Positions 1 to 41,584 of a DNA stretch of 41,584 nt are shown here, piece after piece. Source of the stretch: Bacillus sp. (in: firmicutes) (GTDB lineage Bacteria; Bacillota; Bacilli; Bacillales; Bacillaceae). A program made the position numbers and the translations under genes. How positions within the stretch are numbered: the first letter of the stretch is position 1; the number at the start of each line of letters is the position of its first letter. A model generated the notes under the pieces. It was not told the origin of the DNA. It did no database searches and was given only the letters and a program-made list of their open reading frames with translations. The stretch is taken from contig JAPSLL010000037.1 in NCBI GenBank assembly GCA_031180805.1, positions 1 through 41,584 of the forward strand. Direction: 5' to 3'.

Positions 1-24
1 AGAGCGTTACGAGTAACGCTCTTT
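1..24. terminator. Hairpin at left edge, likely terminator of znuA
   Basis: A perfect 10-bp inverted repeat (1-10 with 13-22) lies 7 bases beyond the znuA stop codon. The T-run for the minus strand would fall outside the window, so only half of the signal is visible. It suggests znuA is transcribed alone, without znuBC directly downstream. Confidence 0.55.
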
Positions 25-31
25 GTCAATA

Positions 32-1084
32 TTATTCAGATAATGCTTTTTTTAATGTTTCGATGTTTCTTTCCATAATGCTAAAGTAATCTTCATTATT
101 TTTTCGATCTTCCTCTGAAATTGTTTCTAGGTTACTTAACGTAAGTGCTTCAGCCCGAATTTCAGATTGGACGATATCTGCTATTTTACTGCTCACATTT
201 GTTTCAAAAATAACATATTTTAAATTATGCTCTTTTGCTGTTTCAATGATTGTCTGGAGCTGTTTCTGTGAAGGCTCTTCAGTAGGAGAAAGTCCTAGAA
301 CACTAATTTGCTCAATTCCGTATCTTTCCTGCCAATAGCCATAAGCTGCATGGGAAACAAGAATTTCCTTTTTTGCAGATTCATTTATTAATGTTGTAAA
401 TGATTGATCCAATTCTTCTAATTGGTTTTTTAGCTTTTCGAAATTTGCTTCAAATGTATCTTTTTCTTCAGGCTTTAACTCAACTAGAGCATCCTTGATA
501 TTTTCCGCAAGTGTGATTGAACGGATAGGATCGATCCAAACATGTGGATCCTCATCACCGTGATTATGTTCTGCATGAGAATCTTCCTCACTATGCTCGT
601 CAGCACTATGCTCGTCAGCACTATGTTCATCAGCACTATGTTCATCAGTACTATGCTCGTCTTCGCTATGTTCCTCTTCACTGTGTTCATCTTCTGTATG
701 TGCTAGAAGCTCGATACCTTCACCAGCATTAATAAAAGCAACATCTTCGGATTTTAACGATTCTTCAATTTTATCAGCGAAGCTTTCAATGCCAACACCT
801 GAATAAATAAATCCATCTGAATCAGCGATGCTTACCATCGTCTTTGTAGTTGGCTCATATGTATGCGCATCAGCACCTGAAGGCAAAATACTTTCTACAT
901 CAACTAGGTCTCCGCCAATTTTTTTGGTGAAATCCTCTAATGGAAAGATTGTTGTATATATTTTAAGTTTATTACTTGTTTCTTCTTTGTTTTTTGTATC
1001 AGAGGTTGCGTTGTCACCACTGCAAGCAACCAAAGTAAAGATTAGAATTGATAGTAAAAATAATAATAGTGTATGTTTTTTCAT
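32..1084 (-). CDS. znuA: Zinc ABC transporter substrate-binding lipoprotein (ZnuA/AdcA type)
   Basis: This is the extracellular metal receptor of a cluster 9 (A-1) ABC importer, probably for zinc. The ATG at 1084 is chosen because AAAGGAG sits 7 bases upstream; an earlier in-frame start 10 codons up has no such site. Residues 1-20 form a lipoprotein signal with a lipobox ending at Cys21. Candidate metal ligands are His74 (in ADAHTYEP), His181 (in DPHVWIDP) and His245 (in VSHAAYGY), the usual places in the family. Between the first two ligands, residues 129-175 form a His/Asp/Glu-rich loop made of repeated EHS(A/E)D-like pentapeptides, typical of zinc rather than manganese receptors. The protein is 350 residues, with no C-terminal ZinT domain as in streptococcal AdcA. 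No permease or ATPase gene is adjacent, so its partners are elsewhere. Zur-like operators upstream suggest induction by zinc starvation. Confidence 0.9.
   Translation of the reverse strand: MKKHTLLLFLLSILIFTLVACSGDNATSDTKNKEETSNKLKIYTTIFPLEDFTKKIGGDLVDVESILPSGADAHTYEPTTKTMVSIADSDGFIYSGVGIESFADKIEESLKSEDVAFINAGEGIELLAHTEDEHSEEEHSEDEHSTDEHSADEHSADEHSADEHSEEDSHAEHNHGDEDPHVWIDPIRSITLAENIKDALVELKPEEKDTFEANFEKLKNQLEELDQSFTTLINESAKKEILVSHAAYGYWQERYGIEQISVLGLSPTEEPSQKQLQTIIETAKEHNLKYVIFETNVSSKIADIVQSEIRAEALTLSNLETISEEDRKNNEDYFSIMERNIETLKKALSE
581..703 (-). repeat. 15-bp tandem repeat encoding the His-rich loop of ZnuA
   Basis: About eight degenerate copies of a 15-base unit run through this stretch. 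They read EHS(E/A/T)(D/E) pentapeptides on the minus strand, with three consecutive EHSAD copies at 599-643. All units are multiples of 3, so copy-number change would keep the frame. The repeated peptide is the likely zinc-buffering loop of the receptor. Confidence 0.85.
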
Positions 1085-1101
1085 AATAGTCTCCTTTCTG
1101 T

Positions 1102-1122
1102 AAATCAATATCATTACGATTA
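1102..1122. promoter_or_regulatory. Zur-like operator next to znuA start
   Basis: The right half carries an ATTACGATT core. The site agrees with the B. subtilis Zur box (9-1-9 palindrome of AAATCGTAA type) at 17 of 20 defined positions by eye. It lies only about 18 bases upstream of the znuA start codon, where a bound repressor would block transcription. Confidence 0.65.
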
Positions 1123-1271
1123 AGCCCTACCTATTATATCTTAATGATTCCGATTTGAGAACAAGTTTTTTTATTTGCACCGTTTTTTCGTTAGTTAGCT
1201 ATTTAAATTAGAATAACTGTCAGTAAATAGTATATCCCTTTTCAAAAAAATTCATTGTACAGAATCACTCC

Positions 1272-1304
1272 TACAAATCGAAATAGTAATCATTTCGATT
1301 TGTA
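1272..1304. promoter_or_regulatory. Perfect 13-bp palindrome containing a second Zur-like box
   Basis: The arms 1272-1284 and 1292-1304 are exact inverted repeats around a 7-base spacer. The sub-window 1281-1301 matches the Zur box consensus at 18 of 20 defined positions, better than the site nearer znuA. It sits 188 bases upstream of znuA and about 55 bases before the first recognisable codon of the carbonic anhydrase remnant. It could therefore have controlled either direction. Confidence 0.6.
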
Positions 1305-1357
1305 TAGTACACTATAAATAGTTAATAATCAAGAATTATGATATATTTATATGAAAT

Positions 1358-1689
1358 TTAATAGAATTAAAGGCTGAAGAGATTTGTGTAATAGGACATC
1401 ATGATTGTAGCATGAGTAAATTGAATGCAGATGCATTTCTTGAAAAAGTGAAGGATAGAGGTATTCCAGAAGAGCGAATCGATACATTAAAATATTCTAT
1501 AGATTTTGGACAGTGGTTAAAAGGTTTTAATAGTGTAGAGGATAGTGTTCGTGATAGTGTTATAACGATTAAAAACCATCCGCTTTTAGCAGAAGATATT
1601 CCAGTGCACGGCTAATAATTGATCCTTCAACTGGTAAAGTAGATGTTGTTATTGACGGTTATGAAAATAAAAAATTAAAAGTAAAATAG
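1358..1689 (+). pseudogene. Beta-carbonic anhydrase remnant (ytiB type)
   Basis: Translation from about 1361 gives a sequence like the second half of B. subtilis YtiB, a beta-class carbonic anhydrase. It starts at the segment leading to the zinc motif VIGHHDC and continues through RGIPEERIDTLKYS and ends like PVHG. The first roughly 80-90 residues, including the CxDxR zinc/aspartate motif, are absent; a stop codon (1352-1354) lies in frame just upstream. The glycine after HHDC is replaced by serine, one residue is missing after KYS, and one base is lost at about 1610-1612. That loss creates a stop at 1613, although the original frame resumes (IIDPSTGKVDVV) to a stop at 1687. A 67-codon ORF starting at 1412 is only a fragment of this gene. 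The gene is clearly inactive. Confidence 0.88.
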
Positions 1690-1729
1690 GCAGTAAATTC
1701 ATTATCGTTGAATTTTGCTGCCTTTTTTT
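1688..1729 (+). terminator. Terminator of the carbonic anhydrase remnant
   Basis: An imperfect stem (AGGCAG-AAATTC with GAATTTT-GCTGCCT) is followed by seven T residues. It overlaps the last codons of the convergent yidD gene. Confidence 0.7.
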
Positions 1730-1947
1730 GCGTCCTTTTCAGGAACGGGATCAAAGCCACCTGGGTGAAGGGGATGGCATTTTAAAATTCTTTTTACTGT
1801 TAGAAATGTTCCTTTTATAACTCCAAATCGTTGATATGCTTCAAGGCCATAATGGGAGCACGTAGGGTAAAATCTACATGATGGTGGAGTTAATGGAGAA
1901 ATGAATTTTTGATAAAAACGAATAATCCCAATAAAAAGTGACTTCAT
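1702..1947 (-). CDS. yidD: Membrane protein insertion efficiency factor YidD
   Basis: This is a small YidD-family protein (YtjA in B. subtilis), associated with the inner-face membrane and thought to assist YidC/Sec-dependent membrane protein insertion. The family signature is clear: an N-terminal amphipathic/hydrophobic stretch, then [25 protein letters not shown] with its conserved Cys pair, and [13 protein letters not shown]. The ATG at 1947 gives 81 residues, matching family length. An upstream in-frame ATG at 1971 would add eight residues but has no usable ribosome site, while AAAGGAA lies about 15 bases before the chosen start. It is convergent with the carbonic anhydrase remnant, and its tail is encoded inside that gene's terminator hairpin. 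Confidence 0.9.
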
Positions 1948-2162
1948 TATTCTAAAACCGTTTCCTTTCATTCCATTTGTTGGAGTTTGTTTATCTATAT
2001 AATTTTCATTAGCAATTGTTGGTATTTAAAATAATAGCTATACAATTCTATTTTTAGTATACTCTTTTTTTCAAGAAAACCAATTGATTCATTCTAGTAA
2101 ACTACGCGTTTTATGATTCATATGGTACAATAAATTGAGAAATTTACTATAGGAGTGATAGT

Positions 2163-2636
2163 ATGCCTTCAGTTGAAAGCTTTGAATTAGATCATAATGC
2201 GGTAAAGGCTCCATATGTACGTCATTGTGGAGTTCATAAGGTAGGGAGTGACGGCGAGGTTAATAAATTCGACATTCGCTTTTGCCAACCAAATAAACAG
2301 GCAATGAAGCCTGATACTATTCATACGCTAGAGCATTTATTAGCGTTTAACATTCGTGAACATGCAGAAAAATATAATCATTTTGATATTATTGATATTT
2401 CGCCAATGGGTTGTCAAACTGGCTATTATTTAGTTGTAAGTGGAAGACCAGAGGTTTCAGAAATAATTGATTTATTAGAAGACACAATGAAATCAGCTGT
2501 TGAAGTAACAGAAATTCCTGCAGCGAATGAAACACAATGTGGTCAAGCAAAGCTCCATGATTTAGACGGCGCAAAGCGATTAATGCGTTTCTGGCTTGAA
2601 CAGGATAAAGCTGAATTAGCAAAAGTATTTGGTTAA
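2163..2636 (+). CDS. luxS: S-ribosylhomocysteine lyase LuxS
   Basis: This cytoplasmic metalloenzyme cleaves S-ribosylhomocysteine to homocysteine and DPD, the precursor of autoinducer-2, in the activated methyl cycle. It is 157 residues, the standard length. Metal ligands are His54 and His58 in HTLEH and Cys126 in TQCGQA; catalytic Cys84 lies in GCQTGYY. Glu57 of HTLEH is the other conserved catalytic residue. The start is supported by AGGAG seven bases upstream. It appears monocistronic, with a hairpin directly after it. The substrate derives from SAM made by MetK, encoded 14 kb away in this window. The assignment is secure; whether AI-2 acts as a signal here cannot be judged. Confidence 0.98.
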
Positions 2637-2657
2637 TTAAAAATTTGATGTCTAGTT

Positions 2658-2711
2658 GGGGGCTGTCTCATAAGGGTCTAACCCTATTTTTGCTGAGATA
2701 GCTCCTTTTTG
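2658..2711 (+). terminator. luxS terminator, resembling an insertion-sequence end
   Basis: A long imperfect stem (2658-2670 with 2694-2705) encloses a small perfect hairpin (AGGGT-cta-ACCCT, 2673-2685) and ends in a T-run. The GGGCTGTCTCATAAGG wording is like the terminal repeats of some Bacillus insertion sequences, so it may descend from a mobile element. Confidence 0.7.
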
Positions 2712-2871
2712 CATATGTAATTTGTACAAGCTTTAGTAAGACTTTAATGCAAACATATGCACAGAAAAGAAAGCTAATGGAACTATTTGATGGAATTCTA
2801 GTCATGCTATAATGATATGGGTATTATGAATGGTAGGGATTCACTAATCTGGTCTATAAAGGAAGGTACCT

Positions 2872-4038
2872 ATGGACGAGGAAAATATCACAAGATTGCA
2901 TTTAGATGGAAAAGAATACATATTAATTGGTACAGCACATGTGTCTAAGCATAGTGCAGAGCAAGTTAAACAAGTTATTGAGGCAGAAAATCCTGATTCT
3001 GTTTGTGTTGAATTGGATGAACAAAGGTATCAATCCATTCGTGAAGGTAATAAATGGAAGGATATGGATATCGTTCAAGTAATTAAAGAAAAGAAGGCAT
3101 CCTTATTATTAATTAATCTTGCTATTTCTTCTTTTCAAAACAGGATGGCAAAGCAATTTGGGATTAATGCTGGTCAGGAAATGATCCAAGGAATTGAGTC
3201 AGCAAAGGAAACGGGTGCTAAGCTTGTATTAGCTGACAGGAATATTCAGATTACGTTCTCTCGAATTTGGGGGAATATTGGCTTTAAAGGGAAGCTATCT
3301 CTTCTCAGCCAAATCACAGCAAGTATCTTCAGTAAGGAAAGCATTTCAGAAGAAGAGCTAGAAAAAATGAAAAACATGGATACCATTAATGCGGTATTAA
3401 ATGAATTTACTGAAAGCTTTCCAAGGTTGAAAAAGCCATTAATTGATGAGCGTGATCAATATCTTGCGCAAAAAATTAAAGATGCGCCTGGAGATAAAAT
3501 TGTTGCAGTATTAGGAGCAGCACATGTTCCCGGTATTAAAGAGGAGATTAAGAAAGAGCATGATCTTGCAAGCTTGAATACAGTACCACCAAAATCAAAT
3601 GTTCCAAAAATCATTGGTTGGAGTATCCCGATGCTTATTTTAGCGTTAATAGTGTATACGTTCCTTGCGAATCCATCTGCAGGTTTGGCTCAGACTATGA
3701 GTTGGATTTTATGGCATGGTTCTCTTTCAGCAGTTGGGGCAGCCTTGGCTTTAGCGCATCCATTAACGATTTTAACTGCTTTTGCCGCTGCACCTATCAC
3801 TTCGTTAAATCCAATTCTTGCAGCGGGATGGTTTGCTGGAATAACACAGGCATATGTGCGCCGACCTAGTGTGAAGGATTTCGAAACATTATCTGAGGAT
3901 GTTTTTACTGTGAAAGGTTTTTGGCGAAATAAAGTTAGTCGAATCTTACTTATTGTTGTACTGTCAAACATAGGAAGCTCATTAGGAACCTTTATTGGTG
4001 GTGCCGATGTTATAAGGAGATTTTTTGAAAATTTTTAA
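2872..4038 (+). CDS. TraB/PrgY-family membrane protein
   Basis: A 388-residue member of the TraB family, which includes enterococcal pheromone-shutdown proteins and relatives of the Tiki-type metalloprotease fold. Visible family motifs are GTAHVS at 20-25, CVELDEQRY at 45-53, an ERD at 193-195 and GAAHVPGI at 215-222. The two His-containing motifs are the candidate metal/active sites of the N-terminal soluble domain. From about residue 247 on there are several hydrophobic segments (about 247-266, 281-310, 312-327 and 355-376), so the C-terminal third is membrane-embedded. AAGGAAGG precedes the ATG. A strong terminator follows, so it is a single-gene unit. The substrate or role in chromosomal Bacillus copies is not established; a link with the nearby TerC gene is only positional. 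Confidence 0.85.
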   Translation: MDEENITRLHLDGKEYILIGTAHVSKHSAEQVKQVIEAENPDSVCVELDEQRYQSIREGNKWKDMDIVQVIKEKKASLLLINLAISSFQNRMAKQFGINAGQEMIQGIESAKETGAKLVLADRNIQITFSRIWGNIGFKGKLSLLSQITASIFSKESISEEELEKMKNMDTINAVLNEFTESFPRLKKPLIDERDQYLAQKIKDAPGDKIVAVLGAAHVPGIKEEIKKEHDLASLNTVPPKSNVPKIIGWSIPMLILALIVYTFLANPSAGLAQTMSWILWHGSLSAVGAALALAHPLTILTAFAAAPITSLNPILAAGWFAGITQAYVRRPSVKDFETLSEDVFTVKGFWRNKVSRILLIVVLSNIGSSLGTFIGGADVIRRFFENF

Positions 4039-4051
4039 TAAAACGAACGTG

Positions 4052-4090
4052 AAGAATGAAATTGATTTGTTTAGATTTCATTCTTTTTTT
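4052..4090 (+). terminator. Terminator after the TraB-family gene
   Basis: A perfect 11-bp stem (4052-4062 with 4075-4085) and a 12-base loop are followed by a T-rich run. Confidence 0.9.
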
Positions 4091-4530
4091 AATTGAAGAT
4101 TTATATTAGCCTCTTCAGTGGAATCTTCCCCCTTTTTTTGCTTATTACATCTTTGGTTTGTAGCTATGTTATGAAGAGTCGATCTAATGATGATAAGTCT
4201 ATACTGTTAATTATATAAAGATTGGGTAAAACTGGTGGTTTTGTATGATTAGCAGGAAATTCATGATAGATTTGGCGATTTTGTAAAAGATAAGAAAAAT
4301 AGTTCTTGTAATTATTGAATTTGCTGATTAACATTAGAAAAGTAAGCTAATCAATAGATTAGTAGTAATCTTAATGTTTGATGATAATACCCCAAAATTG
4401 CTAGTAATATTTGTAGGAAAAAGTGACGATTATTTCTTATTACCTTGCTTATAATAAGAAAGATAATAAGAAATAAATATCACAAAGTTATCCGCAAATT
4501 TTATTAAAAATACTAATTTTTTTTATATCA
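4091..4530. other. AT-rich 440-base gap with nested inverted repeats before the TerC gene
   Basis: No gene is seen here. Three structures stand out. An outer stem 4330-4336/4372-4378 encloses a 6-bp hairpin at 4347-4362. A perfect 12-bp inverted repeat pairs 4431-4442 with 4464-4475. A second copy of the right arm at 4452-4461 could pair with the same left arm instead. I looked for a yybP-ykoY manganese riboswitch, which often precedes terC-family genes, and did not find its conserved core. Confidence 0.5.
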
Positions 4531-4540
4531 GGAGGAAATG

Positions 4541-5290
4541 ATGGAACTATCTTTATTATTAGAGTATGGTTGGGTGTTAGTAATTCTTATTTTGTTAGAG
4601 GGACTTTTATCTGCTGATAATGCATTGGTACTTGCTGTAATGGCTAAGCATTTACCAGAAGAACAGCAAAAGAAAGCGATAAATATCGGTTTATTATTAG
4701 CCTTTATTTTTAGAATTGGTGCGATTTTCATTATTTCATTTCTTTTCCATGTTTGGCAGGTTCAAGCTATTGGAGCTGCATACTTGATTTTCATCTGTAT
4801 TAAGCATTTAACGAAAAAGCATGATGATGGAAAGGAAAAAAAACCGAAAAGCTACGGTATGACAGTAGCACAAATTGCTTTAGCTGATATAGCATTTGCC
4901 ATTGACTCAATTTTAGCTGCTGTTGCACTAGTGATTGCTTTACCAGATACGCCAATCGGAAATATTGGTGGAATGGATGGTGCGAAATTTATTGTCATCG
5001 TTATCGGGGCTATTGCAGGTCTTATCGTCATTCGATTTGCTGCAGCTATTTTCGTCAAGCTATTAACAACACGTCCAAGTCTCGAAACAGCTGCTATGTT
5101 GATTGTTGGATGGGTTGGGGTTAAGTTATTAATGCATACACTTGCTCATGAAGCTATTCATATTATTCCACATGAGTTTGTAGAAGGAATTGTATGGAAG
5201 TCTATTTTCTGGGCAGTGATGTTAATTATTGCTTTAGGTGGTTGGTTCATGTCTAAAGAAAAGCCACAAGAAGCAAAAGGGGAAAATTAA
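4541..5290 (+). CDS. TerC-family integral membrane protein (YkoY/YceF type)
   Basis: A 249-residue polytopic membrane protein of the TerC family. In B. subtilis the relatives YceF and YkoY (MeeF/MeeY) are reported to move Mn(II) out of the cytoplasm to metallate secreted enzymes. Conserved acidic motifs are visible: EGLLSADNALV with Glu20, Asp26 and Asn27, and ALADIAFAIDSILAA with Asp116 and Asp122. About seven hydrophobic spans surround a charged cytoplasmic loop at residues 91-105 (KKHDDGKEKK). The second of two adjacent ATGs (4541) is preferred because the AGGAGG ends only 2 bases before the first. The C-terminus has a His-containing loop (HTLAHEAIHIIPHE), which could bind metal. It is a single-gene unit with its own terminator. 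The transported metal is inferred from the family. Confidence 0.88.
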   Translation: MELSLLLEYGWVLVILILLEGLLSADNALVLAVMAKHLPEEQQKKAINIGLLLAFIFRIGAIFIISFLFHVWQVQAIGAAYLIFICIKHLTKKHDDGKEKKPKSYGMTVAQIALADIAFAIDSILAAVALVIALPDTPIGNIGGMDGAKFIVIVIGAIAGLIVIRFAAAIFVKLLTTRPSLETAAMLIVGWVGVKLLMHTLAHEAIHIIPHEFVEGIVWKSIFWAVMLIIALGGWFMSKEKPQEAKGEN

Positions 5291-5309
5291 TTTTCAAAAC
5301 AAAGTCTGG

Positions 5310-5340
5310 ACCTTTCTCGTAAATGAGGAAGGTTTTTTTA
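5310..5340 (+). terminator. Terminator after the TerC gene
   Basis: The stem ACCTTTCTC/GAGGAAGGT with one G-T pair and a 6-base loop is followed by seven T residues. Confidence 0.85.
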
Positions 5341-5431
5341 TTTACAGACATTTATTGACACATTTGAAAGATGATGAAATAATACCGACAAATCATGTTT
5401 TCGTTTAGTATTATGTGAAGGGAGAATTGAA

Positions 5432-6037
5432 ATGACAGAGCCAAAAGGAAGGAAAGGGAGGGAAACAAAGAGTAGATTGCTTAAAGCAGCTGCCCGTGAA
5501 TTTGCTAACAATGGATTTCATGAGACAAAAGTTAGTTCAATTGTAAAAAACTCTGGATTAACCCAACCCTCTTTTTATTTATATTTCTCTAGTAAAGATG
5601 CCATTTTTGAGGAGCTTGTAACTAGCTTTCAATCAAAGATAATAAAACTATCTGAGTCGGTTCGTTTAGAAGGCGGAATTGAATCAACCGATATAGCTAA
5701 TAGAATATTGACGATTATAGAATCAGTATTTGAATTTCTTGTACAAGATCCTGATTTAACTCGAATTGGTCTATTCCTTAGCCCAAATGCAGAGCAAATT
5801 AGAAATGAGATAACACAGGTTGTAAAGTCTAATTTAGAAGCTGAACAGAGGCTAGGGTATTTTCGATTTAATTTAGATATGGAAATTGTTGCTGAATGCA
5901 TTGTCGGTGTTATCGAACATTTTACAGCTACACATTTGTTATCAGGATCAAAAGAGCCTCGCATACTCGCACAACAGATTGTAGATTTATTTATAAATGG
6001 TATGCTTCCTAAAGGGGATAGCTTAAAAACGACATAA
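5432..6037 (+). CDS. TetR/AcrR-family transcriptional regulator
   Basis: A 201-residue one-component regulator. Residues about 10-57 form the TetR helix-turn-helix domain (LLKAAAREFANNGF, then the recognition helix region around SGLTQPSFYLYFSSKDAIFEEL). The C-terminal ligand domain has no recognised specificity. The ribosome site GAAGGGAG precedes the ATG. The gene stands alone between the TerC terminator and a bidirectional terminator shared with folE2. Its target is unknown; the short upstream region 5340-5431 would be the place for autoregulation, but I see no clear palindrome there. Confidence 0.9.
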   Translation: MTEPKGRKGRETKSRLLKAAAREFANNGFHETKVSSIVKNSGLTQPSFYLYFSSKDAIFEELVTSFQSKIIKLSESVRLEGGIESTDIANRILTIIESVFEFLVQDPDLTRIGLFLSPNAEQIRNEITQVVKSNLEAEQRLGYFRFNLDMEIVAECIVGVIEHFTATHLLSGSKEPRILAQQIVDLFINGMLPKGDSLKTT

Positions 6038-6060
6038 AGACTTTGAGATTTAACTATAAG

Positions 6061-6095
6061 AAAAGAGCTTGTAACAAAACAAGCTCTTTTCTTTA
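6061..6095. terminator. Bidirectional terminator between tetR-type gene and folE2
   Basis: A perfect 12-bp inverted repeat (6061-6072 with 6079-6090) is flanked by A-runs on the left and T-rich sequence on the right. It can serve both converging genes. Confidence 0.9.
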
Positions 6096-6110
6096 TATAC
6101 AAGTTTAGGA

Positions 6111-7013
6111 CTATTTCCGATAACTTAAACTTGCAATTGCATCATGTAAATGGATTGATTCCTCGTTTCTGCATTCTACTTGAAATGCTTTGACAAAGGA
6201 AAGTTCATATAAATCTGCAGCAACAAGTCGAACCATGTCTTCCACAAAGCGTGGATTTTCATAGGCAGTTTCTGTGACCATTTTTTCATCGGGACGCTTT
6301 AAGACAGGATGTATCATCGCACTTGCATTTGTCTCAGCAGCTTCTAATAAAGCTTTTTTCCAATCTACTTCCTCATAATAGTCTTCTGTAAATTCAACGT
6401 TCATCGTTACATAGCCACGTTGATTATGAGCGCTATATTCACTAATTTCCTTTGAACAAGGGCAAAGTGTTGTGACAGCACATGTTAATGAAGCAGAGCT
6501 AGTAAATCCAATTCCTTCTTCATAGTGGACTATGAGCTTTGCTTCAGAATGATTTAAACCGGTCAATTGTGAGCTTGGTCCTTTTCGTTCATAAAACCAA
6601 GGGAAAGTTACTTCAATGCTCGCATCCTTTTGCTTTAGACGCTCTGCTAATTCCTTCGTGAAATCATATAGGTTTTTTATTGATAGTATAAATCCACCAT
6701 TTTGTCGATATGTTTCTAATTGCTCAGTAAAACGACTCATATTTGTTCCTTTTGCATCATAGGATATCTTACTTGTCATTTTAAACGTTGCAATCGTTGT
6801 TTGCTGATTTGGCTCTAAATCAGATTCAATAATGATTGGTTGTTTTACATTACTAATTCCAACAGCATCTATCGTAAATAGGAAGTCCTTTTTTGTATTT
6901 TGTAAATCAGGCATTTTTTCTTTTTCAGTTGGCTTAAGCTTTAATCCGGGTTCAACGGAACCGAAAAGCTTGTGGCGTTCTTTTTTTGGTGGTAATTCGA
7001 TCTTTCTCGTCAT
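6111..7013 (-). CDS. folE2: GTP cyclohydrolase IB (FolE2)
   Basis: Catalyses GTP to 7,8-dihydroneopterin triphosphate, the first step of folate (and queuosine-type) synthesis, in the cytoplasm. FolE2 is the alternative enzyme that does not require zinc, unlike FolE. At 300 residues it matches the family. Diagnostic residues include Cys184 and Cys186 in TLCPCSKEIS, His196 in YSAHNQRGY and Glu243 in KRPDEKMV. The ATG has GAGGGGAG nearby. In B. subtilis the orthologue (YciA) is Zur-repressed and used in zinc starvation. Here the gene is divergent from a permease/TIGR03943 pair and lies 5 kb from the Zur-flanked znuA. I searched its 215-base upstream region by eye and found only degenerate Zur-like halves with indels, so Zur control here is unproven. 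Confidence 0.96.
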   Translation of the reverse strand: MTRKIELPPKKERHKLFGSVEPGLKLKPTEKEKMPDLQNTKKDFLFTIDAVGISNVKQPIIIESDLEPNQQTTIATFKMTSKISYDAKGTNMSRFTEQLETYRQNGGFILSIKNLYDFTKELAERLKQKDASIEVTFPWFYERKGPSSQLTGLNHSEAKLIVHYEEGIGFTSSASLTCAVTTLCPCSKEISEYSAHNQRGYVTMNVEFTEDYYEEVDWKKALLEAAETNASAMIHPVLKRPDEKMVTETAYENPRFVEDMVRLVAADLYELSFVKAFQVECRNEESIHLHDAIASLSYRK

Positions 7014-7228
7014 GATTATCTCCCCTCATTACTCGATATTGAGAGTATACTGCAACTTGACAGCTAACATCAATGAATAAATCCTCTTTTTCAGTGTTTC
7101 GTTCTAAAATATTTTCTCTATCATTCGATGCAACGTGAATGTACATGAATATAGAAATTTAAGCATAATCTTATACCTACTCTAGTATACTTGAATATCT
7201 AGTAAAAATCGTGATAGGAGACTTTGTC

Positions 7229-8239
7229 ATGAATAAATCAGTTCTTCCATTATTTCGAGAGGTTATTGGCTTAGGGTTAATAGGATTGTTCTTTTATTTG
7301 TTTTTATTTATTGACTTTCAAAATCTTACTTTTGATTTGCCTTCAGAATTATTAACTGTAAATACGATGTTTTTAAGTATTTTGCTTGAAGCGATCCCAT
7401 TTATTTTATTAGGGGTATTCGTTTCAGCGCTTATCCAAACGTTCGTATCGGAGGATTTTATTAAACGAGCATTGCCTAAAAATGCGCTTATCGCTTTGTT
7501 ACCTGCCGCGTTGTTAGGGGCAGTTTTTCCGGTATGTGAGTGTGCGATTGTTCCGATTGTAAGAAGGCTGATAAAAAAGGGAATGCCGTTGCATCTAGGG
7601 GTTGTATTTTTAGTAGGTGCTCCGATTTTAAATCCAATTGTTTTCGCATCGACTTATTATGCTTTTGGGGCAGAAACTCATATTGCCTATGCGAGAATGG
7701 GATTGGCCTTCGTCCTTTCGATAATTGTAGGCTTAATTATATACGTAATATTTAAAAATCAGAATCAAGTAAAAATAAGAAAAGAAATACTTGTCGGACA
7801 ATTAATCGATGTTGCTGAAGAAAAAAGTAAAATGAACAAAGTAAAATCTACTTTATTCCATGCAAGTGATGAGTTTTTTGAAATGGGGAAGTTTTTGATA
7901 TTTGGTGCATTTATTGCAAGTCTTTTCCAAACGTTTTTAGACCGAAATGTTTTAACGGAGCTAGGTTCAAATGAGCTTTTGTCCCCAGCTATTATGATGG
8001 GATTTGGATTTATCCTCTCCTTATGTTCTGAAGCAGATGCGTTTGTAGCTTCTTCATTTGGTGGGACGTTTACTACAGGATCACTTTTAGCCTTTCTAGT
8101 CTATGGGCCAATGCTCGATTTGAAAAATACAATTATGCTATTTGCCTTTTTTAAAACCAAATTTGTTATCGTGTTCATGGTAGTTGTGACAGTTGTCGTT
8201 TATTTATCTACAATCGCATATCAATATTATTTCCTATAG
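7229..8239 (+). CDS. Permease of the DUF318/YcgR family
   Basis: A 336-residue polytopic membrane protein of the PF03773 permease family (YcgR-like in B. subtilis). The ATG at 7229 has AGGAGA upstream; a GTG at 7211 overlaps that ribosome site and is rejected. Family motifs are visible: FPVCECAIVPIVRR around Cys103-Glu104-Cys105, GAPILNP at 130-136 and LCSEADAFVASSF around 265-276. The paired Cys/Glu motifs sit at membrane edges and resemble ion or metal sites. Eight or so hydrophobic segments fall in two halves, with a charged cytoplasmic loop at about 175-215. The TIGR03943 partner starts 15 bases after the stop, so the two are co-transcribed and probably form one complex. The substrate is not known. 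Confidence 0.88.
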   Translation: MNKSVLPLFREVIGLGLIGLFFYLFLFIDFQNLTFDLPSELLTVNTMFLSILLEAIPFILLGVFVSALIQTFVSEDFIKRALPKNALIALLPAALLGAVFPVCECAIVPIVRRLIKKGMPLHLGVVFLVGAPILNPIVFASTYYAFGAETHIAYARMGLAFVLSIIVGLIIYVIFKNQNQVKIRKEILVGQLIDVAEEKSKMNKVKSTLFHASDEFFEMGKFLIFGAFIASLFQTFLDRNVLTELGSNELLSPAIMMGFGFILSLCSEADAFVASSFGGTFTTGSLLAFLVYGPMLDLKNTIMLFAFFKTKFVIVFMVVVTVVVYLSTIAYQYYFL

Positions 8240-8254
8240 TAGGAGGGGAGAGAA

Positions 8255-9202
8255 GTGGGACAACATGATGGAGGGCGTGAACGATTTCATTTCTATATAC
8301 AGGGGATCATTTTAATTGGGTTTACGTTACTTATGTTAAAGCTAGTTTTAACCGGAAATATGACAAATTTTATTGCACCGAGAATGCTTCCGTTTATTTA
8401 TTTTGCAATTGTTGTGTTTTTGCTACTTGGTGTCATTCAAATATGGAGAAGTGGCTCAAAAAACGCAGGGAATATTATCTGTGATTGTGGTGAAGACCAT
8501 TTCGCTCAATCTCCTTTACGCACATGTTTGATTTATTTTGTGTTTATTACACCCGTCATTACTGGTTTTTTATTTCCAGATATTGTTTTAGATAGTTCAG
8601 TTGCTATGAAGCGTGGTTTTAAATCGAATATAACAAACAATGAGCAAACTACGGCTGAAAATGGAAATTCGATTCAAGATCCAGAAGCATACGTAGATGA
8701 GCTGGATGAAAGTATTGGTGATGCTATTTCTCAATCTTCAAACATACCAGATGTACCACTTGAGCATCCGGAAGGTTTTGAAATTCAAGAACGTCCAGAA
8801 GATTTTTATGAACAACTAAAACAAAGCATGATCCAAATGGATACGATCACATTTACAGAGGAAAATTATATTGCGATGACAACGATTTTAGATCAGAATC
8901 CAGAGGAATTTGTAGGAAAAGAAGTGGAAATGATCGGCTTTGTTTATCGTGAGGATAATTTTGAAAAGAATCAGTTCGTTGTTGCGCGGTTTGGGCTTTC
9001 TTGCTGTGTAGCTGATGCATCTGTTTATGGGACACTAGCTACCGTTTCAAATGCTGAAAAATATGGTGATGACCAATGGGTAAAAGTAAAAGGGGAGCTA
9101 ACAACTGTTACATATGAGGACTGGATACTCCCGTATGTCAAAGTATCTGAAATATCACCGATCGAACAACCCGATGAACCATATGTTTATGAAAAATATT
9201 AA
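8255..9202 (+). CDS. TIGR03943-family putative permease subunit (YcgQ-like)
   Basis: A 315-residue partner of the upstream permease. The GTG start at 8255 follows AGGAGGGGAG closely. Membrane spans lie at about 15-33, 44-64 and 90-108. A short Cys/His cluster, CDCGEDH at 76-82, sits between spans two and three. A long acidic linker (about 125-195) leads to a C-terminal soluble domain carrying the family motif GLSCCVADAS with Cys250-Cys251. The two cysteine clusters suggest metal or redox chemistry, but this is inference from residue type only. Operon partner spacing is 15 bases, and a terminator follows at 9224. The pairing is conserved across Firmicutes; function is undefined. Confidence 0.88.
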   Translation: MGQHDGGRERFHFYIQGIILIGFTLLMLKLVLTGNMTNFIAPRMLPFIYFAIVVFLLLGVIQIWRSGSKNAGNIICDCGEDHFAQSPLRTCLIYFVFITPVITGFLFPDIVLDSSVAMKRGFKSNITNNEQTTAENGNSIQDPEAYVDELDESIGDAISQSSNIPDVPLEHPEGFEIQERPEDFYEQLKQSMIQMDTITFTEENYIAMTTILDQNPEEFVGKEVEMIGFVYREDNFEKNQFVVARFGLSCCVADASVYGTLATVSNAEKYGDDQWVKVKGELTTVTYEDWILPYVKVSEISPIEQPDEPYVYEKY

Positions 9203-9221
9203 TACAGTTATTTGTAAATAA

Positions 9222-9268
9222 AGCTGGCAGTAACACTTGTTTCTTAAATTTGGTAACTGCCAGTATTT
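9222..9268. terminator. Terminator after the permease pair
   Basis: The 8-bp stem CTGGCAGT/ACTGCCAG (9224-9231 with 9256-9263) has a 24-base loop and is followed by a short T-rich run. It also lies at the end of the convergent small gene. Confidence 0.65.
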
Positions 9269-9269
9269 C

Positions 9270-9434
9270 TTATTTAATTTCATTTGACTCATTTTGATTG
9301 TTGTCTATCCCGTCATCGGGCTTTTTAATCGGGTCTACAGTATGTTTATATTGATATGCTTTACTAGTTGTCAGAACACTTAAAAGTAGTATGATAAAGA
9401 CGATAATAATACAAAAGATAAAGATTATCTTCAA
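9270..9434 (-). CDS. ytzI: Small single-span membrane protein, YtzI-like
   Basis: A 54-residue peptide starting with TTG at 9434, chosen because GGAGAGG lies eight bases upstream; an ATG ten codons earlier has no ribosome site and would place that site inside the gene. Residues 2-24 are very hydrophobic (IIFIFCIIIVFIILLLSVL), followed by KAYQYKHTVDPIKKP and an acidic/Asn tail. The pattern of one N-terminal span plus YKHTVDP matches my recollection of B. subtilis YtzI, which lies in the same chromosomal neighbourhood. Function unknown. Confidence 0.6.
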   Translation of the reverse strand: MKIIFIFCIIIVFIILLLSVLTTSKAYQYKHTVDPIKKPDDGIDNNQNESNEIK

Positions 9435-9683
9435 AAAAATCCTCTCCGTTTTATAAAATGGCAAATTACATTACAAATACTAAAAAAATTTATGAAACTG
9501 AAGCCTGCCTCTTATATATTTTTACTCTTACTTCTTTCTCCAAGCTTTGAGTATATCAACGTATCCAGTACTTTCAAGACAGAATGAAGTGATGAATGTC
9601 CCTTAAGTATTCTGTCATTTAACAAAGTCTTCTTAGAAATGTCCTCTGTATTTTATCATGACCTTCAGTAGATAATATAGGAT

Positions 9684-9709
9684 GTTTTGGTATAAGATAT
9701 AAAGGGTAA
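9684..9709 (+). promoter_or_regulatory. Sigma-B-type promoter for dps
   Basis: GTTTTG (9684-9689), a 14-base spacer and GGGTAA (9704-9709) fit the general-stress sigma-B consensus (GTTTAA, 12-15, GGGTAT) with two mismatches. It ends 32 bases before the dps ATG. B. subtilis dps is a known sigma-B regulon member. Confidence 0.75.
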
Positions 9710-9741
9710 GGGTTAATAGAAAGATTAAAGGAGGAATTCAC

Positions 9742-10182
9742 ATGTCGGACAAGCTAATTGAAACAGTAAATAAACAAGTAGCGAATTGGACAGTACTTTA
9801 TGTGAAACTACATAATTATCATTGGTTTGTGAAAGGAGCAAATTTTTTCACACTTCATGAAAAGTTTGAGGAATTTTACACGGAAGCAGCTCTTCATATC
9901 GATGAGTTAGCTGAGCGTTTATTAGCTCTTCAAGGTGCACCGGTAGCGACAATGAAGGAATGTTTAGAGCTTTCCTCAATCAAGGAGGCAGACGGAAACG
10001 AAACTGCTGAACAAATGGTACAAATTATTCATGATGATTTCACATTGCTAGCAGAGGAATTAAAACAAGGTATGGAGCTTGCTGGTGAAGTAGGAGATGA
10101 AACAACAGGTGATATGCTTCTAGCAATTCACCAAAGTTTAGAAAAGCATAATTGGATGCTGAAGTCTTTCTTAGGTAAATAA
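9742..10182 (+). CDS. dps: Dps-family DNA-protecting ferritin
   Basis: A 146-residue Dps, expected to form a dodecameric shell that oxidises ferrous iron with peroxide and shields DNA. The inter-subunit ferroxidase ligands are all present: His27, His39, Glu43, Asp54 and Glu58 (in [18 protein letters not shown] and HIDELAER). The ribosome site AAAGGAGGAA precedes the ATG. There is no lysine-rich N-terminal DNA-binding tail, so DNA contact, if any, must be indirect. A sigma-B-type promoter upstream and a strong terminator downstream mark it as a single stress gene. No PerR box was seen. Confidence 0.96.
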
Positions 10183-10192
10183 CAAATTGGTT

Positions 10193-10221
10193 TGGGGCTA
10201 GATATCTTAGCCCCTATTTTA
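10193..10221. terminator. Terminator after dps
   Basis: The perfect 7-bp stem GGGGCTA/TAGCCCC (10194-10200 with 10208-10214) is followed by a T-rich run; the small convergent gene ends at 10223. Confidence 0.85.
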
Positions 10222-10222
10222 T

Positions 10223-10447
10223 TTACAATTCACCATCTATTTCTTGCTCAGATAGTTTTTCTGTTATTTTTTCTGTTAAATACGGAGTAACAATGGTAGA
10301 CAATTCTTCATGTGATAATTGATTCAGCCATGTAAGAATCTCCTGCTTATCTGTTTTTTGAACTTCTCCATGTACATAAGCATTTACATCTTCCTCATCA
10401 GCTCGAAATTTTCTTAATTCTAGGCCGGTAATTAAATCTCGGAACAT
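10223..10447 (-). CDS. Small conserved soluble protein, function unknown
   Basis: A 74-residue protein. The ATG at 10447 is preferred, with GGAGGT five bases upstream; a TTG two codons earlier overlaps that site. It begins MFRDLITGLELRKFRADEEDVNAYVHGE, then predicted helices with LTWLNQLSHEELSTIV and a charged C-terminus. It is acidic and probably all-helical, with no signal peptide or membrane span. I do not recognise the family beyond an impression that similar small cytosolic proteins occur in Bacillus. It converges on dps and shares its terminator. Confidence 0.7.
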   Translation of the reverse strand: MFRDLITGLELRKFRADEEDVNAYVHGEVQKTDKQEILTWLNQLSHEELSTIVTPYLTEKITEKLSEQEIDGEL

Positions 10448-10622
10448 GCCCAACCTCCATTCAATAGATTCTTATCGTTAGCGTAAGCAATTTCATCCTT
10501 TCCTATCCTAATTAATATTTTTCCGTTATTTAAATATCGATAAATGTGATTAAACTAGTTTTGAATAATAAAATGTATCGCAGTAAAAAATAATTGAAGG
10601 ATTAAGACAAGGAGATGTCGTG

Positions 10623-10955
10623 ATGGAAAATACGAAAAAAACTTATTACGTTACTGTAGCAACCGGAGAAATATCACAATTAAGTACAGCTTCTCCATGG
10701 AATTTTAAAATTGAAGCAACGGACGACGAAATCACTAGGCTCCGAGAGAAATTTGACAATGTATATGCTGCTGATTGGAAAGGGTTCTTTAGAGCACATA
10801 CACCTTATGTCCAATATCATTATGACCGTGAAAATGATACGATCGACCAAACAAATGAACAAATTTATCAAATGATTTATGAGCTCGGTGATGAGGAAGC
10901 TAGGGAACATATAAGAGCACAAGGATTGATTTCAAAAATAAATGAACAAGATTAA
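10623..10955 (+). CDS. Small conserved protein, function unknown
   Basis: A 110-residue soluble protein. The ATG at 10623 is eight bases after AAGGAGA; a GTG one codon earlier is less well spaced. The sequence is rich in aromatic and acidic residues (YYVTVATGEISQ, ASPWNFKIEAT, FFRAHTPYVQYHYD, MIYELGDEEAREHI). No catalytic motif is recognisable, although similar Bacillus proteins are, as far as I recall, loosely labelled hydrolases. It is not obviously linked to its neighbours; 145 bases separate it from ytkD. Confidence 0.75.
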   Translation: MENTKKTYYVTVATGEISQLSTASPWNFKIEATDDEITRLREKFDNVYAADWKGFFRAHTPYVQYHYDRENDTIDQTNEQIYQMIYELGDEEAREHIRAQGLISKINEQD

Positions 10956-11100
10956 CCTTATACAGGAAAAAAACATTGTGATAAGATTTATATAACTACA
11001 TCAGTTCTGGATTTGAATTCCTGTACTGATAAAATATTGCGAACAGGCTTCCGAATGAAAAGGGTAGGTCCTAGCAATAAAAAAGATTGAGGGATTTTAT

Positions 11101-11589
11101 ATGTATCGATTTATCGATTTTTATCACAATGAAGTCGTATTGTCATTTGAAGACCATCCGTTTTCAACCGATCCTAAGCATGTTTGGGTTGTTTGTCGTT
11201 ATCAAAATAAGTGGTTATTAACAAAGCATTCTGACCGCGGGTATGAATTTCCTGGTGGAAAAGTAGAAGAAAACGAAACGGCATTAGAAGCTGCAATTAG
11301 GGAGGTTAAGGAAGAAACAGGAGGGATTGTCGACACGATCGACTATATAGGTCAATATAAGGTTAGAGGAAAAGAAAAGATGATCGTTAAGAACATCTAC
11401 TATGCGACAATAAAAGAGCTTATCACACAGGAAGATTATTTAGAAACTTATGGTCCTATTTTATTAGAAGAGATACCACAAAATGTTCAAAAGAATCGGC
11501 AATTTAGTTTTATTATGAAAGATGGAGTGTTATTAAAAAGTTTAGAAAGAATAAAACAACGATTTTTGACAAATGTGTCAGGTTCGTAA
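11101..11589 (+). CDS. ytkD: Nudix nucleoside triphosphatase YtkD
   Basis: A 162-residue Nudix hydrolase. The Nudix box runs from Gly53 to Gly75 (GKVEENE, then IREVKEETGG) with every catalytic Glu present. The position beside dps and ytlACD matches B. subtilis ytkD, whose product hydrolyses nucleoside triphosphates including 8-oxo-dGTP and limits oxidative mutagenesis. The start has GAGGG six to ten bases upstream. A large bidirectional terminator separates it from the converging ytlD. Substrate preference here is taken from the orthologue. Confidence 0.9.
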   Translation: MYRFIDFYHNEVVLSFEDHPFSTDPKHVWVVCRYQNKWLLTKHSDRGYEFPGGKVEENETALEAAIREVKEETGGIVDTIDYIGQYKVRGKEKMIVKNIYYATIKELITQEDYLETYGPILLEEIPQNVQKNRQFSFIMKDGVLLKSLERIKQRFLTNVSGS

Positions 11590-11652
11590 AAAAAGAGGCT
11601 TTCATCAAGACCCTCAATACAGCTGAGGGATCAGATGCTAGCCTCTTTTTTC
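11588..11652. terminator. Branched bidirectional terminator between ytkD and ytlD
   Basis: An outer stem (about 11590-11600 with 11640-11651) encloses a perfect inner hairpin CCCTCA/TGAGGG (11611-11616 with 11624-11629). It is flanked by A- and T-runs. It includes the last bases of both converging genes. Confidence 0.85.
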
Positions 11653-12453
11653 TGATTTTATAACTCGTTTCTCTAGTAACTCGACTCCTTGGTACATAAG
11701 AGTTGCGAAAAACGCAATAATGAGAAGGCTTAATAGCACAAGGGTAAAATTAAAGACTTGGAAACCATATATAATCATATATCCTAATCCCTTTGCGGAG
11801 ACGAGAAATTCTCCGACAATGACGCCAACCCAGGAAAGTCCAACGTTTACTTTAAGTGTTGATACAATGGTTGGAAAGGATGCAGGCAAAATTGCTTCAC
11901 GGAAGATTTGGAATCGAGAGGCGTCAAATGTTTGTAGGACTTTTATATAGTTTGCATCAACTTCTTTAAAGGATGTATAAACAACAATAGTTGTAATAAT
12001 AACGGAAATGATTGTTCCCATTGCTATGATAGAGACAAATCCTGGTCCTAATGCAACAATCAAAATCGGCCCTAAAGCTACCTTTGGCATTGCATTAAGA
12101 ATGACTAAATATGGATCTAGAATCTTCGACAGTCTCGTGGACCACCATAACAGAGCTGCAAGTGCAGCACCGAGTAATGTACCAAGGATAAATCCTAATA
12201 CTGTTTCAAAAAGTGTTACACCAATATTTGGGAGGAGAGAACCGTCATTCCATTTTGTAATGAATAAATTAAATATTTTTGATGGTGTGCTGAAAAGAAG
12301 AGGATCAATCCAAGCCCTTTGACCAGCTAATTCCCAAAGTCCGAAAAAACATAGAAAAATGAGAATTTGATAAAATCGTACCCATTTTTTTTCATTAGCT
12401 ATGCGTTGTTTATATCGGTTATGGAGAAGGTCAATCATCTCATTTTGCTTCAA
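11638..12453 (-). CDS. ytlD: ABC transporter permease YtlD
   Basis: The membrane subunit of a nitrate/sulfonate/taurine-type ABC importer, 271 residues with about six spans and the BPD_transp_1 domain (the coupling region around [21 protein letters not shown] is visible). The TTG start at 12453 overlaps the end of ytlC by 14 bases and has AAGGAG ten bases upstream; an ATG five codons later is an alternative. It is the last gene of the ytlA-ytlC-ytlD operon. The substrate is not established for this system. Confidence 0.9.
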
Positions 12454-13210
12454 TTTGGTCCAACTCCTTCCATATTTGCTGGAAAAGTGTTGAAAATAAC
12501 GGATGCTGTCTAGCGTGAAATGGCGTTAATTCCCTTAGCTCTTTTGGGATTAGATATGTTCGATTTATACGACCTGGTCTAGCAGAAAAGACTATGACTC
12601 GATCACTCATTGCAATTGCTTCACCAATATCGTGTGTGACGAGAATCGCCGTTTTTTTATATTCCTTAAGAGTTTCCACGACCAAATCTTCAAGTTTTAG
12701 CTTTGTTTGATAATCCAATGCAGAAAAGGGTTCATCGAGAAGAAGGATTTTGGGGTTTGTCGCTAAAGTACGTACTAATGCTGCTCTTTGCCGCATTCCG
12801 CCTGAAAGCTGGTTAGGATATTGGTTTCCGACATTCTCTAAACCCATTTCCTTTAACAAAGCTATCGTGTTATCACGATTTTCTTTAGTGTTTTGATTAA
12901 TAATTTTCAAGCCTAATGTGACGTTTTCCTCAATTGTTTTCCATGGGAAAAGATAATCCTGCTGAAGCATATAGCCTATTGCTGAATCTGGTTTCGTAAT
13001 GAGTTTATCAGAGATTGTAACTGTACCTTCAACTGGTTTTATAAGCCCTGCAATTATCGATAATAATGTTGTTTTGCCACAACCACTTGGACCTAGGAAG
13101 GAGACGAACTCTCCCTCGTTAATTGAGAGTTCGATATCTTCTAGTGCCACAGTAGCTGTTTCCTCTGTAAAATAGACATGATGGATATGCTTTAAAATTA
13201 AGAACGACAT
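12440..13210 (-). CDS. ytlC: ABC transporter ATP-binding protein YtlC
   Basis: The ATPase subunit of the same importer, 256 residues. Walker A is GPSGCGKTT at 40-48, the Q-loop lies in [10 protein letters not shown] at 81-90, the signature is LSGGMRQR at 135-142, Walker B is LLLDEP at 156-161, and the switch His is in [15 protein letters not shown] precedes the ATG, immediately after the ytlA stop. Family (SsuB/TauB/NrtD class) is clear; the substrate is not. Confidence 0.93.
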
Positions 13211-13222
13211 GTTTGTTCCTCC

Positions 13223-14212
13223 TTACTTCCCTGTCACTTCCTCTGCAAATGTTGTATTGACTAATGTTTCATAATCAATACGAGCAGGAAGTTCACCAGC
13301 CTCCTCCATAATATCCTGGAGATTATTCCATTCCTCTTCATCTAAAACTGGATCATGAGCATAAGAGCCTTGTTCCTTATACCGTTCAATTACAGTTTCG
13401 ATAATATCTAGCTCGGTATCCTCAAATTGTGGTGCAATTGATTTTGCGACGTCTGCAGCACTATTTTCTTGAACCCATTGCTGTGCTTTATAAATCGCAG
13501 TAGTAAATTTTTTTACTGTTTCCGCATTGTCTTTTAAGTAGCTTTCCTTGCTCATAAAGGTAGTGTATGGTATCTTCCCTGACTCTGTACCAAATGAAGC
13601 AACAATATGACCTTTTCCTTCTTTTTCAAAGATACTTGCCTGTGGTTCAAATAATTGGACGAAGTCACCTGTTCCTGACGCAAATGCAGAAGGGATATTT
13701 GCGAAATCAACATTTTGAATAAGCTCAAGATCTGATTTAGGGTCGATATTATGCTGTTTTAGCACATACTCTCCGACCATTTGTGGCATTCCACCCTTTC
13801 GCTGACCAAGGAAGGTAGTGCCCTTTAATTGCTCCCACTGAAACTGTTCAATTTTCTCCCGACTAACAAGAAATGTTCCGTCTGTTTCAGTTAATTGGGC
13901 AAAATTAATAATGGGATCTATTGAGCCTTGTGCTTCAACATAGATCGACGTTTCCGAACCAACAAGGGCGATATCGGAACCGTCAGATAGGAGTGAAGTC
14001 ATTGTTTTATCTCCTCCCCATGTTGTTGTTAATTCAACATCAAGTCCTTCTTCTTCAAAAAAACCTTCAGAAAGAGCAACATACAATGGGGCATAAAAAA
14101 TCGAATGTGTAACCTCTGCAAGGCGGACCTTTTCTGTTTTCGATTGGTTACATGCAGTAAGCGAGAAAATCATCATAAACGAGAGGAAAAGCGCACCGAC
14201 CCATTTTTTCAT
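13223..14212 (-). CDS. ytlA: ABC transporter substrate-binding lipoprotein YtlA
   Basis: The extracellular receptor of the importer, 329 residues. It has a signal peptide with a lipobox SLTAC and acylation at Cys21, then an NMT1/SsuA-like periplasmic-binding fold (family-type segments SIFYAPLYVALSEGFFEEEGL and LLSDGSDIALVGSE). AAGGAGG lies eight bases before the ATG. Relatives bind sulfonates, nitrate or thiamine-precursor pyrimidines. I looked for a TPP or S-box leader upstream (14213-14373) and saw none, so no substrate can be argued from regulation. Confidence 0.9.
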   Translation of the reverse strand: MKKWVGALFLSFMMIFSLTACNQSKTEKVRLAEVTHSIFYAPLYVALSEGFFEEEGLDVELTTTWGGDKTMTSLLSDGSDIALVGSETSIYVEAQGSIDPIINFAQLTETDGTFLVSREKIEQFQWEQLKGTTFLGQRKGGMPQMVGEYVLKQHNIDPKSDLELIQNVDFANIPSAFASGTGDFVQLFEPQASIFEKEGKGHIVASFGTESGKIPYTTFMSKESYLKDNAETVKKFTTAIYKAQQWVQENSAADVAKSIAPQFEDTELDIIETVIERYKEQGSYAHDPVLDEEEWNNLQDIMEEAGELPARIDYETLVNTTFAEEVTGK

Positions 14213-14373
14213 TTTCTTGACCTCCTTATGGTAAGTATCAAATAATAAAAATGAAGTGATTTAATCTAGGATAAGATAGAGTATGAAATTTCACGTAATA
14301 TAATTTATGAATAATACGTAAATGTGTGAATGCCTATAGCACAAATTTGCGTTATGAAAGAGAGAGTATAAAA

Positions 14374-15153
14374 ATGAATGGAAAAATCATTAATAAGGTA
14401 AAATTTCCGTCGCCAAATCCACGAATTGAATTATCGGTTGTTACATATTTATCAAATAACTTAAAGGTAAAAGGGTTATTAGCTGTTCCAAAGGGGAAGG
14501 GGAAATTTGATGCTATTTTATATTTACGAGGTGGAATAAAAAGCGTTGGCATGGTCAGGGTCGGTCGAATTATCCAATTTGCCTCAGAGGGATTTGTTGT
14601 GATGGCTCCATTTTATCGTGGAAATCAAGGTGGTGAAGGTAACGAAGATTTTGCAGGAGATGATCGCTATGATGCGATTTCGGCGATTGAACTTTTAAGA
14701 GATCACCCAATGGTTCATCAAGAGAGAATTCATCTTTTTGGATTTTCACGTGGTGGGGTTATGGCGCTAATAGCGGGAATTATGGCTAGTCATATTCGCT
14801 CAGTGGTCACCTGGGGAGGGGTCTCCGATATGGTATTAACCTATATAGAGCGTGAAGACTTACGCAGAATGATGAAAAGAGTAATCGGTGGTACACCTAC
14901 AAAGTATCCTAAACGATATAAATGGCGAACACCTCTATATGAATTGGAAAAAATGAATGCCCCTGTTTTAATTATTCATGGAGTAAAAGATAAAAATGTT
15001 TCAGTCGAGCATGCCTATAGGCTAGAAAAACGCTTAAAAGAATTAGATAAGAAGGTGGAAACGTGGTATTTTAATGAATTTACACACTATTTTCCCCCTT
15101 CAATTAACCGTGAGACATTGCATCGATTATGTTTATGGATGAAAAAGCAATAA
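14374..15153 (+). CDS. ytmA: Alpha/beta hydrolase YtmA (prolyl oligopeptidase-like)
   Basis: A 259-residue cytoplasmic serine hydrolase. The catalytic triad is readable: Ser125 in GFSRGG, Asp206 in HGVKDKNVS and His238 in FTHYFPP. The strongly conserved LRGGIKSVGMVRVGR and YRGNQGGEGNEDFAG segments match B. subtilis YtmA. The ATG at 14374 aligns with that protein; a GTG at 14326 would add 16 residues with no homology, though the ribosome site for the chosen start is weak (GAAAGAGAGA). Substrate is unknown; the fold suggests a peptidase or esterase. It is divergent from ytlA and followed 71 bases later by ytmB. Confidence 0.88.
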   Translation: MNGKIINKVKFPSPNPRIELSVVTYLSNNLKVKGLLAVPKGKGKFDAILYLRGGIKSVGMVRVGRIIQFASEGFVVMAPFYRGNQGGEGNEDFAGDDRYDAISAIELLRDHPMVHQERIHLFGFSRGGVMALIAGIMASHIRSVVTWGGVSDMVLTYIEREDLRRMMKRVIGGTPTKYPKRYKWRTPLYELEKMNAPVLIIHGVKDKNVSVEHAYRLEKRLKELDKKVETWYFNEFTHYFPPSINRETLHRLCLWMKKQ

Positions 15154-15224
15154 GTTCTTTGTTCTATGTAGACAAGAATGCTATCATTTATTTATAGGTA
15201 TGTAATTAAAAGGAGGTTTTCATT

Positions 15225-15467
15225 ATGGGTATGCCCGTAGAATTTAACACGATGATCGTGACAAAGGGAAACGAAAAACGCTTGGAGGAAAATTTGTTTG
15301 TTTTAACAAAAGACGGGTATCGTATTTATCCAATTGATATTCCTATTGAGGTAAGAAAAACAAAACATGGTGAAATATCAGGTGAAGGCATTGTTGAAAA
15401 ATTAGAACTCCATAATAATCAAACAATTGTTACGTACCGTTTAGTAGCCTTAAATTCAACGAACTAA
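15225..15467 (+). CDS. ytmB: Small conserved protein YtmB (DUF2584)
   Basis: An 80-residue soluble protein, probably mostly beta (FNTMIVTKGNEKRLEENLF, KDGYRIYPIDIPIEVRKT, TIVTYRLVAL). It is like B. subtilis YtmB in sequence and position between ytmA and metK. AAAGGAGG precedes the ATG. Function unknown. A terminator follows immediately. In B. subtilis pckA lies between this gene and metK; here it is missing. Confidence 0.85.
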   Translation: MGMPVEFNTMIVTKGNEKRLEENLFVLTKDGYRIYPIDIPIEVRKTKHGEISGEGIVEKLELHNNQTIVTYRLVALNSTN

Positions 15468-15474
15468 TATAAAT

Positions 15475-15508
15475 AAAGGGGATGATTTTTCATTCCCTTT
15501 TCGTTTTT
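15475..15508 (+). terminator. Terminator after ytmB
   Basis: A 10-bp stem AAAGGGGATG/CATTCCCTTT with one G-T pair (15475-15484 with 15491-15500) is followed by a T-rich run. Confidence 0.85.
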
Positions 15509-15679
15509 CTACTAGTATAGATAAACATTTCTTTCATGTTCAAGCTGATAAAAAGCTCATAATTTCATGTTTTGATGGGCATGATGAAACATGTAGATAA
15601 AAGAATCTAAGTCATAAGGAATATTAAATTTATTATCGTAGCAATTTCTTGTTGAGATGTCCTTATTCTACTTTTATTC

Positions 15680-15709
15680 TTGACAGTTTGCGATCTAGTA
15701 CGCTATGAT
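15680..15709 (+). promoter_or_regulatory. Sigma-A promoter of metK leader
   Basis: A perfect TTGACA (15680-15685), an 18-base spacer and TATGAT (15704-15709) lie just upstream of the riboswitch. The expected transcript start is about 15716, eleven bases before P1. Confidence 0.85.
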
Positions 15710-15726
15710 ATGACCTTGAACGGATT

Positions 15727-15982
15727 CTCTTATCCCGAGCTGGTGGAGGGACAGGCCCTATGAAACCCAGCAACCTGCTATCAATGGAAAGTAGGACAGT
15801 GCAAGCTTAATCAAACTCATACTTAATTAATATGTTTTGAATGAGAAATTTGCACTTGTTACTGACATTACTTTCCGATGCAAAGGTGCTAACCTGAGCA
15901 AGGCGAAAGCCCTTGATCGATAAGAGCGAAAGGCGATGAACGTTACAAAACCTTTCCTCACAGGGGAAAGGTTTTTTTTGCT
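15727..15982 (+). ncRNA. SAM-I riboswitch (S-box) with terminator, controlling metK
   Basis: The aptamer is bounded by a perfect 8-bp P1 (15727-15734 with 15919-15926). It contains the conserved core GGTGGAGGGA, GGCCC-TATGAAACCC, CAGCAACC, AAGGTGCTAA and a GGCGAAAGCC-type hairpin. A terminator stem (15949-15957 with 15965-15973) with eight T residues follows, so SAM binding should cause premature termination. The P3 arm is about 110 bases instead of the usual short hairpin. It has successive helices 15786-15793/15869-15876, 15799-15804/15850-15855 and 15816-15820/15841-15845. Confidence 0.97.
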
Positions 15983-16178
15983 AACAGATTAATTTTACCT
16001 AAAGAACAATATGTGGTAAAGATACATAATATTTCTGTTCACAAAACATCCCAACGTGATATCTTGTAAAAGTGTTTCATTTAAACATCCTTATCATAGG
16101 TGTTTAGGTTACTTTACTTAGGGAAGAGTTCCGGCTCAAATCATGATAACCGAATATATGAGGAGGAAGCATTAAATT

Positions 16179-17375
16179 ATGACTAAAAAACGTCTTTTTA
16201 CTTCTGAGTCTGTTACAGAAGGACATCCAGATAAGATTTGTGACCAAATTTCTGATTCAATCCTTGATGCAATTATTGAAAAGGACCCAAATGCGCGTGT
16301 TGCTTGTGAAACATCAGTTACGACTGGGTTAGTATTAGTTGCAGGTGAAATTACAACTAGTACTTATGTAGATATTCCTAAAATTGTTCGTGAAACGATT
16401 AAAGGAATCGGTTATACTCGTGCAAAATATGGCTTTGATGCTGAAACATGTGCTGTGTTAACTTCTATTGATGAACAATCTGCAGATATTGCACTTGGGG
16501 TTGACAAAGCACTTGAGGCGCGTGAAGGTCAAATGTCAGATGAAGAAATCGAAGCAATTGGAGCTGGTGACCAAGGATTAATGTTTGGGTTTGCTTGTAA
16601 TGAAACAAAGGAATTAATGCCACTACCTATTTCATTAGCTCATAAGCTTTCTCGTCGTTTAACTGAGGTTCGAAAAGAGGAGATTCTTCCATATTTACGT
16701 CCAGATGGAAAAACCCAAGTAACTGTAGAATATGATGAGAATGATAAGCCAGTTCGGATCGATACAATTGTTATTTCAACACAACATCACCCAGAAATTT
16801 CATTGGAACAAATTCAACGGAATGTTAAGGAGTATGTCATCAATCCAGTAGTTCCTGCTGAATTAATTGATGAAAATACAAAGTATTTTATTAACCCAAC
16901 CGGACGTTTTGTTATCGGTGGGCCACAAGGAGATGCTGGTTTAACAGGACGTAAAATCATCGTTGATACGTATGGTGGATATGCACGTCACGGTGGTGGT
17001 GCATTCTCTGGTAAAGATGCAACAAAGGTTGACCGTTCAGCTGCTTATGCTGCTAGATATGTCGCAAAAAACATTGTTGCGTCTGGCTTAGCTGAAAAAT
17101 GTGAAGTTCAATTAGCTTATGCAATCGGAGTTGCCCAGCCTGTATCAATTTCAATTGATACATTTGGAACCGGGAAAGTATCTGAAGACTTATTAGTTGA
17201 AGTGGTACGTAGTAACTTTGATTTACGCCCAGCAGGTATTATTAAAATGCTTGATTTAAGACGTCCTATTTATAAGCAAACAGCTGCATACGGACATTTT
17301 GGTCGTCTTGATCTAGATCTTCCTTGGGAAAGAACAGATAAGGCAGAAACTTTAAAACAACAAGCATTGCGATAA
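16179..17375 (+). CDS. metK: S-adenosylmethionine synthetase MetK
   Basis: Makes SAM from methionine and ATP; cytoplasmic tetramer. It is 398 residues, full family length. Motifs present are GHPDK at 15-19, [10 protein letters not shown] at 128-137 (ATP site) and the phosphate-binding GGGAFSGKD at 272-280. AGGAGG lies about twelve bases before the ATG. The only upstream regulation seen is the SAM riboswitch, which gives direct product feedback. About 195 bases separate the riboswitch terminator from the start codon; they hold only a weak 8-bp hairpin (16082-16106). A strong terminator follows the gene. Confidence 0.99.
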
Positions 17376-17405
17376 TTTTCTCTAATTAATCTATCTAAAA
17401 TTGGT

Positions 17406-17440
17406 AAAGGCCTGATGATAAATCCATCAGGCCTTTATTT
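17406..17440 (+). terminator. Terminator after metK
   Basis: A perfect 12-bp stem AAAGGCCTGATG/CATCAGGCCTTT (17406-17417 with 17425-17436) is followed by a short T-rich tract. Confidence 0.9.
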
Positions 17441-17606
17441 CGATTTTTCTGACTAGGATTGTAAATCATGAAACCATTTGAATATTGTAGTATACCGTGG
17501 CAAAAGAATTAAATGTGAAATAATGATGAAGAAGGAGAAAGACGGAAGCATCTAATTTAGAAACAGATTATAATAAATCGAGTAAAGGAATGGAGGTAAA
17601 ATAAAA

Positions 17607-18059
17607 ATGAAGCATTATATTCAAGCGTTGTTTGTCTTTATCTTTGTTTTGCTTATTAGTGGATGTGGTCAAGCAGAAGACCATAGCAACCACCAAGTTG
17701 GAGAGGATGGAGAATTAAAGGAACCGAAAGTTGAGATTAAAGTTACTGAGAAAGCTAACAAAGGTGAAACCGTACCTATTTCAGCTACTGTTTATTACGG
17801 AGACGAGTTAGTTGACGATGCGAAAGTAACTTTTGAAATTAAACGTGGAGAAGCTTCAGAGGAAATCGAAGCAGAATTAGGCAGTAAAGGTACATATGAG
17901 ATTAAACATCAATTTGTTGAGGATGGCACATATACAATTATTGCCCATACAGATGTTAGAAAAATACACACAATGCCTCAAACGACGATACAAATTGGAG
18001 ATGGTGATAATACATCAACTCAGGAAGAAACAGACGAACATGAAGCACATTCACATTAA
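17607..18059 (+). CDS. YtkA/FixH-like lipoprotein
   Basis: A 150-residue surface lipoprotein. The signal peptide ends at a lipobox LISGC, then a short acidic/His linker. A beta-rich domain follows (about 35-125; KVTEKANKGETVPISATVYYGDELVDDAKVTFEI is split by short loops), resembling the YtkA-like/FixH fold. The tail is acidic and His-rich (DEHEAHSH), and the N-terminal linker also has His pairs, so metal contact is possible. GGAGG precedes the ATG by ten bases. B. subtilis YtkA lies near dps; here the copy is beside asnB. The role is unknown; copper or cytochrome oxidase association in relatives is only suggestive. Confidence 0.8.
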   Translation: MKHYIQALFVFIFVLLISGCGQAEDHSNHQVGEDGELKEPKVEIKVTEKANKGETVPISATVYYGDELVDDAKVTFEIKRGEASEEIEAELGSKGTYEIKHQFVEDGTYTIIAHTDVRKIHTMPQTTIQIGDGDNTSTQEETDEHEAHSH

Positions 18060-18065
18060 TAAAGC

Positions 18066-18095
18066 GGTGGAGAAAAAATTTCTCCCCTTTTTTGT
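18066..18095 (+). terminator. Terminator after the YtkA-like gene
   Basis: The perfect 7-bp stem GGAGAAA/TTTCTCC (18069-18075 with 18079-18085) with a 3-base loop is followed by a T-rich run. Confidence 0.85.
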
Positions 18096-18209
18096 TGAAA
18101 TGTAGAATTTTTTTTCGAAATTTGAATTTTTTTGCAACATTTTTTGATTACCATTCGTCTCACAAATAAACGTTAATTTTTTATATTTAATGGGAATGGT
18201 TGTGAGAAT

Positions 18210-20138
18210 ATGTGTGGGTTTGTAGGTGGAATTTATTACGAGGAAACTGCAGTAGGTTCTTATCGAAATAGTTTATTTCAACAGGCGAATGACTTAATCT
18301 ATCATCGCGGTCCTGATGATAAAGGGTATTACCATGATAGTCATATGTCGATGGCTTTCCGTAGACTAAGCATTATTGATATTGAAAATGGTCATCAACC
18401 ATTTCGATATGATAATGGAAGGTATATGATTGTTTTCAATGGTGAGATTTATAATCATACTGAACTACGTGAATGGTTAAAGCATATAGGGGTTGATTGC
18501 GAGACGAATAGTGACACAGAGGTACTAGTTGCTCTTTATGCAACAATTGGGAGCGAAGTTGTAGAGCGAATTCGTGGAATGTTTTCTTTCCTAATTTGGG
18601 ATTCTGTTGAGAAGACGCTGTTCGGTGCACGCGATCATTTTGGAATTAAACCACTTTATTATATGGATAGACAAGATGGGTTATTTTTTGCCTCTGAAAA
18701 TAAAAGCCTGTTACCGTTTATAAACAGCTATCGATTAAATGAACAGTCATTACAGCATTATTTTGCATTTCAATATGTTCCTGAACCATCGACAATGGAT
18801 ACAATTATCCAAAAGATACCTCCTGGTCACTACTTTGTGAAAAACATTAATGAAAAGGGGCTTAAGCTTACACCTTATTTTAAGCCGCATTTACAGCCAA
18901 AGTCTTTCACACATGAGGTAGATGAGATGAAGAAGATTCGCAAGACATTGACAGAATCAGTTGAAAAACATATGCGCAGTGATGTACCGGTTGGGGCATT
19001 TCTATCAGGTGGTGTTGATTCTACGATTATAGTGTCACTTGCGAAACAAATTCAACCAAAACTAAAAACGTTTACAGTTGGATTTGAATATGAGAAATAT
19101 AGTGAAGTAGATGTTGCTAGGAAAACAGCTGATATTCTTGGAACTGATCATACAACAGTATTAATTCAACCAGATGAGTTTATAAAGGAGCTCCCACAAA
19201 TTATATGGCATATGGATGATCCTGTTGCAGATCCTGCAGCAATTCCTTTATATTTTATTGCTCGTGAAGCGAGAAAAAATGTAACCGTTGTATTATCAGG
19301 TGAAGGTGCTGATGAATTGTTTGCTGGATATAATATTTATAAAGAACCATCCGATTTAGCTATGTGGCGATACATTCCTTCTATGATGAAAAAAATTCTT
19401 TTATCCTCTTCAAGTCGTATACCAGATGGGGTGAAAGGCAAAAGCTTTATTTATCGTGGCTGTACAAGCATATCTGACCGTTATATCGGAAATGCACATA
19501 TTTTTAAAGAGCTTGATATGGCACAGTTACTTAAATTCCCTTTAACGACAAACTTTCATCAAGTAACAGAACCGATATTTAAGACTTTGGGAGATTTAGA
19601 TGATGTGGCAAAGATGCAGGCTATTGATTTACATACATGGCTAAGAGGCGACATTTTAACAAAGGCTGATCGAATGACAATGGCGAATTCTCTAGAACTT
19701 AGGGTGCCATTTCTTGATAAAGAGGTATTTCAGGTAGCATCTAAACTTCCTTCTTCATCTAAGATCAATAATGGAGAGACAAAATGGATTCTTCGTGAGG
19801 CATTTAAGGATTTAATTCCTGAGCATATTGTAAATCGGAGAAAGCTAGGCTTTCCTGTCCCGATCCGAATTTGGCTGAAAAATGAGCTTTATGATTGGAC
19901 TGTTACTTTAGTGAATGATAGTCCAACTGACAATATATTAAACAAACAGTATATTAAACAATTGTTAAGTGATCATGCAAAAGGAAAAAATGACAATAGC
20001 CGGAAGCTATGGACTGTTATTACCTTCCTATTATGGCATCGGCAATTTATTGAAGGGCAAGTTCCTGATGCAATTCGTAATTCACAAAAAGGAACCTTTG
20101 TTTCTGAACCTGATAAAAAAACAGAAGCATTAATCTAA
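18210..20138 (+). CDS. asnB: Asparagine synthetase (glutamine-hydrolysing) AsnB
   Basis: Converts aspartate, glutamine and ATP to asparagine. It is 642 residues, close to B. subtilis AsnB. The N-terminal Ntn glutaminase domain starts with the required Cys2 (MCGFVGG), which fixes the start even though the ribosome site (GGGAATGG) is weak. Glutamine-site motifs RGPDDKGY, RRLSIID and NGEIYN follow. The C-terminal synthetase domain has the pyrophosphatase loop SGGVDST at 266-272 and the SGEGADELFAGY signature. The location next to metK agrees with B. subtilis asnB, whose product has been linked to peptidoglycan amidation in some studies. A terminator follows; no T-box or CodY-type site was identified upstream. 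Confidence 0.97.
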   Translation: MCGFVGGIYYEETAVGSYRNSLFQQANDLIYHRGPDDKGYYHDSHMSMAFRRLSIIDIENGHQPFRYDNGRYMIVFNGEIYNHTELREWLKHIGVDCETNSDTEVLVALYATIGSEVVERIRGMFSFLIWDSVEKTLFGARDHFGIKPLYYMDRQDGLFFASENKSLLPFINSYRLNEQSLQHYFAFQYVPEPSTMDTIIQKIPPGHYFVKNINEKGLKLTPYFKPHLQPKSFTHEVDEMKKIRKTLTESVEKHMRSDVPVGAFLSGGVDSTIIVSLAKQIQPKLKTFTVGFEYEKYSEVDVARKTADILGTDHTTVLIQPDEFIKELPQIIWHMDDPVADPAAIPLYFIAREARKNVTVVLSGEGADELFAGYNIYKEPSDLAMWRYIPSMMKKILLSSSSRIPDGVKGKSFIYRGCTSISDRYIGNAHIFKELDMAQLLKFPLTTNFHQVTEPIFKTLGDLDDVAKMQAIDLHTWLRGDILTKADRMTMANSLELRVPFLDKEVFQVASKLPSSSKINNGETKWILREAFKDLIPEHIVNRRKLGFPVPIRIWLKNELYDWTVTLVNDSPTDNILNKQYIKQLLSDHAKGKNDNSRKLWTVITFLLWHRQFIEGQVPDAIRNSQKGTFVSEPDKKTEALI

Positions 20139-20176
20139 TTGGACAGACATTAGCCATTATATTTTTTCATAATGTT

Positions 20177-20215
20177 AAAGAAGGCTTTTCCTCGGATAGC
20201 AGCCTTCTTTTTTTA
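20177..20215 (+). terminator. Terminator after asnB
   Basis: A 10-bp stem AAAGAAGGCT/AGCCTTCTTT (20177-20186 with 20201-20210) is followed by a T-run. Confidence 0.9.
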
Positions 20216-20353
20216 TGGAAAGGAAAGGGGCCATTATTTCTCTAAAAAACGTAGTTAGATTTGACAATATTACAAATTTTTAGGTGGCTTATTGAAAAAT
20301 AATGATAAAATAGTTTTTGTTGGAACTTTAACGTCAAAGGAGGATTTTTACAA

Positions 20354-21259
20354 ATGAATGCACAGTTTAATAAGCCAAAAGGGTTTGGTGACATATTAGA
20401 TTTTACGTTTCGACTTGCAAAAAATCGATTTATAGATTTCTTTTTAATTTTATTAATTCTAATTGGACCGATTTATTTAATACAGGCTATTATCTTATTA
20501 ATTGGCGGAACTAGTTTTTTCCGAGAAGATATTTTTGAAGGATTATGGTATGAACAGATATTTTTAGAACTTGAAAGCACCGGTTATGTTGATGCAGGCA
20601 TGATTGGATTAGGAGTAGGATATTTAATTCTCTTATTGTTAGGTGTCATTTTGTTACCAGTCGCACAGGCAGCCATTATTTTAGCAGTTAATCATATTAG
20701 AAAAAATGAAGAATTTACAGTAGGTTCTGTTATAAAGGCAGCATTCGTAAGATTTTTCCCATTACTAGGTAGCAGTATTTTATTTGGACTTATTTTTTTC
20801 GGTTTAGCAATTATTCCAATTTTTATTACGACATATTTAACAGGAATTGGGGTTGTTATTAACCCTGTTGTTGGGGTTTTAATAGGTATTGTTTTATTTT
20901 TAGGCTGTGCTGTTGGATATATTTATTTAATGGCAAGATGGAGCTTTTATTTTGCTTCTGTTACCTTGAAGGAAGGAGCTCCTGGTTTCGGAAGAAGTTG
21001 GCGATTAACGAGTAAACGAACATGGGTTATCATCGGTCTTTATATTATTTTTATGCTTATTATGATGAGTGTTAGCTATGCTGTTGAATTTTCAGTTGCT
21101 CTTCTTCTTGGCGGTAGCGTGCTTCAATCAATGATCGTCAATATTGTCACATTATTAACGACAATGATTTTCTCTATTGGATATGCTGTCATGTATTTCG
21201 ACTTGAAGCTTAGATATGATGCGGATGATTTAAAAGAAATGATTGAAGAATATAAATAA
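20354..21259 (+). CDS. Polytopic membrane protein, GPDPase-membrane-domain-like
   Basis: A 301-residue integral membrane protein with about six hydrophobic spans (near 28-50, 83-113, 132-160, 164-196, 226-245 and 255-282). It resembles the membrane domain attached to some glycerophosphodiester phosphodiesterases, but no catalytic domain is present. It starts FNKPKGFGDILDFTFRLAKNRF, and has the segment YFASVTLKEGAPGFGRSWRLTSKR, typical of this family. AAAGGAGG precedes the ATG. It is the first gene of the DUF4129/DUF4350/MoxR/DUF58 cluster; 115 bases separate it from the next gene. It probably shares the envelope role of that cluster. Confidence 0.75.
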   Translation: MNAQFNKPKGFGDILDFTFRLAKNRFIDFFLILLILIGPIYLIQAIILLIGGTSFFREDIFEGLWYEQIFLELESTGYVDAGMIGLGVGYLILLLLGVILLPVAQAAIILAVNHIRKNEEFTVGSVIKAAFVRFFPLLGSSILFGLIFFGLAIIPIFITTYLTGIGVVINPVVGVLIGIVLFLGCAVGYIYLMARWSFYFASVTLKEGAPGFGRSWRLTSKRTWVIIGLYIIFMLIMMSVSYAVEFSVALLLGGSVLQSMIVNIVTLLTTMIFSIGYAVMYFDLKLRYDADDLKEMIEEYK

Positions 21260-21374
21260 AAGTTAATAGGAAATGAGGAAATTTATCGAGAAATTTCCTC
21301 CCTCCTATAAAATCTACAGATAAGATTTAGAGATAAATTGTTAAATAGGTAGAAAACGAATAAGGGGGGGTTGT

Positions 21375-22019
21375 ATGTTAAATGAGGACCAAGCTAGAAA
21401 TGAATTAGAAAATATCTTAAACAGCAGAGAGTACAAAGTATATGAAGAAAAGCCAAAAAATATTTTTGAGCAATGGTGGGACGACCTTAAAGAATGGTTT
21501 ATTGACTTTCTTAATAGTATGTTTCCTTCTATTGAACTATCGAAGGATTATTCTGGAACCATTTTAATGATGATCATCGTTATTACGATTTTATTAATGA
21601 TCCTTCTTGTAACCCTTTTGATACGAAACCGCAATCGAAAAAAATCATTCCATTCGCATAAGCCTTTGCAATCGATAAATGAAATTGATTGGTCATATCA
21701 GATGCATTTATCAGAAGCTTTGAAGCAAGAAGGGCAAAAAGAGTACAAGCTTTCAACACGTCATCTCTTCCTTGCGTTATTACTCTATTTTCATGAAAAG
21801 GAATGGCTCGTAGCGAGGATATGGAAAACGAACTGGGAGTATTATGATGAACTAAAAAGTGTAAATCAGAAATGGGCAGAGCAATTTTATCATTTAGCTC
21901 TCATCTTTGATGAAGCAACGTATGGAGAAAAAAGCATTACGAAAGAGGAATATGAGCGGTTTAAAAAAGAAGCTATGAAATGGTTAGGTGATAACCGAGA
22001 GGAAAAGAAAAATGGGTAG
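21375..22019 (+). CDS. DUF4129-domain membrane protein
   Basis: A 214-residue protein with an amphipathic Trp-rich region (FEQWWDDLKEWFIDFLNSMF, about 31-50), one membrane span at 61-83 and a cytoplasmic DUF4129 domain with the pattern LSTRHLFLALLLYFHEKEWL and the C-terminal FDEATYGEKSITKEEYERF. AAGGGGGGG precedes the ATG. DUF4129 proteins are regularly encoded with MoxR ATPases and DUF58 proteins, exactly as here. Biochemical function is unknown; the single span with a cytoplasmic helical domain suggests a scaffold or membrane partner. Confidence 0.85.
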   Translation: MLNEDQARNELENILNSREYKVYEEKPKNIFEQWWDDLKEWFIDFLNSMFPSIELSKDYSGTILMMIIVITILLMILLVTLLIRNRNRKKSFHSHKPLQSINEIDWSYQMHLSEALKQEGQKEYKLSTRHLFLALLLYFHEKEWLVARIWKTNWEYYDELKSVNQKWAEQFYHLALIFDEATYGEKSITKEEYERFKKEAMKWLGDNREEKKNG

Positions 22020-22051
22020 TATCATTAATGGGAAAGGAGGAATAACAGGAA

Positions 22052-23188
22052 TTGCAAATATTATTTTCATATAAACGCAAATGGATAGTACTTTCGCTCC
22101 TCATCCTGATTATTATGATAAGCACTTATGTGATCAGTTCTGAAAAGCCAAAGAATTACCCGAGTTATGTTTCACATTCTCCTTCTCCAACTGGTGTGAA
22201 GGCATTTTATACATATTTAGATAAAGAAGTTGGTTCAGTAAGTCAATGGTCACTTCATCCAAATTTGTTACCAAAGGATGAGTCGAATCAATTATTGGTC
22301 ATGCTTGAACCAACTGTAATACCGAATTCTGATGAAATTAACGAATATATTGAATTTATGGAAGCGGGAAATACCATTCTATTATTTCAAGAAAATCCGC
22401 GAGATATTTTTGATTTGGCTATCCATTTCCTAGCAGATGCTGAGTCAGATAACCAATTGATTATTGGTCAGGATGGAAGAGAATATGAATCAGATCTACA
22501 TACGGATGTGATTTTACAACCGAACGAAGAGGATGAAGTGTTATTACATAATCAAGCTGGTTTGGCTGTAGCCATAAAAAGACAATATGGAAATGGTCAA
22601 CTAATTGTTGCGAATAATCCTAATTGGATGATGAATGAACATATTTTATCAGCCGACCATCTGCCCCTATTGATTACGTTATTTAATGAAATAGATGTAA
22701 ACAAGATTTACTTTAATGAGTACATTCATGGTGAGCAAGAAATATCGATAATCAATGTATATCCAAAATGGTTTTTGTTACTTATTATTCAAGGTACTAT
22801 TCTTATTTGCTTGCTGCTCTGGATACGTGGAAAACGTTTTGGGTTTAGCATGATTCCTCGTGAAGATATGGTTCGCTTTAGTGATGAAAGAATAAGAGCA
22901 CTTGCCTCTTGGCATTTAAAGAGTCAACGATATCATGATTCCCTTCAAATTCAGGCTGATTATGTAAAGCTATTATTACAGGAAAGATGGGGGATTTCAT
23001 ACAATCGGAGCTGGCTTGAAATAGAAGATAGGCTTGGAAGAAAGTGGAAAGGTGTTTCGGAACCAACGATTCATCAGTTTGTTACTGAACTTTCGAATTT
23101 ATTAAATGAAGAAAAAATATCTAAAAATGATTATGTATTTTGGTCTAAAAAACTAGAACAACTTAGGAAAGAGGTGGAGGAAGGATGA
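22052..23188 (+). CDS. DUF4350-domain membrane protein
   Basis: A 378-residue protein with an N-terminal span (12-29), an external domain of about 200 residues and a second span (239-258) followed by a cytoplasmic helical tail. The external domain looks like a Rossmann or glutamine-amidotransferase-like fold (SPSPTGVKAFYTYLDKE, LLVMLEPT, EAGNTILLF, GNGQLIVANNP), the usual DUF4350 signature. TTG at 22052 is chosen because AAAGGAGG lies eleven bases upstream; no ATG fits. Its end overlaps the moxR start by 4 bases (ATGA), showing translational coupling. Role unknown beyond membership of the cluster. Confidence 0.85.
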   Translation: MQILFSYKRKWIVLSLLILIIMISTYVISSEKPKNYPSYVSHSPSPTGVKAFYTYLDKEVGSVSQWSLHPNLLPKDESNQLLVMLEPTVIPNSDEINEYIEFMEAGNTILLFQENPRDIFDLAIHFLADAESDNQLIIGQDGREYESDLHTDVILQPNEEDEVLLHNQAGLAVAIKRQYGNGQLIVANNPNWMMNEHILSADHLPLLITLFNEIDVNKIYFNEYIHGEQEISIINVYPKWFLLLIIQGTILICLLLWIRGKRFGFSMIPREDMVRFSDERIRALASWHLKSQRYHDSLQIQADYVKLLLQERWGISYNRSWLEIEDRLGRKWKGVSEPTIHQFVTELSNLLNEEKISKNDYVFWSKKLEQLRKEVEEG

Positions 23189-24114
23189 ATAGCAAACTCA
23201 CATCCTTATTAGAGCAATATGAAAAGCAAATAAAGGGGCAAACCCTAAATATTAGACTTCTACTTTCCTCTGTACTAGCAGGCGGACATGTTTTATTAGA
23301 AGGTGTCCCAGGTACAGGGAAAACACAGATGGTTAAAACACTTTCAAGTTTAATAGGAGGCACATTTACACGAATTCAATTTACTCCTGATTTGCTTCCA
23401 AGTGATATTACAGGTAGTACGATTTATAACATGAAGGACAGTTCATTTCAAACGCTAAAGGGCCCGATCTTTACAAATATACTATTGGCGGATGAAATTA
23501 ATCGTACTCCTGCAAAAACACAAGCAGCTTTATTGGAAGCGATGGAGGAAAAGCAAGTTACAATCCAAGGTGAAACATATTCCTTACCAGATGTATTCTT
23601 TGTTGTAGCAACGCAAAACCCGATTGAATTCGAAGGTACATATCCACTGCCTGAAGCACAACAAGATCGTTTTCTATTCAAATTAAAAATAGATTTTCCT
23701 TCACTAGAAGAAGAGATAAATGTTTTAAAGGATGTTATCGAGAACAAGGAGAATCAAGAGCAATTAAATCCTGTTATTGATCTAGAGGAGTTTTTAACAA
23801 TAAAGAGGGAAATTGAGCAAGCTACGATAGGGGATAGCGTATTAGATTATATTGTAAAGCTTGTTCGTAGAACTAGAGAAACAGATGTATTACGGTTTGG
23901 TGCAAGTACTCGTGCAGCGATCTCAATTGGAAGAGCCGGAAAAGCATGGGCATATTTATCTGGACGAGATTATGTAACACCAGATGATATTAAGATGGTT
24001 GCTAAGCCTGGACTAAGACATCGTATTCAATTATCTCCGCATGTAGAATTGGAGGGAGCAACCGTTGACCAAATCATTGAAGAGCTTGTGGGGTCGATTC
24101 CTGTTCCAAGATAG
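23185..24114 (+). CDS. MoxR-family AAA+ ATPase
   Basis: A 309-residue AAA+ ATPase, thought to act as a chaperone that remodels or activates partners with von Willebrand-like domains. Walker A is GVPGTGKT at 40-47, Walker B is LLADEINRTP around 100-109, and sensor 1 lies in ATQNPIEFEG at 142-151; QQDRFLFKL is the usual arginine-finger segment. It overlaps the upstream gene by 4 bases and the downstream DUF58 gene by 50 bases, so the three are translated as a unit. The likely client is the DUF58 protein. The cytoplasmic location follows from the absence of any span. Confidence 0.93.
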   Translation: MNSKLTSLLEQYEKQIKGQTLNIRLLLSSVLAGGHVLLEGVPGTGKTQMVKTLSSLIGGTFTRIQFTPDLLPSDITGSTIYNMKDSSFQTLKGPIFTNILLADEINRTPAKTQAALLEAMEEKQVTIQGETYSLPDVFFVVATQNPIEFEGTYPLPEAQQDRFLFKLKIDFPSLEEEINVLKDVIENKENQEQLNPVIDLEEFLTIKREIEQATIGDSVLDYIVKLVRRTRETDVLRFGASTRAAISIGRAGKAWAYLSGRDYVTPDDIKMVAKPGLRHRIQLSPHVELEGATVDQIIEELVGSIPVPR

Positions 24115-25426
24115 AGGAATATTACCTACGAAGCGTTTAGCGCTTTTCTTTTTATGCTTATCAGTCCTATTTTTGCTCGGTTCATTTTGGAATATATCAT
24201 GGATATTTGTTATTTTTTTGAATGTGATATTTTTTCTTATAAGCTTTATCGATTTACTCTATTCACCTAAAAAAAATGAGTTGCATTTTAGGCGGTCAAT
24301 TCCAACAGAAATGGAAAGAGGATTAAAATATCAAGTTGAAATCTCGGTCAATAATGCATCAAATTATCCGTTAAACTTTCGCTTTGTTGATGGAATTCCA
24401 CAATCCTTTAAAAGGGATCAATTTCCGTTCAAAGGAAAATTGAGCGGGCAAACAAGTGGAATAGCTGCATATGAAACTGTAGCACCAGTTAGAGGAAAGT
24501 ATAATATTGAAAAGCTATATTTTCGTTATAAAAGTACATTTGGATTATGGGAGAAACAAGTAACTCTGGAACTTAAAGATGAGATAAAAGTGATACCTGA
24601 TTTAACAGAAACAAAAAGTTATTTAGAGGATGCTCAAAAGTTTTTACTACATGAAGGAATAAAAATCCGGAAACATCTAAGTGGAGCTGGAGAGTTTACA
24701 AAGGTTCGTAGCTTTGTAGTTGGTGATGATCCGCGGAAAATTAATTGGAGACAAACAGCAAAACTTCAAGAGGTCATGACAAATGAATACGAACCTGAGC
24801 ATGGAAAATATGTAACAATTTTAATTGATTGTGGAAGAATGATGGGTGCTGAGTTAAGAGAAACAAATAGGCTGGAAAAGGCTGTAGAAGCCTCGTTAAC
24901 AGTTGCAGCGGCAGCTCTGCAAAAAGGCGATTATGTCTCAATTCTTGTGTTTTCCAAGGATATTAAAGTATATGTTCCTCCAGCTAAAGGGATGGCCCAT
25001 TTGCAAACGATTCTTCAAGCGGTCTATGATGTTCAGGTTGACCAAGCTGAATCTAATTTTGCAGCTGTTTTTACTTATTTACAATCACTTCAGAAAAAGC
25101 GTAGTTTTATTATGTTATTTAGCGATATTCGAACGTTTTTGTATGAAGAAAGTGCACTTATCTATTTAAAAAGAATTAGACAGCGTCATTATTTCTTGAT
25201 GATCGGGATCGAGGATGAATTGATTAAAAAGAAAATAAGACAACAGCCAATAGATGTTGAGCATGCGATGGTAAAAAGTATTGCACAGCAGCAAATGCTG
25301 ATGACAAAAAGGGAAAAAGCAAAATGGGAAAAACAAGGCCTCCAAATGTTGGAGGCAAAGGAAGACAAGTTAGCTACAGTAGCTGTTTCTCAGTATATTG
25401 ACATTATGAATCGAGGGCTTCTGTAG
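24065..25426 (+). CDS. DUF58-domain membrane protein
   Basis: A 453-residue protein with two spans near the N-terminus (about 25-43 and 45-65), an extracellular or beta-rich section, then the DUF58 hallmark VRSFVVGDDPRKINWRQTAK (212-233) leading into a vWA-like domain. The start is TTG at 24065 because GGAGGGAG lies six bases upstream; this puts the first 50 bases inside moxR. The position where a vWA domain normally has DxSxS reads DCGRMM (255-260), so the metal-ion site is not canonical. The end overlaps the converging SpoIIM-like gene by 23 bases. The pair MoxR/DUF58 is widespread; it probably acts on the cell envelope, but that is inference. Confidence 0.88.
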   Translation: MTKSLKSLWGRFLFQDRGILPTKRLALFFLCLSVLFLLGSFWNISWIFVIFLNVIFFLISFIDLLYSPKKNELHFRRSIPTEMERGLKYQVEISVNNASNYPLNFRFVDGIPQSFKRDQFPFKGKLSGQTSGIAAYETVAPVRGKYNIEKLYFRYKSTFGLWEKQVTLELKDEIKVIPDLTETKSYLEDAQKFLLHEGIKIRKHLSGAGEFTKVRSFVVGDDPRKINWRQTAKLQEVMTNEYEPEHGKYVTILIDCGRMMGAELRETNRLEKAVEASLTVAAAALQKGDYVSILVFSKDIKVYVPPAKGMAHLQTILQAVYDVQVDQAESNFAAVFTYLQSLQKKRSFIMLFSDIRTFLYEESALIYLKRIRQRHYFLMIGIEDELIKKKIRQQPIDVEHAMVKSIAQQQMLMTKREKAKWEKQGLQMLEAKEDKLATVAVSQYIDIMNRGLL

Positions 25427-26381
25427 CAGCTCTTCTTTTTTGGAGAAGCTGATTTCCGATAAACAAATAGACGATTAATGCAATAATTGTTACAAATGCA
25501 ACAAAGTACTTAACTTCAAGTGGGATATTTGCAGGAGTAATAAATCCTTCAATAATTGCTGCGATAACAAATAAAGGAATTGTTCCTAACAAAAGCTGAA
25601 CTGAGCGTTTTGCCTGTTGTTTTAGATGAAACGTTCTTGAATAAGGGCCTGGAACAAGAAGCTTGTATCCCATTAGCAGGCCTGCACCACCTGCAATAAA
25701 AATAGCGGTTAACTCGATCATTCCATGTGGGACAATATATGCCCAAAATTCATACATCATTCCGTGCTGATAGAATACTGCTGCAAGTGCACCGATAATG
25801 ATTCCATTATAGAGTAATAAATAAACGGTAAATATGCCAAACGTAATTCCACTTGCAAAAGCTAAAATAGCAACTTGAATATTATTTGTCATAATTTCGG
25901 CAGACATGGTAGGTGCATCGACCTGGCCCTCTCCAAGCTGATCGGGATTTATCCCATAAGCTATATCAGCTGGAAGAATTGAATAAAGATTAAGTGAGTC
26001 GTTCATTACCGCAGCATAGCTACCAATACCACCAAGGGTGAAGATGAGCATGGCAATAAAGCTAAACTTCCACTGAGCGATAAATAAGCCAATGAATGTA
26101 GTGCTAAAGAAATGCTGAATTTGTTTAAAACTAGAAATTTGATCTTTGTACAGTAAATTATGTGCTTTTGAAACAAGTCCATTTAAATATGGAGTTACTT
26201 CTTCATCCGGAAAGTATGTTTGACTGTATGAAAGATGCTGTGCTGACTTTTGGTATAGACGATTAAATCGCTCGATCATTTTGCTTGTAGCAGTCCGTTT
26301 ATTTTTATGTAAGTTAGTAATCATATTTTCAAGCTCTTTCCATTCATCACGATGTTGCTTTACAAATTGCTTTATATTCAT
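25404..26381 (-). CDS. SpoIIM/DUF95-like membrane protein
   Basis: A 325-residue protein with a cytoplasmic helical N-terminal third (about 1-95) and five or six membrane spans in the remainder. It belongs to the stage II sporulation protein M (DUF95) superfamily; HGMIELTAIFIAGGAGLLMGYKLLVPGPYSR is the characteristic region (about 220-250). AGAAGGTG precedes the ATG. It is not the sporulation spoIIM itself, which is shorter and lies elsewhere. It converges on DUF58 with a 23-base overlap and diverges from the RDD gene, a gene set that recurs in many phyla together with MoxR/DUF58. Function unknown. Confidence 0.85.
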   Translation of the reverse strand: MNIKQFVKQHRDEWKELENMITNLHKNKRTATSKMIERFNRLYQKSAQHLSYSQTYFPDEEVTPYLNGLVSKAHNLLYKDQISSFKQIQHFFSTTFIGLFIAQWKFSFIAMLIFTLGGIGSYAAVMNDSLNLYSILPADIAYGINPDQLGEGQVDAPTMSAEIMTNNIQVAILAFASGITFGIFTVYLLLYNGIIIGALAAVFYQHGMMYEFWAYIVPHGMIELTAIFIAGGAGLLMGYKLLVPGPYSRTFHLKQQAKRSVQLLLGTIPLFVIAAIIEGFITPANIPLEVKYFVAFVTIIALIVYLFIGNQLLQKRRAATEALDS

Positions 26382-26498
26382 TATGGCACCTTCTTATTTT
26401 CGGATTGACTAGAAAAAAATGGTCTCTTTATATTATAGTAATTTTATAGAAAAATAGGAATAAGTACAGGTAAATATAACCAAAAAGAGGTGATGGTT

Positions 26499-27308
26499 AT
26501 GCAACAAGAACAAATAAATATAAAAACACCAGAATTTGTTTCACTTCAATTTCAAACTGCAGGGCTTGGAAGTCGAGCAGCTGCATTTTTAATTGACTAT
26601 ATTATTTTATCGATAGTAAACATTATTATAATCGTCGGATTAATTTTTGCTTTATTTGGCGCTAGTTCACTTGATATGGTTATGATTGAGGAAACATTCA
26701 CTTTTCAAATCGCTATAGCATTAATTCTACTCTTTCTCATAAACTCTAGTTATTTTGTAGTTCTGGAATATTTTTCAGGTGGAAAAACGCTTGGCAAACG
26801 AATGGTTGGTATTCGCGTTATTCAAGATAATGGTCATAGCTTAACGCTATTATCGAGTTTCATCCGAAATTTATTAAGAATTATTGATTCTTTACCAATG
26901 TATTATTTATTGGGGATTTGTATGGTTTTCTTTCATTCGAAAAATAAACGAATAGGTGACCTTGTTGCCGGAACGGTTGTCGTCCATGAAAGACGAAGAA
27001 AGAAAGCAAAAAAGCTAACAGAAGTGGAGAAAGAAATAAATAGTAGAGGAATAACTAAAGAAGACTTAGTGATTGAAGATTGGCTTTTTCGCTCTTTAGG
27101 GACAAAGGAATGGAATCTTGTTAAAACCTATTGTCATCGTTTCGTTCAACTACCTTCAACTCAAAGGAATGAACTAACGAATGAAGTCGCAAAAATTATC
27201 TTTCCTAAAATCGGCATTACGTTAGAGGGAAAACAGATTCATGAGATCGAGAATACATTATTTATCCTCTACTTAAAGTTAAAAGAGGAGTGGGAAATCG
27301 AATTATAA
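26499..27308 (+). CDS. RDD-family membrane protein
   Basis: A 269-residue protein starting at the ATG at 26499, six bases after AAGAGGTG; two earlier in-frame starts overlap that site. Three to four spans (about 27-52, 70-93 and 123-143) carry the RDD family residues (GLGSRAAAFLIDYIIL with Arg-Ala and Asp, and later KTLGKRMVGIRVI, LLRIIDSL, RIGDLVAGTVVV). The last third (about 165-269) is a charged soluble domain. It is divergent from the SpoIIM-like gene, and completes the MoxR/DUF58 cluster. Some RDD proteins are sodium/proton antiporters, but no specific role is assignable here. Confidence 0.87.
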   Translation: MQQEQINIKTPEFVSLQFQTAGLGSRAAAFLIDYIILSIVNIIIIVGLIFALFGASSLDMVMIEETFTFQIAIALILLFLINSSYFVVLEYFSGGKTLGKRMVGIRVIQDNGHSLTLLSSFIRNLLRIIDSLPMYYLLGICMVFFHSKNKRIGDLVAGTVVVHERRRKKAKKLTEVEKEINSRGITKEDLVIEDWLFRSLGTKEWNLVKTYCHRFVQLPSTQRNELTNEVAKIIFPKIGITLEGKQIHEIENTLFILYLKLKEEWEIEL

Positions 27309-27314
27309 CGATTA

Positions 27315-27345
27315 AGAAACAGCTGAAAAGGCTGTTTTTTTTATT
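27315..27345 (+). terminator. Terminator after the RDD gene
   Basis: The perfect stem AAACAGC/GCTGTTT (27317-27323 with 27331-27337) is followed by eight or more T residues. Confidence 0.88.
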
Positions 27346-27372
27346 AATTTTAGAAAAATAGTAAAAAAAGAC

Positions 27373-27400
27373 TAAATGACAGCGGAAACATAACCGATAT
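27373..27400 (+). promoter_or_regulatory. Sigma-D-like (motility) promoter for the chemoreceptor gene
   Basis: TAAA (27373-27376), a 16-base spacer and ACCGATAT (27393-27400) fit the sigma-D consensus TAAA-N15-GCCGATAT, with one mismatch in the -10 element. It lies 34 bases before the chemoreceptor ATG, as expected for the motility regulon. Confidence 0.72.
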
Positions 27401-27434
27401 TACTAATATAAATGAAAGAATGTGAGGGAGTAAA

Positions 27435-28733
27435 ATGAATACCAGAATTAAGCCTATTCAAAAGGTATCTGTACAATTGTTAATAACCTTGATTATTTTA
27501 GTAGTTGTTATGACTAGTTCAATTGGATTATTAGGTTATTTATTCGCCGAGAATGCGATAGAAAAGGGGTCAGCAGCTGGGTTTTTATGGATAATTCTTG
27601 GTGTAACAGCTGTTATTACGATTATGTGCTCTGCTATTTTGTATTTCCTTTTAATAAGAAAGGTGAAATCATTAAATGAATTGGTAAAAGCTTCGACACA
27701 GATGGCTGAAGGTAATTTGTTGGAAACTCCTTTAAAAGAAGGAACAGATGAAATTGGTTTACTTGCCAAGTCATTTAATCGAATAAATGATGGACTTCGC
27801 GGATTTTTTCGTAATTTACTTGAAACTGGACAATTATTGGACAAATCTTCAAATGAATTATCGTCGTTATCTGAGTTAACAAAAGTTACAAGTCAGGAAA
27901 TTGGCACGGCATTGAATGAGATTTCGCGAGGTTCTACATCTCAAGCTTCTGATATTGAAGCGACAAGTCATAAAGCAAATGATTTGCAAGAAAGCATAAA
28001 TAAAATGTCTATGGAAAGTAATGGAATTATTCAATTAACTGAAGACTGTGCGAAAGCCGTCGAAACAGGAAAGGAAAGTGTAACTGGACTACAAGCATCT
28101 AATAAAGAGAATAGTGATATGTTAGAGCAAATTAGCATCGGTATCACAACACTTTTCCAAAGTGTTGATCAGATTTCAGGTATCGTTACAACGATTGATA
28201 ATATATCCAAACAAACAAATTTATTAGCATTAAATGCAAGTATTGAGGCAGCTAGGGCTGGAGAGCATGGAAAAGGATTTGCTGTTGTTGCTGAAGAGGT
28301 ACGTAAACTTGCAGAAGAGACAAACCAGGCTACATCACAAATCCAATCAATGATTCAAAACATTGAAAAAGAAACGGAATCAACTGTGCTTATTATGGCT
28401 CAAACAACTGAAATCTCCAATGGGTTAAATAAAAGTGTCGTTGATACAGAAAATGAATTTAATCATATTTCAACATCAATTAATAAAATTATCGAGGGAA
28501 TTTCCAAACTCAATAATGAAATTGATAAAGTATCAGCAAATAGTACTGTTATTTTAGATTCAATCCAGAATGTTTCTGCGGTAGCGGAAGAAACGGCTGC
28601 ATCAACAGAACAAATTACAGCTTCTGTTGATGAACAGGTTCAAACGATTGAAGCAATTAATGAATCCTCTACAACAATTCGAGAAATTAGTGCAAAAATA
28701 AATGATATCGTTATTAATATTGCAGAAAAATAA
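27435..28733 (+). CDS. Methyl-accepting chemotaxis protein without external sensor domain
   Basis: A 432-residue chemoreceptor. Span one (about 12-35) and span two (49-74) are joined by only about 13 residues, so there is no extracellular ligand domain. A HAMP domain (about 75-127) and a long coiled-coil signalling domain follow; the hairpin tip has [21 protein letters not shown] and [14 protein letters not shown] (about residues 258-300), which contacts CheA/CheW. GAGGGAG precedes the ATG. Regulation is by a sigma-D-like promoter. It may sense membrane state, respond through HAMP, or work with a separate sensor. The assignment to the receptor family is certain. Confidence 0.95.
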
Positions 28734-28752
28734 TCTTTAGGATAATGATATT

Positions 28753-28793
28753 AAAAAAGGTGAGTCCTATTAGGATTCACCTTTTTTATTTTT
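28753..28793. terminator. Bidirectional terminator between chemoreceptor and glycosyltransferase
   Basis: A long nearly perfect hairpin AAAAAAGGTGA...TCACCTTTTTT (28753-28787) with a 2-base loop stands between the two converging genes. Confidence 0.92.
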
Positions 28794-28802
28794 AAATAAA
28801 TG

Positions 28803-29945
28803 TTATGCATAACGAATTTGATCTTTTTCACTAATTGTATCTTTGTACTCTTTTAATAGTTCATCAAAAATACTGTTCCATGTCTGTGTTAATGCATACT
28901 TACGTGCTTCCTCAGACATATGCAATCGAAGGATATGATTAGATAATAGATGAATAATAGCATTTTGAAATTGGTCACTATTTTGTGGTTCGCAAAGAAT
29001 TCCTGTTATACCATCATTTATGATATTTTTGACTCCTCCTGAATTAGCACAAATCGCTGGTGTTCCTGATGCTAATGCTTCTAAAACAACATTACCAAAG
29101 GTTTCAGTTGGTGAAGGGAATACAAAAAGGTCAGAACTAGAATAAATTTCCGCAAGACTTTCACCGCTTAAATAGCCTGCAAATGTCATATTTTTTGGAG
29201 CACTCGTCATCATTTCTTCCTTTGAAGGTCCATCTCCTACAATGATCCAATGGATATGTTTAGTAAGTTCACTAGGAAGATGTAAACTTACATTCATTAA
29301 TGTTTCGATATCCTTTTCAGGTGCTAAACGTCCGACATAAGTTAAAATAAACTTTTCTTTAATTTGATATTTGTCTCGGGTATTTTGTTGTGAATAGTTA
29401 GGGTGAAATAGTGCACAATCAACACCTCTTCCCCAAATTCGTAAATTAGCAAAGCCTTTTCGTTTCAATTGGTCCAATGTTTCAATAGAAGGTACGAAAA
29501 TTTTTCTTAGCGGTTTATGAAACCAATGCATGTATTTCCATAAAACTTTTGATAAAAATTGTAAATCATAATATTTCAAATATTGATCAAAATCAGTATG
29601 ATAAGACCCAACAATTGGGATGTTTAGTTTTTTTGCATAATGTAACCCACATAATCCAATGTTAAACGGTGTTGCTACGTGGATTAAGTCCGGCTTAAAG
29701 CGCTGTAGCTCTGCCTTTACATGAAGCATATTCGGCAACGCTAGCCGACATTCAGGATATAAAAAGAACGGTAAACTTGTAAATCGGTGGATATGACTGG
29801 AAAATAGGCTCTCACTTGTACTTTCGGGAGCAAAAACTCTATATTCATACCCGATTTTATCAAGATAATCAGTAAACCGTTTCAGTGTTCTGGCCACCCC
29901 ATTGACATCCGGAGCAAAAGTATCTGTAAATATAGCTATTCTCAT
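28803..29945 (-). CDS. Glycosyltransferase family 4
   Basis: A 380-residue GT-B fold enzyme that transfers a nucleotide-activated sugar with retention of configuration. The N-terminal acceptor domain begins MRIAIFTDTFAPDVNGVART. The donor domain has YVGRLAPEKDIE, VGDGPSKEEM and the E-x7-E motif in SPTETFGNVVLEALASG. The pattern is like bacterial alpha-mannosyl- or glucosyltransferases acting on diacylglycerol (MgtA class). GGGGGGA precedes the ATG. A PAP2-type lipid phosphatase lies 89 bases upstream on the same strand, which would fit a glycolipid pathway, since such a phosphatase yields diacylglycerol from phosphatidate. The sugar and acceptor are not determined. Confidence 0.9.
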   Translation of the reverse strand: MRIAIFTDTFAPDVNGVARTLKRFTDYLDKIGYEYRVFAPESTSESLFSSHIHRFTSLPFFLYPECRLALPNMLHVKAELQRFKPDLIHVATPFNIGLCGLHYAKKLNIPIVGSYHTDFDQYLKYYDLQFLSKVLWKYMHWFHKPLRKIFVPSIETLDQLKRKGFANLRIWGRGVDCALFHPNYSQQNTRDKYQIKEKFILTYVGRLAPEKDIETLMNVSLHLPSELTKHIHWIIVGDGPSKEEMMTSAPKNMTFAGYLSGESLAEIYSSSDLFVFPSPTETFGNVVLEALASGTPAICANSGGVKNIINDGITGILCEPQNSDQFQNAIIHLLSNHILRLHMSEEARKYALTQTWNSIFDELLKEYKDTISEKDQIRYA

Positions 29946-30034
29946 CGTATCCCCCCAGTAACTAAATGAAAAAAGGTACTAGAAATATGAAGCTTATTTA
30001 ACAAGAATTTTAAGCTAGGATTCTAAATTTAAGG

Positions 30035-30589
30035 TTAAATAACAGCTGTAAAAATAAACTGGTTTAGCATAAAGTAGCTTAATACACCAGATGAACAGCC
30101 CAGTAAACAACCGGCTAATACATCGGAAGGATAGTGCAAGCCTAAATACATTCTAGAGATCCCAACGCTAATGGCAATAGGTAAAAGTATGAAAGAGAGT
30201 TCTGGGATAAATAATATAAATGGAATAATAACTGAGAAAATAGCTGTTGTATGTCCTGACGGAAATGAATGATCCTTTAATGGATTAGCTGGTACCTTCG
30301 TTTCCATTAGGGTAATATACGGCCTTTTACGTGGGTACAGTTTTTTTACTAGTGCAACAGGTAGGTGACTAATTAAAAGTGAAATAGCACTTGCAATACC
30401 TGTTAATTGAATAAGTCCCTTTGTAAAAAAGATAAGGAAAAGGCTAGCTGTAATGGTTGCAATAGCACCTCCAAGATGTGTAATATGCCGAAAGTAAAAA
30501 TTAAGGAACTTCCGGTCATAATGACGATTAACACTTCGAAATAACCTGCATTCGAAATCATACATGTTTGTAAAAAGCTTCGTTTTCAT
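30035..30589 (-). CDS. PAP2-family membrane phosphatase
   Basis: A 184-residue membrane phosphatase with the three catalytic motifs of the family: KKLYPRKRP (82-90), PSGH (110-113) and SRMYLGLHYPSD (145-156), including the nucleophilic and acid/base His residues. About five spans. The ATG at 30589 follows AAGGAGAG by eight bases; an upstream ATG 16 codons earlier has no ribosome site. Likely substrates are phosphatidic acid or undecaprenyl pyrophosphate. It lies upstream of the GT4 gene on the same strand and is likely co-transcribed. Confidence 0.9.
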   Translation of the reverse strand: MKTKLFTNMYDFECRLFRSVNRHYDRKFLNFYFRHITHLGGAIATITASLFLIFFTKGLIQLTGIASAISLLISHLPVALVKKLYPRKRPYITLMETKVPANPLKDHSFPSGHTTAIFSVIIPFILFIPELSFILLPIAISVGISRMYLGLHYPSDVLAGCLLGCSSGVLSYFMLNQFIFTAVI

Positions 30590-30637
30590 ATGAGAAACTC
30601 TCCTTTTTAACTCCTTTAGTAATATTGTAAGTGACAA

Positions 30638-31278
30638 ATATAAAGTTAATAATAAGAATTTGTAAATTATTTCATATAATATTTTTCAAAAAATTAATGT
30701 TCTCTACACAAACAGGTATTGTTGTTATAGAAGGACGATTGCACGTAACATTTGATTGTAAATTTGAAGTTGATTCTTAGGAAAATCAAAAAGAGAAATG
30801 TCGTTTGATATTTAGAAATACGATTATAGTAGGGTATTTCTTTAGTCAACCTTTAGAAAAAATATGTGGATTGAAAATCTTAGGTTTTGAATTTTGACAA
30901 TTTCAAAACAATTTGGAGTAAGGAGTGGATAAATCATTATTGAATGGTACCATATAAGTGGTAAGTACAACGGAAAAAACATCCCTACTAATGAAAATAT
31001 GGTAGAAGGGATGTCTTTGTTCCAGTTTTTTTACTTTGGCATTTTTCGCAAAAAAGGCGTTGATTTACTCTATAGATGGTGCTTTACTGATGAATGGCTG
31101 TGAATCTTCTTAGCTCAATCAACCTAAAAAAAACAATATGGTCATAGAAAATTTACTGGCTTTTAAAGTTTGTAGGACAATGCTGAATTTTTAAAGCCTT
31201 GTCTTCTGTAAGGCATGAAATCTATCTTAAGTAGTTAGCAACCTTTCCCCTTTAAATAAGCTTGTGTTTTTGTTCAAT
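30638..31278. other. 640-base stretch without a convincing gene
   Basis: Only short open stretches are visible: a 27-codon reading frame at 30697-30780 (IVVIEGRLHVTFDCKFEVDS at its end) and a 22-codon one about 31028-31104 ending RWCFTDEWL. Neither has a ribosome site, and both look like possible gene debris. A hairpin with arms ACATCCCT/AGGGATGT (30979-30986 with 31007-31014) followed by a T-rich run could be a terminator on either strand. No tRNA or known riboswitch is seen. Confidence 0.5.
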
Positions 31279-31797
31279 TTATTTGATATTTTGCAGCGAC
31301 TTATAATATTGCCCTTTTTCAACGTATTCGTTTCGTATTCGTTTCATATCTTTGTCATCTTCATTCGTTAAGACTCTGATAACCTTTGCAGGTCTACCAA
31401 AGGCAAGGGAATGAGGAGGGATTTTTTTTCCTTGTGGGACAAGGCTTCCTGCTCCAATAAAGGCACCTTCACCTATTTCTGCACCATCTAAAATGATTGT
31501 TCCCATCCCAATTAACGCATTCTTTCGAATGATTGAACTATGTAAAATGACTTGATGTCCTATTGTCACATCATCCTCTATTATAAGCGGACGATTAGGG
31601 CTTTGGTGAAGACAGCATTGATCTTGAATGTTCACTCGTTTGCCGATAATAGTCGGGGCAACATCCCCACGGATAACTGATTGAAACCAAATGCTTGATT
31701 GTTCGCCGATTGTCACATCACCTGTTATTGTTACATAATCAGCTATAAAGACTGAATCATCTATTTTAGGTGCTTTTCCTTTATAGGGGTATATCAA
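31279..31797 (-). CDS. ytoA: Gamma-carbonic anhydrase-like hexapeptide-repeat protein YtoA
   Basis: A 172-residue left-handed beta-helix protein of the gamma-carbonic anhydrase/PaaY family, with repeated hexapeptides (VTITGDVTIGEQSSIWF, VNIQDQCCLH, LIIEDDVTIGHQVILH). The three zinc-type histidines are His64, His81 and His86. TTG at 31797 is the start: AAAGGA lies eight bases upstream and the protein then begins IYPYKGK as in B. subtilis YtoA. An ATG three codons earlier (31806) has no spacing to that site. Whether it has carbonic anhydrase activity is unproven; it is the only apparently intact carbonic anhydrase-type gene here, because the beta-class gene at 1.4 kb is broken. Confidence 0.9.
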   Translation of the reverse strand: MIYPYKGKAPKIDDSVFIADYVTITGDVTIGEQSSIWFQSVIRGDVAPTIIGKRVNIQDQCCLHQSPNRPLIIEDDVTIGHQVILHSSIIRKNALIGMGTIILDGAEIGEGAFIGAGSLVPQGKKIPPHSLAFGRPAKVIRVLTNEDDKDMKRIRNEYVEKGQYYKSLQNIK

Positions 31798-32016
31798 ACG
31801 TATCATCCTTTCTTTAAGAAGAGATATTATAGCCTTTTTAATAGTGGATAAAGCATTGTTTTCTACCATATATTATAACAAAGGTGAAAAGGAGTTACGA
31901 TTTTAAATCTTCCAAAGTGTACATTTAGCAAGAGCACCTAGATCTTTAAGGACATGTCCATTTATCCATAAGGAGATTTACTTTTGTTCGTAATGATTTA
32001 AGGGAGGCTTTCTTTC

Positions 32017-32802
32017 ATGTGGAAATGGGAAACAGAGGTGGAACAGCCAAAGGGTGTTGTGATCATTGTTCATGGTGCTGCAGAACATCATGGACGTTAT
32101 AAATGGCTAGCCGAAATGTGGAAGTTGTCTGGCTACCATGTTGTCATGGGTGATTTACCTGGACAAGGTACGACGACACGAAGAAGAGGACATATTCAAT
32201 CATTTGACGAATATATACTAGAAGTAAATGAATGGGTAAAGGAAGCGACTCGATTTGGATTACCATTATTTTTATTAGGACATAGCATGGGCGGACTAAT
32301 TTTAGTTCGTGCTCTTCAAGAGAATAGTTTTAATGCTCAAGCTGTTCTGTTATCATCCCCGTGTTTAGGGATCTTGTACAGACCGAACAAGGTAATCGAT
32401 CTCGCTTCAAAGGGGCTAAATATCGTTGCACCTTCTTTTAAGGTTGAATCGAATTTAAGCATTGACTTGGCAACAAGAAATAAAGCTGTCCAGGAAATGG
32501 ATGAAAATGATTCATTATATGTGACAAAAGTGTCAATCAGATGGTATCGTGAACTAGTTAAAGCAATGGAAGTGGCTCATAAACAAATAGATATATTTCA
32601 AGATATCCCCCTTTTTATTATGCAAGGTGGAGAAGACAAAATTGTTGATAAAGCAGCAGTAAAGGATTGGTTTAATAAGGTAAATATTCTTGAAAAATCG
32701 TATAAAGAATGGAAAGGTCTTTATCATGAAATTTTCAGTGAACCTGAGCGTGAAGCTGTTTTTGAAAGAGCAAGGCAATTTTTCGATGCCCATTGTAAGT
32801 AA
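32017..32802 (+). CDS. ytpA: Alpha/beta hydrolase YtpA (lysophospholipase-like)
   Basis: A 261-residue serine hydrolase of the monoacylglycerol/lysophospholipase class. Triad residues: Ser90 in GHSMGG (88-93), Asp207 in GGEDKIVD and His237 in LYHEIF. The oxyanion segment is VHGAAEHHGRY. GGGAGG precedes the ATG. Its place directly before ytpB is the B. subtilis arrangement, where YtpA is reported to form the phospholipid antibiotic bacilysocin; here that product is inferred only from orthology. Intergenic distance to ytpB is about 105 bases. Confidence 0.9.
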   Translation: MWKWETEVEQPKGVVIIVHGAAEHHGRYKWLAEMWKLSGYHVVMGDLPGQGTTTRRRGHIQSFDEYILEVNEWVKEATRFGLPLFLLGHSMGGLILVRALQENSFNAQAVLLSSPCLGILYRPNKVIDLASKGLNIVAPSFKVESNLSIDLATRNKAVQEMDENDSLYVTKVSIRWYRELVKAMEVAHKQIDIFQDIPLFIMQGGEDKIVDKAAVKDWFNKVNILEKSYKEWKGLYHEIFSEPEREAVFERARQFFDAHCK

Positions 32803-32906
32803 AAAAGTGGTAAACTTAATGGTAAGAATATATAAATGAAAACGTACCAATAGCATTTTTAATATCTTTTAAGCGTGAATAATGAAAGTAAGAGGTGACA
32901 CCCCCT

Positions 32907-33986
32907 TTGACAGTACCAGAGCATCCTTTAAGATTAATGACAAAAGTATATAAAGAAATTTTCCCAATTGTGCATTTTTATATTCGATATTGGCGAGAGC
33001 AAGCAGAAAAGATACCGAATGAGGAATTAAAAAATCAGGCTTTGAACAGTATTGATAAAAAGGAATTTCACTGTGAAGGTGGCGGCATTCTTGCGATGAT
33101 TTCAGGAGAATATAAGCAACAATGTATAGAATTCATCGTCGCCTATCAAACAATTAGCGATTATTTAGATAATTTATGTGATAGAAGTACTTCGTTAGAT
33201 CCTAAAGATTTTCGAATGCTGCATCAATCAATGTTAGATGCCTTAACTTGTGGTGCACCATGTAAAGATTATTATCGTTTTAGAGATGAAAAGGATGATG
33301 GTGGGTACTTACATAAGCTTGTGCAAACCTGTCAAAATGTATTAGCAGATATTAAGCATTATCCAATTATCGCAAAGTATTTGCTTGAATTGTCTAACTA
33401 TTATTGTGATCTGCAAGTACATAAACATGTACGTAAAGAAGAACGTGTTCCTCGTTTAGAGAATTGGTTTGAAGCTCATAAAACAAATGTGCCTGAAATG
33501 GAATGGTATGAGTTCTCTGCTTGTACAGGCTCTACGCTTGGCATTTTCTGTTTAGTTGCATATGCATTTCAGGATGGGTTTGATGAGAAACATGCGTTAC
33601 AAATCAAAGAAAGCTATTTTCCATATGTACAAGGTCTTCACATTTTGCTTGATTACTTAATAGATCAGGAAGAAGATAAGCTTGGCGGGGATTTGAATTT
33701 TTGTAGTTATTATGCTTCAGAATCAGATATGATGGAAAGACTTGAGTATTTTGTGGAAAAGGCAGACCAGCATCTTACAGGGATTCCGCATGAGAATTTT
33801 CATCGTTTAATTAATCGAGGATTATTAGGGGTCTATTTATCAGATGATAAGGTAGCGGAACATAAGGAGTTGCATAAATTAGCCAAAAGATTAATCAAAT
33901 TAGGTGGTTTAACGTCGTTCTTTTTTTATTTCAATGGAAGAGCGTATAGGACGATCCAAAAGCTTCCATGGAAAAGAAGTTCATAA
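32907..33986 (+). CDS. ytpB: Tetraprenyl-beta-curcumene synthase YtpB
   Basis: A 359-residue class of large terpene synthase (DUF2600). B. subtilis YtpB cyclises heptaprenyl diphosphate to tetraprenyl-beta-curcumene, a precursor of the sesquarterpenes found in spores. Start TTG at 32907 follows AGAGGTGA by eight bases and gives the family N-terminus MTVP; a GTG four codons earlier is worse placed. Acidic metal-binding motif DYLDNLCD lies at 85-92; FHCEGGGILAMISG precedes it. It follows ytpA and is closed by a strong hairpin. Partner enzymes for later steps are not in the window. Confidence 0.9.
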   Translation: MTVPEHPLRLMTKVYKEIFPIVHFYIRYWREQAEKIPNEELKNQALNSIDKKEFHCEGGGILAMISGEYKQQCIEFIVAYQTISDYLDNLCDRSTSLDPKDFRMLHQSMLDALTCGAPCKDYYRFRDEKDDGGYLHKLVQTCQNVLADIKHYPIIAKYLLELSNYYCDLQVHKHVRKEERVPRLENWFEAHKTNVPEMEWYEFSACTGSTLGIFCLVAYAFQDGFDEKHALQIKESYFPYVQGLHILLDYLIDQEEDKLGGDLNFCSYYASESDMMERLEYFVEKADQHLTGIPHENFHRLINRGLLGVYLSDDKVAEHKELHKLAKRLIKLGGLTSFFFYFNGRAYRTIQKLPWKRSS

Positions 33987-34016
33987 AAAAGCAGTGGGTT
34001 TCGACCACACTGCTTT
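33986..34016 (+). terminator. Terminator after ytpB
   Basis: A stem AAGCAGTG...CACTGCTT with a TTCG loop region (about 33988-34016) begins right at the stop codon of ytpB; the T-run is short. The next 190 bases to ytqB hold no gene. Confidence 0.7.
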
Positions 34017-34205
34017 AGGCATTTCATATAAGATAAAAACTACAATAATTAAGAGCAAATAGATTAAATTCTTCTTCACATTGTTTGCTTTTATGAAAAA
34101 ACGTAAGTGAGAGTAAAAAGATATAATTGAAGTAATTATTTCTTTGCGCAACTAGGGTAGAATTACGCTTCAAAGGAATTTTCCATCCTATGACATCACA
34201 ACTGT

Positions 34206-34778
34206 TTAACATTTTTCAATTGCAACAATAAATGGTGGATGATTGTTTTTGTTAATAAACTGATACTTCAAGACATGTGCAACACTCGGATCAATTGCTT
34301 GAACATAGTTCATTACTTTATCACGCTCTATTTGGCCTTCTTTATGACCATGATAAATGACAAGTACAATGAGTCCTTCTGGCTTTAAAATAGCTAATAG
34401 TTGTTCAATTGCCTCAATTGTTGTTTCCGCAATGGTAACGACTGCTTTATCTCCTCCAGGAAGATAGCCAAGATTAAAAATTGCTCCAGCAATCTCACCA
34501 TGTTTTTCCTTAGGAACAGTTTGAAAGATATGCTGATGACCTTGATGAAAAAGTGTTACACGGTCTTCGAGGCTTTCTATCTTTAACATTTTTTTTGTGT
34601 TAGCAATCGCTGCTTCTTGGATATCATATCCATAGACATGTCCTGATTTGCCGATTAATTTAGCTAAATAAACAGTATCATGACCATTTCCAATTGTTGC
34701 ATCGATAACATAATCACCTTCGTTAACGGAAGCCTCGAGTAACTGTTTGGCAAATGGTAAAATCCGTTGTAATTTCAT
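34206..34778 (-). CDS. mnmM: tRNA nm5s2U34 methyltransferase MnmM (YtqB)
   Basis: A 190-residue SAM-dependent methyltransferase. The binding loop is DATIGNGHDTVYLA at 26-39, with motif II YDIQ at 51-54 and NLGYLPGGDK as the catalytic-loop-type segment. The orthologue YtqB of B. subtilis has been reported to methylate the 5-aminomethyl group of the tRNA wobble uridine, completing mnm5s2U. Its start overlaps the ytqA stop by 4 bases (ATGA), so the two are co-translated and act in one modification pathway. Weight on the specific activity rests on published work on the orthologue. Confidence 0.9.
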   Translation of the reverse strand: MKLQRILPFAKQLLEASVNEGDYVIDATIGNGHDTVYLAKLIGKSGHVYGYDIQEAAIANTKKMLKIESLEDRVTLFHQGHQHIFQTVPKEKHGEIAGAIFNLGYLPGGDKAVVTIAETTIEAIEQLLAILKPEGLIVLVIYHGHKEGQIERDKVMNYVQAIDPSVAHVLKYQFINKNNHPPFIVAIEKC

Positions 34779-35740
34779 CTTTCAATAACTCCTTCTTGCT
34801 GGTAAAACCTTCCTTGAAAGCTATTTCTTTTTATTAGCTCAGCATCTATTGAATTTAGCACGTTCCACTTATTTACACTCCACATAGGGCCGATCATTAA
34901 ATCAATTGGACCGTCACCAGTAATACGGTGGACAATCATTTCTGGTGGAAGTATCTCGAGTTGATCACAAACGAGATTAACGTAATCATCTTGTGACAAA
35001 AATTGTAATTGACCTTTTTCATACTGTTTTACCATTGGTGTACCTTTTAATAAATGTAGGAGATGAATTTTTATCCCTTGAACATCTAAGTCAGCAACTG
35101 CTTTCGCTGTTTCCATCATCATCTTTTCATTTTCTAAAGGCAAGCCATTTATAATATGGGAACAGACATTAATTCCATGTTTTCGAAGTTTGTTAACTCC
35201 TTCAACATAACAATTGAAATCATGTGCCCGATTGATTAATAATGCAGTACGCTCATGGACAGTTTGTAAACCGAGCTCAACCCATAAATACGTGCGCTCG
35301 TTAAGTTCGGCCAAATATTCTACAACATCATCAGGTAAGCAATCAGGTCTTGTTGCAATTGATAACCCGACAACACCTTCTATGTTTAAAACTGATTCAA
35401 ATTTTTCTTTTAATACTTCAACCGGAGCATGAGTATTTGTATACGCTTGGAAATATGCCATGTATTTCCCATCTTTCCATTTTTTGTGCATTTTAGCTTT
35501 TATGCTATGAAATTGTGTTACAAGGTTATCAGCTCGATTACCAGCAAAATCCCCTGAGCCGGCTACACTACAAAATGTGCATCCTCCGTGTGCTACAGTG
35601 CCATCACGGTTCGGGCAGTCAAATCCTCCGTCCAAAGCAACCTTAAACACTTTATGGCCAAATGTATGTCGTAAATGATAATTCCATGTATGATACCGTT
35701 TGTTGTCAGATGCAAATCTAAATGGATTTGTCTGTTTCAT
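34775..35740 (-). CDS. ytqA: Radical SAM protein YtqA (TIGR01212; MnmL)
   Basis: A 321-residue radical SAM enzyme. The cluster cysteines are Cys42, Cys54 and Cys57 (DCPNRDGT, then GGCTFC), spaced C-x11-C-x2-C as in TIGR01212 rather than CxxxCxxC. GLQTVHERTA and HIINGLPLE are typical TIM-barrel segments. GAGGTAG precedes the ATG. The B. subtilis orthologue has been linked to converting cmnm5 to nm5 at the tRNA wobble uridine (named MnmL), upstream of MnmM, which agrees with the 4-base overlap. The step assignment is from recalled literature. Confidence 0.88.
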   Translation of the reverse strand: MKQTNPFRFASDNKRYHTWNYHLRHTFGHKVFKVALDGGFDCPNRDGTVAHGGCTFCSVAGSGDFAGNRADNLVTQFHSIKAKMHKKWKDGKYMAYFQAYTNTHAPVEVLKEKFESVLNIEGVVGLSIATRPDCLPDDVVEYLAELNERTYLWVELGLQTVHERTALLINRAHDFNCYVEGVNKLRKHGINVCSHIINGLPLENEKMMMETAKAVADLDVQGIKIHLLHLLKGTPMVKQYEKGQLQFLSQDDYVNLVCDQLEILPPEMIVHRITGDGPIDLMIGPMWSVNKWNVLNSIDAELIKRNSFQGRFYQQEGVIER

Positions 35741-35942
35741 ATGAAAGCTACCTCACTTTTCTCCGAATGCTCGTTAGACGAACAAATGTGTTCTGTCAAA
35801 AAATTTTATCATGATATGTGTTCAATGGACAGTGTTCAACGTAACTTACCAATTATTTTAACTCAAGTTTTTTAACAAACATGCAAACAATAGTAACTGA
35901 TGAAGCATTAATGACTTCATACCGTTTGGAGGAGAGACTTAG

Positions 35943-36206
35943 ATGGCAACAAGACAATCTGTTGACGAATATATGCAACGCTGTAATCAAGCACTCGAAT
36001 ATGCTCGTGAGCAACAAAAAATCGGTGCAGAACAAGAACATTATAATGAAACTGAATATACTAGTGCTCTTCAAGGGCTTGAAAATGCTGTTAATGACAT
36101 TAATCATTTAGCTTTAAGTGCTAATGATGAGCAGCAAGATCGCATTTACCGGATGAGACTACAATTGCAGCAAGTGCAGAATGAAATGATTTTAAGAAGA
36201 TATTAG
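35943..36206 (+). CDS. ytzC: Small coiled-coil protein YtzC (DUF2524)
   Basis: An 87-residue helical protein rich in Gln, Glu and Asn, with heptad-like pattern (MQRCNQALEYAREQQKIG, IYRMRLQLQQVQNEMIL). GGAGAGAC precedes the ATG. It matches B. subtilis YtzC in size and location beside ytqA. Function unknown. The GTG-start small gene that follows is 10 bases downstream, so they are co-transcribed. Confidence 0.85.
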   Translation: MATRQSVDEYMQRCNQALEYAREQQKIGAEQEHYNETEYTSALQGLENAVNDINHLALSANDEQQDRIYRMRLQLQQVQNEMILRRY

Positions 36207-36216
36207 GGGGATTACA

Positions 36217-36384
36217 GTGAAGAAGCGGTCTAAGCAAAATAATCCTGAGCAAAAAACAAAAAACGGTGTAAATAGCAATGATTTAGAATTAGGCAAAGAT
36301 TACGATCCTGTTAAGCTTATTAAAAGCAATAATGCAAAGAAGGGTCAACCGATAAAATCAAAACAGCGAGATGAAAAGAAGTAA
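36217..36384 (+). CDS. Small basic protein, function unknown
   Basis: A 55-residue, strongly Lys/Asn/Gln-rich peptide starting with GTG at 36217, six bases after AGGGGG. It begins MKKRSKQNNPEQ, has a central DLELGKDYDPVKLIK, and ends KSKQRDEKK. It has no membrane span and looks disordered. Composition resembles minor spore-core or nucleic-acid-binding peptides, but no SASP motif is present, so no family is claimed. Position 10 bases after ytzC indicates the same transcript. Confidence 0.65.
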   Translation: MKKRSKQNNPEQKTKNGVNSNDLELGKDYDPVKLIKSNNAKKGQPIKSKQRDEKK

Positions 36385-36500
36385 ATTTATGGTTAGGGCT
36401 AGATCTTCTTGATTTGGCCCTTTCTAATGCAGTTTGTTCCATAACCAAATTAAAGAACTGTACGTTTTAAAAACAGGAATTGATTAAATGGGTAAATAAT

Positions 36501-36535
36501 AACAAGGAACCTCACAACATGAGGTTCCTTGTTTA
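36501..36535. terminator. Terminator of the SASP gene
   Basis: A perfect 14-bp stem AACAAGGAACCTCA/TGAGGTTCCTTGTT (36501-36514 with 36520-36533) with a 5-base loop lies just after the SASP stop codon on the minus strand. Confidence 0.9.
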
Positions 36536-36543
36536 TCATCATA

Positions 36544-36735
36544 CTATTGCTTTTGATTCTGTAGCTGGCGTTCACCTAAAGCGATTAAGCGCTTTGTCAT
36601 TTCTCCACCAACAGAACCATTTGCACGAGCGGTCGTATCGGCACCTAGTTCAACCCCTAATTCGTTTGCAATTTCCTCTTTTAAGGAAGCTAGAGCATTT
36701 TCTGCACCTGGCACTAATAATTTATTCCTAGCCAT
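36544..36735 (-). CDS. Alpha/beta-type small acid-soluble spore protein
   Basis: A 63-residue SASP that coats spore DNA and is degraded at germination. The family core is clear: [20 protein letters not shown] with the GPR protease cleavage region [10 protein letters not shown], then [31 protein letters not shown] precedes the ATG. It shows the host forms endospores. A sigma-G promoter is expected in 36736-36830 on this strand; I could not identify a convincing pair of boxes. The location agrees with an sspA-type gene near ytpA in B. subtilis. Confidence 0.95.
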
Positions 36736-36917
36736 TGTACAACACCCCTTTTATTGAATATAGGAAGGTACCTAATGAGCACCGATTGAATGCTCAAGAT
36801 TATGATTCCCAGCTACATCTTTTTTACACGCTTTTCATCTATATCTGAAGGTAAGCGCTGTTTATTAGCCGAAATTTTTGAATCGGGGCTATTTCTTTTC
36901 TGATTTTAATATAAGCT

Positions 36918-37091
36918 ATGTTGGAACGGATACATAAGACTCCTGCATGGTTACGTGTGCTAGAACAAATAAAAGTGCATACCAGTTTTACAAAAAATGT
37001 GGATTTATTGAACAGGGAAGGCTTATCAAGGAATTTTTATCTGGACGGTAAATATGTCGATGATATCTTAATGTATGTTCATGTAGATTAA
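36918..37091 (+). pseudogene. GNAT N-acetyltransferase C-terminal remnant
   Basis: One frame reads WLRVLEQ at 36948-36968 and FYLDGKYVDDILMYVHVD at the end (stop 37089). Between them the acetyltransferase-like sequence lies in another frame: NKSAYQFYKKCGFIEQGR, then LIKEF. Two single-base changes of opposite sign thus disrupt the reading frame. The pattern (NKSAY-FYKKCGF-EQGR-DGKYVDDILM) is the C-terminal acetyl-CoA/substrate part of GNAT enzymes; the N-terminal two thirds are missing. A 57-codon ORF from 36918 is an artefact of the compensating shifts. It sits in a 600-base gap between the SASP and yttB. Confidence 0.8.
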
Positions 37092-37271
37092 CAGGGTAAA
37101 AGCAGGCAGAAAAGTCGGTAAATTCCCATTATTACAACATTCCTTAACAGGTGTAATATTCATTGCAAATAGGGAGAAAAGGGGCTAAAATTCTCTGAGG
37201 AACAGAATGAAAAACGAGGTTATTGTGTCTATTTTCATCTGAAAATAACAAGCCTTTTTCATTCAATGAAG

Positions 37272-37306
37272 GCTATAAAACTATCGTAGAAAACTAGTTT
37301 TATAGC
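37272..37306 (+). promoter_or_regulatory. Perfect 12-bp inverted repeat upstream of yttB
   Basis: The arms GCTATAAAACTA and TAGTTTTATAGC (37272-37283 with 37295-37306) flank an 11-base spacer, and the symmetry extends imperfectly a few bases outwards. It lies 28 bases before the yttB start. It could be an operator for an efflux repressor or a hairpin in the leader; the T-run that a terminator needs is weak. Confidence 0.55.
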
Positions 37307-37334
37307 TTTAAATTTATTTGTTAGGAGGATGAAG

Positions 37335-38525
37335 ATGCCACGTTCTCTTTGGTTACTTGTGATTGGAATGCTAATAAATGTAATGGGTTCGTCTTTTTTA
37401 TGGCCTTTAAATACCATTTATATCCACGACCACTTAGGGAAATCGTTAACTGTTGCAGGAGTTGTTTTAATGCTAAATGCAGCAGCAACAGTAATAGGAA
37501 ATTTAGTTGGCGGTGTTTTATTCGATAAGATAGGTGGTTATAAAACAATTCTTATTGGAATTATCATTACATTAGTTTCTGTCACATTACTTATGTTCTT
37601 CCATGGTTGGCCACTCTATGTTTATTTGCTTATTTTGATCGGCTTTGGTTCAGGGATTGTTTTTCCGGCGACATATGCGTTAGCAGGAACCGTATGGCCA
37701 GAAGGTGGGAGAAAACCGTTTAACGCAATTTATGTAGCGCAAAATATTGGTGTTGCAGCAGGTGCCTCTCTTGGTGGAATTGTTGCTTCATTCTCATTCA
37801 CATATATTTTCATAGCAAATGCGGCGTTATATGCAATCTTTTTCTTTATTGCTATTTTTGGTTACCGAAATATAGATGATACAAATGTAAGTCAGACATC
37901 AATCCTTGAGGAAAATCGAAAAGGGAATAATGGACCGAGATTTCAAGCACTTGTTATTTTATGTATTGGTTACTTATTATGCTGGGTTGGATATGTACAA
38001 TGGTCAACAACGATTTCCTCACATACTCAAAGTTTAGACATTTCGTTAAGTCAATATAGCTTATTATGGACGGTGAATGGTGTTTTAATTGTATGTGCGC
38101 AGCCATTAATATCATTATTTGTTAAATATTTTGCTAAAACGTTAAAGAAACAAATGATTGTAGGGTTTGTTGTTTTTATTATTTCATATATAGTTGCAGC
38201 GAATGCTGAGCAATTTACTAGTTTTCTCGTTGCAATGGTGATCTTAACCTTTGGAGAAATGCTGATATGGCCAGCGGTCCCAACGATTGCTGATAGTCTT
38301 GCCTCTAGGGGAAGACAAGGATTCTACCAAGGCTTTGTTAACAGTACAGCTACTGGAGGAAGAATGATCGGACCGCTACTAGGTGGGCTCATCGTAGACC
38401 ATTACAACATGAGCCTTCTCTTCCTCATCATCATTAGCCTACTATTCATTGGAATCTTCACAACCTCTATTTATGACAAGAAGCTCGTTACTGGGGACAG
38501 TCCCCAAAAAGAGGCTCTTCTATAA
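37335..38525 (+). CDS. yttB: MFS transporter YttB
   Basis: A 396-residue major facilitator with about twelve spans and the loop 2-3 motif (GGVLFDKIGGYKT). It is very like B. subtilis YttB, including N-terminus MPRSLWLLVIGMLIN and FGSGIVFPATYALAGTVWPEGGRK. The second ATG (37335) is chosen; AGGAGG is six bases upstream, whereas the first ATG at 37329 touches it. Substrate unknown; such proteins often export drugs. The last codons (GDSPQKEALL) are written by a GGGGACAGTCCCC-type palindrome that has entered the end of the gene. Confidence 0.9.
   Translation: MPRSLWLLVIGMLINVMGSSFLWPLNTIYIHDHLGKSLTVAGVVLMLNAAATVIGNLVGGVLFDKIGGYKTILIGIIITLVSVTLLMFFHGWPLYVYLLILIGFGSGIVFPATYALAGTVWPEGGRKPFNAIYVAQNIGVAAGASLGGIVASFSFTYIFIANAALYAIFFFIAIFGYRNIDDTNVSQTSILEENRKGNNGPRFQALVILCIGYLLCWVGYVQWSTTISSHTQSLDISLSQYSLLWTVNGVLIVCAQPLISLFVKYFAKTLKKQMIVGFVVFIISYIVAANAEQFTSFLVAMVILTFGEMLIWPAVPTIADSLASRGRQGFYQGFVNSTATGGRMIGPLLGGLIVDHYNMSLLFLIIISLLFIGIFTTSIYDKKLVTGDSPQKEALL
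38492..38506. repeat. GGGGACAGTCCCC palindrome, copy 1, inside the yttB C-terminus
   Basis: A 15-base palindrome with TGGGGAC/GTCCCCA arms. It lies within coding sequence and supplies the residues near the C-terminus. Confidence 0.9.
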
Positions 38526-38543
38526 TTATTAGGTGAAAGCACT

Positions 38544-38604
38544 GATGATTGGGGACAGTCCCCAATCATCGCTTAAACCTTCCTGTTCAAGGGGTTAAGC
38601 GATG
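38544..38604. repeat. Palindrome copy 2 followed by a second inverted repeat
   Basis: The core TGGGGACAGTCCCCA (38550-38564) is extended by GATGA/TCATC arms to a 27-base palindrome (38544-38570). Overlapping it, CATCGCTTAA (38567-38576) pairs with TTAAGCGATG (38595-38604). Together they would act as one compact hairpin unit, possibly also ending the yttB transcript. Confidence 0.85.
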
Positions 38605-38634
38605 AACTTTGGTAGAGATTAGTGAATGGGGGAC

Positions 38635-38703
38635 AGTCCCCAAATAAGTGGTTTATCGATAATAATCGACTCAATTCAACGAAATGGGGACTGTCCCCCA
38701 TTT
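38635..38703. repeat. Palindrome copies 3 and 4 in inverted orientation
   Basis: Copy 3 (38637-38652) reads GGGGGACAGTCCCC and copy 4 (38685-38700) reads GGGGACTGTCCCCC. They are reverse complements of each other, about 32 bases apart. They form either two small hairpins or one long one, the arrangement seen in REP/BIME-type elements. Confidence 0.88.
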
Positions 38704-38710
38704 TACATAC

Positions 38711-38739
38711 TTGCATATCATGACAAATTTATATAAAAT
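38711..38739 (+). promoter_or_regulatory. Probable sigma-A promoter of leuS
   Basis: TTGCAT (38711-38716), a 17-base spacer and TAAAAT (38734-38739) lie just upstream of the T-box leader. The -35 has two mismatches. The last GGGGAC palindrome ends 10 bases before it. Confidence 0.55.
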
Positions 38740-38761
38740 AAGGTTTAATAAATGTATACGA

Positions 38762-39006
38762 GATGAACGGAGAGAAGGAATAGTAGGTAGCATTTGATCG
38801 TTCAGAGAGTTGACGGCTGGTGTGAGTCAATCGATTGTTGCTAGTGAACTCGCCTTTGAGTTACAAATGTGAAAGCCAAATTAGGGTCCTGTAATATTTG
38901 TCGTTAATCCACGTTACGGATGTCAAAGTGGGCATGAGTCTATGCCAAAGTTGGGTGGTACCACGGGAACTAAACCTCTCGTCCCTGTTTGGGATGGGGG
39001 GTTTTT
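38762..39006 (+). ncRNA. T-box leader, leucine-specific, controlling leuS
   Basis: Features in order are Stem I with the AGTA loop (38782-38785), a specifier region GTGAACTCGCC with Leu codon CTC at 38849-38851, the T-box TTGGGTGGTACCACGGGAAC (38951-38970), and a terminator. The UGGU bulge (38956-38959) can pair with the tRNA acceptor end NCCA; its final U fits the A73 discriminator of tRNA-Leu. The terminator stem is 38972-38985 with 38991-39004, with three G-T pairs. Uncharged tRNA-Leu should allow read-through. Confidence 0.96.
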
Positions 39007-39126
39007 CAATTTTTTTTATTCATCTATGAATAAGTACAGTCATTTGGTCCATACTTTGATCCGTTCAAACGGTTAATACTATAAAATCACGATACATATT
39101 GGAAGTATAGAGAAGGAGGATGTAAT

Positions 39127-41541
39127 ATGAGCTTCGATCATCAACAGATTGAAAAGAAATGGCAAAATTATTGGTTGCAAAATAAAACATTTAAAACTAC
39201 AGAGGATACAGATAAGCCGAAATTTTATGCGCTTGATATGTTTCCATATCCATCAGGTGCAGGATTACATGTTGGCCATCCTGAAGGCTACACAGCAACT
39301 GACATCCTTTCAAGAATGAAGCGGATGCAGGGCTATAATGTACTTCACCCAATGGGTTGGGATGCTTTTGGTTTACCAGCTGAGCAATATGCACTTGATA
39401 CTGGGAATGACCCTGCAGAATTTACAAAACATAATATTGATAACTTTAGAAGACAAATCCAATCGTTAGGTTTTTCCTATGACTGGGATCGTGAAGTAAA
39501 TACGACGGATCCTGAATATTACAAATGGACACAATGGATTTTCCTTCAATTATATAAAAAAGGCTTGGCATATGTGGATGAAGTCCCTGTAAACTGGTGC
39601 CCTGCACTAGGTACAGTATTAGCAAATGAAGAAGTCATCGATGGAAAAAGTGAACGTGGTGGTCATCCTGTTGAACGACGTCCGATGAAGCAATGGATGC
39701 TAAAAATTACAGCCTATGCAGACAGACTACTTGAGGATTTAGAAGAAGTTGATTGGCCAGAAAGCATTAAAGATATGCAACGCAACTGGATTGGTCGTTC
39801 TGAAGGAGCACATGTCCACTTCCAAATCGATGGTCACGAGGAGACTTTTACAGTTTTTACTACACGTCCTGATACTTTATTCGGTGCAACATACGCTGTA
39901 TTAGCTCCTGAGCATGCATATGTAGAGAAAATTACAACAGCAGAGCAAAAAGCAGCTGTTGATGCGTATATTGATCAAATTAAACATAAAAGTGACTTAG
40001 AGCGTACAGAGCTATCAAAAGAAAAAACAGGTGTATTTACTGGAGCATATGCAATAAATCCAGTTAATGGTGAAAAAATGCCAATTTGGATTGCAGATTA
40101 TGTTCTAGCAACATATGGAACAGGGGCAATTATGGCCGTTCCTGCTCACGATGAACGTGACTTTGAATTTGCGCAAAAATTTAATCTACCAATTAAAGAA
40201 GTAGTTAGTGGCGGAGACATTTCAAATGAGGCTTACACTGGTGATGGTGAGCATGTAAACTCTGATTTCTTAAATGGGCTAGGCAAGCAGGAAGCTATTG
40301 AAAAAATGATTGCATGGCTAGAGGAAAATAAAAAGGGTGAAAAGAAAGTAACTTATCGTCTCCGCGATTGGTTGTTCAGCCGTCAACGTTATTGGGGTGA
40401 ACCAATTCCAATTATTCATTGGGAAGACGGCACAATGTCAGCCGTTCCTGAAGAGGAGCTTCCGCTCGTATTGCCGAAGACAAAGGAAATTAAACCATCA
40501 GGTACAGGTGAATCACCACTTGCGATTATTGACGACTTTGTTAATGTCGTTGACCCTGAAACAGGGAAAAAAGGTCGCCGCGAGACAAATACAATGCCGC
40601 AATGGGCAGGTAGCTGCTGGTATTACTTACGTTATATTGACCCGAAAAACAGTGAAGCATTAGCGGATGATGAGAAATTAAAGCAATGGTTACCTGTTGA
40701 TATTTATATTGGTGGAGCAGAGCATGCTGTTCTTCACCTGCTTTATGCACGTTTCTGGCATAAATTTTTATATGATATTGGCGTAGTACCAACGAAAGAG
40801 CCATTCCAAAAATTATTTAACCAAGGAATGATTCTTGGAGAAAATAATGAAAAAATGAGTAAATCAAAAGGAAACGTTGTTAACCCTGACGAAATTGTTG
40901 AATCACATGGTGCTGATACACTTCGACTTTATGAAATGTTTATGGGCCCATTAGATGCTTCTATTGCTTGGTCTACAACTGGACTTGATGGAGCAAGACG
41001 TTTCTTAGATCGAATTTGGCGTTTATTTATTGAGGATAATGGTGAATTAAGTCCAAAAGTAGTTGACCAAAAAAGTGATCAATTAGAACGTGTTTACCAT
41101 CAAACAGTTAAAAAGGTAACGGAAGATTATGAAGGCTTACGTTTTAATACAGCCATTTCACAACTGATGGTGTTTATAAATGAAGCATATAAAGTAACAG
41201 TTTTACCGAAGGAATTTGTTGAAGGCTTTGTTAAATTATTATCACCGATTGCACCTCATTTGTCCGAGGAATTATGGAATAAGCTTGGTCACGAAACAAC
41301 AATTTCATACGAAGCATGGCCTACTTATGACGAAACAAAGCTTGTCGAAAATGAAGTGGAAATCGTTGTTCAAGTAAATGGAAAAGTCCGTGCAAAGCTT
41401 AATGTTGCAAAGGATATTACGAAAGAGCAACTAGAAAATGTTGCCCTTGAGGATGAGCGTGTTAAGGAACAAATCGAAGGTAAAACAATTCGTAAGGTTA
41501 TTGCTGTCCCTGGAAAGCTTGTTAATATTGTAGCTAATTAA
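39127..41541 (+). CDS. leuS: Leucyl-tRNA synthetase LeuS
   Basis: Charges tRNA-Leu with leucine; cytoplasmic class I synthetase, 804 residues as in other Bacilli. The nucleotide motif is HVGH at 48-51 (in [12 protein letters not shown]), and KMSKS is at 576-580. The editing domain (CP1) spans about residues 220-420, with the threonine-rich [22 protein letters not shown] precedes the ATG. A T-box adjusts expression to leucine charging. The gene ends with a strong hairpin at the window edge. Confidence 0.99.
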
Positions 41542-41552
41542 GTTTATTTAAA

Positions 41553-41584
41553 AATCGCCTCGGCCTATACTGAGGCGGTTTTTT
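41553..41584 (+). terminator. Terminator after leuS
   Basis: The stem CGCCTC/GAGGCG (41556-41561 with 41572-41577), extended by A-T and G-T pairs, is followed by a T-run reaching the window end. Confidence 0.88.

Follow-up and report, generated by a model that had tools for sequence, protein, structure and literature searches.

Six membrane proteins are encoded around a single MoxR ATPase in a seven-gene block of a Bacillus sp. contig (JAPSLL010000037.1, positions 1 to 41,584; this 41,584-nucleotide stretch is hereafter the window). The ORF list and Pfam bear out the positions and domains that the initial annotation had given for all seven genes, and a Kyte-Doolittle scan agrees that only MoxR is without membrane segments. 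The first five genes run in one direction, as that annotation described, but it did not mention that SpoIIM is read from the other strand. SpoIIM overlaps DUF58 tail to tail by 23 bases and diverges from RDD, and the seven genes are not co-directional. The reported overlaps are present in the sequence, with an ATGA at 23185-23188 common to DUF4350 and MoxR and a 50-base overlap between MoxR and DUF58, which starts with TTG behind a GGAGG site. This 50-base overlap was found again in 7/7 genus relatives read. The "strict stoichiometric coupling" drawn from these overlaps is unsupported, since they allow translational coupling of neighbors and are silent on stoichiometry, and since SpoIIM is antiparallel.

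Genes and candidate regulatory features of the seven-gene block (window positions)
Feature	Position	Strand	Remarks
First gene of MoxR unit: polytopic membrane protein, distant GPDPase membrane-domain likeness	20354..21259	+	
DUF4129 protein	21375-22019	+	Pfam E 8e-6
DUF4350 protein	22052-23188	+	Pfam E 6e-21
MoxR AAA+ ATPase, AAA_3	23185-24114	+	Pfam E 3e-64
DUF58/vWA protein	24065-25426	+	Pfam E 3e-24
Candidate SpoIIM terminator: hairpin and T-run past SpoIIM stop, within DUF58 3′ end	25338..25356	-	
Long-type SpoIIM, 325 aa	25404-26381	-	Pfam E 8e-42
Weak terminator-like hairpin at DUF58 stop	25413..25434	+	in 3/8 genus loci
Candidate shared promoter, SpoIIM/RDD divergent intergenic region	26382..26489	.	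8-mer ATTATAGT
RDD membrane protein	26490-27308	+	Pfam E 2e-23
Terminator-like hairpin 3′ of RDD	27314..27340	+	

From this layout we infer two linked transcription units, one running from the first gene to DUF58 and the other formed by the divergent SpoIIM/RDD pair. The 8-mer of the candidate shared promoter, which has TATAAT in its reverse complement, is common to the SpoIIM/RDD intergenic region of 8/8 genus loci. The candidate SpoIIM terminator hairpin occurs in 6/8 of these loci, where coding constraint is a possible alternative cause of its conservation. A ribosome-binding site reading suggests that RDD probably starts at ATG 26499 rather than at GTG 26490.

The first gene has no Pfam match at E ≤ 0.01 and only weakly resembles the GPDPase membrane domain (E 0.015), which matches 9/13 aligned relatives at E ≤ 0.1 (best 4e-6). 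Pfam reports no catalytic phosphodiesterase domain in the window copy, so the earlier label "GPDPase-type" holds only as a remote resemblance in the membrane portion. By hydropathy, the DUF4129 protein consists of an N-terminus of about 57 residues, one transmembrane segment (57-87) and the helical DUF4129 domain, which is thought from its positive charges to be cytosolic. The DUF4350 protein comprises a transmembrane segment, an outer alpha/beta domain (32-218), a second transmembrane segment (239-259) and a helical tail (277-377) that is likewise thought to be cytosolic. The structure model (pLDDT 82) gives this outer domain a predicted fold resembling those of IFT52, OST and ThuA domains, which looks like a new feature; the predicted alpha/beta fold is that of the IFT52 N-terminal domain (GldG/IFT52-type, or GIFT). 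As modeled, this is a widespread alpha/beta fold and no proof of a ligand. SpoIIM has an N-terminal helical extension of about 95 residues (model pLDDT 91); most short SpoIIM forms align to it only from about residue 70-105 onward, and N167, N192, H219, E223 and E278 are also present in two short SpoIIM proteins. The RDD protein carries a hydrophilic C-terminal extension of about 100 residues.

MoxR contains AAA_3 and AAA_lid_2 with conserved motifs intact (Pfam, alignment), and its top-scoring solved relative is 2r44. The DUF58 protein begins with a hydrophobic stretch (18-68), probably two transmembrane segments, followed by DUF58/vWA. Its MIDAS motif is degenerate (D255-C-G-R-M): canonical DxSxS occurs in 0/68 cluster DUF58 proteins versus 20/27 other DUF58 proteins, an absence that looks like a new feature. 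The MIDAS aspartate is kept in 68/68 and threonine occupies the position of the second serine in 37/68, so some metal binding is possible. The third-motif aspartate is present in 38/68, and 66/68 have an arginine within the motif. NorD requires DxSxS integrity (excerpts of PMC9976466). The earlier proposal that MoxR remodels a vWA-like DUF58 subunit is thus plausible but needs changing, as the canonical metal motif thought to let NorD hold its client is absent.

The block is largely inherited as a unit. A check for independent phylogenetic distribution, which had been named as evidence against the proposed complex, did not refute it: the first gene, DUF4350, a cluster-type DUF58 and the long SpoIIM all occur in the same 8/21 genus genomes. 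In the other 13, DUF4350 has no match, top scores are ≤40.5 bits for SpoIIM and ≤55.6 bits for DUF58, and the first gene matches in one genome (20.1 bits). MoxR, DUF58 and RDD adjoin long SpoIIM in 15/15 genomes having it in a phylum sample (n = 398). The window's exact order and orientation recur in 31/80 named Actinomycetota loci, and comparable sets in distant phyla are real, as had been claimed. Records from Rhizobium, Mycobacterium and Prevotella, genera not known to form endospores, also contain the long-type SpoIIM.

Related gene sets have been described, and the earlier term "undescribed" is only partly right. Similar gene surroundings were pointed out in 2015, when DUF4350-vWA-AAA operons and, separately, SpoIIM-vWA-AAA neighborhoods were linked to secretion or membrane remodeling (excerpts of PMC5898192). 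The former, archaeal arCOG01314 neighborhoods share with the window a DUF4350 protein (outer flavodoxin/GldG-like domain, C-terminal transmembrane segment), a MoxR-type AAA+ ATPase and a vWA protein, which in the window also lie in one predicted operon; the window block adds SpoIIM and RDD, and its DUF4350 has a helical tail past the transmembrane segment. The mycobacterial moxR2 locus (Rv3689-Rv3695) is listed with membrane protein Rv3689, DUF4350 Rv3691, MoxR Rv3692, DUF58 Rv3693, SpoIIM Rv3694c on the opposite strand and RDD Rv3695 (table of PMC8191103, which does not include Rv3690). The papers found assign no function to this locus, and we came across no agreed function for such sets.

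Other systems share parts of the block. A second locus of the window's genome, a TgpA-type operon (MoxR-DUF58-transglutaminase), likewise places DUF58 and a DUF4129-bearing membrane protein after MoxR. It differs in having a transglutaminase where the seven-gene block has DUF4350, and no SpoIIM was seen there; by Pfam, the transglutaminase core protein is absent from the block. A 155-aa RDD gene lies near this second locus on the other strand. NorQ-NorD, RavA-ViaA and CbbQ-CbbO also pair a MoxR ATPase with a vWA partner, encoded in the window by the overlapping DUF58/VWA_2 gene, but cluster DUF58 is membrane-anchored and without DxSxS. SpoIIM of the sporulation DMP engulfment complex shares its membrane domain with the cluster form, which differs in its neighbors and in an additional helical domain at the N-terminus. 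Assignment to the short sporulation type without N-terminal extension was rejected for the 325-aa protein.

Our preferred reading, held tentatively and at somewhat less than even confidence, is that the seven genes form an old, widely shared module encoding a MoxR-driven envelope-remodeling machine with a SpoIIM-RDD membrane core. The genes, their linkage, the domains and the motif change are observed and two folds are predicted; complex formation, force path, ligand and envelope step we infer as follows. A cytosolic MoxR ring would hydrolyze ATP and act on the membrane-anchored DUF58 protein alongside it, an adaptor whose degenerate metal motif would have it hold partners otherwise than NorD-type vWA proteins do. 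The DUF4129 and DUF4350 cytosolic tails would receive the force, as would the extra domains that distinguish cluster SpoIIM and RDD from stand-alone copies, while the DUF4350 domain outside the cell would read a glycan or other envelope ligand. As output, the SpoIIM-RDD core would be switched or re-shaped, and would govern an envelope step, e.g., lipid, peptide or cell-wall traffic. Profile comparison detected no significant relationship between the cytosolic tails, so that a shared docking domain is unsupported. Two neighbors among 19 membrane-rich co-IP hits are weak evidence for interaction. The 13/21 genus genomes without the block count against the proposed machine, as do the cases below in which its two units are separate (L061 and Arthrobacter) and the partial retention of the DUF58 metal motif. 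A more far-reaching version is possible but unlikely: an ancient ATP-driven envelope machine of at least four phyla, with a vWA adaptor that dispenses with metal-dependent client binding (the motif arginine perhaps replacing the metal ion), an outer domain that reads glycans and is linked across the membrane to the cytosolic MoxR ring, and as output the nearly always adjoining SpoIIM-RDD pair, in most cases controlled from a single divergent region.

The same patchy presence in the genus (8/21) would fit an accessory trait, such as a membrane-stress or immunity module whose SpoIIM-RDD core, gated by MoxR/DUF58, exports or neutralizes membrane-active peptides or lipids. SpoIIM (formerly DUF95) is tied to immunity and circularization in circular-bacteriocin clusters (excerpts of PMC5695211), and the operon arc2, one of the antagonism-resistance clusters of Pseudomonas aeruginosa, encodes a MoxR-like ATPase together with a VWF-domain protein (excerpts of PMC8926400). 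However, gene order is near fixed over Actinomycetota loci, which is less typical of fast-turning defense loci, and we regard this alternative as unlikely. Rather unlikely, too, is a surface-protein secretion or assembly system as proposed for the archaeal DUF4350 neighborhoods. Secretion is predicted for DUF4350-vWA-AAA operons, and the reported GldG and beta-galactosidase likeness fits our DUF4350 fold matches; yet the archaeal sets include Ig-like and S-layer genes, and SpoIIM neighborhoods are handled separately and described as never occurring with other surface proteins (all PMC5898192, excerpts). In a Pfam scan that took in the seven genes and three of their flanking genes, no S-layer/Ig-like COG4743 partner was reported.

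We likewise give rather little credence to two independent units that stay close, i.e., a chaperone operon of MoxR and DUF58 beside a divergent SpoIIM/RDD pair that serves another purpose. Their opposite strands in the window favor this, as does spacing: in loci with an inverted SpoIIM, DUF58 and SpoIIM are often far apart (up to 5,775 bp, in a gap that holds an rRNA operon), whereas the divergent SpoIIM-RDD gap is ≤449 bp throughout (95 loci). Within the stretches read the two can also part, because Arthrobacter has an RDD/SpoIIM pair without the MoxR unit within 9 kb and one locus (L061, genome G344) contains the MoxR unit, whose MoxR ORF is short (208 aa), and no SpoIIM/RDD within 4.2 kb 3′ of DUF58. 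Against independence stand co-presence in the genus, the 15/15 adjacency and several genomes (L057, L058, L060 and L072) in which all genes are collinear and overlap or nearly so. A chaperone that inserts cofactors or activates enzymes, in the manner of NorQD or CbbQO, is very unlikely: the MoxR and vWA pairing is shared, but the DxSxS motif that NorD needs is missing in every cluster DUF58 and Pfam finds no metalloenzyme gene among the seven. A sporulation device, after the name of SpoIIM, is highly improbable, for although sporulation SpoIIM belongs to the DMP complex (excerpts of PMC5898192), the cluster form is longer, of distinct type and also found in genera not known to form endospores.

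The proposed envelope machine would bear on MoxR/vWA pairs generally, which are widespread chaperone motors with clients known for few. The module binds such a pair to fixed membrane partners in distant phyla, including mycobacteria and Streptomyces, and therefore a neighboring gene may well encode the client. The module also suggests a role to look for in SpoIIM and RDD proteins of bacteria that do not form spores. D-x-G-R in DUF58 together with long SpoIIM is a simple sequence mark that may distinguish the module from other MoxR loci.

The seven open reading frames listed in the initial annotation are all present, and Pfam bears out DUF4129, DUF4350, MoxR (AAA_3 plus AAA_lid_2), DUF58/vWA, SpoIIM and RDD, while the first gene, described as GPDPase-type, shows no more than a faint resemblance to the membrane domain of GPDPase. 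The overlaps described between genes also stand: ATGA joins DUF4350 to MoxR and 50 bases join MoxR to DUF58, whose TTG start is preceded by GGAGG. SpoIIM lies on the minus strand, tail-to-tail with DUF58 (23-base overlap) and divergent from RDD across 108 bases; the ribosome-binding site of RDD suggests a start at ATG 26499, giving a 117-base gap. Because SpoIIM is on the minus strand and back-to-back with RDD, the block probably consists of two units: five genes make up the MoxR unit, and SpoIIM and RDD form a divergent pair. The region between the divergent genes holds two conserved elements (see table), and the complement of the 8-mer ATTATAGT contains TATAAT, so a single element could serve both directions.

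Positions of features in the window and in other loci (L, locus read; G, sampled genome)
Feature	Locus	Positions	Observation
Seven-gene block	window	20354-27308	seven ORFs
AsnB	window	18210-20138	flanks block; not in stretches of four genus relatives, L045-L048
Chemotaxis receptor	window	27435-28733	flanks block; not in stretches of L045-L048
ATTATAGT	window	26382-26489 (SpoIIM/RDD divergent region)	invariant in 8/8 genus loci
AAAAATAG block	window	26382-26489 (SpoIIM/RDD divergent region)	conserved in 8/8 genus loci
MoxR, DUF58, TgpA-type transglutaminase with C-terminal DUF4129	L052	4414-8800	second MoxR locus in the window's genome
Five-gene MoxR unit	L061 (G344)	4188-8711	
First membrane gene	L053 (G225)	3749-5837	duplicated in tandem
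DUF58	L059 (G210)	3923-5241	split into two overlapping ORFs
16S-23S-5S operon	L133 (Streptomyces)	10602-15675	between SpoIIM and DUF58
Ribosomal RNA genes	L098 (Streptomyces)	12413-15682	after SpoIIM
SpoIIM	L066 (Bernardetia)	9001-10854	617 aa; no Pfam match over C-terminal half

Genes of the block are largely inherited together. Among 80 family genomes, DUF4350 scores above cut-off in 8, and the same 8 carry the long SpoIIM (476–496 bits), with all remaining SpoIIM matches at or below 59 bits. In the genus sample, the cluster-type DUF58 (804–830 bits) and the first gene (403–437 bits) occur in the same 8/21 genomes as DUF4350 and the long SpoIIM. By our own arithmetic two independently spread genes would share an identical 8/21 set by chance once in 203,490, a figure that ignores the relatedness of the genomes and is thus too strong. 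Gene order and orientation are alike in the window and its seven relatives, and the flanking genes are variable: in L045–L048 the block is flanked by MetK/YtkA (YtkA alone in L048) and a glycosyltransferase. A low-scoring second DUF58 (22–56 bits) is present in 21/21 genus genomes; its TgpA context was read in the window's own genome, where MoxR, DUF58 and TgpA adjoin a GMP-synthase-like ORF (named by eye) and, on the opposite strand, a 155-aa RDD gene is found upstream. Gene content such as this points to a Bacillus-like bacterium, and the assignment to Bacillota depends on that reading.

Across the phylum sample, 15/398 genomes encode the long SpoIIM (at least 297 bits); the best match below these, at 117 bits, is a short form. 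MoxR, DUF58 and RDD adjoin the long SpoIIM in 15/15 and were not found beside the short SpoIIM at two control loci (L158, L159). SpoIIM is inverted in seven genomes (G000, G356, G225, G091, G182, G295, G424), collinear and 3′ of DUF58 in six (G090, G176, G210, G264, G446 and G169, whose locus ends at a contig end within MoxR), and collinear ahead of the MoxR unit in two (G451, G389). The converse, that SpoIIM/RDD always accompany the MoxR unit, does not hold fully. DUF4350 matches above cut-off occur in 24/398 genomes, and the pair is present in 11 of 13 stretches fetched for DUF4350 (G424 was read via SpoIIM instead). No SpoIIM/RDD was found within 4.2 kb after DUF58 at the MoxR unit of G344, whose MoxR ORF is short (208 aa) and overlaps DUF4350; the G471 stretch (L064) contains a single 1,949-aa ORF and no module. 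The split DUF58 of G210 is possibly a frameshift or sequencing error.

A search with three actinobacterial SpoIIM sequences gave an uneven sample, the best 80 loci by similarity among the matches listed. RDD is present in 78 of these best 80, divergent from SpoIIM in each; the two loci where it was not found are L122 and the short contig L087. All seven genes occur in 32 of the best loci, 31 with the order and orientation of the window. DUF58 is present in 41/80, antiparallel to SpoIIM in 40; at L114 the SpoIIM/RDD pair is flipped. The 39 best loci in which DUF58 was not found include 37 from Streptomyces, and in 36 of the 39 no more than 1.1 kb of sequence follows SpoIIM; no DUF58 was found downstream of SpoIIM in L098 (9 kb), L149 (5.5 kb) or L113 (2.6 kb). 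Many other Streptomyces contigs stop a few hundred bases past SpoIIM, which a ribosomal RNA repeat at that position, as in L133 and L098, would explain. Mycobacterial Rv3689–Rv3695 has the layout of the window, with Rv3694c inverted, so far as the table in PMC8191103 lists the locus.

Comparable gene sets do occur in distant phyla, as had been proposed, both in Actinomycetota loci and in Prevotella, Catenovulum, Rhizobium and Paracoccus records. Eight of 61 plasmid-collection records with a match were read. The Nonomuraea layout is that of the window; in Nocardia the pair is flipped and DUF4350 was not found at the locus. The stretch from Arthrobacter has the SpoIIM/RDD pair alone and that from Bernardetia RDD/SpoIIM only. 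Prevotella has a divergent RDD, then SpoIIM, DUF4129, DUF4350, MoxR and DUF58; Catenovulum has RDD, SpoIIM, an unnamed gene, DUF4350, MoxR and DUF58. Rhizobium and Paracoccus share a collinear DUF805, two genes, MoxR, DUF58, SpoIIM and RDD, the two genes in Rhizobium being DUF4129 and DUF4350 matches slightly below curated cut-offs.

SpoIIM and RDD are both present in 106 of 109 loci surveyed for spacing (L066 and L068, both divergent, left out; near-identical or same-genome loci counted separately): 95 divergent, 11 on the same strand and none convergent. Aligned starts of the 95 divergent pairs lie 23–449 bases apart (median 133), and where SpoIIM is inverted, DUF58 and SpoIIM may overlap by as many as 41 bases or lie as far as 5,775 bases apart. 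At least six orientation changes are required on a tree of 43 loci.

We compared 68 cluster DUF58 sequences, from 27 loci outside the actinobacterial scan (including the window) and 41 among its best loci, leaving out L059 and L061. The canonical MIDAS motif DxSxS occurs in 0/68, compared with 20 of 27 other DUF58 (the best 30 loci of a longer list, so that weak DUF58 are under-represented, minus three that proved to be cluster type). The first motif is instead D-x-G-R (58), D-x-S-R (5), D-x-A-R (3), D-x-G-K (1) or D-x-G-H (1), and the place of the second serine holds threonine in 37, serine in one, and methionine, leucine, valine or another residue in the rest. Since the MIDAS aspartate is conserved in 68/68 and the third-motif D in 38/68 (22/27 among the others, from the same best 30), the metal site is degenerate and may still bind metal weakly; we infer that the arginine of the motif may take the place of the metal. 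In NorD an intact MIDAS, thought to hold the client, is reportedly required for active enzyme and not for NorQ binding (PMC9976466). By analogy, MoxR–DUF58 contact in the block is still plausible, and client holding by the cluster DUF58 probably differs from that of NorD.

In the mechanism we propose, a MoxR ring would use membrane-tethered DUF58 as its adaptor to act on the cytosolic portions of DUF4129, DUF4350, SpoIIM and RDD, the outer domain of DUF4350 would read a ligand, and the SpoIIM–RDD membrane core would be the output; the loci demonstrate its anatomy alone. The few outside hints lean towards the envelope without naming a step: co-IP with the divisome protein Rv0954 recovered 19 partners, Rv3694c and Rv3695 included (PMC8093794), SpoIIM proteins of circular-bacteriocin clusters are tied to immunity and circularisation (PMC5695211), RDD is said to contain a cytoplasm-facing intramembrane site (PMC12419801), and MoxR1, next to another DUF58, reportedly interacts with the wall hydrolase RipA (as cited in PMC12067865). 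The module, initially called undescribed, is real, conserved and under-studied but not wholly undescribed. We found no report in the literature of co-inheritance of the gene set, of the two-unit layout with its nearly always joined SpoIIM/RDD pair, or of the degenerate DUF58 metal motif. The predicted DUF4350 outer fold enlarges on what PMC5898192 recognised by sequence.
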